Shown in pieces: positions 1-64,000 of a stretch of DNA of 64,000 nt (position 1 is its first letter; each line of letters opens with the position of its first letter). A program made the position numbers and the translations under genes. The notes beneath the pieces were generated by a model. The model searched no databases, was not told the DNA's origin, and worked only from the letters and a program-made list of their open reading frames with translations. Where the stretch lies: the NCBI RefSeq assembly GCF_026151205.1, contig NC_087077.1:186001-250000 (forward strand). Direction: 5' to 3'. Source of the DNA: Bolinopsis microptera. Its lineage: Eukaryota > Ctenophora > Tentaculata > Lobata > Bolinopsidae.

Positions 1-1
1 A

Positions 2-131
2 GAGCCATCAGAAGCGGGGAACCTCCCATCTAAAAAGAGTCGTTCTTCAGGAGGTGTTATGTGGCGAGTCAACACCCAAGCTTTCTACACCATCATGCGA
101 GATACTCAGATTGATGGAGGATAAACTCTGA
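2..131 (+). other. possible terminal coding exon cut by the window edge
   Basis: Two overlapping frames are open from the left edge: frame 2 to a TAA at 122-124 and frame 3 to a TGA at 129-131. Frame 3 reads like natural protein (it ends ILRLMEDKL), but frame 2 cannot be excluded. No family is recognised. It could be the last exon of a gene lying to the left, or chance. Confidence 0.2.
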
Positions 132-2815
132 TTGACCATAATTAGTTGTTGTATATATACAATTTATTAGTTAAATTCTTATCAGAGAATAAAAGGAGAT
201 AGGCCGTAAAAATGTTGATGTAAAATAAATTATGTGTAATCAATTCTTGCAATTTGGAATATGAAGAAAACTCATTCTTAAACACAAAGAATTAGCCAAA
301 TTGGTTAACGGGCACGTTTTTAACATTATTTGGGGTTTTTCAGCATTGAACAACCTTCGCACTCATACAGTTGAGGAATTATCATGACATATTCAATTTA
401 TTCTGGGCAAGAGCTTTTGTTCTATTATGATCATAAGGACCATATGAATAGTTATTTGACTCAGCATCACCGAGCTGTACATACAATCCTTCTGCCCAGG
501 TGATTTTATATAAGATACAAGGTTTGATGAAGGAGCTGACGAGGTTGTGGAGCGTTATAATGCTTCTTAATAACCAGATTAAGATGGTGGGACATGTCGC
601 AGTGTTCTCGAGTTGTTTCTTATGATCCAGTGTAGATCTACAGTAAACTCACGAAGAAATTTTTTAATGATTTATTAGATTTTTGTGGGTATGGTAGTTA
701 TTATCTTTTTGGGTTAAGATTAGGGTCTTTAGTTAGGCCGTTTTCTGAAGGTCGGATCTCGAAGTTTAATAATAGGGACTGTTCAACAATTAATAATTAT
801 ACGAAATATGTGTTCTGGTAAATTAGAATTTTCTGATTTTCAATTGTCATTAATTTCAGATTCTTCTCGCACTGAAGACACAAGAGTCCGGACCATGGTT
901 CCATTTGCGAAAAGTTATCATGATATTCTGGACTGATAGTTATTTAGGTAAGAAACTAAAACGCAGAAGTTCAATAAAAGTATTCAGCTTGATTAATGTC
1001 AGATTATAAATATAATATTGTTTACGTTCACAAGAACGTTCGCTAATATCATACTATTTTATTTATTCGATGCGCTTGTGAACTTTAAGTGTTGGTTCTG
1101 TAGCAGCTTGATTTCAAATCCCCTGAACAAATTGTAACGATAGTGATTTCCTCACCGAAATTGCCGAAACTTCTTATTGTGATTTAGGTTACAATATTTG
1201 AGATTTGTAGCAAAGGTTTGGACTGTAGATAAGCTTTGAAATCTTGTGAAATGTTCATTAGAAATCCTTGTCCTCGCTGAATGCTATCATTCCAACCGGC
1301 GAAGAAGAGGGATCAAAAAACACGATGACTTCTCCAAGATTGGTTCGCTAGTGTTCCAGGTTTCAGTTTTCTCGCTTTACGAAATGTATAGATAAGCAGT
1401 CCAATCGTACAAACCAGAATTTAAATCCGGGATGACATTGTAAACATATAGAGGTACGAATACGCATCAGATGCTCCACTCTTCTTGACACTTTTGTGCA
1501 TCGCAATATTTCGGGACTGAAATAGAAATTAATCCTGATACATGATAACGTATCCAAGTATGGGCAGCGCTGATAGCCAAATAAACCCTGCTATGAAGTA
1601 GCCTTGTCTATTTACTTCGATTCTTGCTAGGAAACGGAAATGCGAGGCTAGTTGCTTTGCTAACATTAGAGAACAGAGGGAAAAAATACACTCACCGAAA
1701 AGAAGATGGTTACACAAAAAATAACTGATTTGGAAACAGTTTTGCTCTCACCAAGACATTTCGTCGCTATAATGTGATAAAGTTTGTCAAGCTAGTACAA
1801 TCACATCCAATTATCAGCCACTGCTAGGTTTCCTATGATTACCAAGTGATATTCTGTCCAGCTTTTATTGATTTCTGCTTTATGGCATTTGAGAACTACA
1901 AGATTTCTAAAATAGCGATGGTGGTGGTAGAGATGGTCCAAACTGCTAGAAGGTAGCGTCTCAACGGTACTTGGAGTAGTCTTCAGTCATTACTTTCTTT
2001 AGGGATGTTTTGGAAGTTTTGAAGTGTGAGCTGTTGTTCTAGTTAGACTTGTGTTTGTTATTAGTTTTACAACTGGTAAATTTTAGACCTGAAAAGTTTC
2101 AGCGCAATAATTAATTAACGAAACAAGGTGTGATTTTAAATGTTTCTTGATATTTTACCACCATTGTCTCACTGTGAAATGTCGTTTTAAAACGCTTTCT
2201 TCGGACTATTCCTATTGAGCTGAAGAAATAATAACTGATCTTCACATTGTCATGTACACATTAGAGTGTATTCTCCAATTTAACAAGCATGTATTTAAAT
2301 ACATCATATCGCTCAAAAACAAGACGTGCCCCATCTTTATGCCTGTCGGGAGCAAGCATGAGCATTATAGTGAAAAAAAAATGGTGTGCACCTGGCAAAT
2401 TGAAAATAGGATTGACGAGGCTCAGGTCGTTGATTGACAAAGATTCCACCTTGGGTCGTGTGTGGGACTGGGAGGACCTTCACATGTCAAACAGACCTAC
2501 AAGCCTTTTGAAAATATGGTTCGATAAAAAAACCATCTGAGAAATCTTAGGGGCACCTGCGATTTGCATGACAATGCAATTGAACGAAAAGTTTTCAAGT
2601 GTGTGCGTCGATAAATTCAGTATTAAATAAGTGAAAAAATTTTAAATAAAAACAAAATTGTAAGTAAATACCAAAACTTTTTAAGTAAAACAATAATTAG
2701 ATATATTGCAATTTTGCAAAATATAATAACTATCATATAAACCTAGTCAAACTTAAACATCCGATAATAAACTCATGAAAATTAGATATATTATGTAAAA
2801 TACTTTTTTACTATA
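132..2815. other. AT-rich stretch without a supported gene
   Basis: Open frames here are short (under 85 codons), overlap on both strands and show no family motif or consistent splice pattern. I see no RNA gene and no repeat with a partner elsewhere in the window. Confidence 0.5.
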
Positions 2816-2817
2816 TA

Positions 2818-3150
2818 TTAACGGGTGATACCTTCATAAAATATTTTTTTCAACTCGGCGCGCCGCATCTTGGCAGGTTATAAACCTACAAACTCATTTA
2901 CTACTCGACATATGATCTCAATCATAATTTCTATCATATCTGGCGCGGCGTGCTCTGTCACTTATTATAATGTCAGCGCGAGCCTAAACTTATTCAAAAT
3001 TAAAATAAAATTTCTTAGCAGATGTGAAGTTATTTTAAAAATATTTATTAAACTGGATTGAATTCTGAGGTTTTTATATTTCATTAATCTTCTACTAGTC
3101 CAAATCTTTGTTTCATTTTGTAGCCCTGCCGCGCACGAGTGCGCGGCTTC
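2818..3150 (+). repeat. hairpin-rich interspersed repeat, copy 1
   Basis: Begins with TTAACGGGTGATACC, which recurs at 4207 and, reversed, at 12522-12536. Inside are a CTCGGCGCGCCG segment, an AGGTTATAAACCT hairpin, and near the end a CCGCGCACGAGTGCGCGG hairpin. Related pieces occur at 4207-4385, 45060-45130 and 50866-51047. It looks like a short non-autonomous element built of palindromes. No coding capacity is seen. Confidence 0.5.
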
Positions 3151-4206
3151 GTTATTTGTGACTTTCGCACAAAACCCAATTCGTGCACATGATAGGGGTG
3201 TACGACGGATTCAAATAATCATGTTGGCATATAAACAAAATTTTAGTTTGCGCATGGTCTGCATGAGACCAGAAACGGACGTACATGGACTAAAAACGGC
3301 TGGCAAAAGGGAACCAGTTGCTTGTAAAATATTTAAAATATAAAATGTGTCAGTATGCGCAATGCTCATTTGATAATTTCTCGACGCTGTCGTCGTGGTG
3401 AGAGTTATCTGAACCAACTGCATAGCCCTACGATTGCCGTCACCACTGCGGTGGAGCAAAGCATTTGTTTGTTGTTTATTTGTGTTGGAAGGGAACATTA
3501 CTTGATTAATTCATTACATTAGTATTTTAATAACGATGAGCTAAAAGATATACCGTTTCATCTTAGACTATTGGGTTCTATTCTTATTATATGATTAAGA
3601 TTTTATAAAAGACCTGGCATACAAAAGATATGTAATGCGGAGGTGGCTGGTTTCTATAATAATTACGGACACTCCAACTTACAAGAATGTTGTAGAGATC
3701 AAACAAAATATTATCAGATATACATGAAGCTGAGTAACTGGTGATTACGCCTCGTAAAAAACGGATCCGGACGAAAGTCAATGCGGCAACTCGGGTCTTG
3801 GGTATTGTCGTCGGTATATTGTCCAATATTTTTACAGTTCTGCTTTCATAGTTCAAAAAACATAGTGAGCTCCTAAATATTACAGCTTTAAAACGATTAA
3901 GTTATGAATGAATGAAATACATGACAATCGCACTCCTATATCAAACAGCATGAGTAACTGTAGTGATGTTACGAAGTTCTAGAAAAGTTTAAATTTAAAT
4001 TGCGCTCACCGGTCCTCGTTGATCATGTGATCGCCCGCATAATGTTATGTAATTGCGCAGGGGCACCTTTCAAGCTTTTAAAGTATTCACCATACTGAGG
4101 CAGTAACCAACGCGCGGCTCTTATTTTATTGACTTATGATATGTTTTGTTGTTATTTAATAAATACAACCAAAATTTAAATTTGTTTTACTAAATTTGTA
4201 TTACTA

Positions 4207-4385
4207 ATTAACGGGTGATACTCGTAAAATATTGATTCCATATACTGGTCCGTTCGACGAGTCCCCCCCAGCTCGGCGCTCGTCCTGTAGGTTGTAAACT
4301 TACAATATACAAAGCTGTAAGAGCTTTATTGTCATACGTTGTATGACCCGACGCACTCGAATGCGCGATTCCCCTGTATCGTAGA
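4207..4385 (+). repeat. hairpin-rich interspersed repeat, copy 2
   Basis: Same start as copy 1 (TTAACGGGTGATACTCG), then GCTCGGCGC, the hairpin GTAGGTTGTAAACTTAC, the hairpin GTCATACGTTGTATGAC and a decayed CGCACTCGAATGCGCG hairpin. The last part is the reverse complement of 51000-51055, so these belong to one family. Confidence 0.5.
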
Positions 4386-5223
4386 CTCTAATTACAGTGA
4401 ACGACCGTGGGTGTCAAACGTGATACAATTTTGTTGTGATGTGAATTTGTAGATTTTAATTTTTGTATCTATTGAATTGTTTATTCATTTTTCGAATGTT
4501 GTATTTCCTTATTATATAAGACAATAGTAGACAAAGTACAATTGCTGAAATTTACCTGTATAATTGTTAGAAAAATGACATTGATATGATTTTAATACTT
4601 TCACACTACTATATAATAATAATTTAACGGAGACTTATGTTCATGTGTTCCCCTTCGTGTCCAAAAGCATTATTATAATATTAATACACGCTTAAAAGTT
4701 AAGGGTCAATAGTTACGCGAGGGTGGTAAGTCACATTAGAAGTTTGTAGACTAAATTTGCACTGTTTATATTAATCTTCCTCGATGACGTGAATCGTCAT
4801 CAGCAGAAAAGTATAAAATCTTACTTTCAAAATGTTTTTATTGTTGTTGCGCGGATGCACTACTAACTGGGCTGTTTTTCCTTCGCGCAGCCAATAATGT
4901 TCGCAACATTGGATGGTGGCAATTAGATTTGGGACGTTCTGTGTATTTGTAAATGCTAATTTAATTTTTATTCTTTACTATCTTCACAATTACATTCACT
5001 CATAATTGAACAACACGAGACAAGCGGGAAAACAAACAAAAAACGAAATAGATTTCAAGCTTGTTAAGGAATCGCTGCTTGAGATCGGAGATTTCAAAAA
5101 ATCAGTTTGACAGTGAAGTTCTTTTGTCAAACTATTGGTACGTGTCATACTTGAGTCAAGAAGCACTTTAGTTTGGACAGAGATGAACCTTAAAATAACT
5201 AAAAATAGCCCAAATGGATTTAA
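4386..5223. other. AT-rich stretch without a supported gene
   Basis: No open frame above 60 codons, no recognised motif and no repeat partner found in the window. Confidence 0.4.
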
Positions 5224-5975
5224 GTAAAATACAATTTAATAAATACATTTTTTTATTTTCCCACGAAAGAATCAATACATTTTGAATAATAAATATTCCG
5301 ATAATTCCATTTAATTAATCAGTAAAAGTTGCTTTTTTTGTCATTTGTAAAATCAAAAACGTAAAGCCGTACGCTGAACTGTGAACGCGCGCCATCCGGA
5401 CGCCTTTTCTGCAGCTGCATAGCTTCCATGCTTGTAGCGCTAAAATCCAAAGCGCGCGCGCGCACAAAGTGCTGGGTGCATTTCTCCATTAACAATTAAC
5501 TTGGTTCAAAGATAGTTATATACAATTCCTAAATTAAATCAATAATCATGTTAATATGAGTATTCAACACTACTCGACAACAAATATTTGCCCGGGCCCA
5601 TCAACAATTCAGTCGCCGAAACAAAAATCATAATGTTTGCTTTTTCGTTTCGGGTGACTGTTTGACTCAGTACTATAATCGAGACTAATCATACGTTATA
5701 ATGGTTAAAATACAAAGTAAAAAAGATTTTCCGCGATGGGCCCGGCATTCGCAACCGCCGAAACGTTTATGAGTCACGACAGACGAGACACCACCACAGA
5801 CCGTGTAATTAATAGTACATTGGTGACGCGTTAAAGTAAAGCAAAGATGTGTAATTTTCATTTTGCCTATTCACCTGTCACCAAGTTACTTTGCATATAC
5901 TGCTTCTAGAAATCTACGTTACACGTAGCGGATCTCAGTTCCAATAACGTGGAACCCAACAGAAGGATTGTGGAG
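5224..5975 (+). repeat. 750-bp interspersed repeat, uninterrupted copy A
   Basis: Aligns by eye, in order, with 45137-45590, 51048-51188 and 55318-55437. Shared landmarks are CGTACGCTGAACTGTGAACG, the CAACACTACTCGACAAC block, GGCATTCGCAACCGC and TTGCATATACTGCTTCTAG. Copy A is continuous where copy B is split twice, so it shows the unoccupied state of both insertion sites. It has no evident ORF and its nature is unknown. Confidence 0.7.
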
Positions 5976-7749
5976 GACACGTACAATTTTTCTTTAACAG
6001 TGCCCTGATTACACCCTCCGTTGAGCTACTATAAGGGGAACGTTGTCCGCCAGTCTGCACCTTAGTCAGATCGTTAATATAATTTTACTTTAAAATTGGT
6101 TGACGGCGCATGGTGTCAGTTGAGAGACGTTTAAGTTAGGTGAACATTGGTGCAAAAATATATTACTATACTCGTTTATCTCAAAGTTTAAATTCAATAT
6201 TTGTTAATTTATACAAACAGTTTACAGTTCTATTCAAAAGACAAAGTCGAGAGCAGAGAGTGATTTGGAGGAATATACACGCATAGGTGGGTTTAAATTT
6301 GGTATTTGTATTTCTAGGGTTCGACCGAAATGTTGGTCGGCTTGGTAATAGGGGAGCAGTCAATGTCATTTAGAATAATCTGATTAGGAGAAACAATTAG
6401 AATCAATTGGACATATTGTGTATTGTGTATTGTGAAATCAGTGAACCCTAGAATGGCGTGTAAAAATGCTAGCGGGCATTGTTATGCGCGCTAACATACT
6501 CGCTGCTGAAAATAAAGAAGTATATGCATGATAATGTCGTTTTTGGCGGGGGGGTGGGTGGGGGGGGGGGGGGGGGGGGGGCGGAAGGGGGGGGGGGGGG
6601 GGGCAGCGCTGCCGATACTGGATTATAGTGTGTTTATACTTAGAATTCAGTGAAATTTTGTCATTCCTTTCAGCACCATTCATGTTTTGGGCAATAATTA
6701 CAATGATTTGTAATTTATTCTTAACAGAAGAAAAAGACGGAATTAAAATTAAATGAGCCAATATTACATAAATCCCATTCCACAGCCACAATCGATTTAT
6801 AGATGATTTGTTTTGTTGGAGAACTAGAAGGTGTGATTAACATAGTGTCTTTACTATGAGATATGGTGAAAAGAGAACTTTGAAATTGTTACTCTTGTCT
6901 AATTATCTTAAAAATATTTCCATTAGGCAACGTTAGTCTATATAGGTTCTCTACAGCCTAGGTAATTTATGTTTTTCCTAGAGGTTTGGTAGACTCCTTA
7001 ACATAAAAATCGCACCCAACGTTGGAGCCGAACGGTCAACTATAGCAATGTTTTGAATTTGTCTTCATACCTTTTTTGGTCTCCGATAGAATTCTTATAC
7101 ATTTCTTATGAGTAATAAATAGTGGTTTTAACTGGATATTAGGAATACCTCCCCACACAGAAATAGCAAAACCGAGATGAGTTTCAAGAGAGAATGGTAA
7201 ATTTGTTTATATAGTGAATCTGGTAAGCATTTCTTAATACGTAGATACGTTCCACAAGGCACTGCTTAGTTTTTGTTAAGGCGATTGTATGTGTGTTTCC
7301 AACTTAATGTTAATCATCAAACTATTGATTTAAAACTTTTTTAAACAAAATTTGTTAATTTTGTTATATTGCCACATTCAAAATGTGATATATAATTAAT
7401 CCAATAGAGTTAGACGAATATTCTGTAAAAACCCTCTGGTTGTCGAGATTACTCCATCAGATCCCAATTCGGATCCACTATGTTAAGGAGACCCGCATCC
7501 AGTCTGGGACTGTCAGCGGTAGCTACAGCTCCTAGTTGTAATCGACCGGGAAAAACAGTGTGGTCCCCGTTTTTGGGTTGGAAATGATGAAAACAGTCCT
7601 AATCAGTTGAGAACAAAAAACCGATTCTAGTAGTTGCTAATTAGATCAATGTAAAGACCCAGAAGAAACAAATAAAACTGTCTCCAATCAATCAAGGATT
7701 TGAGGGACACTTAACGAGACTTGTCCAAATTATGCGATATTTAAAGTGA
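5976..7749. other. stretch without a supported gene; poly-G tract inside
   Basis: The only striking feature is the G-rich run at about 6547-6603. The 117-codon minus-strand frame across it is a proline run created by that tract and is not taken as a gene. Confidence 0.45.
6547..6603. repeat. long G homopolymer tract
   Basis: A nearly pure run of G on the + strand, interrupted only by a few T, A and C bases. The exact length may be unreliable. Similar pure runs occur at 20498-20514 and 30303-30329, and as C at 44582-44601. Confidence 0.9.
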
Positions 7750-7755
7750 CTGAGT

Positions 7756-7911
7756 ATGGACGATGGCTTGCTGTGCGATAGTTGTCACTCATGGCATCAT
7801 AGGGACTTTCTTGAAGACATCTGTAAAACAGATTACAAGAAAATGAGTGAAAGCAACATGATGGAATATCTATGTACAAGATGCCTAAAAACAACAATCA
7901 AAGGACGCTGA
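7756..7911 (+). pseudogene. PHD-finger-like fragment upstream of the decayed reverse transcriptase
   Basis: A 51-codon frame starting at ATG 7756, with an in-frame stop nine bases upstream. It reads LLCDSCHSWHHRDF and later YLCTRC: Cys7-Cys10, Trp13-His14-His15, Cys23, then Cys40-Cys43. This is the Cys/His spacing of a PHD-type zinc finger, probably incomplete at the N-terminus. It lies in the same orientation, about 300 bp upstream, of reverse-transcriptase remains, and PHD fingers occur at the N-terminus of some LINE proteins (see 51319-54723). I infer it is the front end of the same dead element; a host exon is the alternative. Confidence 0.45.
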
Positions 7912-8199
7912 TACTGTGGTAGAAGAGGCAAAGACGTGCTGTTTCCCAGGATCATGATAATGTAAGTGAATCCATCTCGATTAAAAAATTAGGTCCATGG
8001 AATAGTTGGGAAGTTCTTGACAAATGTGAGGAAAATATATTTGTGTTATAGTTTAAATGGAGAAGAAACATATTTTTGCTTCCCTCAGGGGCAAGCAGGA
8101 AAAGCTATTCATCGAAGAAATGACATAAAGTGGCCGACAATTTCACATCAGGCAGTTGCTATGGAATCAGTGACCATCACCATTTTGATAATTGCCATA

Positions 8200-9345
8200 C
8201 ACTGCTGTTGCAGAAGAACCTCAAAGAGGTCAAAGCATGGAACACACTGAATTGTTGAAGAGAAGACTTGATTTGTGGCAGGAGGTAAGCTAGAAGAGCA
8301 TCTGCAGGAGAGGACCCTAGGAGATTATGCTGGAGATTGGGAAAGGGGAAAAATAAACATGGCATGTTGAGAGGGTCTCACTCGACTCATGATGAAAGAA
8401 AAGTCAGTGCAGCAATGCGGTGTGTGGATTGGTAGAAAATGCCACCGGGATTCTTGAACTACTCCAGATGTGATAAAAGGCTGAAAGAGAGCATACCAAG
8501 GCATCTCCTGCATCAAAGGGTCAGTGTCTGACGTGGAACAGTGAGGAGGGTCTAGGCCGTTATATTCGACGTTGAAGGGGAATCGATAAGACAAAGCAGC
8601 AAAGAGAGTACAGGGTGCTGCAGGGACTTCAGGGATGGATGCGGATGCATGGAAGTGACTACTGTGTTCTAAACAGTTTTGGTATGAAGGGTGTGGACTC
8701 TATGTAATGCCATAGCAGGGCTAGCAAGGAAAAACTATGTTGTCCGGAATTGGATCCTAACGCTGTTGCCTTCATTGACAGCATGTGACTTGTCCCCCTG
8801 GATCAAAAAAGCCTGGAGTCAGGCAGTAGGCATAGGGTGAAGTGCTTTAGAAGGATAATAGGGAAATACAGTAATGACCCTCCTACTGAAAGATATGGTT
8901 GGAGCACCACTGCTTCCTATTCAATTTGTGCTGCGTCTTAGGGAGGAGTGGGAAGCAGCAGTCCCTGCTGCAGGACTGTTTGAATACCCTGAAAATGAAG
9001 ATATCATCTTAGTGATGCAGAGACTGCATTCAACTTGCAGACGAGCGGTGCTCTCAACAACATGAAACATCGTTTGTCCAGAAGTTGCTACTTTCATTAT
9101 GGAAACACCTACAGAATGCCTGCTGACTGTTCATTGTAGGAGGAGATGAGCCATCTTTTTAGTGAAGAAGGGACCACACAAGGTGATTCACCTGCCATGG
9201 GATTTTATGCCTCTGTGTACATATAACCATTGATTGATGCAGGAAACATGGAGAAAGGTGACTCAGATCTGGTATGCCTGATCGACTCTGCTGCGGGGGG
9301 AAAACTGGTAGGAAATAAGGAAGTGGTGGGATAACTCTGTATTAA
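8200..9345 (+). pseudogene. heavily decayed reverse transcriptase
   Basis: Reading across all three frames recovers pieces of one protein in order: an N-terminal part around 8205-8420, a GxDADAW-like piece near 8635, LCNAIAGLARK near 8705, a PIQFVLR piece near 8915, CPEVATFIM near 9072, EGTTQGDSPAMGFYA near 9166 and TyrAla followed by a broken Asp-Asp at about 9272, then a WWDNS piece near 9325. The TTQGD and (broken) YADD segments are the RT core motifs. Several frameshifts and stops, one of them in the catalytic motif, make it certainly inactive. The recovered phrases resemble RT-like proteins that I remember as abundant in cnidarian genomes; that comparison is from memory. It lies immediately upstream of, and probably inside an intron of, the Ig receptor gene. 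Confidence 0.65.
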
Positions 9346-9393
9346 GGACCACTCTTTGGTCCTGGTTGAATGTTGATAACCATGTTTTTATAG

Positions 9394-12300
9394 GAAGAGA
9401 TCTCATCGGAGGAGTCCTCAGGACTGTACAAGATCGATGGCCAGAATCTTATTCTACCAGCTTCTGAGGTATCCATTTTCCAATATTAAGCTTAACATTT
9501 TGTAGAACACCGTAACAAAGAAATGGGGGAACTGTTATCGGACTTATTGCGCAATTTTAAATATACCAAAATCATATTCTGTATTAACCTTGTTATAGAA
9601 TTCATAGTTGATGCTGTCAGTTAAATTCTAACAGGTTTCTGGCGATGAATAAGCATAATACGTAATATTGTGTTAATAAGATAAAGTTGTAGATTTAACT
9701 GAAATCACGACATACCCTAAGATTTAAGGCAGTCATTTAATTAAAGCTCATCCTAGAGTCAAGAGATGCTGAATGGGACTTACTGGTTTGAAGTTCACCA
9801 AGAAACGACAACAAACTTGACCCTGGCGTCCCCCAATACAGAATACATCATAAAGGTAAAAATTGATGGTTACCTCTCTTTAAAAATGAGGCCTTAAATA
9901 ATAACTATTTTACATTTTATTGTATAACTTTAATGAATTTTGAAATGCACATTTTAAAAATGATACCTTCCCAGGGTTGGGGAATAGACGTAGAGACACC
10001 CAATACAACAATATACGAAAATATGGGAGAGTTCAAGCTATCTTGTCTTGTGAACAGTACTGGAAAACTAGAAAAATATAAGCTGAGTGAGTTGATTATA
10101 AAATGAATTTTACGGCCAAACCTCAAAATAAATCCACCTCTACCAGATGTTTTTGGTAAAGCTTATCCTTTTTATAAAACTTGTTCGATAGTCGAACACT
10201 GAATGCCAAACTAAATCTGAACGTTTAACAGCTTCATTTTTTCAGAGATCATGTTAGATGGAGAAGTACTTACCTCAATTCCAAATCTCAATAACTTAAA
10301 CGAATCAGTTATTTATCGCGTGAGTACTGCATACTAATAAAAACTGAATATTGGCCAGAAATAGTTTTAATACCCTCCGGGTAAAATCCTCGCCACTATG
10401 AACAGAAAAATAACAAGTCTGTTTTAATTATAATCTGATCAGTTATTACAACTTTTGATCAGAACTCCAATAGTTTACTGAGATCACCTACCGAAATAAT
10501 TTACAACGGTTCTTCGAGTATGCTGGCACTAAACTGAATTATAGCATCAATATTCAATATAACCGTACTCTCTACAGTGGCAAGCGAGCTCTAAGAAGTT
10601 CAGGGCTCCACTACTTCGTGCACTTCCACTTACTGCCAGTAAAAAAGTTCGGGTAATTACTGGATATCTTGCCAGCTTGAGCAAAAAGATTTAGCTTATC
10701 CATCCTACTTGCGTTATGAAACAAAGCACGGCACATAAAAATACTAGAAAATATAAGAAGTTGAATCTTTAAATTTATGGTTGGCAGTGGTCCTCTATCT
10801 TTCTGAATTCTGGGTTCCTCACCATTATCGAGACGGATCAATCAACCTCCTTGCAGTTTTATTTTAGTGCAAAAGCATAAGTTAGCAAAGATACTCTCCA
10901 CTTAAAATACATCATCGTAGTCATTTATTGAAGCATAAGCGGTGGTTCATGAAACTAGAAAGTTCCGCTTCTTCTTAATTCGATGAAAAAACTTTGCCAG
11001 CACATATTTTGAGATGAAAAATACCATCGGCCATCTTCCGTGCTTAATTTCTGGAATTTCGCGGCGATCGATAATATATTTACTTTTTTTCAGGCTGATT
11101 CTGTTTCTGAGAGTTTTCAAGGGGTGTACCAATGCACTGCTGAGTCGGAAAACGTTACAATTTGGAGCAGAGAATTGGGAGTAAAGTTTGTTCCCCAACC
11201 CTATTTCATCGTTTCCCCCAAAGTCAGTGAATATGAACAATGGATGATTTTGCATCCAATTTTTATAGATACTAATAGAGAAAACCCATTTTACCATTTC
11301 AAAATTATGGCTGCTTTTGCTCTCCAGGGCTTAGCATGAACTTAAGCCATCTCAAAATAAACACCCTTATCGTGATGAGTTTGTATCCTCTAAATGCAGA
11401 TTGATCAGGATTGTAACTGTTCCTATTTGTTTCCAGAAGTATCAAGTCGTCTCTGGAGACACGGCTATATTCTCTTGTCGTACCAGAGGTGTTGATCCCA
11501 ACCTCCCTATGAGATTCTACGCAGGAAACAGTGTCAGGTTCAACGCTGGAAACAGTGTCATGGAATCTCAACAAGCTTCTTCTGGTAAGAAAACACAATT
11601 TTACAAAACAAAATTATTCAGCAATTCATGTCAAATGTCTTGGAGCGCTTTCACAGTTAAATATAAATACATATTTGTCCGATAACATCAGTTTCATCGC
11701 AGAGGAACCAGCCCTCTTGTATCTTAAAGACGTGACAGCAACTCAGCTGGTCACGTGTGACACAGAACATAGCCACCCTCGCCCAATACTGGAGACTGGT
11801 AGCACGAGACTTGTACCACAAAGACTGGTAGATGTTAAGATTTCTGTCTCAAAAAGCCCGTATGTGGATATTTATGTTGAATTGTATTAAATCTGGAAAA
11901 GAATTCAGTGTATACTGATCTTCTTAATCGTTAATGGAAACAGGTTACCTTATCGGATTTTATTTGAACGGACATTAATTGAACGCTGGAGGCCCTAGCG
12001 TTAATTTTAATTTTCGTTTAAACAAAGTCTGACAAGGTAGTTAAATTAAAGACATTAAATGAATGCCTTCGAGCCTTCGTGTTAATGTCCGTTCAAAATT
12101 ATGTCCATTCACGCAATGTCCGGTCAAATAACGTCCGTTAAAGTATTTCATCTTTGAGTTTTGACCCTTCAACGATTTACCTTATGATGATCCCTCTCCA
12201 GGTACCACGAGACAGGTGACACAGTGGTGATAAGATGTGAGGTGATATCAGATCTGTTAACCGGGACCCCTGGGTGGACCATTTACTGGAGACACGCTGG

Positions 12301-13717
12301 CAGGGAGTACACCTACCTTGGTAGTAGGGGCAACGTTCATATGTACGACAATGGAATTGTTGGTGAGTTGGTTTTCTTCCTTACCCTGAAAATTTCTCCC
12401 AGTTGTTTTGATTTCTCCCAGTTGTCTACTATAACTATAAGGCATGCCCCAAGTTGCTTCGCAACTCATCTTATTATACATTTCAAATAATAATAAATAA
12501 TATTTCAAATAAATATTGTACGGTATCACCCGTTAATTCTCCTAGGTAATAAAACGACGCACTTATTGGCAATACAGGACATTCATCATGACACTCACAA
12601 TGGTACATACACCTGTGTATTCGTCAGGTCGGTACTTTTTAATTATGATTATTAAAATTCCGGGTATCATGGCACTACCTTAATAAAGGCATCCCGCACT
12701 ACTACTACTACACAATTTCTATTTTCTTTATTTTTATCGTAATTCGTATCTCTTCAACGTATCATCCTTATAAAGTTATAAGACTGATCATACCTATCAC
12801 ATTGTATCTAACCAAGATGAACCCCCAATCAATCAGCAAGACTCACGGGAGATACCAGGAACAGTTTGACATTGTGGTGAGACAGGGTTTGACAAAGAAC
12901 ATGATAGCTATGGTTCTCGGTGGTGCTCTTATCATCATTCTTATCATCCTTCTAGTGAGTTCTACTTTCTAGACTATTCTCTTAGTTTTTTAAATTCTAC
13001 TTACCTTCTCGGTCTTTAATTGGTCGGAAATTACGTGAGGATTGGAGCGTTTACGTCCGCCAAAATTACGTCCAGAAAAAGTTTTGCCTCAATAATTATG
13101 TCCACCCGAAATAATGTCCGTCCATGTCCGTCCATGTTATGTCTGCCCAAATAAAGAACGAAGTAGTACTGCTTGCATTTATATATGTAGAGGTTACAGC
13201 AAGGAAAAACTTAGCCAATATTCCCAAATACATCCCATTTTTGATACACTGTATTATACAGCAAATTGGATGTTTCCTAGTAGAATTTATCTGATACGTA
13301 TCCATTATTTTATTCCCATTTGCTCTAAAAAGCGGAAACTTTTAAGGATTCAGCAATGTTAACTATTATAGCTCTCATTACGCAATAAGACACAGCCTTA
13401 TAGCCTTACATATCATGCAAATAAAGCTTAGACTGATTAAAACAGCTTTAAAATATCCCTTTCCATTAATTAAATAATGAATTAAATAATTCAATCAACA
13501 AAAATAAATAATTGTAGTTGTGAAATTAATAAAAACGTCCTCCCTCTCCCAGCTAGTGGTGGTGCTGTACTGCAGACAGAGACACAAGCGGGCACCCACT
13601 AGAACAATCTATGATGATCTAGCGGAGTGTACTGTTGCTACCAACACTCTGGTTAGGAACGAGGTCCCCCCAGCTACTGAGTCAGCAACTGAGTCAGAGA
13701 GACAGACCACTCTCTAG
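9394..13717 (+). CDS. multi-Ig-domain single-pass transmembrane receptor (5' end not found)
   Basis: Eleven exons join in one frame: 9394-9468, 9757-9855, 9975-10086, 10246-10319, 11094-11222, 11437-11584, 11703-11859, 12202-12362, 12546-12631, 12817-12954 and 13553-13717, giving 447 residues and a TAG stop. Phases agree at every junction (0,0,1,0,0,1,2,1,0,0). Most borders have good GT/AG sites; donors at 11223 (GTCAGT) and 12632 (GTACTT) are weak. Ig domain 1 is seen only from its C-terminal half (NGTYWFEV). Domain 2 runs from KLSCLV to GVYQCTA, domain 3 from AIFSCRT to LVTCDTE, domain 4 from VVIRCEV with IYW to NGTYTC. A membrane segment of about 24 residues spans the last intron (AMVLGGALIIILIILLLVVV), then YCRQRHKR and a tail of about 45 residues containing TIYDDL. 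It is a cell-surface adhesion or recognition type receptor. Signal peptide and first exons were not identified; the decayed RT sits upstream. Kinship to hydrozoan allorecognition receptors is possible but unproven. Confidence 0.82.
11945..12185 (+). mobile_element. short relative of the CCTTATCGG inverted-repeat element, in an intron
   Basis: Begins ACCTTATCGGATTTTATTTG followed by GAACGGACATTAATTGAACGCTGGAGGCCCTA, which matches the reversed right end of the element at 25193-26354. The other side holds several GTCCGTT-type repeats and ends in TTTACCTTATGATGA. It lies wholly within the intron between the exons ending at 11859 and starting at 12202. Confidence 0.55.
12420..12536 (-). repeat. 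hairpin-type repeat fragment in an intron
   Basis: Ends in GGTATCACCCGTTAA, the reverse of the terminus at 2818 and 4207, and contains the hairpin AAGTTGCTTCGCAACT. It lies directly before the exon starting at 12546, so only about ten bases separate its end from the splice acceptor. Confidence 0.5.
13030..13145 (+). repeat. array of GTCC-type short repeats in the last intron
   Basis: Repeated ACGTCC, ATGTCC and GTCCGTCCATGTCCGTCCATG units resemble the subterminal repeats of the element at 25193-26354. Probably a decayed end of that family. Confidence 0.4.
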
Positions 13718-14421
13718 CACAATTATAGTGTCAGTAATAGTTTAGATAAAACTTTTGTTTAGTCGAGGAGAGAAGCTACCTCGCGGAGAGGTTTCTTAAG
13801 AATGCTCCTTCATAAAATTTACTGTTTTGCTTTTTATATCCAAGTGATCTGATGGCTGGAATTAGAAGAAGAACATTGAGAAAGTTAAAACTTGCAAATC
13901 ATAAACTAGTCACAAAGAATCTATAACTTCCAAAAGGAGGACTTTGACAATAATTGATGGATGCAATTACTGATATTCATATAGTGATCAAAGATGGCTA
14001 TTTTATGATATTTGCTTATTATCAAGATAGGAACTATAATCTAAATTGATCAAATCAGTGAACAAGACAGTCAAAAGAATAACAATCGCATGCGGGGTCA
14101 ACTTTTGGGCCTTAGGGTCCTTTTAGGGGTTCACATTTGGTCGTTATGGTGTACATTTGGGACATCCGTCTTCTTTCATTCGACCGTGATTTCCTTTGCT
14201 ATATTATTTGCTATTATTATTATTATGTTAATAATCGTGTTAAACATCATTTTGTGTACAAACATAATTGTAATCGAGAATTTGTTGATGACATTTTTTA
14301 CGTAATAAATAATATGTTTGGAAGACTTGGACGTTGTTTTTTTACTCCCTTGTTTATACATTTTGTTTGATAATAATGTTTAGAAGATAAATTGAATCCC
14401 TCAGTTTTGATAAATGAATAA
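13718..14421 (+). other. probable 3' untranslated region of the Ig receptor gene
   Basis: Follows the TAG at 13715-13717. AATAAA signals lie at 14304-14309 and 14417-14422. No convincing open frame; the overlapping small frames near 14090-14370 look like chance in AT-rich sequence. Confidence 0.4.
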
Positions 14422-14474
14422 AATTTTTCAATGAATCAGAGTCTATACTATAGACTCTGATCCATTGAAAAATT
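14422..14474. repeat. 26-bp inverted repeat with a 1-bp centre
   Basis: Arms 14422-14447 and 14449-14474 are complementary with one mismatch (core CAGAGTCTATA / TATAGACTCTG). It sits between the Ig gene's last poly(A) signal and a BTB-related fragment. Confidence 0.85.
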
Positions 14475-14695
14475 GTATAGTTGGATCTCCAGATATATGC
14501 CCTGGTACCAGTACCACTGCAAACCAAAGATTTGGAGAAATTTTACTGTCTGTTATTGCTGTTACCTGGTTGTGCGATGATAAGCAGTTCAAATTTAATG
14601 TTACTATTTCGCTGTATCTGCAGGAAAGAATCCCAAAAGTAATCAGCGAATATCCTTCAAAAACTACAATTTTTTGTCTATACAATGAAAGATGA
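14475..14695 (+). pseudogene. fragment of the BTB-gene family, C-terminal part
   Basis: The frame contains FGEILLSVIAVTW and FNVTISLYLQERIPKV. This lines up with FGEEILLTL and FTVSVTLYQDRTPKV of the BTB proteins at 16.5-18.2 and 27.5-29.1 kb, followed by a similar aromatic stretch. There is no BTB domain and no start of its own. It is on the opposite strand to the two full genes. The part from 14555 is duplicated at 25076-25190. Confidence 0.55.
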
Positions 14696-15066
14696 TTATT
14701 TTTCAAGCGTGCTAAATCAGTAAATCACTCTACAGTCGATCTTCGAGATTTTTCTAAAAGGGCCCCCGGACAGTTAAGACCAACTTAAATCGGACGCTGA
14801 TTCCGAATCACCCCCATGACTATATAATAGGGTTAAAATGCTCCCCTGGCGAGATATTGGCGAAAAACTGTTTCGATCACGTGATATGACCATTTAAGGA
14901 AGTTGGTCTAATTTCACGTTAGGGTTAGGGTTTCAGCATATGCTTTTGTTAGAGATTGGGTTAGGTTAGGGTTGGGATCAGATTAGAGGGCTAGTATTTG
15001 GAAACTGAGACAAATTTAAACGATATTTGCAAATTGATTCATTTTCATAATAGAAATTGCAAAAAT
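14555..15066 (+). repeat. segment duplicated at 25076-25192 plus 26355-26870
   Basis: Shared landmarks are CCTGGTTGTGCGATGATAAG, AGGGCCCC, GGCGAGATATTGGCGAAAAA, CAGCATATGCTTTTGTTAGA and ATTGATTCATTTTCATAATA. This copy is continuous at 14689-14690 (a TA), where the other holds a 1.16-kb insertion. Confidence 0.8.
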
Positions 15067-16451
15067 TGAGATTTAGAGTAATTCAGATCAGCCTTGCTTT
15101 AAGAAACACTCTTACTAGTGCAGCGATTTCAATTATTAGGAGTTCATGCTGAGTTGGTGAATTCCTGAGCCGGTAGGGAACAGTATGAAGGACTCAAAGG
15201 AGGAAGAGTCAAAGAGAGGGGGACCGCCCCTGTAGGAACCTCCCGTAGGAGTAACTACTAACTAGTCACTAGGTCTACGCAATTTATAGGGCTCCATCCC
15301 ATAAGAACCAGTATAGGATCTAACTACGCCTGGTATATAGTACTGACTACAAGTCTTAATAACTTGCGGTCTAACTACTAGTAGCTAGAGCGTTCTAATG
15401 ATGACTAGCTTGAGGGTCTTCGGGATCGATAGTCTCCACCAGTATGGTGTTACTCTAATTCGCCAAGAACTTGCATCCTCCTGAAACTGTACGAGTTAAG
15501 CTTGTGATTAAATACGATTTTCTGTGTTAAGGACTCAAATTTACTTGTGGCACTGCACACTTTTAGTAATTGTAACGACTCAACTTTCTATCATAGTCTC
15601 AGAGACTTGCAATATAGCAGTTTTAACAGTTGTAGTGTAAGCGATTAATGACAGTATATGGAAAGACCAGCAGAACATCTGGTCATCAAGGTAAGTAGTA
15701 TCAAGTATCATAGTATAATACAATAAAATATAGTATCGACCGAGCTAACCGACCTTAGGATGAGTAGGAGGGGTGGACAGTTGAAGAGCTGGTTCTCTAA
15801 TCTGCATATCGCCACCGCAGCTTAAAGAGTCGACTTTCCCTTAACAAGTCCAGAGATGAGTCTGATCGCTGGCTGGAGATGAGTCTGATCATCTTCAGTC
15901 GCACGGAGGCAGAATCAGGGCGTCATCTTAGGGATTAGGGCAGGAACAGAGTAGAAGTGAAGAAATCCAGAGGGTCAGTGCAGGGACGATCGGAGGCCGA
16001 GTGACCTACTCGAAGTTGGAATAATGGAACTGAGTAGAAGTGAAGAAATCCAGAGGGTCAGTGCAGGGACGATCGGAGGCCGAGTGACCTACTCGAAGTT
16101 GGAATAATGGAACTGAGTAGAAGTGAGGAGAAGTCCGGGTCGTCATCCTCGGATGGTCTCCAGGGTTCTGGTAATTACCGTTTAAACTTAGAGGTCCGAT
16201 AATTGGTCGTATCAGCTCGGTTTATCTCGTCCATTCCTGGTGCACACTGCACTAAGATATGAGATCTTACCGTCAGGACACCGGTTCGGGGGCTCCGTGA
16301 TTGGTTACTATTCGTACGATTGCCACGGTGATTGGCGCGCTACACAAGTTGATGGAAGCCTTGCCACTGCAGCTCCTAATGAGCCTTTAGTCGCTGCTAG
16401 GGAGGTCCCGTCCGGTCCATCACGGTATGAACTAGGTAAGAAGTGTAAGTG
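15067..16451. other. stretch without a supported gene; short tandem repeat inside
   Basis: Richer in G+C than its surroundings. It holds a tandem repeat at 15949-16131. A 78-codon open frame at 16240-16476 (+) shows no recognised motif. I see no clear gene. Confidence 0.4.
15949..16131 (+). repeat. 83-bp tandem repeat, 2.2 copies
   Basis: Units start at 15949, 16032 and 16115 with GAGTAGAAGTGA; the first two are nearly identical and the third is cut after about 17 bases. Confidence 0.9.
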
Positions 16452-18218
16452 TCAACTCCCGGTGCTCAGTTGTTGACTGAGCGGCAAAAAGAATCGGGGG
16501 GCCGAAGTTCTTACAGCCCCCAAGCCCCCAGAGTCTGTCGATTGGCCAGCCAGCTCCCACGAGCCGCCTCTGACACTAACCCAGAGAACTGAGAAAGTTA
16601 TATTGTCTTTTAAGTCTTGCCTCATGCCCATATCATTATATTGCATCATGTTCATATCATACCTCATATCATGCCTCATACCCATATTATATTGGGCTTG
16701 TGCAGGGTTGACCTTTACAAGTTTACCGACTTGACAATTCGGGAATAGTTTAAGAGTTTTGTAAGCGCTGTCTGGATCGCAGTAGAGAGGCAGTCTAGTT
16801 GAATTCATGTTTCCTGCTCCTTCGTAAACGTTTTTACAAGCGTAGACGTACATATGGTAGTTCCCAAAAGATTTATCACAGCTAACGTTTGGGGTTCTAT
16901 CCTGGTACAGAGTAACACTAACAGTGAAATTAACTCCTGAAGCTGAATAATATGAATTATTAGTTATATCTGGTAGTGTTCGTTGTCCAGATAATGTCAA
17001 TAAAATTTCTTCGCCGAAGGTGGCTGCGGTCAAGTTTACAATGCAATTGCAATATAAGGATTGGTCATTCGTGATTTTACTGATTGCGTTATATTGGTTT
17101 GGTAGAATTTGCAGCATATCCATAGCATTCTTTATATAGACCGTGCAGTATGCTTGAACGTTTATGTTATCATTTGGAGGGTGTCCTGACCAATGATAAA
17201 TAGCTTTTGAGAGAATTTTTTGGACAATATCCAAGTCAGACGATGATTTATTGTTTGCAAGCCAAGACAGGAGACACTCTATGACACAAAACTGGTCTGA
17301 TTTATCTGTAAATGCTGTAGAAAGCACATACATTCCATCTGCATCAAGGATCTTCCAGCACGAATAAAGACTTCCACTTTCTTTCATGAATCTTAATGAC
17401 TGTAACACGGTTATTTTTTCATTAAGTTTCATCTTATATCTGTTTAAATGCTTGTATTCCTTCAATGTTATATTGTCAAAATCTTCCATTTTCTCAAAAA
17501 GGTCTTCAAATTGAGTGCGAGGACATAGGGACATTGCATTCGAAATTTCGGGGTTTTCAAACGAATCCAATAAAAGTTTGTAGTTGGACTGGTCTAGAAG
17601 CATATTGACCCACGGAATATAATCCGGGATAAGATCTTGGTGAAGCAGTATAGTGAGTAGTTCCTTCTTGTCTACAACTCCTGAAATAACATCGTCTATG
17701 GCACTGTCAAGGTTCTTGTACCTTTCATCAGTGCTATCTGGTACGATTATTTTGGGTAGGTGTTGTGCGAAGAACAACCTACACGGTTTGTAAATATCTT
17801 CTTTTGAGCACGTCCACTTGCCTTCAATGGCCTTGGTGGCAACCATAGAACCATTGATCAACAAGCCTGCATTGTCCAAATTCCATCTATTTTCGGACAT
17901 CCAATTCAAAACCTGCTTTTGAGCTCCAGGAATGTCAAAAGCTACCATGAACTTCAAAATATCTTGGAAGTTTTCCTCAGTCAGACTGACTGAACCACCA
18001 TAAAGAATGGTCAAACATTCTCTGACGTGTTTGTTGTCTGTAAGGAATAATTCATTGTCCTCTTTTATATACTCTCTGAGCACAGAACTATGTTGGGCTA
18101 ATAACACTGCACTACATTTAATGATTTCAGATTCCGTTACAATCTGAACTGAATCATTAAATTCATCCTTTTCCAGGAAGTACGTGAAATCATTGTTGAA
18201 CTCGAGCTTCACTGTCAT
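16452..18218 (-). CDS. BTB-domain protein, copy 1, with read-through C-terminus
   Basis: 588 residues from ATG at 18218. Residues 1-105 read as a BTB/POZ domain: FVxxx-type VQIVTESEIIKCSAVLLAQ, SSVLREYI, then LTILYGGSVSLTEENFQDIL. A helical region follows (about 110-250) in the place of a BACK domain, with no kelch repeats. The rest is unassigned but shared with copy 2. BTB proteins usually dimerise and often act as cullin-3 substrate adaptors; that role is inference here. Homology to copy 2 stops at 16572, exactly where copy 2 has its stop codon, so this protein runs on for about 40 unrelated residues. The region before that has a Met/Tyr/Asp-rich repeat absent from copy 2. On the minus strand a likely 5'UTR intron (donor CAG/GTAAAT, acceptor TTATTAG) lies upstream. 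Confidence 0.75.
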   Translation of the reverse strand: MTVKLEFNNDFTYFLEKDEFNDSVQIVTESEIIKCSAVLLAQHSSVLREYIKEDNELFLTDNKHVRECLTILYGGSVSLTEENFQDILKFMVAFDIPGAQKQVLNWMSENRWNLDNAGLLINGSMVATKAIEGKWTCSKEDIYKPCRLFFAQHLPKIIVPDSTDERYKNLDSAIDDVISGVVDKKELLTILLHQDLIPDYIPWVNMLLDQSNYKLLLDSFENPEISNAMSLCPRTQFEDLFEKMEDFDNITLKEYKHLNRYKMKLNEKITVLQSLRFMKESGSLYSCWKILDADGMYVLSTAFTDKSDQFCVIECLLSWLANNKSSSDLDIVQKILSKAIYHWSGHPPNDNINVQAYCTVYIKNAMDMLQILPNQYNAISKITNDQSLYCNCIVNLTAATFGEEILLTLSGQRTLPDITNNSYYSASGVNFTVSVTLYQDRTPNVSCDKSFGNYHMYVYACKNVYEGAGNMNSTRLPLYCDPDSAYKTLKLFPNCQVGKLVKVNPAQAQYNMGMRHDMRYDMNMMQYNDMGMRQDLKDNITFSVLWVSVRGGSWELAGQSTDSGGLGAVRTSAPRFFLPLSQQLSTGS

Positions 18219-18330
18219 CTCTGCAGCGGGTATCCAGATTTTTCTGCCTTCAATCTAATAAAGGACGGGATTATCTGTTAGTGTTACATTTAAAGATTTA
18301 ATATTTACCTGATTGTGATATAATTTTGAT

Positions 18331-18354
18331 GTTGCCACTATTTATAGTGGCAAC
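18331..18354 (-). promoter_or_regulatory. TATA-like box inside a 10-bp-arm palindrome, BTB copy 1
   Basis: GTTGCCACTA-TTTA-TAGTGGCAAC. On the minus strand this gives CTATAAATAG, about 115 bp upstream of the BTB start codon and just before the inferred 5'UTR exon. It is unchanged in copy 2 at 29231-29254. A core promoter is the natural reading; transcription start is not shown. Confidence 0.45.
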
Positions 18355-18880
18355 ACTATGACCATCATCACATCTACCATCACATCTACCATGTGACCAC
18401 CATCACATCTACCATATTCACAATAACTCCACAATTAACAAATAATTTATAATTATTATTTATGATATCATACATGTTAAGAGTAGGTACTAGGTAGATA
18501 ACAAAAATGACCACCCTTATAAAAATAAGATTAAGAAGAAAATCTGGAAAACATATATTACAACCGAGGAATCAACTACGAGGCTACCATGCTGCATCGC
18601 TTCACAATTGGTTTAGTATCGATATTATACATTTTTCATTTCCGACCTCAAAGCTGACTATAGGAACCAGGGATTTGACTCACGTTCCGCAAGCATTGGA
18701 TCCCTGTGGTTACCCCGGTAGGGACTACGGGTGGAAGATGAATAATTAAAATCCCAACAGCATTTTGTTCCCTTCATTATGCTGATTCCGGGAAGCATTC
18801 TCTTTACGCCTTCATCATACTGTAGAATGAGATATCGTTCATTTAAAATTGGGTAATTATAGGCCTATCAAGGATTGCAG
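18355..18880. other. BTB upstream flank and start of an inverted-duplicated segment
   Basis: To 18554 the sequence is shared with the flank of BTB copy 2 (to 29454), including repeated CATCACATCTACCAT units. From about 18700 it is the reverse complement of 23461-23620 (landmarks CCGGGAAGCATTCTCTTTACG and TTACCCCGGTA). No gene is seen. Confidence 0.6.
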
Positions 18881-19980
18881 TTCATGAATTTACACTCCTA
18901 AACTACGATATGTTCATGAATAAGATTAAGTGGGAGCTGTCTCCGAATACGATTTCCAAAATTGATAACTGTAACATTATCATAGGGATACGGAGATATA
19001 ACTGTCCCACGATTAACTCAAGGAATATCGAATTTGTTGACCAGAATATAAAACTTCAATTTCTACATTCTGCAACTGGGCAGGTGAAGGGAAGCAAAAT
19101 TGGGGATAAAATGTATGATTCTATTTGCCCAAACGAGCTGTCTCCTTTATGTCAATGGGTTATCGACTTAAATAGTCATTCCATCGATTGGGCAGTCGTT
19201 CTAAGCAACCTGTTTTTCTTAGTTTCTAAAAAATTTAAGTTGATTCAATTTCAATACAAACTTTTAATGAGGATCACAACGTGTAGATACATGAGACATA
19301 AAATGAAAATTGTTACAGATACTCCCATGTGTAGCCTGTGTAATAATTATTTAGAAACTATTCCTCGTATTTACCTCCATTGTATTCACACCAATAGCTT
19401 CATCACAATACTTGAAGACTTTATCAAAAGGAAAATCAATAGAAACTACAAAGATCCCACTAAAATTAATTTTATAGTTTGTAATCACACTTCACAAATT
19501 ATAAATTATTTTAATATCGTTGCCAAATGGTACATTAGCAAAAAATTTCAGGCAGAAGACATGTCGCGATCTGGCAGGGGTATATCAAACTTCTTAAGCT
19601 ATCACTTACAGGAGAGTGAGACAAAATATGTCACAATAGTTCTATTAATTGTGTCGATCTTGGCCGATTAGGGCAATATGTCCACTCCATTTATATTGCT
19701 GTCTATGTTTTTTAATTTTTATTGGTTATTGTTACTATCTTGCAGTACTACTAGCTGTCTTTTGTTGTACATGCCAGCTGCTTCCAAAAAACGTACCTTC
19801 AATTGAGGCCGAGGGTCAACAAATAGTGATGTTAGGGCTTGGTGGGAACAAATCCTGACCTCCTTTTACACCTTTGGGACGACTCACGCAAATGCGAGAG
19901 GAATGGCCTAGGGGAGGGCTCCATTGGTTTTAGTAGGTTGCATATTTAAAAATAAAAATAAAAAATAAAAAGGATTGCAG
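18881..19980 (+). mobile_element. 5'-truncated LINE fragment with target-site duplication
   Basis: Flanked by the 11-bp repeat AAGGATTGCAG (18870-18880 and 19970-19980) and ending in an A-rich tail with AAAAATAAAAATAAAA. It contains the ORF at 18910-19671. The unoccupied site survives, reversed, at 23441-23476, where GGGTAATTATAGGC and the CCCAATTA side are joined directly. Confidence 0.85.
18910..19671 (+). pseudogene. C-terminal part of a LINE reverse transcriptase (zf-RVT-like)
   Basis: 253 open codons ending in TAG. The segment FQYKLLMRITTCRY followed by MCSLCNNYLETIPRIYLHC fits the zinc-binding region after the RT domain in several non-LTR elements (hydrophobic-YKLLHR, then CxxC, ET, H and C). 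RT and endonuclease domains are missing because the copy is 5'-truncated. The frame is still open, suggesting a fairly recent insertion. Confidence 0.65.
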
Positions 19981-20110
19981 CCCAATTAATATCTGATCAA
20001 TAACAGCTACTTGTGCCATATAGGGGATAACTGAGGTCACGTGACATTTGGTCCTATCAGGCTATCACGTGACCGCTAATCCTATCACGTTACCTTGATT
20101 CGTAAACCCT
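19981..20110 (+). repeat. inverted-duplicated segment, right part (partner 23330-23460)
   Basis: GGGATAACTGAGGTCACGTGAC and further TCACGTGA motifs match the reverse complement of 23330-23420. Together with 18700-18880 it forms one segment split by the LINE fragment. Confidence 0.8.
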
Positions 20111-20497
20111 TGGGCACTCGATCACATTCGTAAACTTAAAGTGTCGTATGTCGACTAGGATATTTTGTGATGTCACCAGAGCTCAAGCTACTTGATCAGG
20201 CCTTATATGGAATAATATAGTGCATGTAATTGGATCCAATTATAGGAGCTGCGCAATCATTGTAGCAATAGCATATTGATCAGGTATCACCTTCTGAAAC
20301 CCAGCAGGCAGCTGGGCCAGAGATTTGAAAATAGAAGGATTTTTTGTTAATGAATATCGAAGCAAAAATCATGTGACCCTATGTTTACGAGGACGCTGAA
20401 CACGATAAAATTGGTTATAATTGTCATACTCAAAGACAAATTACTTTAAAATGCACTTGAATGTCATAGATGTCATAGATGTCATTATAACTTATAA

Positions 20498-20623
20498 GGG
20501 GGGGGGGGGGGGGGTCCAAAAAGGGCAGGACATTGGCAGACATTGGCGGACATTGGCGGACATTGGCGGACATTGGCGGACATTGGCGGACATTGACGGA
20601 CATTGGCGGACATTGGCGGACTC
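20498..20623. repeat. G17 tract and 10-bp minisatellite
   Basis: A 17-base G run at 20498-20514 is followed by about nine copies of CATTGGCGGA (20529-20621), then CTCTCTCT. Two more units occur at 22560-22575. The open frames across it on both strands are products of the repeat. Confidence 0.9.
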
Positions 20624-20959
20624 TCTCTCTCTCTGTTTTGGTCAACGGTTTCTGGCCTCCTAGTGAAGAGGGAGGCCTTCTCGCCGTGCCCACAGAGTGT
20701 GACTCCTGCTAGCCACACTCCAGGACTCCCTAAGTATATACAAAAACATAGAATAATAGATATCAACGCAACAGACCTCTGGAGTCTCGAAGCTGTTACT
20801 ACCTTGCTCAGAACAAACCCACTTCAGATGTTCTTCTTTGGCGGGCAGGCGAGGGACTTCCGAGCATGGTCCACACCTGAATATGTGTCACTATCTGAGA
20901 TAGTCCTGTGTGGGTCTAGTGTATGATTGTTTATGAACCTTGGTGTATGTCCTAGATGC

Positions 20960-21535
20960 TTATCCAAATAGATCGTCTCTGTCAAACCTTGTTGACTGTT
21001 CCACGAATTTGATAATGTGGTCGAGTTTACTATTGATGAGTTCCTCAATTGTTAGGATGGGTTTACCAAATATCCTCATTCTAGTTGTCATCAGCTGGAT
21101 GCATTCACATAGGAAGTGTTGTGATGTTTCTGCTTCCCCTGGGCAGTGTTCACAGTCTTGTGTTTCGAAATTGGAGTTGTTTGCTACCGTCTGGAAGTAT
21201 GCTAGTGGGCTGTGTCCTGATAGTAGCCATGTTAGCCATCTGATGTGAGTACCTGTGATGTTAATTTTATTGTACCTGTTTTTGTTGAGGAAAAATGTTA
21301 GTGGGGTTTTTCCTTTATCACTGAGTGCCACCTGTTTATACTTCTTGATATGGAGATTGAAGAGGTAATCTTTTATTTGGGTGTTGATTATAGTTCTTTA
21401 CCGTATACTCCTTCATGTCCTGGAACAAAGTTCTACTCGATGAGAAAACCTAGCGAGTTGAGTTGGTCTGAGATGTTCAGAACGAACCTGGAGTTAAAAT
21501 TGGTGCTGTTAAGGGCTTTAAAGATGAGATCCTAA
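20960..21535 (-). pseudogene. decayed LINE C-terminal region with RNase H trace
   Basis: On the minus strand FVPGHEGVYGKEL (about 21397-21436) matches the conserved [WF]VPGHxGxxGNE motif of LINE RNase H domains, then hits a stop. Downstream a 123-codon frame (20960-21331) reads LSGHSPLAYF, CEHCPGEAETSQHFLCEC and IKFVEQSTRF, the zinc-binding tail found after RNase H in I/Jockey/R1-like elements. The RT part is absent or beyond recognition. Inactive. Confidence 0.65.
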
Positions 21536-23329
21536 GTTATCATTAGTCCAGATACTTGCCATGTATAACGCAAATAGCGGGTACGATTTCCTCAATGAAC
21601 CTGAAGAAGGAATATCTGTCCTGAATTGATCCCATGTAACGTCGAGCTTAAAAATGAATCAAAAGTTCGAGTAAATCGTTAAACGTTGTATGTCCTATTT
21701 GCATCCCCTAAGCATTGCATTGATGTTTATTCCTGGTCCGGTTAGCTTTGCGTCTCAGAAATAAAGAGGTCCACTATGCTTTAATGAGCTAAGCTGTCCA
21801 CCAGGGTACTGTAGATCTAAGGGTTCCCCGTGTAATGGGGCAGGCTGTGATAAAGCATCTCTGCAGGATGTCCGAGATGAACTGATTCGAGTGTTGAGAA
21901 CTTCCGCTGTAGAAACTGAATAGAACCAGTAAGGATGTCAGTCAAACTCTGCTGCTACTAGATGATTGTAGAGCGTCCAGTCACACTTCAATAAAGAGTG
22001 TGGCAAAGCTAACCCGGTCCCCTGAAAAGTGGTTACTGGAGGGAGAAGTTCCAGGAATTCTCGTTATCATTGTGTCCTCGTAGTCAGAGTTGAAATCCCT
22101 AATTCTGTCTTATCACGAGCCTGTGTCTAGCGTGTGTCAGCCCTTACGCATTAGCTGTCTTAACTGAAAAGACCTGAAAAGTGGTTACTGGAGGGAGAAG
22201 TGCCAAGACTACTCATTATCAGTGTGTCCTTGTAGTCAGGATGAGCGAATTGGAATCCCTAGCCCTGTGGTGGGTGACTTCGATGGGACCTGAAAGCTGG
22301 AAGAGAATTTCCTGGTGATTTAATAGCTCTTAGAGCTAGGTATCTGTGTCTAACGTATCGTCATTTGTGTGTGTACTATCTTGTAACCTGATATCTGAAA
22401 GAGAAATTTCCTGGTGCTTGGTAGCTGTTATTGTTGACTTCCTGGTTCCCATGGGAACTTTGAGTTGGCAAGTCCCAACCTTAGTACTCAACAAGAGAGC
22501 ACACCACCCGTTAGTGCCAACCAGGCCACACCACGTGGAGGTTCGGAGAGGATTTCGTGACATTGGCGGACATTAGCAGACAAAAGTGGACAGCAAAATT
22601 CGCAAAATTTTGTTAAATTTTGCTAATGTGGCGGGTGATGATTTTAAAAAAAGGTCAAATTTTATGTGGTTCATCCTGTAGATCCTGTTTTAAAGGTATA
22701 TTGGGGCACGAAGGGAAATGTCGAGGACTGTTGTACTTGGATTGCAATAACAAGATCTAGACCTATCGGAAATACAATGGTGGCATTTTTTATAGAAATG
22801 GCTATGGGCTTCGAGACAATCGCAGCTGAAATTAAAACAGGTATCAAAAATTCTTTGATTCTTTGATCCTCATCAAAATTGTTATGGTTTAAAAAGACGA
22901 GAGAAAAAGAACGGAATACGCGGTGAGAAGAAATATCTTCCACTACTGGGTAACAATATCAGACCAGACTAAGAAGTCACTGACTTACTGGTCTGTGTGT
23001 GGGTATTTATAGACATGCAGCTCTCATGGAGCGAATCAGAATGCAGGATCGATATCACGTGACCATGGGCAAGCCAATACGTGTAGTGCGAACAATGTTG
23101 GCTTTGTTTAGGGTTAGGGTTAAGTACTACATAGTTTATTTTGAACAAAAGGTGGAAAAATTCCCCAAAAGGAATAAGAACGATCATGCCCAACCTGTCC
23201 GTTAGATAAACGTGATATAATTATAACAGATGCTGATAATAATAGATACAGAAATTAGTTGACCATCGAAATCATTTTGACGAAACATTTTGATAAAAAG
23301 TAATGATTGGAACAAATCGTTTTACGAAT
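21536..23329. other. stretch without a supported gene; direct repeats
   Basis: Contains two copies of a segment of about 80 bp starting CCTGAAAAGTGGTTACTGGA (22023 and 22171), and a GTTAGGGTTAGGGTT run at 23107-23125. Small overlapping frames at 22336-22576 and 22666-22943 lack motifs. Confidence 0.4.
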
Positions 23330-23620
23330 CAAGGTCACGTGATAGGATTAGCGGACACGTGATAGGACCGACTGTCACGTGACCTCAGTTATCCCTTATA
23401 TGGCACAAGTATAGCTGCAATTGATCAGCTCTTAGTCTTAATTGGGCTGCAATCCTTGACATGCCTATAATTACCCAGTTTTAAATGACCGATATATCAT
23501 TCTACAGAATGATGAGAGCGTAAAGAGAATGCTTCCCGGAATCAGCACAATGAAGGGAACAAGATGCTGTTGGAATTTCAATTATTCATCTTCCGCCCAG
23601 AGTCCCTATTAGTGTTACTG
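23330..23620 (-). repeat. inverted-duplicated segment with unoccupied LINE site
   Basis: Reverse complement of 18700-18880 joined directly to 19981-20110. The junction at 23441-23460 (ATTGGGCTGCAATCCTTGAC) shows the target before the LINE fragment inserted in the other copy. Confidence 0.8.
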
Positions 23621-24827
23621 TTACCCCGGTAAAGTTTGTAATTGCGGAAAATAAACTCTTAGTTTTTCCACATTTGGTGAGATGTTTAGTCGCGTTTATA
23701 AAGCTTACGATCCTTGGGAGCAAATGGATGTATATTAATATACTATTACTATAATATCTGTCACACACAGTGACGCAGGATATTATAAAGTATCTAGTGT
23801 AACCCGGCCTTCGGCCGGGATTTCACTGCCGCAGTTGAAAAGGGTAGGAGTAATTACCCGCTGAGTCAAAACCCGCATTAGGCGAGCAATTCTATTCGGA
23901 GTTCCCTCACGTATCCAATAGTATCTGTTACACCTCATCACTATCACACCTCATCACTCCCGTCTTAAACCGCTTTAAATCGTTTTAGAAATTAACCCTT
24001 ATTAACTCCGCACCACACCCGCCTTATATTTGAGAACATGCATTACATTGTCGTATGAAAGTAACCAAACAGACCGCAATGAGTGCCTCCCCCTCCCCTA
24101 ATAAGCTTATAGTATTACACGCATAAACATTGTCATATGAAAGTATGAACTCTCTCTCTACAGTTTAAACAGACCGCAATCAGTGCCCTACACTCCTAAT
24201 ATCACTTGGGGAGCTAACCTAATTACCAATTCTACAATCTACAATCTACATAATATGCAGTAATGGAAAAATGAGCAAATAGGAAGAAAAAGTGAGCCAT
24301 TTTGTTGTTGCAATGTTGCATTAATAGTACAAAACCATCAATTAAGCCACTTACCAACGGCCGATTTAAAAAAAAATTGCATATGGGATTCGTCAGAGTT
24401 TTGTCGACACTATACCGACAAAAACCAGTCCCGTAACTCTTACCGTTTTTTTGTATAACCGTTCGGAAATTTCTTACACACACACATACAGATTTCTTGA
24501 GATTATTAAGATTGATTAGAAGGGTGCAGGTGAAAACTGCATTATACAACTTTGGGGCAGACATTAATTGTCAAATGAATCTCTCTGGATTCGTGAAATT
24601 AGATCAAGGGTTGTCGTGTCCAGTGTGTCAGTAAAAGTGTATCTATACTAATAATCCCAATAAATCTGTGGGTGTGTGGGTATAATTTCCTAACGGTTTG
24701 ATTAAAAAAAAGGTAATTGTTATGGGACTGGTTTTTTTCGGAATAGTTTCGACAAACCTCTGACGAAGCCAATAAGCAAATTGCCCAGGTTCTTTTCCCA
24801 AGGTTTCCCAATTACCATGCCCGAATT
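23621..24827. other. stretch without a supported gene
   Basis: Contains a short GC hairpin (CGGCCTTCGGCCG near 23802) and a partly repeated block around ATTGTC[G/A]TATGAAAGTA (24047 and 24128) with ACAGACCGCAAT. No coding signal. Confidence 0.4.
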
Positions 24828-24966
24828 TTGCCCGAGATGTGCCCGAGGTGTGCCCGAGGTGTGCCCCAGGTGGTTCTGCCCGAGGTGTGCTTTCTGCCCG
24901 AGATGTGCCCGAGATGTGCCCCAGGTGTGCCCGAGTTTGTGCCCGAGGTGTGCCCCAGATGTGCAT
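24828..24966 (+). repeat. 12-bp minisatellite (TGCCCGAGGTG-like)
   Basis: About eleven degenerate units of TGCCCGAGATGTG / TGCCCGAGGTGTG / TGCCCCAGGTG. All frames are open through it on both strands, so the ORFs here are not evidence of a gene. Confidence 0.85.
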
Positions 24967-25029
24967 CGGCAGATTACCGAGTTACAGTGGTTTATTTAAT
25001 GGTTTTATACCCCAAATGTGATACTATAG

Positions 25030-25190
25030 GCCAGGAAAGTAACCTTGATTGACGAAGAAATTGATATTGCTGTTACCTGGTTGTGCGATGATAAGCAGTT
25101 CAAATTTAATGTTACTATTTCGCTGTATCAGCAGGAAAGAATCCCAAAATTAATCAGCGAATATCCTTCAAAAACTACAATTTTGTTGTC
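25030..25190 (+). pseudogene. fragment of the BTB-gene family, C-terminal part, copy
   Basis: Reads KVTLIDEEIDIAVTWLCDDK and FNVTISLYQQERIPKL in one frame from about 25035, nearly identical to 14555-14680 and similar to the C-terminal region of the full BTB proteins. Cut by the TIR element at 25193. The preceding GGCCAGGAAAGTAACCTTGA also occurs at 31677, next to another family fragment. Confidence 0.55.
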
Positions 25191-25192
25191 TA

Positions 25193-26354
25193 CCTTATCG
25201 GACCTTATTTGGACGGACATTAAATGAACGGACATAATTATGAACGGAGATTAATATGGACGCAAGAAGGCACTCAAAATCATCAAAAATCCGATTTTTT
25301 TTCATTTAAAAAAACGTTTTTTTAAATTTCAGAAAATGATTTGTAAATTCATTTTTTATACAGTAAGTAAGAAAAGCAGTCGTTAAGCAGTAAAAATGTT
25401 AAAATATGTGTACATGATCAGTGTCTCATATCACATATCATCTTCATCAAATGGGTTTTCGTGCATAAAGTATTCCATGCTTAAAGCATCAGTGATTTCT
25501 AGCTTTATGAACACTTTTTCAATCAAACTCCCCGGTCCTGCATTTCAATGTTAACTTTTACATGCCATTCGGCGTGAAGTGGTTTTAATATCTTTGAAAA
25601 CTTTAGGTTAACCGTAACATCACGTGGAGCTTTCCTATCACTGTTTCATTACCTCCCTTGAGTAATATGAACTATAACAACGTCGTACAATGTCATTGGC
25701 AACACGATTTACCGTAATATAGTAATATCTAGAGGCTGGAACAAGTTTGTCATGTTTACGGGAACTAGCTCATGAACTATGTTGTTTTGAGTGCCATAAT
25801 TTCGTTGACTTTTTCCGCATCATATAAATTAAAAAAAACCCTTGAAAACATCATATACTAGTAAAGTTTTCTGTGCCTCCGGCAGACAAAGGATAACCTT
25901 ACCGTCGTTAACTTAGTTTTGTGTAACTTCTTGTGAGAGATTTTGCTGAGATGTTTTTAAAAAAATTAGGTAGATTGTATTTTATTATTATTGGAGCTTT
26001 TATGAGCGGAACTGTATTTTTATAATATATTAAAGGAAAAAAGAGAATAGGAAAGAAGAGTGATAATGTATTACTAATTGCTATTTATCCCTTAGGGGTT
26101 CCTTACGCCAAATGATGTATTACTAATTTGTTATGTATAACGAGATACAATATGGCACAATACGGCTCAATAAAGTTCCCATAGTTGTCATATTCTGGAC
26201 AAAAAGTTCGAAGTGGACAAATTTTTGAAAAAAATTCAACGGACTTTAACTTGGACGGACCTTAAATGAACGGACTTTATTTGAACGGACATTAAGATGA
26301 AAGTTAGGGCCTCCAGCGATCAATTAATGTCCGTCCAAATAAGGTCCGATAAGG
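25193..26354. mobile_element. non-autonomous TIR element inserted at a TA
   Basis: 1162 bp with perfect 31-bp terminal inverted repeats starting CCTTATCGGACCTTATTTGG. Flanked by TA on both sides (25191-25192 and 26355-26356). The paralogous segment has one uninterrupted TA at 14689-14690. Subterminal regions carry many GAACGGACATTA-type repeats. No transposase ORF. TA duplication suggests Tc1/mariner-type mobilisation (inference). Relatives lie at 11945 and 13030 inside the Ig gene. Confidence 0.88.
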
Positions 26355-26870
26355 TATACAATGAAAAATGATTATTTTTCGAGCGTGCTAAATCACTCTA
26401 CAGTCGATCTTTGAGATTTTTCTAAAAGGGCCCCTCTACAGTCGATCACCCCCATCGCATAGGGTTAAAATGCTTCCCTGGCGAGATATTGGCGAAAAAC
26501 TGTCTCGATCACGTGATATGACCCTTTAATGAAGTTAGTCAAATTTCTCGTTAGGATTAGGGTTTCAGCATATGCTTTTGTTAGAGATTGGGTTAGGGTC
26601 AGGGTTGGGATCAGATTAGAGGGCTATGATTTCGAATAGTCATTCAGGGCCACCAAGATAACGTGTTTAAAAAGTAACGTGACAGTCGAGTGATTAATCA
26701 TCATCCATTATTTTTATCAAAGACTATGCTACCTCGACCAAATAAATTTGTATTCCCGTGTCGTCATCCGAGTGGTGAGTCTCAACTCACTCAAGTTCGC
26801 TTTTCCCCAGAAACTAAAACTGAGACAAATTTAAACAATATTTTCAAATTGATTCATTTTCATAATAGGA
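26355..26870 (+). repeat. right part of the segment duplicated from 14690-15066
   Basis: Resumes at TACAATGAA and follows 14691-15066 with small deletions, plus about 190 extra bases near 26633-26818. Confidence 0.75.
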
Positions 26871-27548
26871 ATTGCAAAAAGAATGAGCTACTTTTCTCTC
26901 TGATCCGCCCTTCAATGACGTCACATTTCCTCATCTCCTAATTCAACAACCCTCTCTACCTCTCTCTCTACCTCTCTCTGATCAGTCTGATCTCTCTCAA
27001 CATGACAATTGGGACTAGCCCGACCTATTCACATTAATACTGTTCTCTAACTAAGTAACTACTGTACTGTCACATCCTAGCTAAAATTTATAAAGGAAAT
27101 ACAAATGTTAAGCAAAACAGACATGAAATAAAGTATAAATAAATCTTTGGAACACTATTACCTTATCACTAAAATATGTGATGCTAGAACGTAATACATG
27201 GCCTGTATATATAAAATATTTGTTAAAATGAAATATTCTTACACATACTTTGAGATCAGGTTTTACAATAATAAAACCGACCAAAGCACTGATTTAAAAT
27301 TTTTGGTCATTCCGTTTTTGCGACAGGTAAAAAATAAAAATGCACTTTTAATGGGAATATTCCTGAAAAAGAGCATTTTCACTTGTCGCAAAAACATAAT
27401 GATCAAAAATTTTGAATCAGAATCATCACAATAATGCTACTTACAAACAACTTTTTGATCAGGATATTTTAAAACCTCTACTCTTCAAAATCAAAACAAA
27501 GAACCAACAGATACGTTTGAACCAAGTCTATATAGTACTAAAGTAGTC
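26871..27548. other. stretch without a supported gene; low-complexity and one long hairpin
   Basis: CTCTCTCTACC repeats at 26950-26998. An imperfect inverted repeat has arms 27291-27328 and 27381-27418 (core TTTTTGCGACAGGT / ACTTGTCGCAAAAA). A 78-codon frame runs through that hairpin and shows no motif. Confidence 0.5.
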
Positions 27549-29120
27549 TTAGACACTAACCCAGAGAACTGAGAAAGTTATATTGTCTTGGGCCTGAGGT
27601 GATCGATTGTAGTGATTGGGCAAGTATCGATTGTAGTGATCATGCCTATTATATTGGGCATGCGCAGGGTTGACCTTTACTAGTTTACCGACTTGACAAT
27701 ACGGGAATAGTTTAAGAGTTTTGTGAGCGCTGTCTGGATCGCAGTAGAGAGGCATTCTAGTCGAATTCCTGATTCGTGCTCCATCGTAAACGGTTATACA
27801 AGCGTAGACGTACAAATGGTAGTTCCCAAAAGATTTATCACAGCTAACTTTTGGGGTTCTATCCTGGTACAGAGTAACACTAACAGTAAACTGATTTTGT
27901 GCAGGTAATGTCAACAAAATTTCTTCGCCGAAGGTGGCTGCGGTCAACATTACATTGAAACTTTGTCGATCTTTCGGGATCTTACTGATTGCATTATACT
28001 GGTTTGGTAGAATTTGCAGCATATCCATAGCATTCTTTATATAGACCGTGCAGTATGCTTGAACGTTTATGTTATTCGGTGGGTGTCCTGACCAATGATG
28101 AATAGCCTTTGAGAGAATTTTTTGGACAATATCCAAGTCAGACGATGATTTATTGCTTGCAAGCCAAGACAGGAGACACTCTATGACACAAAACTGGTCT
28201 GATTTATCTGTAAATGCTGAAGAAAGCACACACATTCCATCTGCATCAAGGATCTTCCAGCACGAATAAAGACTCCCACTTTCTTTCATGAATCTTAATG
28301 ACTGTAACACGGTTATTTTTTCATAAAGTTTCATCTTATATCTGTTTAAATGCTTGTATTCCTTCAATGTTATATTGTCAAAATCTCCCATTTTCTCAAA
28401 AAGGTCTTTAAATTGAGTGCGAGGACATAGGGACATTGCATTCGAAATTCCGGGGTTTTCAAACGAATCCAATAAAAGTTTGTAGTTGGACTGGTCTAGG
28501 AGCATATTGACCCACGGAATATAATCCGGGATAAGATCTTGATGAAGCAGTATAGTGAGTAGTTCCTTCTTGTCTACAACTCCTGAGATAACATCGTCCA
28601 TGGCACTGTCAAGGTTCTTATACCTTCCATCAGTGCTATATGGTACGATTATTTCGGGTAGGTGTTGTGCGAAGAACAACCTACACGGTTTGTAAATATC
28701 TTCCTTTGAGCACGTCCACTTGCCTTCAATGGCCTTGGTGGCAACCATTGAACCATTGATCAACAAGCCTGCATTGTCCAAATTCCATCTATTTTCGGAC
28801 ATCCAATCCAAGACTTGCTTTCGAGCTCCAGGAATGTCAAAAGCTACCATGAACTTGAGAACATCTTGGAAGTTTTCCTCAGTCAGACTGACTGAACCAC
28901 CATAAAGAATGGTCAAACATTCTCTGACGTGTTTGTTGTCTGTAAGGAATAGTTCATTGTCCTCTTTTATATACTCTCTGAGCACAGAACTATGTTGGGC
29001 TAATAACATTGCACTACATTTAATAATTTCAGATTCCGTTACAATCTGAACTGAATCATTAAATTCATCCTTTTCCAGGAAGTACATGAAATCATTGTTG
29101 AACTCGAGCTTCACTGTCAT
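27549..29120 (-). CDS. BTB-domain protein, copy 2
   Basis: 523 residues from the ATG at 29120 (the open frame continues upstream without another ATG; the TTG at 29153 is not needed as a start). Very close to copy 1 over residues 1-370: BTB domain 1-105 with VQIVTESEIIKCSAMLLAQ and LTILYGGSVSLTEE, then a helical BACK-like region and a shared C-terminal half. It ends DNITFSVLWVSV-stop. Differences concentrate in the last 150 residues: copy 2 lacks about 15 residues before FTVSVTLYQD and has an Asn/His/Tyr-Arg repeat where copy 1 has a Met-rich one. Reading frame is kept throughout, so both are probably functional. The complete stop suggests copy 2 is nearer the parental form. Role as a cullin-3 adaptor is only inferred from the BTB fold. 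Confidence 0.8.
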   Translation of the reverse strand: MTVKLEFNNDFMYFLEKDEFNDSVQIVTESEIIKCSAMLLAQHSSVLREYIKEDNELFLTDNKHVRECLTILYGGSVSLTEENFQDVLKFMVAFDIPGARKQVLDWMSENRWNLDNAGLLINGSMVATKAIEGKWTCSKEDIYKPCRLFFAQHLPEIIVPYSTDGRYKNLDSAMDDVISGVVDKKELLTILLHQDLIPDYIPWVNMLLDQSNYKLLLDSFENPGISNAMSLCPRTQFKDLFEKMGDFDNITLKEYKHLNRYKMKLYEKITVLQSLRFMKESGSLYSCWKILDADGMCVLSSAFTDKSDQFCVIECLLSWLASNKSSSDLDIVQKILSKAIHHWSGHPPNNINVQAYCTVYIKNAMDMLQILPNQYNAISKIPKDRQSFNVMLTAATFGEEILLTLPAQNQFTVSVTLYQDRTPKVSCDKSFGNYHLYVYACITVYDGARIRNSTRMPLYCDPDSAHKTLKLFPYCQVGKLVKVNPAHAQYNRHDHYNRYLPNHYNRSPQAQDNITFSVLWVSV

Positions 29121-29230
29121 CTCTGCAGCGGTTCCAGATTTTTCTGCCTTCAATCTAATAAAGGACGGGATTATCTGTTAGTGTTACATTTAAATATTTA
29201 ATATTTACCTGATTGTGATACAATTTTGAT

Positions 29231-29254
29231 GTTGCCACTATTTATAGTGGCAAC
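29231..29254 (-). promoter_or_regulatory. TATA-like box inside a 10-bp-arm palindrome, BTB copy 2
   Basis: Same GTTGCCACTA-TTTA-TAGTGGCAAC as at 18331-18354. It precedes a likely 5'UTR intron on the minus strand: donor CAG/GTAAAT near 29212, acceptor TTATTAG near 29157. Confidence 0.45.
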
Positions 29255-30302
29255 ACTATGACCATCATCACATCTACCATCACATTTACCATGTGACCAC
29301 CATCACATCTACCATATTCACAATAACTCCACAATTAACAAATAATTTATAATTATTATTTATGATATCATACACGTTAAGAGTAGGTACTAGGTAGATA
29401 ACAAAAATGACCACCCTTATAAAAATAAGATTAAGAAAAAAATCTGGAAAACATGGCAGTGGAGCCTATTAAGTATTACTATTGGATACGTATTAAGTGA
29501 CAGGTGCTCAGAATTACATTTACTCTAATGCAGTCAGTTTTAACTGAGCGAGTTTATACTTTTGCACCTTTCCTCTTGCGGTAAAAAAATTCGGTACAAA
29601 AATTCGGTACAAAAATTCGGTACAAAAAAAAACATTTTAACGTTTAATGTTTAAGTGACGAACTTATACTGCATAAAGCTAATAGTTGATAGAGCTTTTT
29701 TATAATATCGTGATTGAACAAATACTTTACACTGTCAGTGTCATGCCAGTTAAATAATTTTGAATCAGAGTAAACATTTCAGAACAGCAAAAAATGTTTA
29801 ACTCGCCGCGATTTTCGAAATTTTGCTAAATTGTGACTTTTGTACGTTATGACTCAGTTTAAAAGGTACAGTCATTTTTAAAGGTACGTACCGTATGTGC
29901 TTCTCTTCATTAGGACTTACAACGTAAATTTACACCCAAGCCTTGAGTTCGACCATTTACCGCTACGAGATTCGGGACGGTATTATAAACAACAATTACA
30001 ACAACAAAAACAAACAAGAGTAGATAGATAATACAAATGACTACCCTTGAAATATATTTGTTAAGAAGGAAACAACAAAAATCGTAGAAACTCAAACACA
30101 ATTAAGAGTAAAACCACAATATAATTATACTGGTTCAACATCATTCCTTGCAAATGTGTGTAATTCGATCAGCAGCTCAATGATGTATCACATCAGCCTC
30201 TTGTAAGTTTATACCAGTAACGTAGATAAGAGCCCTTCATTCATGAAAGAATGTGGCAGATTATTGACGTAGATGGAATGTTTGTGCCTTCTACGGCATT
30301 AA
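29255..30302. other. BTB upstream flank and AT-rich stretch
   Basis: Shared with the copy 1 flank up to 29454. Three units of AAATTCGGTACAA follow at 29587-29625. A diverged trace of the BTB flank (ATGACTACCCTTGAAATATA, near 30037) recurs. No gene is seen. Confidence 0.45.
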
Positions 30303-31416
30303 GGGGGGGGGGGGGGGGGGGGGGGGGGGTGTGAAACTTTCGAGGGGGGTCCCGGACCCCAACCGCCAAACGGTGCCCACGGGGCAGCAACGCCCATATT
30401 TGGTCCAAATTAGGCCCAATTTAGCCAAATACCCTGAGCATGCCCAAAACCCAGATTTTAAATTTCATCAAGATTGGACAAAAAATGACTGAGTTATGAG
30501 CTAAAAACTATATGCCCATATTTGGGCATACGCACCTAATTTGATCGATTTTGGCCCATAAATTGGTCAAATATCAATATTTTTGAATGAAACCAACTTT
30601 ATATGAAAGGTAAGCCTGAACTACACATTCTCTATGATTGTCAGCTCAATATCTACCTAACTGTGGATTTTGTGTTCAAATAATCGCAAAAAATAAACAA
30701 AATCGCCCAAATCTCAGTTTGCGAAACTGACCTCGCTCAAAACAATAAAACTCAATACTCAATAGGGTTTCAATATTTTTCATGAAATTTTCAGAATCAA
30801 CGTAGAATTGCCTCATGACTTCAATTCTGAAAAATGCCTGGCAAATTTCAGAATTTGGCCGCCAAAATATCAATTAATTGATATTTTCAAATATCGCGAA
30901 CTGAGATATGGGCGATTTTGTTCATTTTTTGCGATTATTTGAACACAGAATCCACAGTTAGGTAGATATTGAGCTGAAAATCATAGAGAATGTGTAGTTC
31001 AGGCTTACCTTTCATATAAAGTTAGTTTGATTCAAAAATATTAATATTTGACCAATTTATGGCCCAAAACCGATCAAATTAGGTGCCCATGCCCAAATAT
31101 GGGCATATGGTTTTTAGCTCATAACTCAGTCATTTATTTTCCAATCTTGATGAAATTTCATATACAAGTTCAGGGGATTACTAGCTACAAGTAGAGCACC
31201 TAAAATCTGGGCTTTGGGTATGCTCAGGGTATTTGGCTAAATTGGGCCTAATTTGGACCAAATATGGGCGTGGCTGCCCCGCGGGCACCGTTTGGCGGTT
31301 GGGGTCCAGGACCCCCTCAAAATTTCGGTCACTGGTCCTAGTTTGTTGGTCAACTGCTATCTCGATACCAAGTTTCACAAAAAAATCAAAGTGAACCCAC
31401 CCTTAACAGTAACACT
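30303..31416. mobile_element. fold-back element, family 2, copy 1
   Basis: Starts with a 27-base G run, then a palindrome of about 1 kb. The left arm from 30337 (GGTCCCGGACCCCAACCGCC, TTTGGTCCAAATTAGGCCCA) is repeated inverted to about 31325, with the centre near 30875 at ATCAATTAATTGAT. The arms differ at scattered positions. No transposase frame. A second copy lies at 43690-44605. Confidence 0.85.
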
Positions 31417-31441
31417 TTAACAAATAAATCAGACCAGTTTT

Positions 31442-31790
31442 GTGTCATATAGTGTCTACTTTCTTGGCTTGTCGCCAACAAATCATCCTATGAGTATGAC
31501 TTCGGATATTGTTCATAAAATTTTCTCAAAGGCTATCCCTCACTGGAGAAGAACAATGTTAAAGAATATTACACTACGTGAGGCATGTATATGCTTAAAA
31601 TCCCACAAAACCAATACAGTTCTATCCTTATCAGTAGAATCACGAAGGACCAATCCTCTCTTGATGTTAGCACAAGGCCAGGAAAGTCACCTTGATTGAC
31701 GAAGAAATTGTACTGTCTGGTATTAGTGGTATTACATTTCTGGACAGGGAAACAAATTCTGTGCCAATTCATGGCATTTATTACATTTTC
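31442..31790 (+). pseudogene. fragment of the BTB-gene family, middle to C-terminal part
   Basis: DIVHKIFSKAIPHWRR aligns with DIVQKILSKAIHHWSG of the full BTB proteins, and ITLREACICLKS with INVQAYCTVYIKN. After a frame change, KVTLIDEEI continues as at 25035. No BTB domain, with interrupted frame. It shares the GGCCAGGAAAGT block with 25030. Confidence 0.6.
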
Positions 31791-33802
31791 TAAAACACAA
31801 ATATCCAAAATAAATTTAAGTAGGCTGAGCACTGAAAATAAAAATGACCAATAACTGGGCGGATCCATTTCTATCTAAAAGGTTTTTGTGATTTTGTGTT
31901 TGTCATCACCCACACGATATCAAGTTATCGTCAATCTAGTTTAAAGAGTGCACTGCGTTTCACTGCTTTACTTACTTGCTTTAGGACTTAGGAGTGAGGT
32001 GTCATTCTTAACTAATTTGAGTCAAAAGCGAGTAGCATTATGATATTTTATAGTCCTTCCCCCCGTTTCAAACGTTATACATTATATTTATACAGTTGGG
32101 CCTAAACACAGTTATAACTGCGAACAAACGAACCACACCAGTAATCACACCACTACCAACCAAACACCACACCAATCAAACTCCCAAACCAGCTACTCTC
32201 TCACCAAAACATCTCTCCCTCACAGGAACTTTCGTCGGAATCATCAGCCACAAACCTGGTACCCGTTTCGGGGCTTTAATTGCAGGACGGTTCTGTACCA
32301 GGCGCCCCAGCAGTCTGATCTTAGACCACTTTCCGACTAGGCAAACACTTGAAGATTAAAATTAGCACGGACGCGGTTATAAATTCTGCAAAAACAACCA
32401 AAGCGCCCACAATATTAACAGTGAAATATCCAACTGTGTGAAAAAGGTCTCGAATATTGACCACAATCTACGTGGTGATATCGAATTAGTATATTAAATC
32501 ATAACCTTTTATTTGTTCTGACCATAAACCAGGGATTCCTTCGGGAGCATGTAAGATTATATCCAAAGTTTGTTAGCCAATGGGGTGTGTCTGGGTGTCA
32601 AATATCTTCAAGGTGGGTGCTACTTGTGATGAACTCTAGAAGGATGGAATGGTAATACTCGGTCTGGCCGTCTGGAAGCCCATAGAATTCCAGTTCAGAA
32701 ACCGAGTAAGGAGGTGCGGCTACTGATGAGAAGCCTCCTTAAAGTTTATTTGGGTTAGAAACGACATCTCGGTCCCTAGCCTCGCACAAGATTATTCTCA
32801 ATTTTCTTGTTGTGTTCCAAAAACATTACCTCCCTGGAAGAAAAACGTCCATACACGCCAGAAAAGTCTAATATTGCCTGCTGATTTGCTTGGTTTGGAG
32901 AGGTTTACTAAAAAATAAAATAACTTGTGATCTTTCCTTCATTAAACACCAACAAATTTGAGCTGAGGATGTTATTAAGCCCCCAATTTGTGTAATATAT
33001 TTAAATCAACGAATTAAATTCGGAAATATTATTCGATAAATATTATGTTTTTCATAAATTCAATACCAAACCCAAATCTTTGAAGCTTCTATATTCTATA
33101 ACGATACTGATATTGGTATTTGATGAGACCAGGTGATGGTTATTGGTTATTGGTTAATAATAATTATATCCCTTTATACGATTGACTATCGTGACAAGTT
33201 TTATAGATTGTAGATGGCTCGAGCAGATTGCACGAAAGAAGAAATCAATTTTACCCTGACCATATGTTGGAAATTATATACTTATAGACTGTCTATAGAG
33301 ACAGATGCGAGATGTTTATTTCGATTATTATTGTTACTTTGTCAGTATATTTTAAAATACAATTTGTAAATATCCCCAAAATCGAATAAGCAGGACCCCA
33401 GTAATTTCATACAATTGCAGCAATAATTGACAAACTTGTAATAATAATTTGTTTACAATCAGCTGCCGCTATTTACTAATCAAACCCCAGAATCACAGTC
33501 ACGCGCCAAAAAAATCTATCTACTGTCACGAGGATGATTTTTCTGTCAATTTAATTGCCAGATATCAATTGGTTTGTAGTTGAACTGAATAAAGCAATCT
33601 TCAAAAACAAAGGCAACAGAAACATTCGTTTCTTTGTATTTCTTTGGTTATTAGCTGCATCTGGTAGTCACTCAATCACTGGAACCAATCAATCTAATTA
33701 CCTGCAAACTTCAGGCTTTGTTGTTGCTACACTTTGCTCGAGTTATCATCTGAGCAATTTATATCTAGGAGGGGTTGGATTACCAAGCATACGGTTGCTT
33801 CT
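31791..33802. other. stretch without a supported gene
   Basis: An 87-codon frame at 32096-32359 (+) is Thr/Pro/His-rich at its start and has no recognised motif. The 83-codon frame at 33555-33806 overlaps the duplicated upstream region of the receptor. I cannot support either as a gene. Confidence 0.4.
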
Positions 33803-34625
33803 TTGAGTTGATTCTGCGAAACGTGGCTCTGAGTATATGACTTGCTAGTCGGATTTGGGACTCTAGGACGTGAGACTATAGTGTTCTGAGCCTATGACAA
33901 CGGGTATTTTAGCACGAATGAAATACCACAGGTGCAACTATTTATTAGCTCGTATTTACTCATGCATTAGGCACTTTTTATGAATTACCCTCATAATTTT
34001 AAAACGTTTCGCGATGTCTGACCTCTGAACCAGTTCTACTGATCATTATTCATTTGATTAAGTTTTGGAAGTTTTTCTCGGGGCCTTTGTTTATACTAGT
34101 TAGTTGATTGTATAAATGTATAGTAGTCATACTAATACTGTTCAGTATAATACTAAGCTCAAATATGATGAACTAGATCTATTTATATCGCAGTTATTAA
34201 ATTCACTTTAGTTAATCCTCGAAACAACAGCCACCTAGGCAAAACACCTGTGTCCTATTGTTGTTTGAAACTTGACTATCTAACACTTTAGAGTCAGACG
34301 GATTTTAAGACGGACTGTCGTTGTGAATGAGCCATAATCATTGTACAACATCAAATGATGGAGTACTTCGCTGTTTATTAGTCTCATGATTTTTCATTTG
34401 TCCTTGTCTTTTCCAACCTGATATTATCCAACTATCAGCATTGTACAACATGGCGCAGTATAAGTGTTTATCCTAATCAAACCAAAAACAAGACATTCTT
34501 CTAATATAATTTAAATATATCGTTCAAAGTGTCTCTTTAGCCTCTGAGTTGGTAAATATTTGAATCGTCTTTTAAAAGTCTGACACATTATTCTGTCAAT
34601 AAAAATTACCCAAAACTTCAAATAT
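33803..34625 (+). promoter_or_regulatory. 5' flank of the receptor gene, duplicated at 42504-43275
   Basis: Aligns by eye with 42504-43275 through landmarks TTTGGGACT, CCTATGACAACGG, CTCAAATATGATGAACTAGAT and CTTTTAAAAGTCTGA. The match stops just before the start codon at 34637. It presumably includes promoter and 5'UTR. Confidence 0.6.
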
Positions 34626-34636
34626 CAGGAGTTTAA

Positions 34637-35670
34637 ATGGCATTACAACAGTCTGATACAGCAGATAAGATAATCGGTTATTCTCTTGCGATAATCCTTG
34701 GTGTTTCGTTGGTGGGCAACGTGTCAGCATTCTTCTACTTCTGGCCGAATAGACGCAAATCCCTCCCAAATAAACTCTACATCCTGATAGTTATTGTAGA
34801 CATCATCACCAGTGTCTCATCTGTTCCTGTCATATCTTCGCTTCTGAACAACAGGAAACCATCGCTTTTTTCTAGCTCTGCTTTATGCTACACCTATACT
34901 ATGGCAGCTAATTATGCAGGTGAGAATGTCAATGTTCCTGGTTGCTGTTTTGAGTATCACGAGAACTATCGCTATTGTCTTTCCACACAAAGTCAGAGAG
35001 ATCAAGACAAAGTTAGTGGTGATGGTAATCGGTGGCTATGCAGTTTTTATGATAATCATTGATGGGGTATTCCTTGCCCAAAGCTGGTTCACAACCTGAG
35101 TACAACCAATTCATAGTTGGCTGCACTCTGGAAAGTACGGAGACTATCCCGCTTGGAGCCAGAAATTTGTACGTTACCAAAGCTGAAATTGAAATCTTTG
35201 CACCGTCGGTAGCTGTTTTTGTGAGTTTCATAATTGGAATAGTAGCTCTGATGAAAAAGAAAGTTTCCCCAATTGCCTCCAACAAAGCTGTTACGACAGC
35301 CAAAATATCAAGACAAGTTTCCGTGACAATTGCTTTATTTGCAGCCGTATTTCTGGTGTGCAACACGCCTGCTATCATTATATACTCACTTTCATATTCG
35401 GTGGCTTATAAATACTCAGCAAAAGCAAGGGAATTCATTGGAGAAACAAAGTGGTACGGATATTTGATGATGTTTTGTTTCCCCTTGTTCCTAAATGCTG
35501 CACTCAACCCGTGTCTTTATCTGATTAGAATGCCGCGGTACAAGGACGTGACTAAACAGAGGATCTCCCTGCTTGCTCTTGGGGTAAGCAGCACTTTGAT
35601 CGGAATGCGTAGTGCTACTAGAGATACAGAGGGGAGAGACTCACAGCAACAGGCTTTGGAGCATGCGTAG
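34637..35670 (+). pseudogene. rhodopsin-type (class A) GPCR with two frameshifts
   Basis: Seven membrane segments are spread over three frames. Frame of ATG 34637: TM1 with GNVSAFFYF and TM2 with KLYILIVIVDIITS, to about 34915. Next frame, 34914-35099: TM3 ending SITRTIAIVFP (Arg of the DRY position kept, Asp and Tyr replaced) and TM4. Third frame from about 35060: the ECL2 Cys (IVGCTL), TM5, TM6 with VFLVCNTPA and TM7 with the canonical NPCLY. Two small indels, near 34914 and 35060-35100, break it, so it is a pseudogene unless they are sequencing errors or unseen introns. The ligand is unknown. The C-terminal tail carries a short tandem duplication. Confidence 0.75.
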
Positions 35671-35718
35671 TGCTACTAGAGAGGGGAGGGACTCACAGCA
35701 GCAGGCTTTGGAGAATAT
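35607..35718 (+). repeat. tandem duplication of about 55 bp at the receptor C-terminus
   Basis: The block ATGCGTAGTGCTACTAGAGA through CAGGCTTTGGAG occurs twice in a row. The first copy is in frame and the stop falls at the start of the second. Downstream, 35742-35770 holds a perfect GAACAATGGG / CCCATTGTTC hairpin. Confidence 0.85.
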
Positions 35719-37169
35719 TTGAACTTTACGGACGACTGGCTTGAACAATGGGCTACCACCCATTGTTCAGACAATCTCATTCTGGATCGGACAAGGTTTT
35801 TTCTTTACGAATAATTTGTTAATTATTGTAATTCAATGGGTGGTAGAAAGTGGCATAAGAAATAAGCATTGTAAATGATAAAGGCCAAAAACATTGTGGC
35901 TCAGTACTCGTTGATCTTTTGATAATGAGACAACAGTATTGACAATTTGTCTGGAAAGCTTATCCCAATGTTCAATAATGTACACCATGTTCCTACGCAC
36001 TTAACGCACTTTTAAAACCTCACGCACTTAACACACGAAACAAGTCAAAAATACGTACGAATAAATACCGTTTTTACTTTTTAGAAGATATTCAATATAT
36101 TGAATAATCACACTTTTTAAAAATAATCTTAGGCTACCATACTACTACTTACTAGTAGTAATATTTGGTTTACACTATACAGTGTACATTTACAATAATA
36201 CTGTCACCATGAAAGTCCATCTCTTATTAACTGATCTAAGGAGTAAGGAGACTATAAAAATAGTGGAAGCTTATTGTTAGAATATATTTACATAACTTAC
36301 CTGCAGGGGGCCCCAGGCTATAATGTTCATAAACAATAGTCATAGAGATTCGGCGGAATGACCTAGGCTGAGCGCCGCCCAGTAATTACATGACAAGATA
36401 ATAATAATAAATAATAACAAATGATAATAAAGATTATGGCCACATAGCCATCTCTACAAGGCTCAACCGAACTGCACTCAACTCGATTGCAGTTCACACA
36501 ATAGTATTTAAAGATATCTTTCTAGTATGAAAAGTAACTGTTTTTCATAACCTTTGTTTTTAATTTCTTGCTAATATTTTATGATCTGTTGTTTTAATTG
36601 TGTAAATGTGCCTCCGGAGAACGCACTTCACGCACTTTTCCCGAAAAAAAAATGACACACGAACCAACTATGTTGTACATTTTTGAAATGTCTCCATAAC
36701 AATGACGGCTAACAACTATTTAAAGGAGGCCGATTAAAAGTAGCTGTGTAAGTATAATTGATATCACGTAATATTTCGTGAAACAGGTCCTACTGCAAAC
36801 CACGAATCCATATCACTATCAGTGATACCAAGATGTTTGTCATGTATATTTAATTTAAATTTTGTTACTTGAGAATCGTAAACAGAGGGTTCTTGCTTCA
36901 AAGGGGCAAGCAAAATCGTTGATTTATCGTAATAATAATATTAATGGCATAACTATTGACTCATGATGATTTATATTATTGATGTCATGATGATGCTAAT
37001 GCTCTAATGGTATTATCATGACAATGCCAAAGGTATATTAATCTTACTTATAAAGCAAGCTTGTTCATAGTCATTAGCATCTCTGTTTTGTGCAGTTTTT
37101 GTTACATGTTGATAATCTAGCTCTCTTATCTCTATTTTATCGCTACATTATAACTGCCATTGTGCGGGT
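35719..37169. other. AT-rich stretch without a gene; one interspersed repeat
   Basis: At 36300-36400 lies a reversed copy of a repeat of about 90 bp (AACCTGG/GGCGGAATGAC type) also found at 42040-42120 and 44665-44765. Otherwise nothing recognised. Confidence 0.45.
36300..36400 (-). repeat. short interspersed repeat, copy 1 of 3
   Basis: Reversed it reads GCGCTCAGCCT, CATTCCGCC, ATGAACATTATAGCCTGGGG, matching 42040-42120 and 44665-44765. Possibly a SINE-like or short DNA element. Confidence 0.6.
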
Positions 37170-37179
37170 ACTGTGTTTT

Positions 37180-38690
37180 TACTTTATACAAGGACGCTCT
37201 AGCTCCCACCATAGCCAAGCTCTGGCAGCTATCCTTTGATACTTCGGACATCGCTGAGATGTTCCGCTCCCAGAGTATCATCCCTATCTTCAAGAAGGGG
37301 AGCAAGGCTTTAGCCGCTAACTACAGGCCGGTTTCCCTGACCTCTCACCTCATCAAACTCTGTGAACGCATCATGCGCAACCAGATGGTCAACTTCCTTG
37401 AACGCAACAACATGTTCAACCCTGATCAGCATGGTTTCCAAAAAGGCAAGAACTGCCTCACTCAGCTTCTCCATCACATCGAGGATATAATCTGCGATCT
37501 CAACCTCGACAAAAATGCTGACGTGCTCTACCTCGACTTCAGCAAAGCCTTTGATAAGGTTGACCACAAGATTCTTCTCAAGAAGATCCAGGCCTTTGCA
37601 CTTTGGTATCCGTGGTAAGCTCTACGACTGGATAGCCAGCTTTCTTACTGGCAGAAAGCAGCATGTTATCGTGGATGGGGTCATGTCCACGATCATCGAT
37701 GTCATCAGTGGGGTTCCTCAGGGTACTGTCCTAGGTCCCCTTCTCTTCCTCATATACATTGACGACATCTTCTCCGTTGTCAAGCACAGCAAGATCAAAG
37801 TGTTTGCAGATGACTCGAAGCTCCACAAAGATATATCTTCCCATATCGATCGCATCCTTCTCCAAGAAGATCTTCTCTCGGTTGTGAATTGGGCTGATGC
37901 TAACAACATGGAGCTTAACGAGGAAAAGTTCCAGCTTCTACAACACGGCAAACTACCAGACTTGAAGCAGCCCTACATCCTACCATCTGGAGAGACTCTT
38001 AAGGGCTCTGACCACGTGAAGGACCTGGGTGTCTATATCGACCCAGACCTCAACTGGCGCACTCACATAGCGATGAAGTCTGCCAAAGCCAGAAACATGG
38101 CTAGCTGGGTGCTACGCACCTTCATCTCCAGGGATGTAACGACCATGATGCTCCTGTACAAGTCCTACGTACGATCTCATCTGGAATACTGCTGTCCTCT
38201 GTGGTCTCCTCACATGCAGTGCGAAATTATCAAACTCGAAGCAGTTCAACGATCCTTCACTGCTAAAATCCAGGGTCTTGGAAGTCTCAACTACTGGGAA
38301 CGCCTCCGTCGCCTGTCTATGTACTCCCTTCAGAGGCGGCGTGAGAGATACACTATCATCCTAGTTTGGAAGATCTATAACAATCTCGCTCCAAACAGTA
38401 TGAACATCAACTTCCGCGAGACCTCACGATACGGAACTACGTGTATACGACCACTATGGTCCTCCAAGTACAATAGTGTCAATAACCTGAGGTTCAACTC
38501 CTTTGCCTCTAGAGCCTCTGCACTGTACAACGTGGTCCCTCCTAGCATCAAGTCCCTCCTAACCTTGACCACTTTCAAACCTGCTCTTGATGCTTTCCTC
38601 AATGAATTCCCTGACACTCCACCAACACCTGGGTACACTGGACAGAACAGGAACTCAATGCTGGAGTGGGCCGGTGGCACATGTCTCTGA
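37180..38690 (+). pseudogene. non-LTR reverse transcriptase with one frameshift
   Basis: The frame at 37180-37618 carries IIPIFKKGSK, NYRPVSLTS and LYLDFSKAFDKVDH. The next frame (to the stop at 38690) resumes at FGIRGKLYDW with GVPQGTVLGPLLF and the catalytic FADD (37803-37814). A one-base loss near 37600 separates them. Endonuclease and ORF1 are missing. The C-terminal part (LYKSYVRSHLEYCCPLW) is typical of CR1/Jockey-group RTs. Confidence 0.85.
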
Positions 38691-38790
38691 CGTGCTACTA
38701 CTTGGCGGTGGAGATGCAAGACATTCTTGGCCTGGTAGCACTCTAGCTCGGAACTCAACCCAAGTAACCCAAGTAAGTAAGTAACAAGTA
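37180..38790 (+). mobile_element. 5'-truncated LINE with AAGT-type tail
   Basis: Carries the RT described at 37180-38690 and ends in CAAGTAACCCAAGTAAGTAAGTAA, a short-repeat tail. Its protein part is much richer in G+C and in C-ending codons than the neighbourhood, marking it as foreign to its surroundings. Confidence 0.75.
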
Positions 38791-38810
38791 CAAGTACACG
38801 ATGGATGATG

Positions 38811-40895
38811 TAATCCTGGACCAGGCAAAAGTCGTGCTCACATTGGGACGTCCGCTCGGTTTCTCGATGTAATCCGACTTATATGGTCCTAAATAGCACT
38901 AATTACTCGGGTACACTTTTTCACCAGTGGAGCATTTCTCGGAATCACGCCCTTTTTGACCGCACCCATATCGCGACCCCCACTATAAATTATCTCGGCT
39001 TCTGATTGAGATACAGACCTCAGACATATACCAAAATGTGCCTAAGATGCATGTTTATATTAGTGCTATGAAGATACTTAAGGCCTAAGAGACTTATTTT
39101 TTGAGAAATCGCCAAAAATCCGATTTTACTATAATATAACAGTCTTGCAAGTAACAATTATTACATTTATTTCAAGATATCTCAGCTTCTGATTGGAGCT
39201 AAGCGCTCATCTTGGGCATTAAAATGGTCAGAATCATCAAATTAAGTGGGGTAGAGCATGGTTTTAAAGTCTTCAGACTTCAGGTTGTTGAGTTATTAGG
39301 TCAGATCCCATTTTTATGCTCTCGCGAGTAGCGATTGATGCACTTATTTCAAGATATCTCAGCTTCTGATTGGAGCTAAGCGTTCATCTTGGACATTGAA
39401 ATGGTCAGAATCATCACATTGAGTGGGGTAGAGCATAGTTTTAAAGTCTTGAGACTTAAGGTTGTTGATTTATTAGGTCAGATCCCATTTTTACGCTCTC
39501 GCGAGTAGCGATTGATGCACTTATTTCAAGATATCTCAGCTTCTGATTGGAGCTAAGCGTTCATCTTGGGCATTGGAATGGTCAGAATCATCGCATTGAG
39601 TGGGGTAGAGCATAGTTTTAAAGTCTTTAGACTTCAGGTTGTTGAGTTATTAGGTCAGATCCCATGTTTACGCTCTCGCGAGTAGCGATTGATGCACTTA
39701 TTTCAAGATATCTCAGCTTCTGATTGGAGCTAAGCGTTCATCTTGGGCATTGGAATGGTCAGAATCATCACATTGAGTGGGGTAGAGCATAGTTTTAAAG
39801 TCTTGAGACTTCAGGTTGTTGAGTTATTAGGTCAGATACCATTTTTACGCTCTCGCAAGTAGCGATTGCCAAGAAATATCAATAAAATTTCACTAAAACC
39901 TCTAGCCCTAGGAACATTCATTACCCCACTTAATTTGATCATTCTGACCATTCTAATGCCTATGATAAGCGGTTAGCTTCAATCAGAAGCTGAGATATCT
40001 TGTAATAAGTGTGTCAATCGCTACTCGCGAAAGTGTAAAAATATGTTTTAACCTAATAATTCAACAACCTGAAGTCTGAAGACTTTTAAACAACGCTTTA
40101 CCCCACTCAATGTGATGATTCTGACCATTTCAATGCCCAAGATGAACGCTTAGCTCCAATCAGAAGCTGAGATATGTTGAAATAAGTGCAACAATCGCTA
40201 CTCGCGAGAGCATAAAAATGGGATCTGACCTAATAACTCAACAACCTTAAGTCTCAAGACTTTAAAACTATGCTCTACCCCACTCAATGCGATGATTCTG
40301 ACCATTCCAATGCCCAAGATGAACGCTTAGCTCCAATCAGAAGCTGAGATATCTTGAAATAAGTGCATCAATCGCTACTCGCGAGAGCATAAAAATGGGA
40401 TCTGACCTAATAACTCAACAACCTGAAGTCTGAAGACTTTAAAACCATGCTCTACCCCACTTAATTTGATGATTCTGACCATTTCAATGTCCAAGATGAA
40501 CGCTTAGCTCCAATCAGAAGCTGAGATATCTTGAAATAAATGTAATAATTGTTACTTGCAAGACTGTTATATTATAGTAAAATCGGATTTTTGGCGATTT
40601 CTCAAAAACTAAGTCTCTTAGGCCTTAAGTATCTTCATAGCACTAATATAAACATGCATCTTAGGCACATTTTGGTATATGTCTGAGGTCTGTATCTCAA
40701 TCAGAAGCTGAGATAATCTATAGTGGGGGTCGCGAAATGGGCGCGGTCAAAAAGGGCGTGATTCCGAGAAATGCCCCACTGGTGAAAAAGTGTATCCGAG
40801 TAATTAGTGTTATTTAGGACCATATAAGTCGGATTACATCGAGAAACCGAGCGGACGTCCCAATGTGAGCAGGACTTTTGCCTGGTCCAGGATTA
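38811..40895. mobile_element. 2.1-kb fold-back element with 177-bp tandem units in each arm
   Basis: The two halves are near-complementary end to end: TAATCCTGGACCAGGC at 38811 pairs with GCCTGGTCCAGGATTA ending at 40895. Each arm has an outer unique part of about 350 bp and inner tandem units; left-arm units start with TTCAAGATAT at 39171, 39348, 39525 and 39702, exactly 177 bp apart. The centre is near 39880. It is flanked by ATGATG at 38805-38810 and 40896-40901, or by TA if the outer TA is the duplicated site. No protein-coding frame. Confidence 0.9.
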
Positions 40896-40903
40896 ATGAT
40901 GAA

Positions 40904-41761
40904 ATGGATATTCTTCAAAGATTGTCAAATTTCTCTTCCTACATTACCGATAACCATCAGGTCTATAACTCTTGTTTCACTGAACTCTCGGAAGCTATGA
41001 ACTGTGACCATGAAAATGAGTTTTCAGCTGAAACGTTCAAAAAGCCAGTGAAGGCAGTTTTAGTCAAACATTTGTATAATGCGTATCGGACTACCAGTGA
41101 TCATGTAGATACGTTTCTGGAAATCAAAAAAGATATGGAGGAGTTGAAGAGCGATCTTATCCGATCGCAAAGTACTGTTATCAAGCTGCAGGCTGAACTT
41201 CTGGAAAGCAAATCGAAGCAATTGGAATCCGTGCACTCCACCGTCAAGACCACCGTCCAGGACACTGTTCAAGCTGGGATAATCACATTCAGTCAAGCTG
41301 TTTCGAAAGCCGCACCTGTACTCACAGAAGAGAGCTTGAAAAAGGTTGTACAGAATGTTATATCAGAAGAGGATCGAACTAAGAATGTGTTAATATTTGG
41401 TTTCGAGGAGACTAGTGAAGAGAATCTGAATCATGAAGTTGGCGAGATATTTCAGCAGATTGAAGAAAAGCCACACTTCGAAGCTGTCCGGGTTGGGAAG
41501 AAGTCAGCTGAAAAGATTAGACCAGTTAAAGTTTCTTTTGAAAATTCGAGTACAGTCCATCAGATATTAGTGAAAGCCAAAGAACTGAGACTGATTTCAC
41601 GTCATAAAACTGTTTTCATTTCTCCGGACCGATCACCTGAGGAACGAACTATCCATCAGCAGTTGGTCTTAGAGATGAAACAGATCGCCAAAGAAGACAC
41701 AAATAAACATTATTATATCAGAAGTGGTAAAATTTGTTGTAAGGACAAGATAGTGGAGTGA
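40904..41761 (+). CDS. retrotransposon ORF1-type protein
   Basis: 285 residues from the ATG at 40904; the open frame reaches back to 40865 but only within the fold-back element. The N-terminal half is helical and coiled-coil-like (about residues 70-130, KDMEELKSDL, KLQAELLESK). The C-terminal half reads RTKNVLIFGFEE, RPVKVSFEN and ISPDRSPEERTIHQQLV, the RNA-binding-plus-C-terminal-domain pattern of many non-LTR ORF1 proteins. It would bind element RNA. No RT follows; the unit ends in an ATTTC-repeat tail at about 41985-42025. The fold-back element sits exactly at its 5' end. Confidence 0.7.
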   Translation: MDILQRLSNFSSYITDNHQVYNSCFTELSEAMNCDHENEFSAETFKKPVKAVLVKHLYNAYRTTSDHVDTFLEIKKDMEELKSDLIRSQSTVIKLQAELLESKSKQLESVHSTVKTTVQDTVQAGIITFSQAVSKAAPVLTEESLKKVVQNVISEEDRTKNVLIFGFEETSEENLNHEVGEIFQQIEEKPHFEAVRVGKKSAEKIRPVKVSFENSSTVHQILVKAKELRLISRHKTVFISPDRSPEERTIHQQLVLEMKQIAKEDTNKHYYIRSGKICCKDKIVE

Positions 41762-41984
41762 ACGATTTATAATAATGTTTAATGATATACATTATACATC
41801 CTTAAGTTGTTTTTTTACCGTTGCTATGCTAACTTTTAATGTCAATAAGTAATTTAGTTTTGGATTTTTATATCATACTCATTAACTGAATATCTTAGTT
41901 TGGGTTATATTCATAGGCCAGCCGCTTTGACATCGGCAATCTTTATTTTTATTTGGATTGTTGATATAAGCGGGATAAAAATGC

Positions 41985-42026
41985 TTTATTTCATTTCATT
42001 TCATTTCATTTCATTTTCATTTCATC
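41985..42026 (+). repeat. (ATTTC)n tail of the ORF1-only element
   Basis: Six or seven units of TTTCA/ATTTC following about 220 bp of non-coding sequence after the ORF stop. A microsatellite 3' end is usual for several non-LTR families. Confidence 0.7.
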
Positions 42027-42039
42027 GTCTAAGTTAATG

Positions 42040-42120
42040 GGTGGCACACAGCCTGTAATTCCGCCGCATCATCAATGAACATTAAGCCTGGGGTCCCCAC
42101 TCCCCAGGTAACCTTTTAAA
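42040..42120 (+). repeat. short interspersed repeat, copy 2 of 3
   Basis: CACAGCCTGTAATTCCGCCG, then AATGAACATTAAGCCTGGGG. Partners at 36300-36400 (reversed) and 44665-44765. Confidence 0.6.
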
Positions 42121-42503
42121 ACTCTTTAGGCGACCCCACGTACGTCGTACGACCTCGTGAGGTTCACTAGATAGCTGAGTTTCTTACACTCTCTGAAGTT
42201 TTGTTAATGTGTTCACACAACGGTTACATTTTCATGTTCTATCACTATTATAATTCAGACGTTATTTCCTGTGTGGTGTGTATGTCATTGTCTGTAAGAG
42301 TGAGAGTGTCAGACAAGAAGTAGACTAATGGAAAACTGGATAATAGATAAAAATATTAAACACTTTCACATTCACAGCAAAGTAATGCGCAGGTGTTGCG
42401 AGTGCATGTGCTAAGATCATTATAGTAGCATTCCTTTTTCTGTGATTGCTTTGTTATCAGTTTGTACTACATTTTAAATTTAATCGTTCATATCGACGAG
42501 AGT

Positions 42504-43275
42504 TGTCTGATTCTGAAACATCTGGCTCAGAGGATACGACTATTCGGGTACGGTTTGGGACTTTAGATTCTGGACCCGACTATAGCTCGGATCCTATGAC
42601 AACGGTTATTCTAGCATGAATGTAACTGTAATGTTAATACCACATGTGCGACTATTTACTAATTACTACTACTTGCTTGTATTTACTCATAAATAAAGAA
42701 ATAAGGTACATTTTATGGACTAGTAATCACCTGCCCTTATGATTTTTTAAAAGGGTTCCCGATGTCTGGACTCAGTACAATAGCCAATAGTCATACTGTT
42801 CAGTATACTCAGCTCAAATATGATGAACTAGATATCTTTATTTTGCAACTTTTATCGCAGTAATTCACTACGTTGTGAGTAATTTCCTAAAACAATAAAA
42901 CCTAGTGTCTAACTATTTGTGTTTTATTGCTGTTTGAATTGAATTTAGATTATCTGTAGCTTAAGAATTTCAGACGGTGGTGTTGTATTTTGTGTTTGCA
43001 CAGTCGTTGTGCATGAGTTCATGAAGTAACTATGGACATGGAGTAATTATAATCAAACCGAAACGATCAGAAGATTTTTATCAAGTGAATGAGATATTTT
43101 CCTAATATGATTTAAATCTTTTGTTCGATCAATCACAAAATTGTCGAACTTTCTTTTCAGACTATGTTCAATAGCCAAATCTATCCATAACTCCAAATGC
43201 CTCTTTGAGTTGGTAATAATTTGAGTCGTCTTTTAAAAGTCTGATCCACTATTCTTTTTATCAAAATAACCTAAA
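42504..43275 (+). repeat. copy of the GPCR 5' flank without the gene
   Basis: Follows 33803-34620 over its whole length with small indels and substitutions, up to CTTTTAAAAGTCTGATCC and AAAATAACCTAAAAC. Then, where the start codon would follow within a few bases, it meets the CCGG-rich element at 43278. No receptor coding sequence is seen downstream. Confidence 0.75.
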
Positions 43276-43277
43276 AC

Positions 43278-43460
43278 CAGTGATCGACCGGGATCCCGGC
43301 CCCGGCCCCGGATACGGCCGGGATTTGTGTTTTTTCCCCGGCCCCGGCCCCGGCAAAATAATTTTAAAAATCCCGGCCCCGGCCCCGGCCCCTGCCAGAG
43401 TGCAGAGGCCACCAATCCCGGCCCCGGCCCCGGCTGTTTTTGTCAATTTTTGCCGGGATT
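43278..43460 (+). mobile_element. GC-rich element end with CCCGGCC repeats, hAT-like
   Basis: Starts CAGTGATCGACCGGGATCCC and has runs of CCCGGCCCCGGCCCCGG separated by AT-rich spacers. CAGTG-type ends followed by such repeats are found in some hAT transposons (from memory). No matching other end was found, so the call is tentative. The open frames across it are repeat artefacts. Confidence 0.4.
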
Positions 43461-43689
43461 TCTCGTATTTTCTGCCTCAATTTAAACCGATAGATTATCA
43501 GAATTTATTTTGATTTTTAGACTTAAATTAAACACAAAATTTTCGGTAACATGAGATCGAGTGAAAAATATAAATACAAGGACTTGACATCATTCCAGTT
43601 TGGTGTAATTATACTTAAACAATAAACATTGTGTAGCTGCCTTCTAGGTTGACCTTGAAGCTAGCTCACATTGATACGAGTTTCCGGGG

Positions 43690-44605
43690 CAGCCACGTCC
43701 ATATTTGGTCCAAATTAGGCCCAATTTAGCCAAATACCCTGAACATGCCCAAAATCCAGATTTGAGGTGCTCTACTTGTAGCTAGTGGTCCCTTGAACTC
43801 GTATATGAATTTTAATCAAGATTGGACAAAAAATGACTGAGTTATGAGCCAAAAACCATATGACCATATTTGGGCATACGCACCAAATTTGATCGATTTT
43901 GGCCCATAATTTGGTCAAATATCAATATTTTTGAATGAAACCAACTTTATATGGAAGGTAAGCCTATACTACACATTATCTATGATTATCAGCTCAGTAT
44001 CTACCTAACTGTGGATTCTGTGGTCAAATAATCGCAAAAAATGAACAAAATCGCCCATGCCCCATATCGCCCATAATTGCAAAACTGACTTTGCTCAAAA
44101 CAATAGAACTCAATAGGGTTTCAATATCTTTACATGAAATTTTCAGAACCAACGTAGAATCGCATTTCGACCTTAAGTTTTGTATTGGAATTTTGAGTTA
44201 GGCCTTTAAAAAAATTTGGCGGCCAAATTCCAAAATTTGCAATGCTAAATTCAGACAAAATTTATGGTCATATGGTTTTTGGCTCATAACTCAGTCATTT
44301 TTTGTCCAATCTTGATTAAAATTCATATACGAGTTCAGGGGACCACTAGCTACAAGTAGAGCACCTAACATCTGGATTTTGGGCATGTTCAGGGTATTTG
44401 GCTAAATTGGGCCTAATTTGGACCAAATATGGGCGTGGCTGCCGGGCTGCCCCGCGGGCACCGTTTGGCGGTTGGGGTCCGGGACCCCCTCAAAAGTTCG
44501 GTCACTGGTCCTAGTTTGTTGGTCAACTGCTATCTCGAAACAAAGTTTCACAAAAAAAATCAGGGTGAAAATCAGGGTGAACCCCCCCCCCCCCCCCCCC
44601 CGTAC
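43690..44605. mobile_element. fold-back element, family 2, copy 2
   Basis: Arms 43690-44170 and 44265-44470 onward share TATTTGGTCCAAATTAGGCC, ATTGGACAAAAAATGACTGA and GGTGCTCTACTTGTAGCTAG with copy 1 at 30303-31416. The right end reaches GGACCCCCTC and a 20-base C run at 44582-44601, which mirrors the G run that starts copy 1. Confidence 0.8.
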
Positions 44606-44664
44606 GACATCTCGTTTACTGTTTACGCAATCAATGTCTGAAAGGCTACACACGTCGCATATGT

Positions 44665-44765
44665 TACTGGGCCGCGCTCAGCCTGTCATTCCGCCAAATC
44701 TTTATTCCGCCAAATCTATATATGTTAATGAACATAATAGCCTGGGGTCCTCAGGTAACGCATAT
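44665..44765 (+). repeat. short interspersed repeat, copy 3 of 3
   Basis: GCGCTCAGCCTGTCATTCCG, a small internal duplication of ATTCCGCCAAATCT, then AATGAACATAATAGCCTGGGG. Confidence 0.6.
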
Positions 44766-44792
44766 GAGGACAAACAACAAAAGCGCGGGTAA

Positions 44793-44822
44793 TTTTGGCA
44801 CCACTGTAGAGTGGTGCCAAAA
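44793..44822. repeat. perfect 13-bp-arm hairpin
   Basis: TTTTGGCACCACT - GTAG - AGTGGTGCCAAAA. It is followed by a second pair, AGAGCCCTT / AAGGGCTCT, enclosing a GC-rich region to about 44905. No tRNA-like fold is recognised. Confidence 0.85.
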
Positions 44823-45136
44823 TCGTTGGGCCGGTGGGTTCATGACTAGAGCCCTTTTACCGCTGTGAGGCGGGCGCGCGCTACTGCAAGCGCAAGGGCT
44901 CTGGATAGAGCAAACCTATTATATACGTTTAAGTTTAGGATTCAAATTCAGAATGCCCGATTTGGATGATTGTTTTGAAAATGACTTGCTATCATTTCTC
45001 ATTCGAGGAATACATCAAATCAAATAAAAATCAATAATATCGTTCATGTTGGGAATTTTAAGGTTTCGAATGAAATTATTGAAGGTTTACAACCTACCAG
45101 GATGCGCGCCGAGTTGGACTCGTCGACGGTTATATA

Positions 45137-45590
45137 GTAAAATACAATTTTTATTTTCCACAGAAGAATCAATACATATTTTATTATAAATATCCGATAA
45201 TTTCATTAATAATCATTAAAAATTGCTTTGTCATTTGTAAAATCAAAAACGAAAATCCGTACGCTGAACTGTGAACGCGCGCGGCGTTTTTTCTGCAGCT
45301 GCCCAGCTTCAAGCTTGTAGCCGCTAACATCAAAGCCGCCGCGCGCGCCCAGTGCTGGGGTGCATTCTCATTAACAATTAAACTTGGTCAAAGATAGTTA
45401 TATAAAATTCCTAAATTAAATCAATAATCATGTTAATATGAGTATTCAACACTACTCGACAACAAATATTTGCCGGCCCATCAACGATTCAGTCGCCGAA
45501 ACAAAAATCAAATGTTTGCTTTTTCGTTTCGGGGACTGTTTGAACTCAGTACTATATCCGACTAATCATACTTTATAATGGTTAAAATAC
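45137..45590 (+). repeat. 750-bp repeat copy B, part 1
   Basis: Matches 5224-5724 and stops at TAAAATAC (45583-45590), which is duplicated at 51048-51055 where part 2 starts. Confidence 0.8.
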
Positions 45591-46190
45591 TTATAAACCC
45601 CTCCGGGTTAGAATAAGATTCTGATAATCCCGGCTCCCGCTAAATAGATTTTGATAATCCCGGCTCCCGCTGTTAGTTTTTTTCCACTGAATAAATAACC
45701 CCGGCACAGCTTCTATAATCCCGCCCCGCAAATTTGGCTCAACAAGATTTGTTTTGTTTTGATATTCCATGAGAATTTCAAACGCGCACTGTCACGTGTT
45801 TTGATGACGTGTATCACGTGACTAACTATTACGACGCGCATTGGTAAAAAAATGTCACGTGACCTATGGCTTAACGTAAGAACTATAAATACACTTGATC
45901 TACGTATCGGTCTAATTGCAGGCGCTGGCAAAACTCCAGCACACTGCTTACATTACCTAAACTCTTACATTATTTGGACCAGTTCCAGAACTTGTCTCGA
46001 CGGTTACATTTGTGCGGTTAATTTTGTCGTGTTTGATATAAGCCATGAATTATAGTCGTCTACTTTGATGAACTTCATGACACGATATCATTATTAGCTC
46101 CACCTTTTATCGCTTGCCAGGCTTAACTCGAGTCGAGGCTTACTCGACGCCCCTTATCGATATTCATTCAACGTTCTGACTGAGGAATAA

Positions 46191-48938
46191 AATAAATAAA
46201 TAAATAAATAAAGTCAATTTTTACAGCACAGCAATATATATCTAAATATCAGATCCTCTGTAATCATAATGTATAAAAAAAAGGAGCTTTTCTCTGTGCT
46301 GAAGGATGAATCAAGGCAGATCATGGTTCTGTTAGCAGGCCACCCTAGTTATGGACAATACGTATATATAAAATAATTAAATTATAATTTTAAAATTGTG
46401 TCAAGATTGAACTAAAACATAACTCAGGGTAAAATAGACGTATTCCCTTCGTCAAATTAACTATTTACAATACTAAACTTAAACGAACTCCGGGTAAAAT
46501 AAACGTAATCCCTTTGTCAAACTTGCTATTTACAATAAGTTAATAAATTAATACGGTTGAAAATTATTTCATATTCAATAACAATGTAGCATCAATATAA
46601 TTGATACAAATGAGGAGCATACATAGCAGTGAGAATTGCACATAACAGGAGGACTGGAGGTATGGAGCAATAATGATTGACAGTGCACCTTTCCACTGAT
46701 GTTCCTAATTTCCTGTAATAGCTTAATAGGCATGGAAATACTTTGATTGCAGGGGATAAATTGGATTCACTTATGTACTGAGATAACTTAACCGAAATAA
46801 CATAACTGCCTAGATACATTGGCTAGTGTTGGGTGGGATCATGAATTTATCGTAAGAGTTATCCCCTTGGTAATTCTCATCAGTTAGCACCATATTCATA
46901 AGAGTTTCTTTGTATAACTTAGAAAATTTCTTAACGTCGTCACACTCTCTAAGGGACTTTGGTAATATGTTCCAGGCCTTAGTTCCTAGATAGTTAAACT
47001 CCTTGTGAGATCTTGATTTAGGAGTATAAAGATTGCAGTTTTCTGCCTCACGTGATCCACCAGAAATATACGAGAATTTCCCGATAAAATGCTTTGGACA
47101 TGTTTCATTGATTATACGGTACATATATGAGCTAAGATGAACCTGTCGTCTCAAATGGAGAGGAAGCCATCCCATATTTTTGTATACATTAACCGACCTC
47201 TCTCTGATGTTTACATCTAGGGCTATTTTAGCAACCTTTTTGTACATGATATCTAACTCTCCTAGTCGTTTTTTATATGTTCTTGACCAGATGGTGTCTA
47301 AGTAGTCAAAATGTGGCAACATAAGTGCATTAGCAAACATCTTCCTGAACTTAAGAGGGAGAAGTTTTTTTGATCTATACATAGCACCAATTCTTTTGGA
47401 TATCTTTTTCTTAATGTTATCAATATGTTCATTAAATGTCAATCTGCTGTCAACTATAAGTCCAAGGTACTTATGGGATTTAGTTTCACAGATTACCAAA
47501 GTAAGGTCATCACAAATTTCGACAAGGATGGCATCAAGGTTAGGCTTAGAGTCAAGGATCATTAGTTTTGTTTTTTCATTATTCAGGGATAGTTTATTAG
47601 CCTGAAGCCATCTGATAACTAATTTCAACTCTTGTTTGATGTTACCATAGTTTCCTCTAGATATATTGTCAAAATATAATGCACCGTCATCAGCAAATAG
47701 ATAAGGTTTAGAAAATAGGCATGCATTAGGCAGGTCATTGATAAAAATGCTGAATAGAATTGGTCCTAATATACTTCCTTGAGGCACTCCAGAGTTCAAT
47801 GAATGTAAACTGCTTATCCTACTCCCAACTCTAGTTTGCTGTAATCTATCTGTGAGGAAGCTCCTAAACCAGCTCAATGCAGTATCTTTTATTCCATAAT
47901 GCTTCAGCTTTTGAATGAGAATATCATGGTTAACAGTATCAAATGCCTTTCTGATGTCCAGGAAGATAATTGCAGGATGCTTGGCACTGTTCTTAGCAGT
48001 AAATATACGATCAAACAGATCTAACATGAGATAAGTTGTAGAGTGATCTTTACGGAAACCATATTGATGCTCTGAAAGTATTCCCTTTTCATCAAGATAT
48101 TGAGTCAGTTGGGAGTTCACACAAAATTCGATGCACTTTCCAAGAATCGGTAAAATTGAGATTGGTCGATAATTACTAGGATTCTCAGTATCACCATCCT
48201 TATGGATTGGGGTGACTTTTGCAACCTTGCAGCTGTTTGGCATGATGCCACTGGATAAACTCAAATTTACAAGATGTGTTAATGGAGCAATAAATGCAGG
48301 TAAAATTTGTCTAAACACTCTCAATGGTATATGATCATTAGTGGATTTGCTACAAGGGATACTTGCCACATAGTCTAAGATATTGGACTCAGTTATTTCA
48401 GTAAAGCTATTCAAGCTGGTCTCGTTGTCAATCTGCTCATTTTGTAGATAAGATAGAAATTCATTTTCATTTTCCAGCTGCACTTCTGCTTGGATCTTTG
48501 GACCTATTTCAGCAAAATATTTATTGGTGGTTTCAGCATCAAGATTGTTATTGATATTGTTAGCTTTAACAGGCAGATTTGATGCTGTCTTTATCGTTTT
48601 CCATACACCCTTTAGATCATTCATGGCACACTTGGCTTTCAGTTCTGTTGCTAAGTTAGTCTTCCTATTAATTCTAGACAAATAGGTTGAATAGTTTCTC
48701 TGCCGTTTATATGCCATCCATAATGAGTCACATTTATTACAGTGTATAAGACCATTTGGATGTATACGTCTGTTCTTGTTGTGTGTTAAAAATTTACGGT
48801 AAAGTTTCCCTTTCAATTTCTTACTTTCTAAAAATTCTGGAGATGGCTTATGGATGTAATCACTATGGCACTTAATTTGTTTAATTGGACAGAAGTGATC
48901 ATAGTAGTGATCAATATGTTCGTTTAAACCATCAACTA
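46191..48938 (-). mobile_element. 5'-truncated LINE inserted between Y and X
   Basis: Ends (minus strand) in a (TTTA)n tail, seen as AATAAATAAATAAATAAATA at 46186-46213. The other end cuts the RT frame at 48938. The undisturbed junction survives at 50688-50700 (GAGGAATAATGTTCATG). Confidence 0.85.
46810..48938 (-). CDS. non-LTR reverse transcriptase, N-terminally truncated
   Basis: The frame is open from the insertion junction to the stop at 46810, about 709 codons; the first Met-like codon is not a true start. Upstream linker NEHIDHYYDHFCP, then RT motifs VTPIHKDGD, NYRPISILP, GFRKDHSTT, FLDIRKAFDTVNH, GVPQGSILGPILFSIFIND and the catalytic FADD near 47690. A C-terminal LKFRKMFANALMLPHFDYLD thumb region is typical of the Jockey/CR1 group. 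Endonuclease and ORF1 are lost. No internal stop or frameshift, so insertion is recent. Confidence 0.85.
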
Positions 48939-49059
48939 ATGTTCATGTTTAGATATAACGCCAATTTCAAATGTCATAGTACCTTAGTTGTATTTATTTG
49001 GTCTAGTCCCCAATTCCATTTGATATTTTCCATACTGATCTCATATAGCTAGAATTAAG

Positions 49060-50192
49060 TGACCCATTTATGCAAGGACTCATCTTACAGCTAGAGGAGG
49101 CAAAGGCCCATCGATATCAGCACCATATTGATGAGATACGTAAGTTCCTAACGTGGACAAGGGGGTCCAACGAGCTCAACAGAAGCAGAATAGACCTTCT
49201 GACTAGTGTCCACAACGGTGTTGTCAGCTATTCAAAAGACGAAATAACCCGCTTTATGGACTTCACTTGGAATAAACATCTCCTACTGAACCCTAGAATA
49301 AATCCGGGTGAGATACTGGATAACATCGATGAGAGGAGCAAAAAATTGTTTCCTCGCTACTCAAGCAGGAGCACAGACACTAAAGTAATGTCTCTCTTGC
49401 ATGGCCATGACATCACCTTCACAGCATTCAAGGCAAGGGTTGCCAACAACTGCGACCCTCAGTGTCCGAATTGTCAGATGTTGGACAACAATTACCATCG
49501 AATCTTCTCTTGTCCACTGTACCGCTGTTCCTACAGAGAAACCATTCAAGAGCACTCCACTAGTGACCAACCATGCTGGTCTATCTTAAGAGATGGTAGT
49601 GATGGCAGCATCACTGCCTTCCGATCTTTAGCACAGATCGCCATCGATGAACTATCATAGAATTGATACTTATACTTATTAGTGCTCCTTCACCTCCATC
49701 CCCCTTCATGTCCTACATCTCCTTATGACATCACTCCCCCTTCAGCCTCTACTACTCCTTTACTACTCCATCTACTGCCTCATCTTCTGGACATCATTAT
49801 CTTCTAGTTTAGTTGAGAATTCTCAACACCCACTTCCAAGTCGAGTACTCTCGACCCACTTAGTCCACATACCTTGCAAACTTACAGCAGGGTATTTGTA
49901 ATGGTCTAAGTCCCTAATACACGCCAAAGATGGTTCCTCTATACTCAACCGTAGGAGAAGAGAATTAGGTGACTGTATTTTGTTCTAATGTTGATATTAA
50001 TATAAGTATGTTCTAGTTGTTACTCCTTTTGTTTTAACGTCTTTATGGAACTCTCCTTAAATTATTTCAATGCAGTCACTCAGATGATTTTTAAATCAGG
50101 ACACTTAAATAAAGACACATACTCTGCCCACAATAAGGGGCCATAATTTTTAAATTATGTAACAGTATAGAATTATTATTATTATTATTATT
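49060..50192 (+). mobile_element. 3' fragment of another LINE with 10-bp target duplication
   Basis: Flanked by TAGAATTAAG (49050-49059 and 50192-50201) and ending in an (ATT)n tail at 50172-50192. The unoccupied site is preserved in the second X unit at 50804-50813. Confidence 0.9.
49070..49660 (+). pseudogene. C-terminal end of a LINE protein
   Basis: 196 codons, still open, beginning right at the truncation. The end reads CPNCQ, then HRIFSCPLY, the CxxC-H-C zinc-binding pattern found after the RT domain of many LINEs. RT core absent. Confidence 0.6.
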
Positions 50193-50864
50193 AGAATTAA
50201 GAGTAAAATGTCAAATTTGTTGGTCCTACAATGAATTTGGCTCAACAAGATTTGTTTTGTTTTGATATTCCATGAGAATTTCAAACGCGCACTGTCATGT
50301 GTTTTGATGACGTGTATCACGTGACTAACTATTACGACGCGCATTGGTAAAAAAATGTCACGTGACCTATGGCTTAACGTAAGAACTATAAATACACTTG
50401 ATCTACGTATCGGTCTAATTGCAGGCGCTGGCAAAACTCCAGCACACTGCTTACATTACCTAAACTCTTACATTATTTGGACCAGTTCCAGAACTTGTCT
50501 CGACGGTTACATTTGTGCGGTTAATTTTGTCGTGTTTGATATAAGCCATGTATTATAGTCGTCTACTTTGATGAACTTCATGACACGATATCATTATTAG
50601 CTCCACCTTTTATCGCTTGCCAGGCTTAACTCGAGTCGAGGCTTACTCGACGCCCCTTATCGATATTCATTCAACGTTCTGACTGAGGAATAATGTTCAT
50701 GTTTAGATATAACGCCAATTTCAAATGTCATAGTACCTTAGTTGTATTTATTTGGTCTAGTCCCCAATTCCATTTGATATTTTCCATACTGATCTCATAT
50801 AGCTAGAATTAAGAGTAAAATGTCAAATTTGTTGGTCCTAGCACTTACCCGGAGGGGTTTATAA

Positions 50865-51047
50865 CACATAACAACGGCACGCTTAAGTTATATTAAAATA
50901 ACCCCTCGTGCTAAAGCACGTCAGGGTTATTTTCATAATAATCCCTCGTGCTTCGCACTCGAAATTATTATAAATTTTTCCCGATACAAGGGGATACAAG
51001 GGGGAGCCGCGCACATCGTGCGCGGCGGGTCATACAACGTATGACAA
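50865..51047. repeat. cluster of four hairpins
   Basis: In order: an imperfect palindrome 50898-50930 (ATAACCCCTCGTGC / GCACGTCAGGGTTAT), another at 50937-50969 (CTCGTGCTTCGCACTCG core), the perfect GCCGCGCA-CATCG-TGCGCGGC at 51006-51026, and GTCATAC-AAC-GTATGAC at 51029-51045. The last two are the reverse of 4330-4370. Confidence 0.8.
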
Positions 51048-51188
51048 TAAAATACAAAGTAAAAAGATTTTCCTCGATGGGCCGGCATTCGCAACCGCGA
51101 AACGTTTTGAGTACGACAAATGATGACACCACCACCAGCCGTTAATTAATAAGTCCATGGGTGACGGGATAAAGTTAAAGTAAGATGT
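51048..51188 (+). repeat. 750-bp repeat copy B, part 2
   Basis: Matches 5717-5855 (AAAATACAAAGTAAAAAGAT, GGCATTCGCAACCGCGAAAC), then is interrupted by the LINE at about 51189. Confidence 0.8.
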
Positions 51189-54100
51189 GTATCTTCAAAC
51201 TCTCCCGGGCAATTGCCCATAAGATTCTAGGTAGCCCCGTTGATGGGAGGTTGTTCAGTGATGTTACCAAGGCCCAAAATAGATTTTCCCCACGTTCTCG
51301 TAGATCTGTAATCCAGTCATGGTAGTCAAACTGATGTGCGAAATCTGCTGCTGTTGCGATAGACCTGTGCGTGCTGGACATCCATTTTTGATTTGTCAGA
51401 TGTGTGACAAAATAATGCACAAAAAATGTAAAACTGATGATAACATAACCAAATTTCGAGATGCAACATACTGCAAAATATGCACTGATGCCAATGATAT
51501 TGTACGGTACAACCCTTTCTACCAAGCTCCACACTTTGCAAACAATGGCCTCATTGATGATGAGCCAGTTAATTATATTGAATCTATCTACAATAGCTCA
51601 AAGATTCTTGAAAATTGCAAAACATTCTCCATAACTGAGTTGAATGCTACTGTCCTACCTAAAAATTCAGCTAAATATTTGTCCAAATTATTCCTAAATA
51701 TTGATGGAAATGCATCAAACTTTGACAACTTTGCAGTTGAGCTGTCTTGTATCGACCACAAATTCTCTGTTATCGGTCTTGCAGAAACAAATACTAATCC
51801 CGAAAATGGAACTCTGTATCAGCTTAACGGATACTCCTCCTGTTACCAATCACGTTATTTTTGTCAAAAGAAAAACCAGTTCAAGGGTAAAGGATCAGGA
51901 GTGTGTCTTTACCTGCACAACTCCTTTAACTTTAACAAAATCCCTGGCTTATCTCTCTGTAATGAACACATAGAATCACTGTTCGTATCCATCACTAGCT
52001 TGCAAGACCCAACTGTTGTAGGGGTTATATACCGTCCCCCAAACGCATCACTTGAACTGTTCAACGAAGCATATGAAGGTATTCTCTCAAAACTGAATGG
52101 CAAAAAAGTATATATTCTTGGTGATTTCAATATAAACATGTTGAAGGACCCATCTCCATCAGAGGACAAATTCCAAGAAATAATATTCAACAACGGCTTC
52201 ATACCAACCATATCAGTACCAACTCACCAAATGCCTGGCTGTTCCAGGACCTGTATTGACAATATCCATACCAATGTAGTAGATCAAACCCTTATTTCTG
52301 GTGTGATATCTGACAAGATCTCCCACCATCACCCTATATTCACTCTTATTGAACTTTCCCCTGACTCTGTGCCAACACCTGATTCATCAGACAAAATTAC
52401 TATACACTACGACTATAGTAATGCTAACTTAGAAAAGCTCTGTCTTGAAATAGAAAACGATGTAGATAGGTTCCACCACAGCTGTAACACATTTGATTCT
52501 TTCATGCAGTTATTTCAAGAAAAGATAGATTTGTCTTGCAAACTTCTAACTCCTAGAACCACTAAACGTAACAGCATAACCAACCCTTGGATTACCCAGG
52601 GCCTAATTAATTCCATCGATAAGAAAGCTAGGTTGTATTTCGAATGGAAGAAGACTTGTACATTAAAACTACCTGACGGGGACCCAAACAAGCACATCTA
52701 CTACAAGGAATTCGACAAGTTTCTCAAAAGGTCAATAAATATGGCAAAGGCTATGTGCTATACTCAAAAATTCGAGAAGTACAGCATGAATTCGAAAAAG
52801 ACTTGGGAAGTTATAAATGAACTCCGTGGTAAAAATTTGTCTAGATGTAAGGACGATTTTGTCATAGATGGCCAGAGAGTTACTTGCAGACGAATAATTG
52901 CTAACAAATTTTGTGAATATTTTACATCTCTTGCAAGTAATCTCAATAAAAATGTATTGTCAAACAATAGTATTTCTCTGGAACCAGTAGAATCATTTGC
53001 TCAGTTTATGTCTAATTCAGTATCTGACTCCATATACCTAGAAGAAACTAATGAAGACGAGATTGTCGAGGTCATCAGAGATTTTCAAAATGGCAAGGCG
53101 AGTGACATACCTATAATCGTTGTAAAAAAATCGGCAAAGCTCATTGCTGGTACCTTGGCCAGGCTTTACAACACATGTATACAAAGTGGTACATTCCCAA
53201 GTATATTTAAAACTGGTAAAGTTATTCCTATTTACAAGAAAGACAATAAGGAATGCATTGAAAATTATCGGCCTGTATCAATATTACCTTTATTTGGAAA
53301 AATCTTTGAGAAGATCATTTACAAACGCCTTTATAATTTCTTCACATCTAAAGGTGTACTAACAGACTCACAGTTTGGATTTAGAAAAGGCCATTCTACC
53401 ACTCATGCTCTACACAAATCTATAGACTCCGTTACAAAGTCTCTGGCTAGCAATAAACATGTATTGGGCATATTCATTGACTTGAGCAAAGCCTTTGACA
53501 CCCTTGATCACAATATTCTTCTAAGCAAGTTAAATTCCTACGGTATTAGGGGTTCAGCACTTACCTTACTTAAAAGCTATTTGACTAACAGAAAGCAGTA
53601 TGTTATGTATAACGATGTACCATCAGTAACAATGGACGTGAAATTTGGAGTACCACAAGGGTCAATTCTTGGGCCACTACTCTTCCTACTGTATATGAAC
53701 GATATAGTAAACTGTTTTTCAGACAGTGAGGTGAAATTTGTACTTTATGCTGATGACACTAATATCTTCATATCAGGACCATCTAGAGAAGCAACATATA
53801 AAAAAGCCAACCTAGTACTTAAACATGTCTCGATTTACATGAAATGTAATCTACTTCATATCAATATGTCCAAATGCTGCTACATACATTTTAAACCTGC
53901 CTCTGAATATGATGACACCTGTGCGCGGACTAGACCATTTGCTAACCTGCTAGATGAATCTAGATCAATATTCATCGATGGTAAGGTTATCACTAAAGTC
54001 AAGGATACCAAATTCTTAGGTGTTGTTATAGATAGTAAGCTAAACTGGATTGCCCACATGCACTACATCCGTAAAAAGCTGCGGACCATGACTGGTGCAA

Positions 54101-55317
54101 TCTGTAGAATCCGGCACTCTATACCTGCTGAACTATACTTGAAAATATATAATGCTCTTTTTGAATCACATCTCAGTTATGGTATAAGTGTTTGGGGTGT
54201 TGTCATCAAGGAACGGTCCAATGACAGTCTTTTTATCACTCAGAAGCACTGTATAAGGATCCTTTTCGGTGATCTCGACTCATATCTAGATAAACAATCA
54301 ACATGTGCAAGAACTAGACCATATGGTATGCAAAGATTAGGCCATAAACATTTTGAAAAGGAGCATACAAAACCCATTTTTAATAGACTAAAAATTCTTA
54401 CAGTTCAAAACTTGTTCAAGTACCATTGCATTTCAGAATTCTCTAAGATTATCAAGTACCACTGCCCATACTCCCTTTATGAGGCCATCAACATTTCAAA
54501 CCGTACAACGAGTTTAACGGTTATTCTTCTTAATAAATCAAATACTTTTTTGTTCAATGCAGCCAAGCTTTGGAACACTGTTCATAAAAAAATTCTAACC
54601 TCAAGCAATTGCCTAGAAACTTCCATTAACTTGATAAAATTGAGAACCAAGGCACTATTATTACAAGTACAGGCTGCTGATTTAAAAGATACTTGGAATC
54701 CAAACAATTTTAAATTGCAGTAATCTATTCTTATCGCAGCAGCACACACTTAACACACTTAATATTACTATCATGATTGTATTATAGACTGAAAAGCTCT
54801 CAGATCAATTTTGGGCGTTTTTAACCACTTGTTGTAATGTTTTTAATTATTTAATATCTTAACTTAACTAAATTTTTATTCATATCGAATTAACAAATAA
54901 TATTTGATAATTTATTTGATAGTTTAGTCTGATATTGATATTGACTATATTGATATTGTTATTATTGAATGAAGTTAACTCCAGACGTACATAATATTAC
55001 TTCTTTTAACAAAGGGACTTGGAGTATAAACGACCAAGTTAGCATACATTTTCAACCAACCAAGAATTCTGGAGGCAAAGGTGGGTGCGTAAACTTTATG
55101 GTCTGTACTCTCCGATCCTGTATCACCCAGGATTCTTTTCGACGTTTTTGGTAAAAGGTATATACCTTCTAGTCAATCTCTTGCTACTCCAAGTCCCCCA
55201 AGATTTCTAAACTAAAGTTCGTCCTAGTTATATTATATTATATAAAATATATTTTTTGTTTGCTGTAACTGATACTAAATAAAATTGTTGTTTTCCTGAA
55301 TTGTTGTTTTCCTGATA
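51189..55317 (+). mobile_element. apparently full-length LINE (single-ORF type)
   Basis: About 4.1 kb: a 130-bp leader, one 1134-residue ORF, a 590-bp 3' region, and a tail of two ATTGTTGTTTTCCTGA units (55285-55316). Short 3'-terminal tandem units rather than poly(A) are a feature of CR1-like elements. It splits copy B of the 750-bp repeat. Confidence 0.8.
51319..54723 (+). CDS. LINE polyprotein: zinc finger, AP-type endonuclease, reverse transcriptase
   Basis: 1134 residues, no stop or frameshift. Residues 8-55: a PHD/RING-like Cys-His cluster (CEICCCCDRP, CQMCDKIMHKKC, YCKIC). About 115-345: apurinic-type endonuclease with LAETN (Glu156), YRPPN, GDFNIN (268-273) and a C-terminal SHHHPIF where SDHxP is usual. 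About 600-870: RT with PIYKKDNKE, NYRPVSILPLFGKIFE, GFRKGHSTTHAL, FIDLSKAFDTLDH, FGVPQGSILGPLLF and YADD (810-813). It copies the element's RNA at the nicked target site. Intact catalytic motifs suggest recent or current activity. The Asp-to-His change before the last endonuclease His is worth checking. Confidence 0.92.
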   Translation: MVVKLMCEICCCCDRPVRAGHPFLICQMCDKIMHKKCKTDDNITKFRDATYCKICTDANDIVRYNPFYQAPHFANNGLIDDEPVNYIESIYNSSKILENCKTFSITELNATVLPKNSAKYLSKLFLNIDGNASNFDNFAVELSCIDHKFSVIGLAETNTNPENGTLYQLNGYSSCYQSRYFCQKKNQFKGKGSGVCLYLHNSFNFNKIPGLSLCNEHIESLFVSITSLQDPTVVGVIYRPPNASLELFNEAYEGILSKLNGKKVYILGDFNINMLKDPSPSEDKFQEIIFNNGFIPTISVPTHQMPGCSRTCIDNIHTNVVDQTLISGVISDKISHHHPIFTLIELSPDSVPTPDSSDKITIHYDYSNANLEKLCLEIENDVDRFHHSCNTFDSFMQLFQEKIDLSCKLLTPRTTKRNSITNPWITQGLINSIDKKARLYFEWKKTCTLKLPDGDPNKHIYYKEFDKFLKRSINMAKAMCYTQKFEKYSMNSKKTWEVINELRGKNLSRCKDDFVIDGQRVTCRRIIANKFCEYFTSLASNLNKNVLSNNSISLEPVESFAQFMSNSVSDSIYLEETNEDEIVEVIRDFQNGKASDIPIIVVKKSAKLIAGTLARLYNTCIQSGTFPSIFKTGKVIPIYKKDNKECIENYRPVSILPLFGKIFEKIIYKRLYNFFTSKGVLTDSQFGFRKGHSTTHALHKSIDSVTKSLASNKHVLGIFIDLSKAFDTLDHNILLSKLNSYGIRGSALTLLKSYLTNRKQYVMYNDVPSVTMDVKFGVPQGSILGPLLFLLYMNDIVNCFSDSEVKFVLYADDTNIFISGPSREATYKKANLVLKHVSIYMKCNLLHINMSKCCYIHFKPASEYDDTCARTRPFANLLDESRSIFIDGKVITKVKDTKFLGVVIDSKLNWIAHMHYIRKKLRTMTGAICRIRHSIPAELYLKIYNALFESHLSYGISVWGVVIKERSNDSLFITQKHCIRILFGDLDSYLDKQSTCARTRPYGMQRLGHKHFEKEHTKPIFNRLKILTVQNLFKYHCISEFSKIIKYHCPYSLYEAINISNRTTSLTVILLNKSNTFLFNAAKLWNTVHKKILTSSNCLETSINLIKLRTKALLLQVQAADLKDTWNPNNFKLQ

Positions 55318-55437
55318 TTGCCTATCACCTATCACCAAAGTTACTTTGCATATACTGCTTCTAGTTACACGATAGCGATATCAGTTCCCAATAACGTGTG
55401 ACCCAACAGAAGGGTTTTTATGGAACAGACATTTTAC
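55318..55437 (+). repeat. 750-bp repeat copy B, part 3
   Basis: TTGCCTATCACC through TTGCATATACTGCTTCTAG to CCCAACAGAAGG matches 5865-5965. Confidence 0.8.
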
Positions 55438-56091
55438 AAGTATCACCCGTTTAATGAAATTACTGATTCAAATTGTTGTGCTTTGTGTCGCCTTTTGAAA
55501 TACGTATATTTTCTTAAATTAGAGCTCCAATTACTCGGATTATCGATAGTATCAATCATAATGTGTCAGTTTGTTACTATACGTGGGATGTCGTTATTAG
55601 GTACCTTAAATTAAAGTAAAGTGCAACACTCAATTTGAGTACCTAATCAATTGCTTGATTGCATATCATATTACGTAATCTGGTTTATAATCTTGTTAAG
55701 TTTTTCAGATCAGATAAACAAAATACTTGACATTTTCGCCATAGAAATTCGTTTCGCATAATTTTCAGGTCAGATGAAACATTTTGGTACCTATAAGTAT
55801 AACAGTATGTACAAATAATATTGCTAGCATTTTCTCGAAGAAAAGCACTAGCGATTTAAATGTTGATGTTCCAATATAAGCCGAAATGTGTATATTGACA
55901 TTTGAACCCCTCCCCTGTATTAATCCGATTATTATTTCGATACATTCTGTTGAATAGTTTGGTCAATAGTAAATATTTTGACAAATAGAAGAATTACTTG
56001 TTCTGTAACAAATATGTGAACTGTTAAAGTATATTGTTACTAAATGGATCTTCATTGCAATTAATGATATTGTGTAAATTTTGTAGGTAAT
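55438..56091. other. stretch upstream of gene A
   Basis: AT-rich. A TATCACCCGTTTAA motif at 55441 recalls the hairpin-repeat terminus. The sequence before the gene A start ends in TTTTGTAG/GTAATATG, so an upstream non-coding exon is likely. Confidence 0.4.
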
Positions 56092-57637
56092 ATGAGTCAG
56101 AAAAGAAAGAGGACTCAGGACAAGGATTCCGATGACAGTCCTGAGCATCGAATCAGGTATGTTGAAATGAAAAATTATTAATTCTATCATAATAATGTTT
56201 AAATATCATCAAGCAGTGTGACACGAAAATCGAATCATTATAACATACTTTCTTTGTGTTTTGCATTTTTCATTTCACACTGCCTACTTGCTAAAATCTA
56301 TCCGCCATCAATTTGATTTTGATTTTCTAATTTGCATTTATTTCTGTTTCAGACAAGATTCTGGCTACAACTCTCAATGCCATTCTCCTGAGTACTTTGA
56401 TATAAACGAACATGCAGACTTTATTCCAAATTATAACAATATGTCAAATTACCTTTTTGACATGGATGAAGGGTGGGTAACACTTTTAGTTTCATATTAT
56501 TATAATAATCTTTTGATGAAATCAACTTTTCTACATAATTGTTCAAAATAAAACATTGATCATTGATTTGACAAGGTGATTGATAATAATAATCTGGTAA
56601 CAGTAAATTTTACTGCTTCTTTTATTGACAGAATGTTACACAGAAAAAGGGTTATTTTGTCAATGAAACAAGAAATTTTTCAATGAAGCTTGCATTTCAG
56701 TGTTAATACCATGACCAGTTCGAATTGGCAAGATCAAAGGATTTGTGGACAAAAAGACTGCACTTACAATGTAAGTTACATTGATCTCGTGAACGATGCT
56801 CATCCATCTAAGCTTAAAGAATTCTCTACTTCTGCCGAAGTCACCAATCCAGATATACACAATGTTGATATATACTCAAATGATGAGTACATACCTTCCA
56901 TGCCTCCTCTGCTGTTAGAAGAAATTGTTTGTGAAAATACTATGAATCCTCAGAATACTTTGGTGTGCGAACAGGACATGAACACTAGCCAGCAAAATGA
57001 TTTTGCATTTGTGATGGATGCCCAAAACTTTCATTATGTGGTGCCCAACCTTCTGAAAAATGCACATACCACACAAAGGTTCAAAGTGGAACTTGGGGAT
57101 GAGCAAATTCTTCGCTGGAGCATGGCAGACATACAATATGGCACCATCGAAAAGCTGATAATAGAACATGGAAAAATCTGTGTATCAAAAATCGACAGCA
57201 AGAAAAAGATAGTCAAGTTTGCGTCAAAGAATATAAGCAATAAAAGATCTGTGGCATTCTGTCATAGCATCATTCGAGGCATCGCCCTGGCTGAAATGAT
57301 GGAGACACTAGAGAAAGAAGTGACAGAAGACAAGATAGCAAGGAAAAAGCTCTTGAATAAATTTACCAATTGTAGTAGAAGAGATCCAGGTCGTAATGCA
57401 GGCATGAAATTGGAAAAGGAATTCCTTGCTGTCCATAAACAACTACACAAAGACAGTGAATATTTGGAGATAGATCGTTATTTTCATAATAAATCGATTT
57501 TTGTGTTTGACCCGGAAGGGTATCTTAATTTATTTGTTTCACCTGAACTTTGTAAAAAATCGTATTATTTTTACCAGGGGGAGGAGGATCTTTTTATGAT
57601 TAAAAATTTCAAAGGATTTTGTCGTGTTGATGATTAA
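56092..57637 (+). CDS. gene A: unrecognised protein with KRKR start, DSGYNS motif and basic C-terminal domain
   Basis: Three exons, 56092-56156, 56353-56472 and 56701-57637; GT-AG introns, both phase 2; 373 residues. MSQKRKR gives a possible nuclear signal. Residues 24-29, DSGYNS, fit DSGxxS, the phosphodegron read by beta-TrCP ubiquitin ligases (known in IkB and beta-catenin; use here is inference). About residues 35-170 are acidic and low in conservation. From about 175 to the end is a basic domain shared with gene B: KRSVAF, IRGIALAEM, KKLLNKFTNCSRRD, KLEKEFLAVHK, then IFVFDPEGYLNLFVSPELC and IKNFKGFCRVDD. I do not recognise this domain. No membrane segment or signal peptide. A regulated nuclear, perhaps nucleic-acid-binding, protein is a guess. 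Upstream exon not identified. Confidence 0.8.
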
Positions 57638-57871
57638 GACTAAGTGGTTAATATATATTATATATAGGGTTTATCAACCAATCTTTTTTTCATAAAAAAT
57701 ATATAATCAATGTAGTGATTCTATCTTTTTACGAAAAGCTGTAAATAATTCTTTTATGGATGTGTCTGACTTTAAAAAATACTTATTCTATAATAGAAGT
57801 ACAGCACATTTTTTCATCACTGTAATGTCACAGCAGCCACTGGAACCACAGCAAACACATACATACACACT
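57638..57871. other. 3' flank of gene A
   Basis: AT-rich probable 3'UTR, then an ACACATACATACACAC simple repeat at 57853-57870 bordering the next element. Confidence 0.4.
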
Positions 57872-59512
57872 AGGTAGGTTCATAAAACCAAAACATATCC
57901 AAATAATTTTTTAACAAAGCTTATCTGACGTTCATAAGGCTAAATAACAATCAAAAAAATTTCCAAGTTCCAACTCCACCGGGAAAGTCGATCTAGCAGA
58001 GAAGATTATCGACATCCTCAAATACTGGAGTCCACAAAGGAGCATGTACTATTCTGCAGCAGCTCCTCAATCGACAGATCCTCTGGATGGCCTGCAACAC
58101 CACGTCCTGGAGCTTGTAGTAGGATCTGCCTTCAAGCAACTGTTCAGTGACACAGCATCACCCGAAGTTACCTTGTTTGAGATCATGAAGACCAATTGAA
58201 ATTGGGGAGAGCTCGACCTGCAGAACATCGTCCTCACTGATATTCCCACTTGCTACAGGACCGACGTAGAAGACCTTCTGCCCTCCACATCAACAATCAG
58301 CCCAGAGGAGACTACAAGGAATTCTTAGAGCTTGCTTAAGTAATCCTTGGAGAAAGCATTGAGAGGAAGAAAGGATGTACGTATTCCAGATACAAAGACC
58401 TGGAGCTGATCATCATGGCAGATGGATGGCTAAATTAATTTACATCCTGAAGATAGCGCTTCTTCTTCATCAGATCCCACTTCACTGGATGAAGAAGAAA
58501 GAAGTGCAGAGGATGGCTCTCTTTGTTGTTTTTGTTTACCTAAAAGCTTGGTTCAGTGCTCCCTTCCTTGAGTCTGCAGCCTCCAACGACATCCATCTGT
58601 TCCAGAGCCTACAGAAGTACAAAAGTGTGGACAGAAAGGTAGCAGCCATCACTACAACAGTCCTCAACAGGCATACATGGTACTTGACGGAAGAGCTTGT
58701 CCCACTCTCCTTGTTTGATGACAATCTAGCTCTAGATCAGAGAACTCTCCTTGCAATAATATGTCAATTTATTTTACTCTACAATCTAAAACTATTATCA
58801 ACATGGCTAAATGCAAGATGCCTCGTAGAGAACTTCCCTTTATCTTCTGGAGAAGCTACCATACTCTAAACTTCCCACCAATGGTGATGTATTTCGGAGA
58901 CTAATGTTTGAGATCCAGGAAAATCATGGATCTATCAGTCTATCCACTGCATCTATCACCGTTATGGAAGAACTGCGCAAGGTGTGGGAATACGCCGCGC
59001 TGGTCATAAGGATATCCTTCAAACTAACTCTAGCATAGTGAGGAAGATTTCCTCTCTTCACGAATCTTACAAATAGTTAATGAAGATTTCACGACGACAA
59101 ACGGAATTGTTTAAGAAGAAAGAAGATACCTTCACGAAGTCCTTGGTCCTTGGAGCTACTCTTTGATGTTACCGTGAAGTCCATCCATGGATCAGGCCTT
59201 AATACAGCTGAAGACCGTGAATTCCTTCTACGCCACTGGGACAAGACAGTGAGTTCTACACGTGACAACGGTACAAAGATCCAAGAAACTTGCTCGAGAA
59301 GAACACTACCGGAACTACTACTGAGCCCTCTGACGTCTCCCCTTCAGGCAGCCCCGGCCTGTTAAAATTTGGTATAAAATATGGGCGTGGCATGTAATCG
59401 ACTTTCCCGGTGGAGTTGGAACTTGAGTTGGTTGTTATTTAACCTTTTGAACGTCAGATAAGCTTTGTTGAAAAATTATTTGGATATTTTTTGGTTTTAT
59501 GAACCTACCTAA
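57872..59512. mobile_element. decayed DNA element with 120-bp inverted ends
   Basis: Arms 57872-57992 and 59397-59512 are complementary with scattered changes and indels (TAGGTAGGTTCATAAAACCA at the outer end, CCACCGGGAAAGTCGAT at the inner). The interior is more GC-rich and carries the remains described at 58375-58869. Size 1641 bp. Lies between the two paralogous genes. Confidence 0.8.
58375..58869 (+). pseudogene. decayed transposon protein fragment
   Basis: A 164-codon frame whose middle reads YLKAWFSAPFLESAASNDIH and HTWYLTEELVPLSLFDDN. I remember similar phrases (a WYL...E..LS.FDD pattern) in proteins repeated many times in invertebrate genomes, so a transposon origin is likely, but I cannot name the family. 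Coding-like remains continue to about 59365 in other frames. Confidence 0.4.
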
Positions 59513-61926
59513 TACACACACAGAGGTTAGATATTTCAAATAACTGCACACTGCACAGAAGAAGATAGACTTCGCAAACACCTTGGCCTTCCTCTTCCAG
59601 CAAATTGTGGTTCTGTGCTTGATAGTACAGTGCTGTACCATCTAACCGTATAGACTGTGTGTGATGAAGATCACTGACGCCTTGATGGTTACGTCAACTC
59701 CCAGAACCTCATCCATTGGAGTTCTACTAAGCTGGTTGAAGTGGTGCTGAAAGCTTTTTTCCTGAAAAGGTGACAATCTGGTGCGCCATCAGCTCTTTGG
59801 CATCTGGGACCCCACTTTCACAAGGAAAATTGATGCAGACTATTTAGTACTTAAAGGAGCTGATCCTTTCAGCTGACAGCACTCCTAAACTTGAAACCCA
59901 GAAAGGAGCATAATGGATAATTAATCAAAACCTTTCACACCGTGCCTATTGGGGCAGTATCCAGGTAGCCCGACCCCTGTTCACGAACAGGTGTTTGCGA
60001 ACACCTGTTCGTGAACAACTTATGACATGATGGTTACCAGATTATATGACTGCATAATAAGAGTAACCCCTTGACTCTTGAGCCGTGTCATGGCTTATTA
60101 AACAATTAAGCAACCTTACGAGATCAGTTCACATCATGCATCTTGGTATCTTGTCAAGTGGACTCAAGCTGGTAAAACCCTTATTGTCTCCAGAGCCAAC
60201 CCAAGCTTTTGCGTTTTCTGCAACAAAAGGCATGCTGGTATATCATGCGCTGCTCATGACCCTGTAGCCCCTTCTGATGCCGGAGGTCTTGCTAATTCCT
60301 CTGCTCCTCGTGATCGTGTCCGCTTGAAATGTAACAATTGCGTTGTTATGAATGTCCACCGAGAATCTTCAATCCTCGATGATATTCTACATACTACTAC
60401 AAAGAAGATAACAAAGCTTTGTCCTGTGCATCAACTCCCGGACTCCATTCCACCAACTCCTCAAGCCACGCTAGATCGAGACAACACTGAGCCCTTTACT
60501 AGTCCAACTACACAGCAAGGAATAAGGATCACAAACATCCTTGCTCCCACCACCTCCAGCTGATGTATTGCAGCCTAGTCCTCCAGCTGATCATCCCCCT
60601 TCTACAAACAGAATAGGACACATTCGGACCAATCAACTATTCACGAACACCTTTTCGCGAACAACTGTTCACTAGATGGTACAGAAATGAAGATCACTGG
60701 ACACTGCCACCTTGACGGTTATGTCACCTTCCAGAACCCCATTCTACTAAGCCACAGCAAAGATAAACACATACACACACATACACATACACTTGAACGC
60801 CTAGTTTATGCTGTTAGGAACTGTAATTAAGGTTCTGCAATTAAAGTTCTCTGAATGAAATCAGTTTTGAAAAAATTTAATCCATTAAATGGTTTTAATA
60901 ACTGCACTGTCAAGATTAGAAAAGTGAAAAAACTCAGAATTGTTCTTTTTATTATAAAATATGATATTGTATAGTAATTGATGTTAAATAAACATAATAT
61001 ACCATTAACATATTATATATATATAATATTTGGTTCACTGATACCAAATTCCGGTAATTTCAGTTTCATTTCATCAAAATATGTAAATTGCTGTCTTAGC
61101 ATTGTATTGTTATGTTATGGTATCTCAAGAGATGATCGTTTCCCTTTAAAAAAATTGTATTCCACAATTTCACTTTCGAAACATTTTTTAGTCTTGAAGT
61201 TTGGCTATATTAATTATTTTTTTAATAAAAATGACTCTTTTTTTTTACAGTACTGTATTTTTTTATTTAGAGTGATTTGTTCGTGATTTTTCTACATATT
61301 TTTCTATGCAATTTTTCATGCATTTTTTTCATGCATTTCCACGTCCTGCACAGCAGTTTGAAGCTTCTTTAAAGCACCTTTTTACCAACATCATCAGCAC
61401 GATTAAAATAACATAACCGCTAACCAGCTAACCAAAGCTATCCAGAAAATGTTTATTTCCTAGCTCAAAGCTCCGTCGCACTCATTTTATGGCAAAAGCA
61501 GTACAAAGAAGACAGTTTTGTGGCAGACCACACCCACAGTGATCGGCGAAATTTTACGAAAACTTAAACCCATATCTCTAACCCCTGAAATTTGGGTTAA
61601 ATTCTGAAACAAATTACTTGACTTGCATAGCACCATGTAAAGCACGGTGTATTTGCAAATTTATTGCTTGATTAAAAATGATATTGAAATGAATCCCAAA
61701 CTGATGTTAATATAATATAAAATGACTAAATCATAATGAATCTTTCTTTGTCTTCTTAAACACAAAGATCACTTGTCTCACTGTTTCAATTTACTGACTT
61801 TTACGAACAGAAATAAATCAATACTGTTTAAATTATAATTTGTTTCGATTTCCAGATCTTAATCATCTTGAAATTCTTGACGATTTTCCTCTTGGTAACT
61901 AATTTTTGATGCTTCATACTTGTAGC
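59513..61926. other. intergenic stretch between genes A and B
   Basis: 59979-60016 is a perfect hairpin with 17-bp arms (GTTCACGAACAGGTGTT, loop TGCG); related ACGAACA motifs recur at 60643-60670. 60100-60600 looks like further decayed transposon coding sequence (ANPSFCVFCNKRHAG-like in shifted frames). The rest is AT-rich, with TA repeats near 61010. No gene. Confidence 0.45.
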
Positions 61927-63397
61927 ATGGCATTAAAAAGGAAGCGTGATGAGGATGATAATCCAAAGACTCGCTACCGGTAAAACAAATATTTACCATT
62001 TCTAACACAACATAGAAAATTAAGCTAGGGTTATCAAGCAAACATATTTGTTGCTCCTAAATTTCAAATTGAATACATGCTTCATCTTTCAGAGAAGATA
62101 AAACTATATAAAACCATTTTCAGGCAAGACTCCGGTTACCAGTCTATTAGCTGTGAATTGAACCAGTTTGACTCTGATATTGTGTATCCAGATCAGGAGG
62201 AGGTCTCCACGAATGGTTCCGTAAGTGATGAGATGGAATCATCAGACACATGGTAATTTATTCTATAGAAACATAATCCGTTCACCGTTGCCAGTTTTTA
62301 TCTTGAATTGTTTCTTAGTATCTTGAGCAGATTGTATTTTATAAATCTATGATCTACATTCTACAATATAGTATAGATTTAAACTGGTCATTTTAGGCCT
62401 CATTTGGAATGATGATAAATCATATTTCAGGTGTCCCGGTTATAATATAATGGAGATAGAAGATCAGAGTTATAATCCATATGTAAAAATACCTGTGCCC
62501 TTCACAGGGCTGTCATGTCTTGATATGTTGTTATCAGTTGAAGAAGAAATAGATCATACAGAACAAGATCAATTGCTTGATGAGCTCTTCCGGGAGTCAG
62601 AAAATTTTAGTATAGTCCCCTCTCCTCTTCTTGGAATAGAGATAATCGAAACAAAGATGGAAGGTCACAGTCATGGCTTTAATGACGAGAGAAAACAAAA
62701 TATCAAATCAAGTTTAGATCATGATGATATAATATGGAAGCTGAACGTCAAAAATTTTGATGTACAAGTTATGAACCTACTAATAGGTTGTCATGCCTAC
62801 CAAAAATTTAAAGTCCAGGGTGAAAAAAGTGGAGACACTTCCAATGTAAATGTTAAAACATGGGGGATTTCTGACTTTAATTGGAGCAACCTAAAGAACA
62901 TTTTAGAGTCCGACGGAGATGTTGAGATAACGAAAGAACGCCCGGGGAGAAAACAAAAGTGGGAAAAAGTTGAAAGATTTTGTAAAAGAAACATAGTTAA
63001 GAAAAGATCTGTAGCATTTGCAGAAAATCTTATTCGAGGTTTGGCATTACATGAAATTAATAAAAAGCTGAATGCTAATGCAAAAGATGTTATGGATCAG
63101 AAAGAACAAAAGGCTTTGAAGAACAAATTTACCAATTTTAGTCGGAGAGATAGAGGGGCAGGAAAAAAGTTAGAGGAACAATTCCTCAATGAGCATAAAG
63201 TGCTTAACAAGTTCAGTGGATGTAGAGAAGTTGACGAATATTTTAATAAAATAACGATATTTATTTTTGATTTTGAGGGACATCTAGAGTATGTCAGCCC
63301 CACGCTCTGCGAAGAATCAGTGTATTTGTATAAAGGGGACTCCTGTGAGTTTTTCTTGATAAAAAATTTGAAAGGATTTTGCCGAATCGAAGATTAA
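61927..63397 (+). CDS. gene B: paralog of gene A
   Basis: Three exons, 61927-61979, 62124-62252 and 62431-63397; introns phase 2 and 2 as in gene A; 382 residues. MALKRKR start, then DSGYQS at residues 20-25 at the same place relative to intron 1. The middle is acidic and diverged (SVEEEIDHTEQDQLLDELF). The C-terminal domain is conserved: KKRSVAFAENLIRGLALHEI, KNKFTNFSRRDRGAGKKLEE, DEYFNKITIFIFDFEG, VSPTLCEESVYLYKGD and IKNLKGFCRIED. A GTAAGT at 62221 inside exon 2 is a good alternative donor, but would break the frame into exon 3. ATTAAA at 63600-63605 may be the poly(A) signal. Confidence 0.82.
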
Positions 63398-64000
63398 TTA
63401 ATGGTCATGCTTTTGCTTTGGGATAGTTTTTATCTTATTTTGAAAATTATATTTTTGTATTAAGTATCCTATCTATTATCTTTTCTATGTAAAGTATTCT
63501 TTTAAAAGTTAAAGGATTTGTCTGAGTTGATATTACTGGTATGAAAACCGTCCTGATCCGACAAATGTATCAGTCCACACAGAAATATTGGTTCTGAATA
63601 TTAAAGTTTATGATCAGACGTTTCTGTTCCCAATTTGAACGCGATAATTTCTTAAACCAACATTTATTGAACAAATTTTTTACAATGAGAAGTTGCCAAA
63701 ATTATAGGTAAGGTTGAAGAGTCGTTTTGTAGATTATCGGATCATGTCGGTTTTTTGGCGTTGAAAACTTCGTCACAAACAGTGTTCAATAGTTGAATGT
63801 GCATTACATTTATTGTATTCAATATAATGGTGTGCTAGCTTAAAGCGTTAACAGATCTAGTATTCCAAATTGAGAAATTTATTGATATTTTGCGCATTTT
63901 GCCCATGTCTTTTGGTCATGCTCGCTAATGATTGAAAAAAAGATAGAGTGGGTAAAGTTACTGTAAAAGGTCGTCTATGCGAACCTTATAGTGAGTTGGG
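63398..64000. other. 3' flank of gene B to the window edge
   Basis: Probable 3'UTR to about 63620, then AT-rich sequence with nothing recognised. Confidence 0.4.

What the first reader, a model, noticed from the sequence alone, without database searches (positions are those of the whole stretch)
56092..63397. Tandem paralogs of an unrecognised gene family with a conserved DSGYxS motif
Seen: two three-exon genes with identical intron phases (2,2), both starting M-x-x-KRKR, both carrying R-Q-D-S-G-Y-x-S exactly at the intron 1 junction, an unconserved acidic middle, and a conserved C-terminal domain of about 200 residues ending IKN[FL]KGFCR[VI][ED]D. Known: DSGxxS is the beta-TrCP phosphodegron. 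Inference: a nuclear protein family whose turnover is signal-controlled. The C-terminal domain matches no family I know. Conservation of the motif while the neighbouring 100 residues diverge argues that it is functional.
Basis: partly seen in the sequence, partly recalled or inferred. Interest (0 to 1): 0.78.

Follow-up and report, generated by a model that had tools for sequence, protein, structure and literature searches.

The report
Comb-jelly gene family with degradation tag
Two neighbouring genes, very probably of a comb jelly, belong to a small protein family of unknown fold, and several of its members keep a short tag that in other animals marks proteins for signal-controlled destruction; the tag looks real, but it was not tested here and what the rest of the protein does is open.

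Summary
In detail: two three-exon genes with phase-2,2 introns, M-x-x-KRKR, RQDSGYxS across intron 1 and a shared ~200-residue C-terminal domain. The host is very probably the ctenophore Bolinopsis microptera, not a cnidarian: 264.65 Mb, 13 large contigs, largest 26.2 Mb. Searches found the domain at 8 loci, 7 on contig C6, one on C1. It has no match over cut-off in Pfam or NCBIfam, none under E 0.08 in PHROGs, none up to E 10 in PDB sequences. A pattern for the splice junction plus DSGYx[ST] hits the genome 5 times, all in this family; its reversed control 0 times. Between the two closest copies the motif's fixed residues change only silently. The genome has a beta-TrCP gene. Best reading: a beta-TrCP-type phosphodegron on a probably nuclear, perhaps taxon-restricted family. 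Degradation, localisation, expression and the domain's function are untested. Against: 3 of 8 loci show no DSGYxS in what was recovered, and the domain's fold could not be predicted.

The parts
56092..56156 (+). gene 1 exon 1 (MSQKRKR..., basic start, possible nuclear localisation signal), phase 2 end
   Evidence: reading frame and donor GTATGT; same exon in the copy L012
56353..56472 (+). gene 1 exon 2, opens with (R)QDSGYNS across the intron 1 junction
   Evidence: acceptor TCAG; junction pattern hit at G000:C6:242350
56701..57637 (+). gene 1 exon 3 with stop: diverged middle, then C-terminal domain (about 57002-57634)
61927..61979 (+). gene 2 exon 1 (MALKRKR...), phase 2 end
62124..62252 (+). 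gene 2 exon 2, opens with (R)QDSGYQS across the intron 1 junction
   Evidence: junction pattern hit at G000:C6:248121
62431..63397 (+). gene 2 exon 3 with stop: diverged middle and C-terminal domain (about 62726-63394)

Best explanation
The two genes belong to an eight-locus, possibly ctenophore-restricted family of probably nuclear proteins. An N-terminal basic cluster takes the protein to the nucleus. Just behind it, R-x-D-S-G-Y-x-[ST] is phosphorylated on a signal and then bound by SCF beta-TrCP, which ubiquitinates nearby N-terminal lysines and sends the protein to the proteasome, as for IkappaB-alpha and Emi1. The conserved, basic and partly helical C-terminal domain does the actual work, probably binding DNA or a nuclear partner. 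Shown here: gene structure, family, motif conservation, constraint on the domain, and a beta-TrCP gene in the genome. Inferred: phosphorylation, binding, degradation, nuclear location and the domain's role.
For: Motif at the same splice junction in 5 of 8 loci, and nowhere else in the genome under the pattern used; reversed control 0. In gene 1 vs L012 four of the five fixed codons of DSGY_S differ, all silently (TCT/TCG, GGC/GGT, TAC/TAT, TCT/TCA), and the only amino-acid change is at x (N to Y). Third positions vary across the five copies, so the constraint is on protein rather than on splicing letters. Y at the hydrophobic place equals Emi1's DSGYSS, described as the wild-type degron for beta-TrCP (PMC9606124, one passage seen). 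beta-TrCP D domain over cut-off on C11 (44.9 vs 25 bits); exon pieces joined for a search match F-box/WD repeat-containing protein 1A best in PDB, E 2.6e-94, and further blades read [33 protein letters not shown] and [27 protein letters not shown]. Domain dN/dS 0.18.
Against: 3 of 8 loci (C6:3.340 Mb, C6:3.433 Mb, C1) show no DSGYxS in what was recovered. Exon 1 was not found for the copies at 3.430 and 3.433 Mb, within about 2.1 and 1.4 kb upstream and with a filter for basic residues. The copy at 3.423 Mb has T, not S, at the second phospho position. R at -3 also fits basophilic kinase sites. No transcript, phosphorylation or binding evidence. The nuclear signal is a basic cluster only. In 2 of 10 pairwise alignments the motifs did not line up because the flanks cannot be aligned. 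N-terminal dN/dS is 0.74, so most of the stretch around the motif is weakly constrained.
Confidence: 0.5

Rival explanations
1. The conserved stretch is a phosphorylation or docking site of another kind: R-x-x-S read by a basophilic kinase and perhaps 14-3-3, or another short motif, without beta-TrCP.
For: R three residues before the first serine in the four copies whose exon 1 is resolved.
Against: G, Y and the last S/T are kept as well, which RxxS does not need; IkappaB-alpha has the same R-x-D-S-G start (recalled, no call).
Confidence: 0.25
2. The genes are young, fast-diverging duplicates with little function; the motif persists only because the copies are recent.
For: Gene 1 and L012 lie in a duplicated block (window 55.4-64.0 kb vs C6:3323.5-3341.3 kb, in pieces of 75 to 96% identity), and N-terminal dN/dS is 0.74.
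Against: Gene 1 vs gene 2 synonymous sites are saturated (158.8 differences at 200 sites, dS not computable), yet RxDSGYxS is identical in 7 of 8 places, x excepted. The domain is under constraint, dN/dS 0.18. The domain frame is open in each of the seven C6 copies; the TGA that one search reports for L012 lies ahead of the domain, and its exon 3 frame is open.
Confidence: 0.1
3. The C-terminal domain is a very diverged form of a known fold or DNA-binding family that profile searches miss, so the family is an ordinary lineage-specific offshoot. This can be true together with the degron reading.
For: The first ~66 domain residues fold as beta-alpha-beta-beta-alpha-beta with fair confidence; the conserved core N-x-F-x-N-x-x-R-x-D-...-G-x-x-L is basic and lies in a low-confidence helical part of the model.
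Against: No match over cut-off in Pfam or NCBIfam, none under E 0.08 in PHROGs, none in PDB by profile up to E 10; best Foldseek E 0.42; best VIA Z 6.8 over 62 residues (a piece of an ATP-grasp ligase), within the range of unrelated matches.
Confidence: 0.4

Closest known systems
IkappaB-alpha (NFKBIA), substrate of SCF beta-TrCP
   Same: N-terminal R-x-D-S-G-hydrophobic-x-S with lysines upstream (IkappaB letters recalled, no call).
   Different: No ankyrin repeats found by Pfam; instead a basic start and an unmatched C-terminal domain.
Emi1 / FBXO5, substrate of SCF beta-TrCP
   Same: DSGYSS degron (one passage of PMC9606124) has the same Y and spacing.
   Different: No F-box or zinc-binding region found by Pfam.
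beta-TrCP / F-box WD repeat protein 1A
   Same: Not a relative but the proposed reader; a matching gene lies on C11.
   Different: A different protein; binding not tested.

Membership tests
SCF beta-TrCP substrate (canonical DSG-phi-x-S phosphodegron) | D-S-G-hydrophobic-x-S/T in the protein | tested here: met
   5 of 8 loci; 4 of these 5 end in S, one in T. Both window genes have it.
SCF beta-TrCP substrate (canonical DSG-phi-x-S phosphodegron) | motif conserved beyond its surroundings | tested here: met
   Higher identity in the motif than in the rest of the N-terminal part at p<0.05 (one-sided Fisher, uncorrected, pairs not independent) in 7 of 10 pairs; not in g1-L012 (too close), g1-L015a and g2-L014 (motifs misaligned); L015a was entered from the motif on, which helps its alignments. 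Only silent changes at fixed residues between g1 and L012.
SCF beta-TrCP substrate (canonical DSG-phi-x-S phosphodegron) | phosphorylation-dependent binding, ubiquitination and turnover | not testable with these tools
   needs experiments
IkappaB family | ankyrin repeats | tested here: not met
   No Pfam match up to E 10 in genes 1 and 2; in the frames searched for the other loci only unrelated matches below cut-off
Emi1/FBXO5 | F-box and zinc-binding region | tested here: not met
   as above
Rel/NF-kappaB | Rel homology domain | tested here: not met
   No Pfam match of this kind in the proteins. A whole-genome PF00554 search was also empty, but nothing rang in its control, so absence from the genome is not shown
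ATP-grasp small lobe (best structure match) | shared fold over the domain | tested here: inconclusive
   Z 6.8 over 62 residues of a model with mean pLDDT 51.9

The most novel reading that the evidence does not exclude
A ctenophore-specific class of nuclear, probably DNA-binding regulators with a new fold, switched by beta-TrCP degradation of the regulator itself: an IkappaB-like signal tag wired directly onto a lineage-specific effector, beside or in place of the Rel/IkappaB system of other animals.
Probability: 0.2. Interest if true: 0.75.

Novelty: new variant of a known kind. Interest (0 to 1): 0.42.

Why it matters
[quoted passage not shown] A family with an unmatched domain and a textbook degron would show which regulated-degradation circuits this lineage built by itself, and it offers a simple two-serine test in ordinary cell lines.

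Tried and rejected
Structure: two AlphaFold jobs with only the two window domains as alignment gave mean pLDDT 51.9 and 45.6. Foldseek against PDB had no match below E 0.42; VIA best Z 6.8, mostly ATP-grasp pieces within about 1 to 2 Z of each other, treated as uninformative. Only model 1 was searched; the viral structure library was not searched. Alignment A5, which holds one paralog, was made for a scan and then not used.

Relatives elsewhere: viral contigs gave no pattern match for P0001; tblastn of P0005 against phages gave none. Genome contigs was not scanned. No eukaryotic protein collection is on hand, so restriction to ctenophores is untested.

Family size: the tool warns that its counts are lower bounds; 8 loci came out of five protein searches.

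Organism: a stalked jellyfish (Haliclystus octoradiatus, 262 Mb, nine chromosomes; start of abstract seen) was considered and dropped because this assembly has 13 large contigs. A COX1 search of the genome was empty, so there is no mitochondrial check. The empty NF-kappaB search was dropped as support for a ctenophore because its control was silent. Identity rests on size, contig lengths and Table 1 of PMC11797021 (passages seen); that table gives 346 scaffolds, this assembly has 232 contigs.

Literature: DSGYxS gave 0 papers; DSGYSS with Emi1 gave 1, of which one passage was seen; ctenophore with beta-TrCP gave 6, listing only; the listings showed no such family in the rows seen (20 of 88 and 8 of 1,933). 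Tree of the 8 domains: only gene 1 + L012 is supported; the C1 branch is too long to place.

Upstream of the C1 gene two short frames hold DTGSAT and KRKR; they are not in the exons that I read and were taken as chance.

Splicing-signal conservation was considered and rejected because third codon positions vary.

Full report
Observation. The two genes are as described. Gene 1 has exons at 56092-56156, 56353-56472 and 56701-57637, gene 2 at 61927-61979, 62124-62252 and 62431-63397. Both have two phase-2 introns, TCAG acceptors and GT donors, and open frames of 373 and 382 residues. The proteins are 38% identical. KRKR, RQDSGYxS and the last ~200 residues are shared; the middle is poorly conserved. 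Splicing is read from sequence only.

Host. The assembly has 264,652,675 bases in 232 contigs. C1 to C13 are 15.2 to 26.2 Mb; C14 is 198 kb and C15 168 kb. The 13 add up to about 258 Mb, so the other contigs share the remaining 6.6 Mb. Bolinopsis microptera has 265 Mb, 13 chromosomes, the largest 26.2 Mb, N50 20.8 Mb and GC 38.5% (Table 1 of PMC11797021, passages seen). C11 here is 20.83 Mb. I take the host to be this ctenophore with high but not full certainty; scaffold counts differ (346 vs 232), and no marker gene was compared.

Family. Protein searches of the genome find the domain at 8 loci: the two window genes, C6:3.325, 3.340, 3.424, 3.431 and 3.433 Mb, and C1:11.83 Mb. The tool calls such counts lower bounds. 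The seven C6 copies lie on the + strand. The window pair was duplicated as a block: window 55.4-64.0 kb matches C6:3323.5-3341.3 kb in pieces, with gene 1 pairing with L012 and gene 2 with L013. The C1 copy, as I read it, has its domain split by more introns and a long C-terminal extension. Tree support is weak except for gene 1 + L012.

Motif. The pattern YAG, one purine, a K/Q/R codon, then D-S-G-Y-x-[ST] (first serine as TCN, last residue as TCN or ACN) hits the whole genome 5 times: the two window genes, L012, L014 and the first gene of L015. The reversed control hits 0 times. The peptides are QDSGYNSQ, QDSGYQSI, QDSGYYSQ, RDSGYSTA and QDSGYQST. Between gene 1 and L012, four of five fixed codons of DSGY_S differ, all silently, and only x changes residue, while the N-terminal 165 residues have dN/dS 0.74 and the domain 0.18. 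In pairwise comparisons the motif is more conserved than the rest of the N-terminal part at p<0.05 (uncorrected, pairs not independent) in 7 of 10 pairs; the other three are the recent pair and two pairs in which MAFFT did not line the motifs up. Three of 8 loci lack the motif as far as recovered. L013 has lost intron 1 with the motif but carries DSGINT ahead of its domain; shuffles give such a motif in 20 of 20000. That is a post hoc observation on one gene. For the 3.433 Mb and C1 copies no DSGYxS was found upstream, but their first exons are unresolved.

Reader. Pfam's beta-TrCP D domain hits C11 at 44.9 bits, cut-off 25. Neighbouring frames encode the F-box and WD40 pieces. Pieces joined for a PDB search match F-box/WD repeat-containing protein 1A best (E 2.6e-94), with identical stretches at HTGSVLC, RGIACLQY and HEELVRCIRFD. 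By recall these segments hold residues that contact the phosphodegron; this was not tested on a structure here.

Domain. No Pfam match up to E 10 for genes 1 and 2. The frames of the other loci gave only matches below cut-off, best E 0.042. PHROGs gave nothing better than E 0.08 and NCBIfam nothing better than 0.049 for the 8 members; PDB profiles gave no match up to E 10. With two sequences AlphaFold reached mean pLDDT 51.9; residues 1-60 have block means of 73 to 90 and residues 61-70 62, forming beta-alpha-beta-beta-alpha-beta; the rest is not interpretable. A second model was worse, 45.6. Structure matches are weak. The columns kept in the 8 members include N-x-F-x-N-x-x-R-x-D-...-G-x-x-L or nearly so, a basic stretch that fits nucleic-acid or partner binding; that is inference.

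Mechanism. Best reading: nuclear entry by the basic start, activity by the C-terminal domain, and removal by SCF beta-TrCP after phosphorylation of DSGYxS. The same motif type is a degron in Emi1 (DSGYSS, PMC9606124, one passage) and, by recall, in IkappaB-alpha (with R at -3 as here). It would work like these, but is no member of their families: no ankyrin repeats or F-box were found.

Verdict. Observation confirmed; degron reading plausible (0.5); domain unidentified; ctenophore restriction untested.

Noticed in passing
window 57871-59511: A DNA element with 96-nt, 91% complementary inverted ends lies between the two genes; related DNA follows the gene 1 copy.
   Followed up: partly
window 16452-18254 and 27549-29177 (-): Two BTB-domain frames on the minus strand, closely similar by eye, about 9 kb apart.
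   Followed up: partly
window 51304-54723 (+), 46810-48942 (-), 37154-38690 (+): Large open frames that read by eye like non-LTR retroelement reverse transcriptases, not searched; the first ends 1.4 kb before gene 1.
   Followed up: no
window 34637-35670 (+): Two overlapping frames that look like a GPCR split by a frameshift or intron; the first has a weak Git3 match below cut-off, the second none.
   Followed up: no
L013 2879-3751: The gene 2 copy lost intron 1 and DSGYxS but has DSGINT just before the domain, a possible moved degron.
   Followed up: partly
L016 3900-4900: A long array of CTGTGTACTGTGCA-like repeats lies upstream of the C1 gene exons.
   Followed up: no
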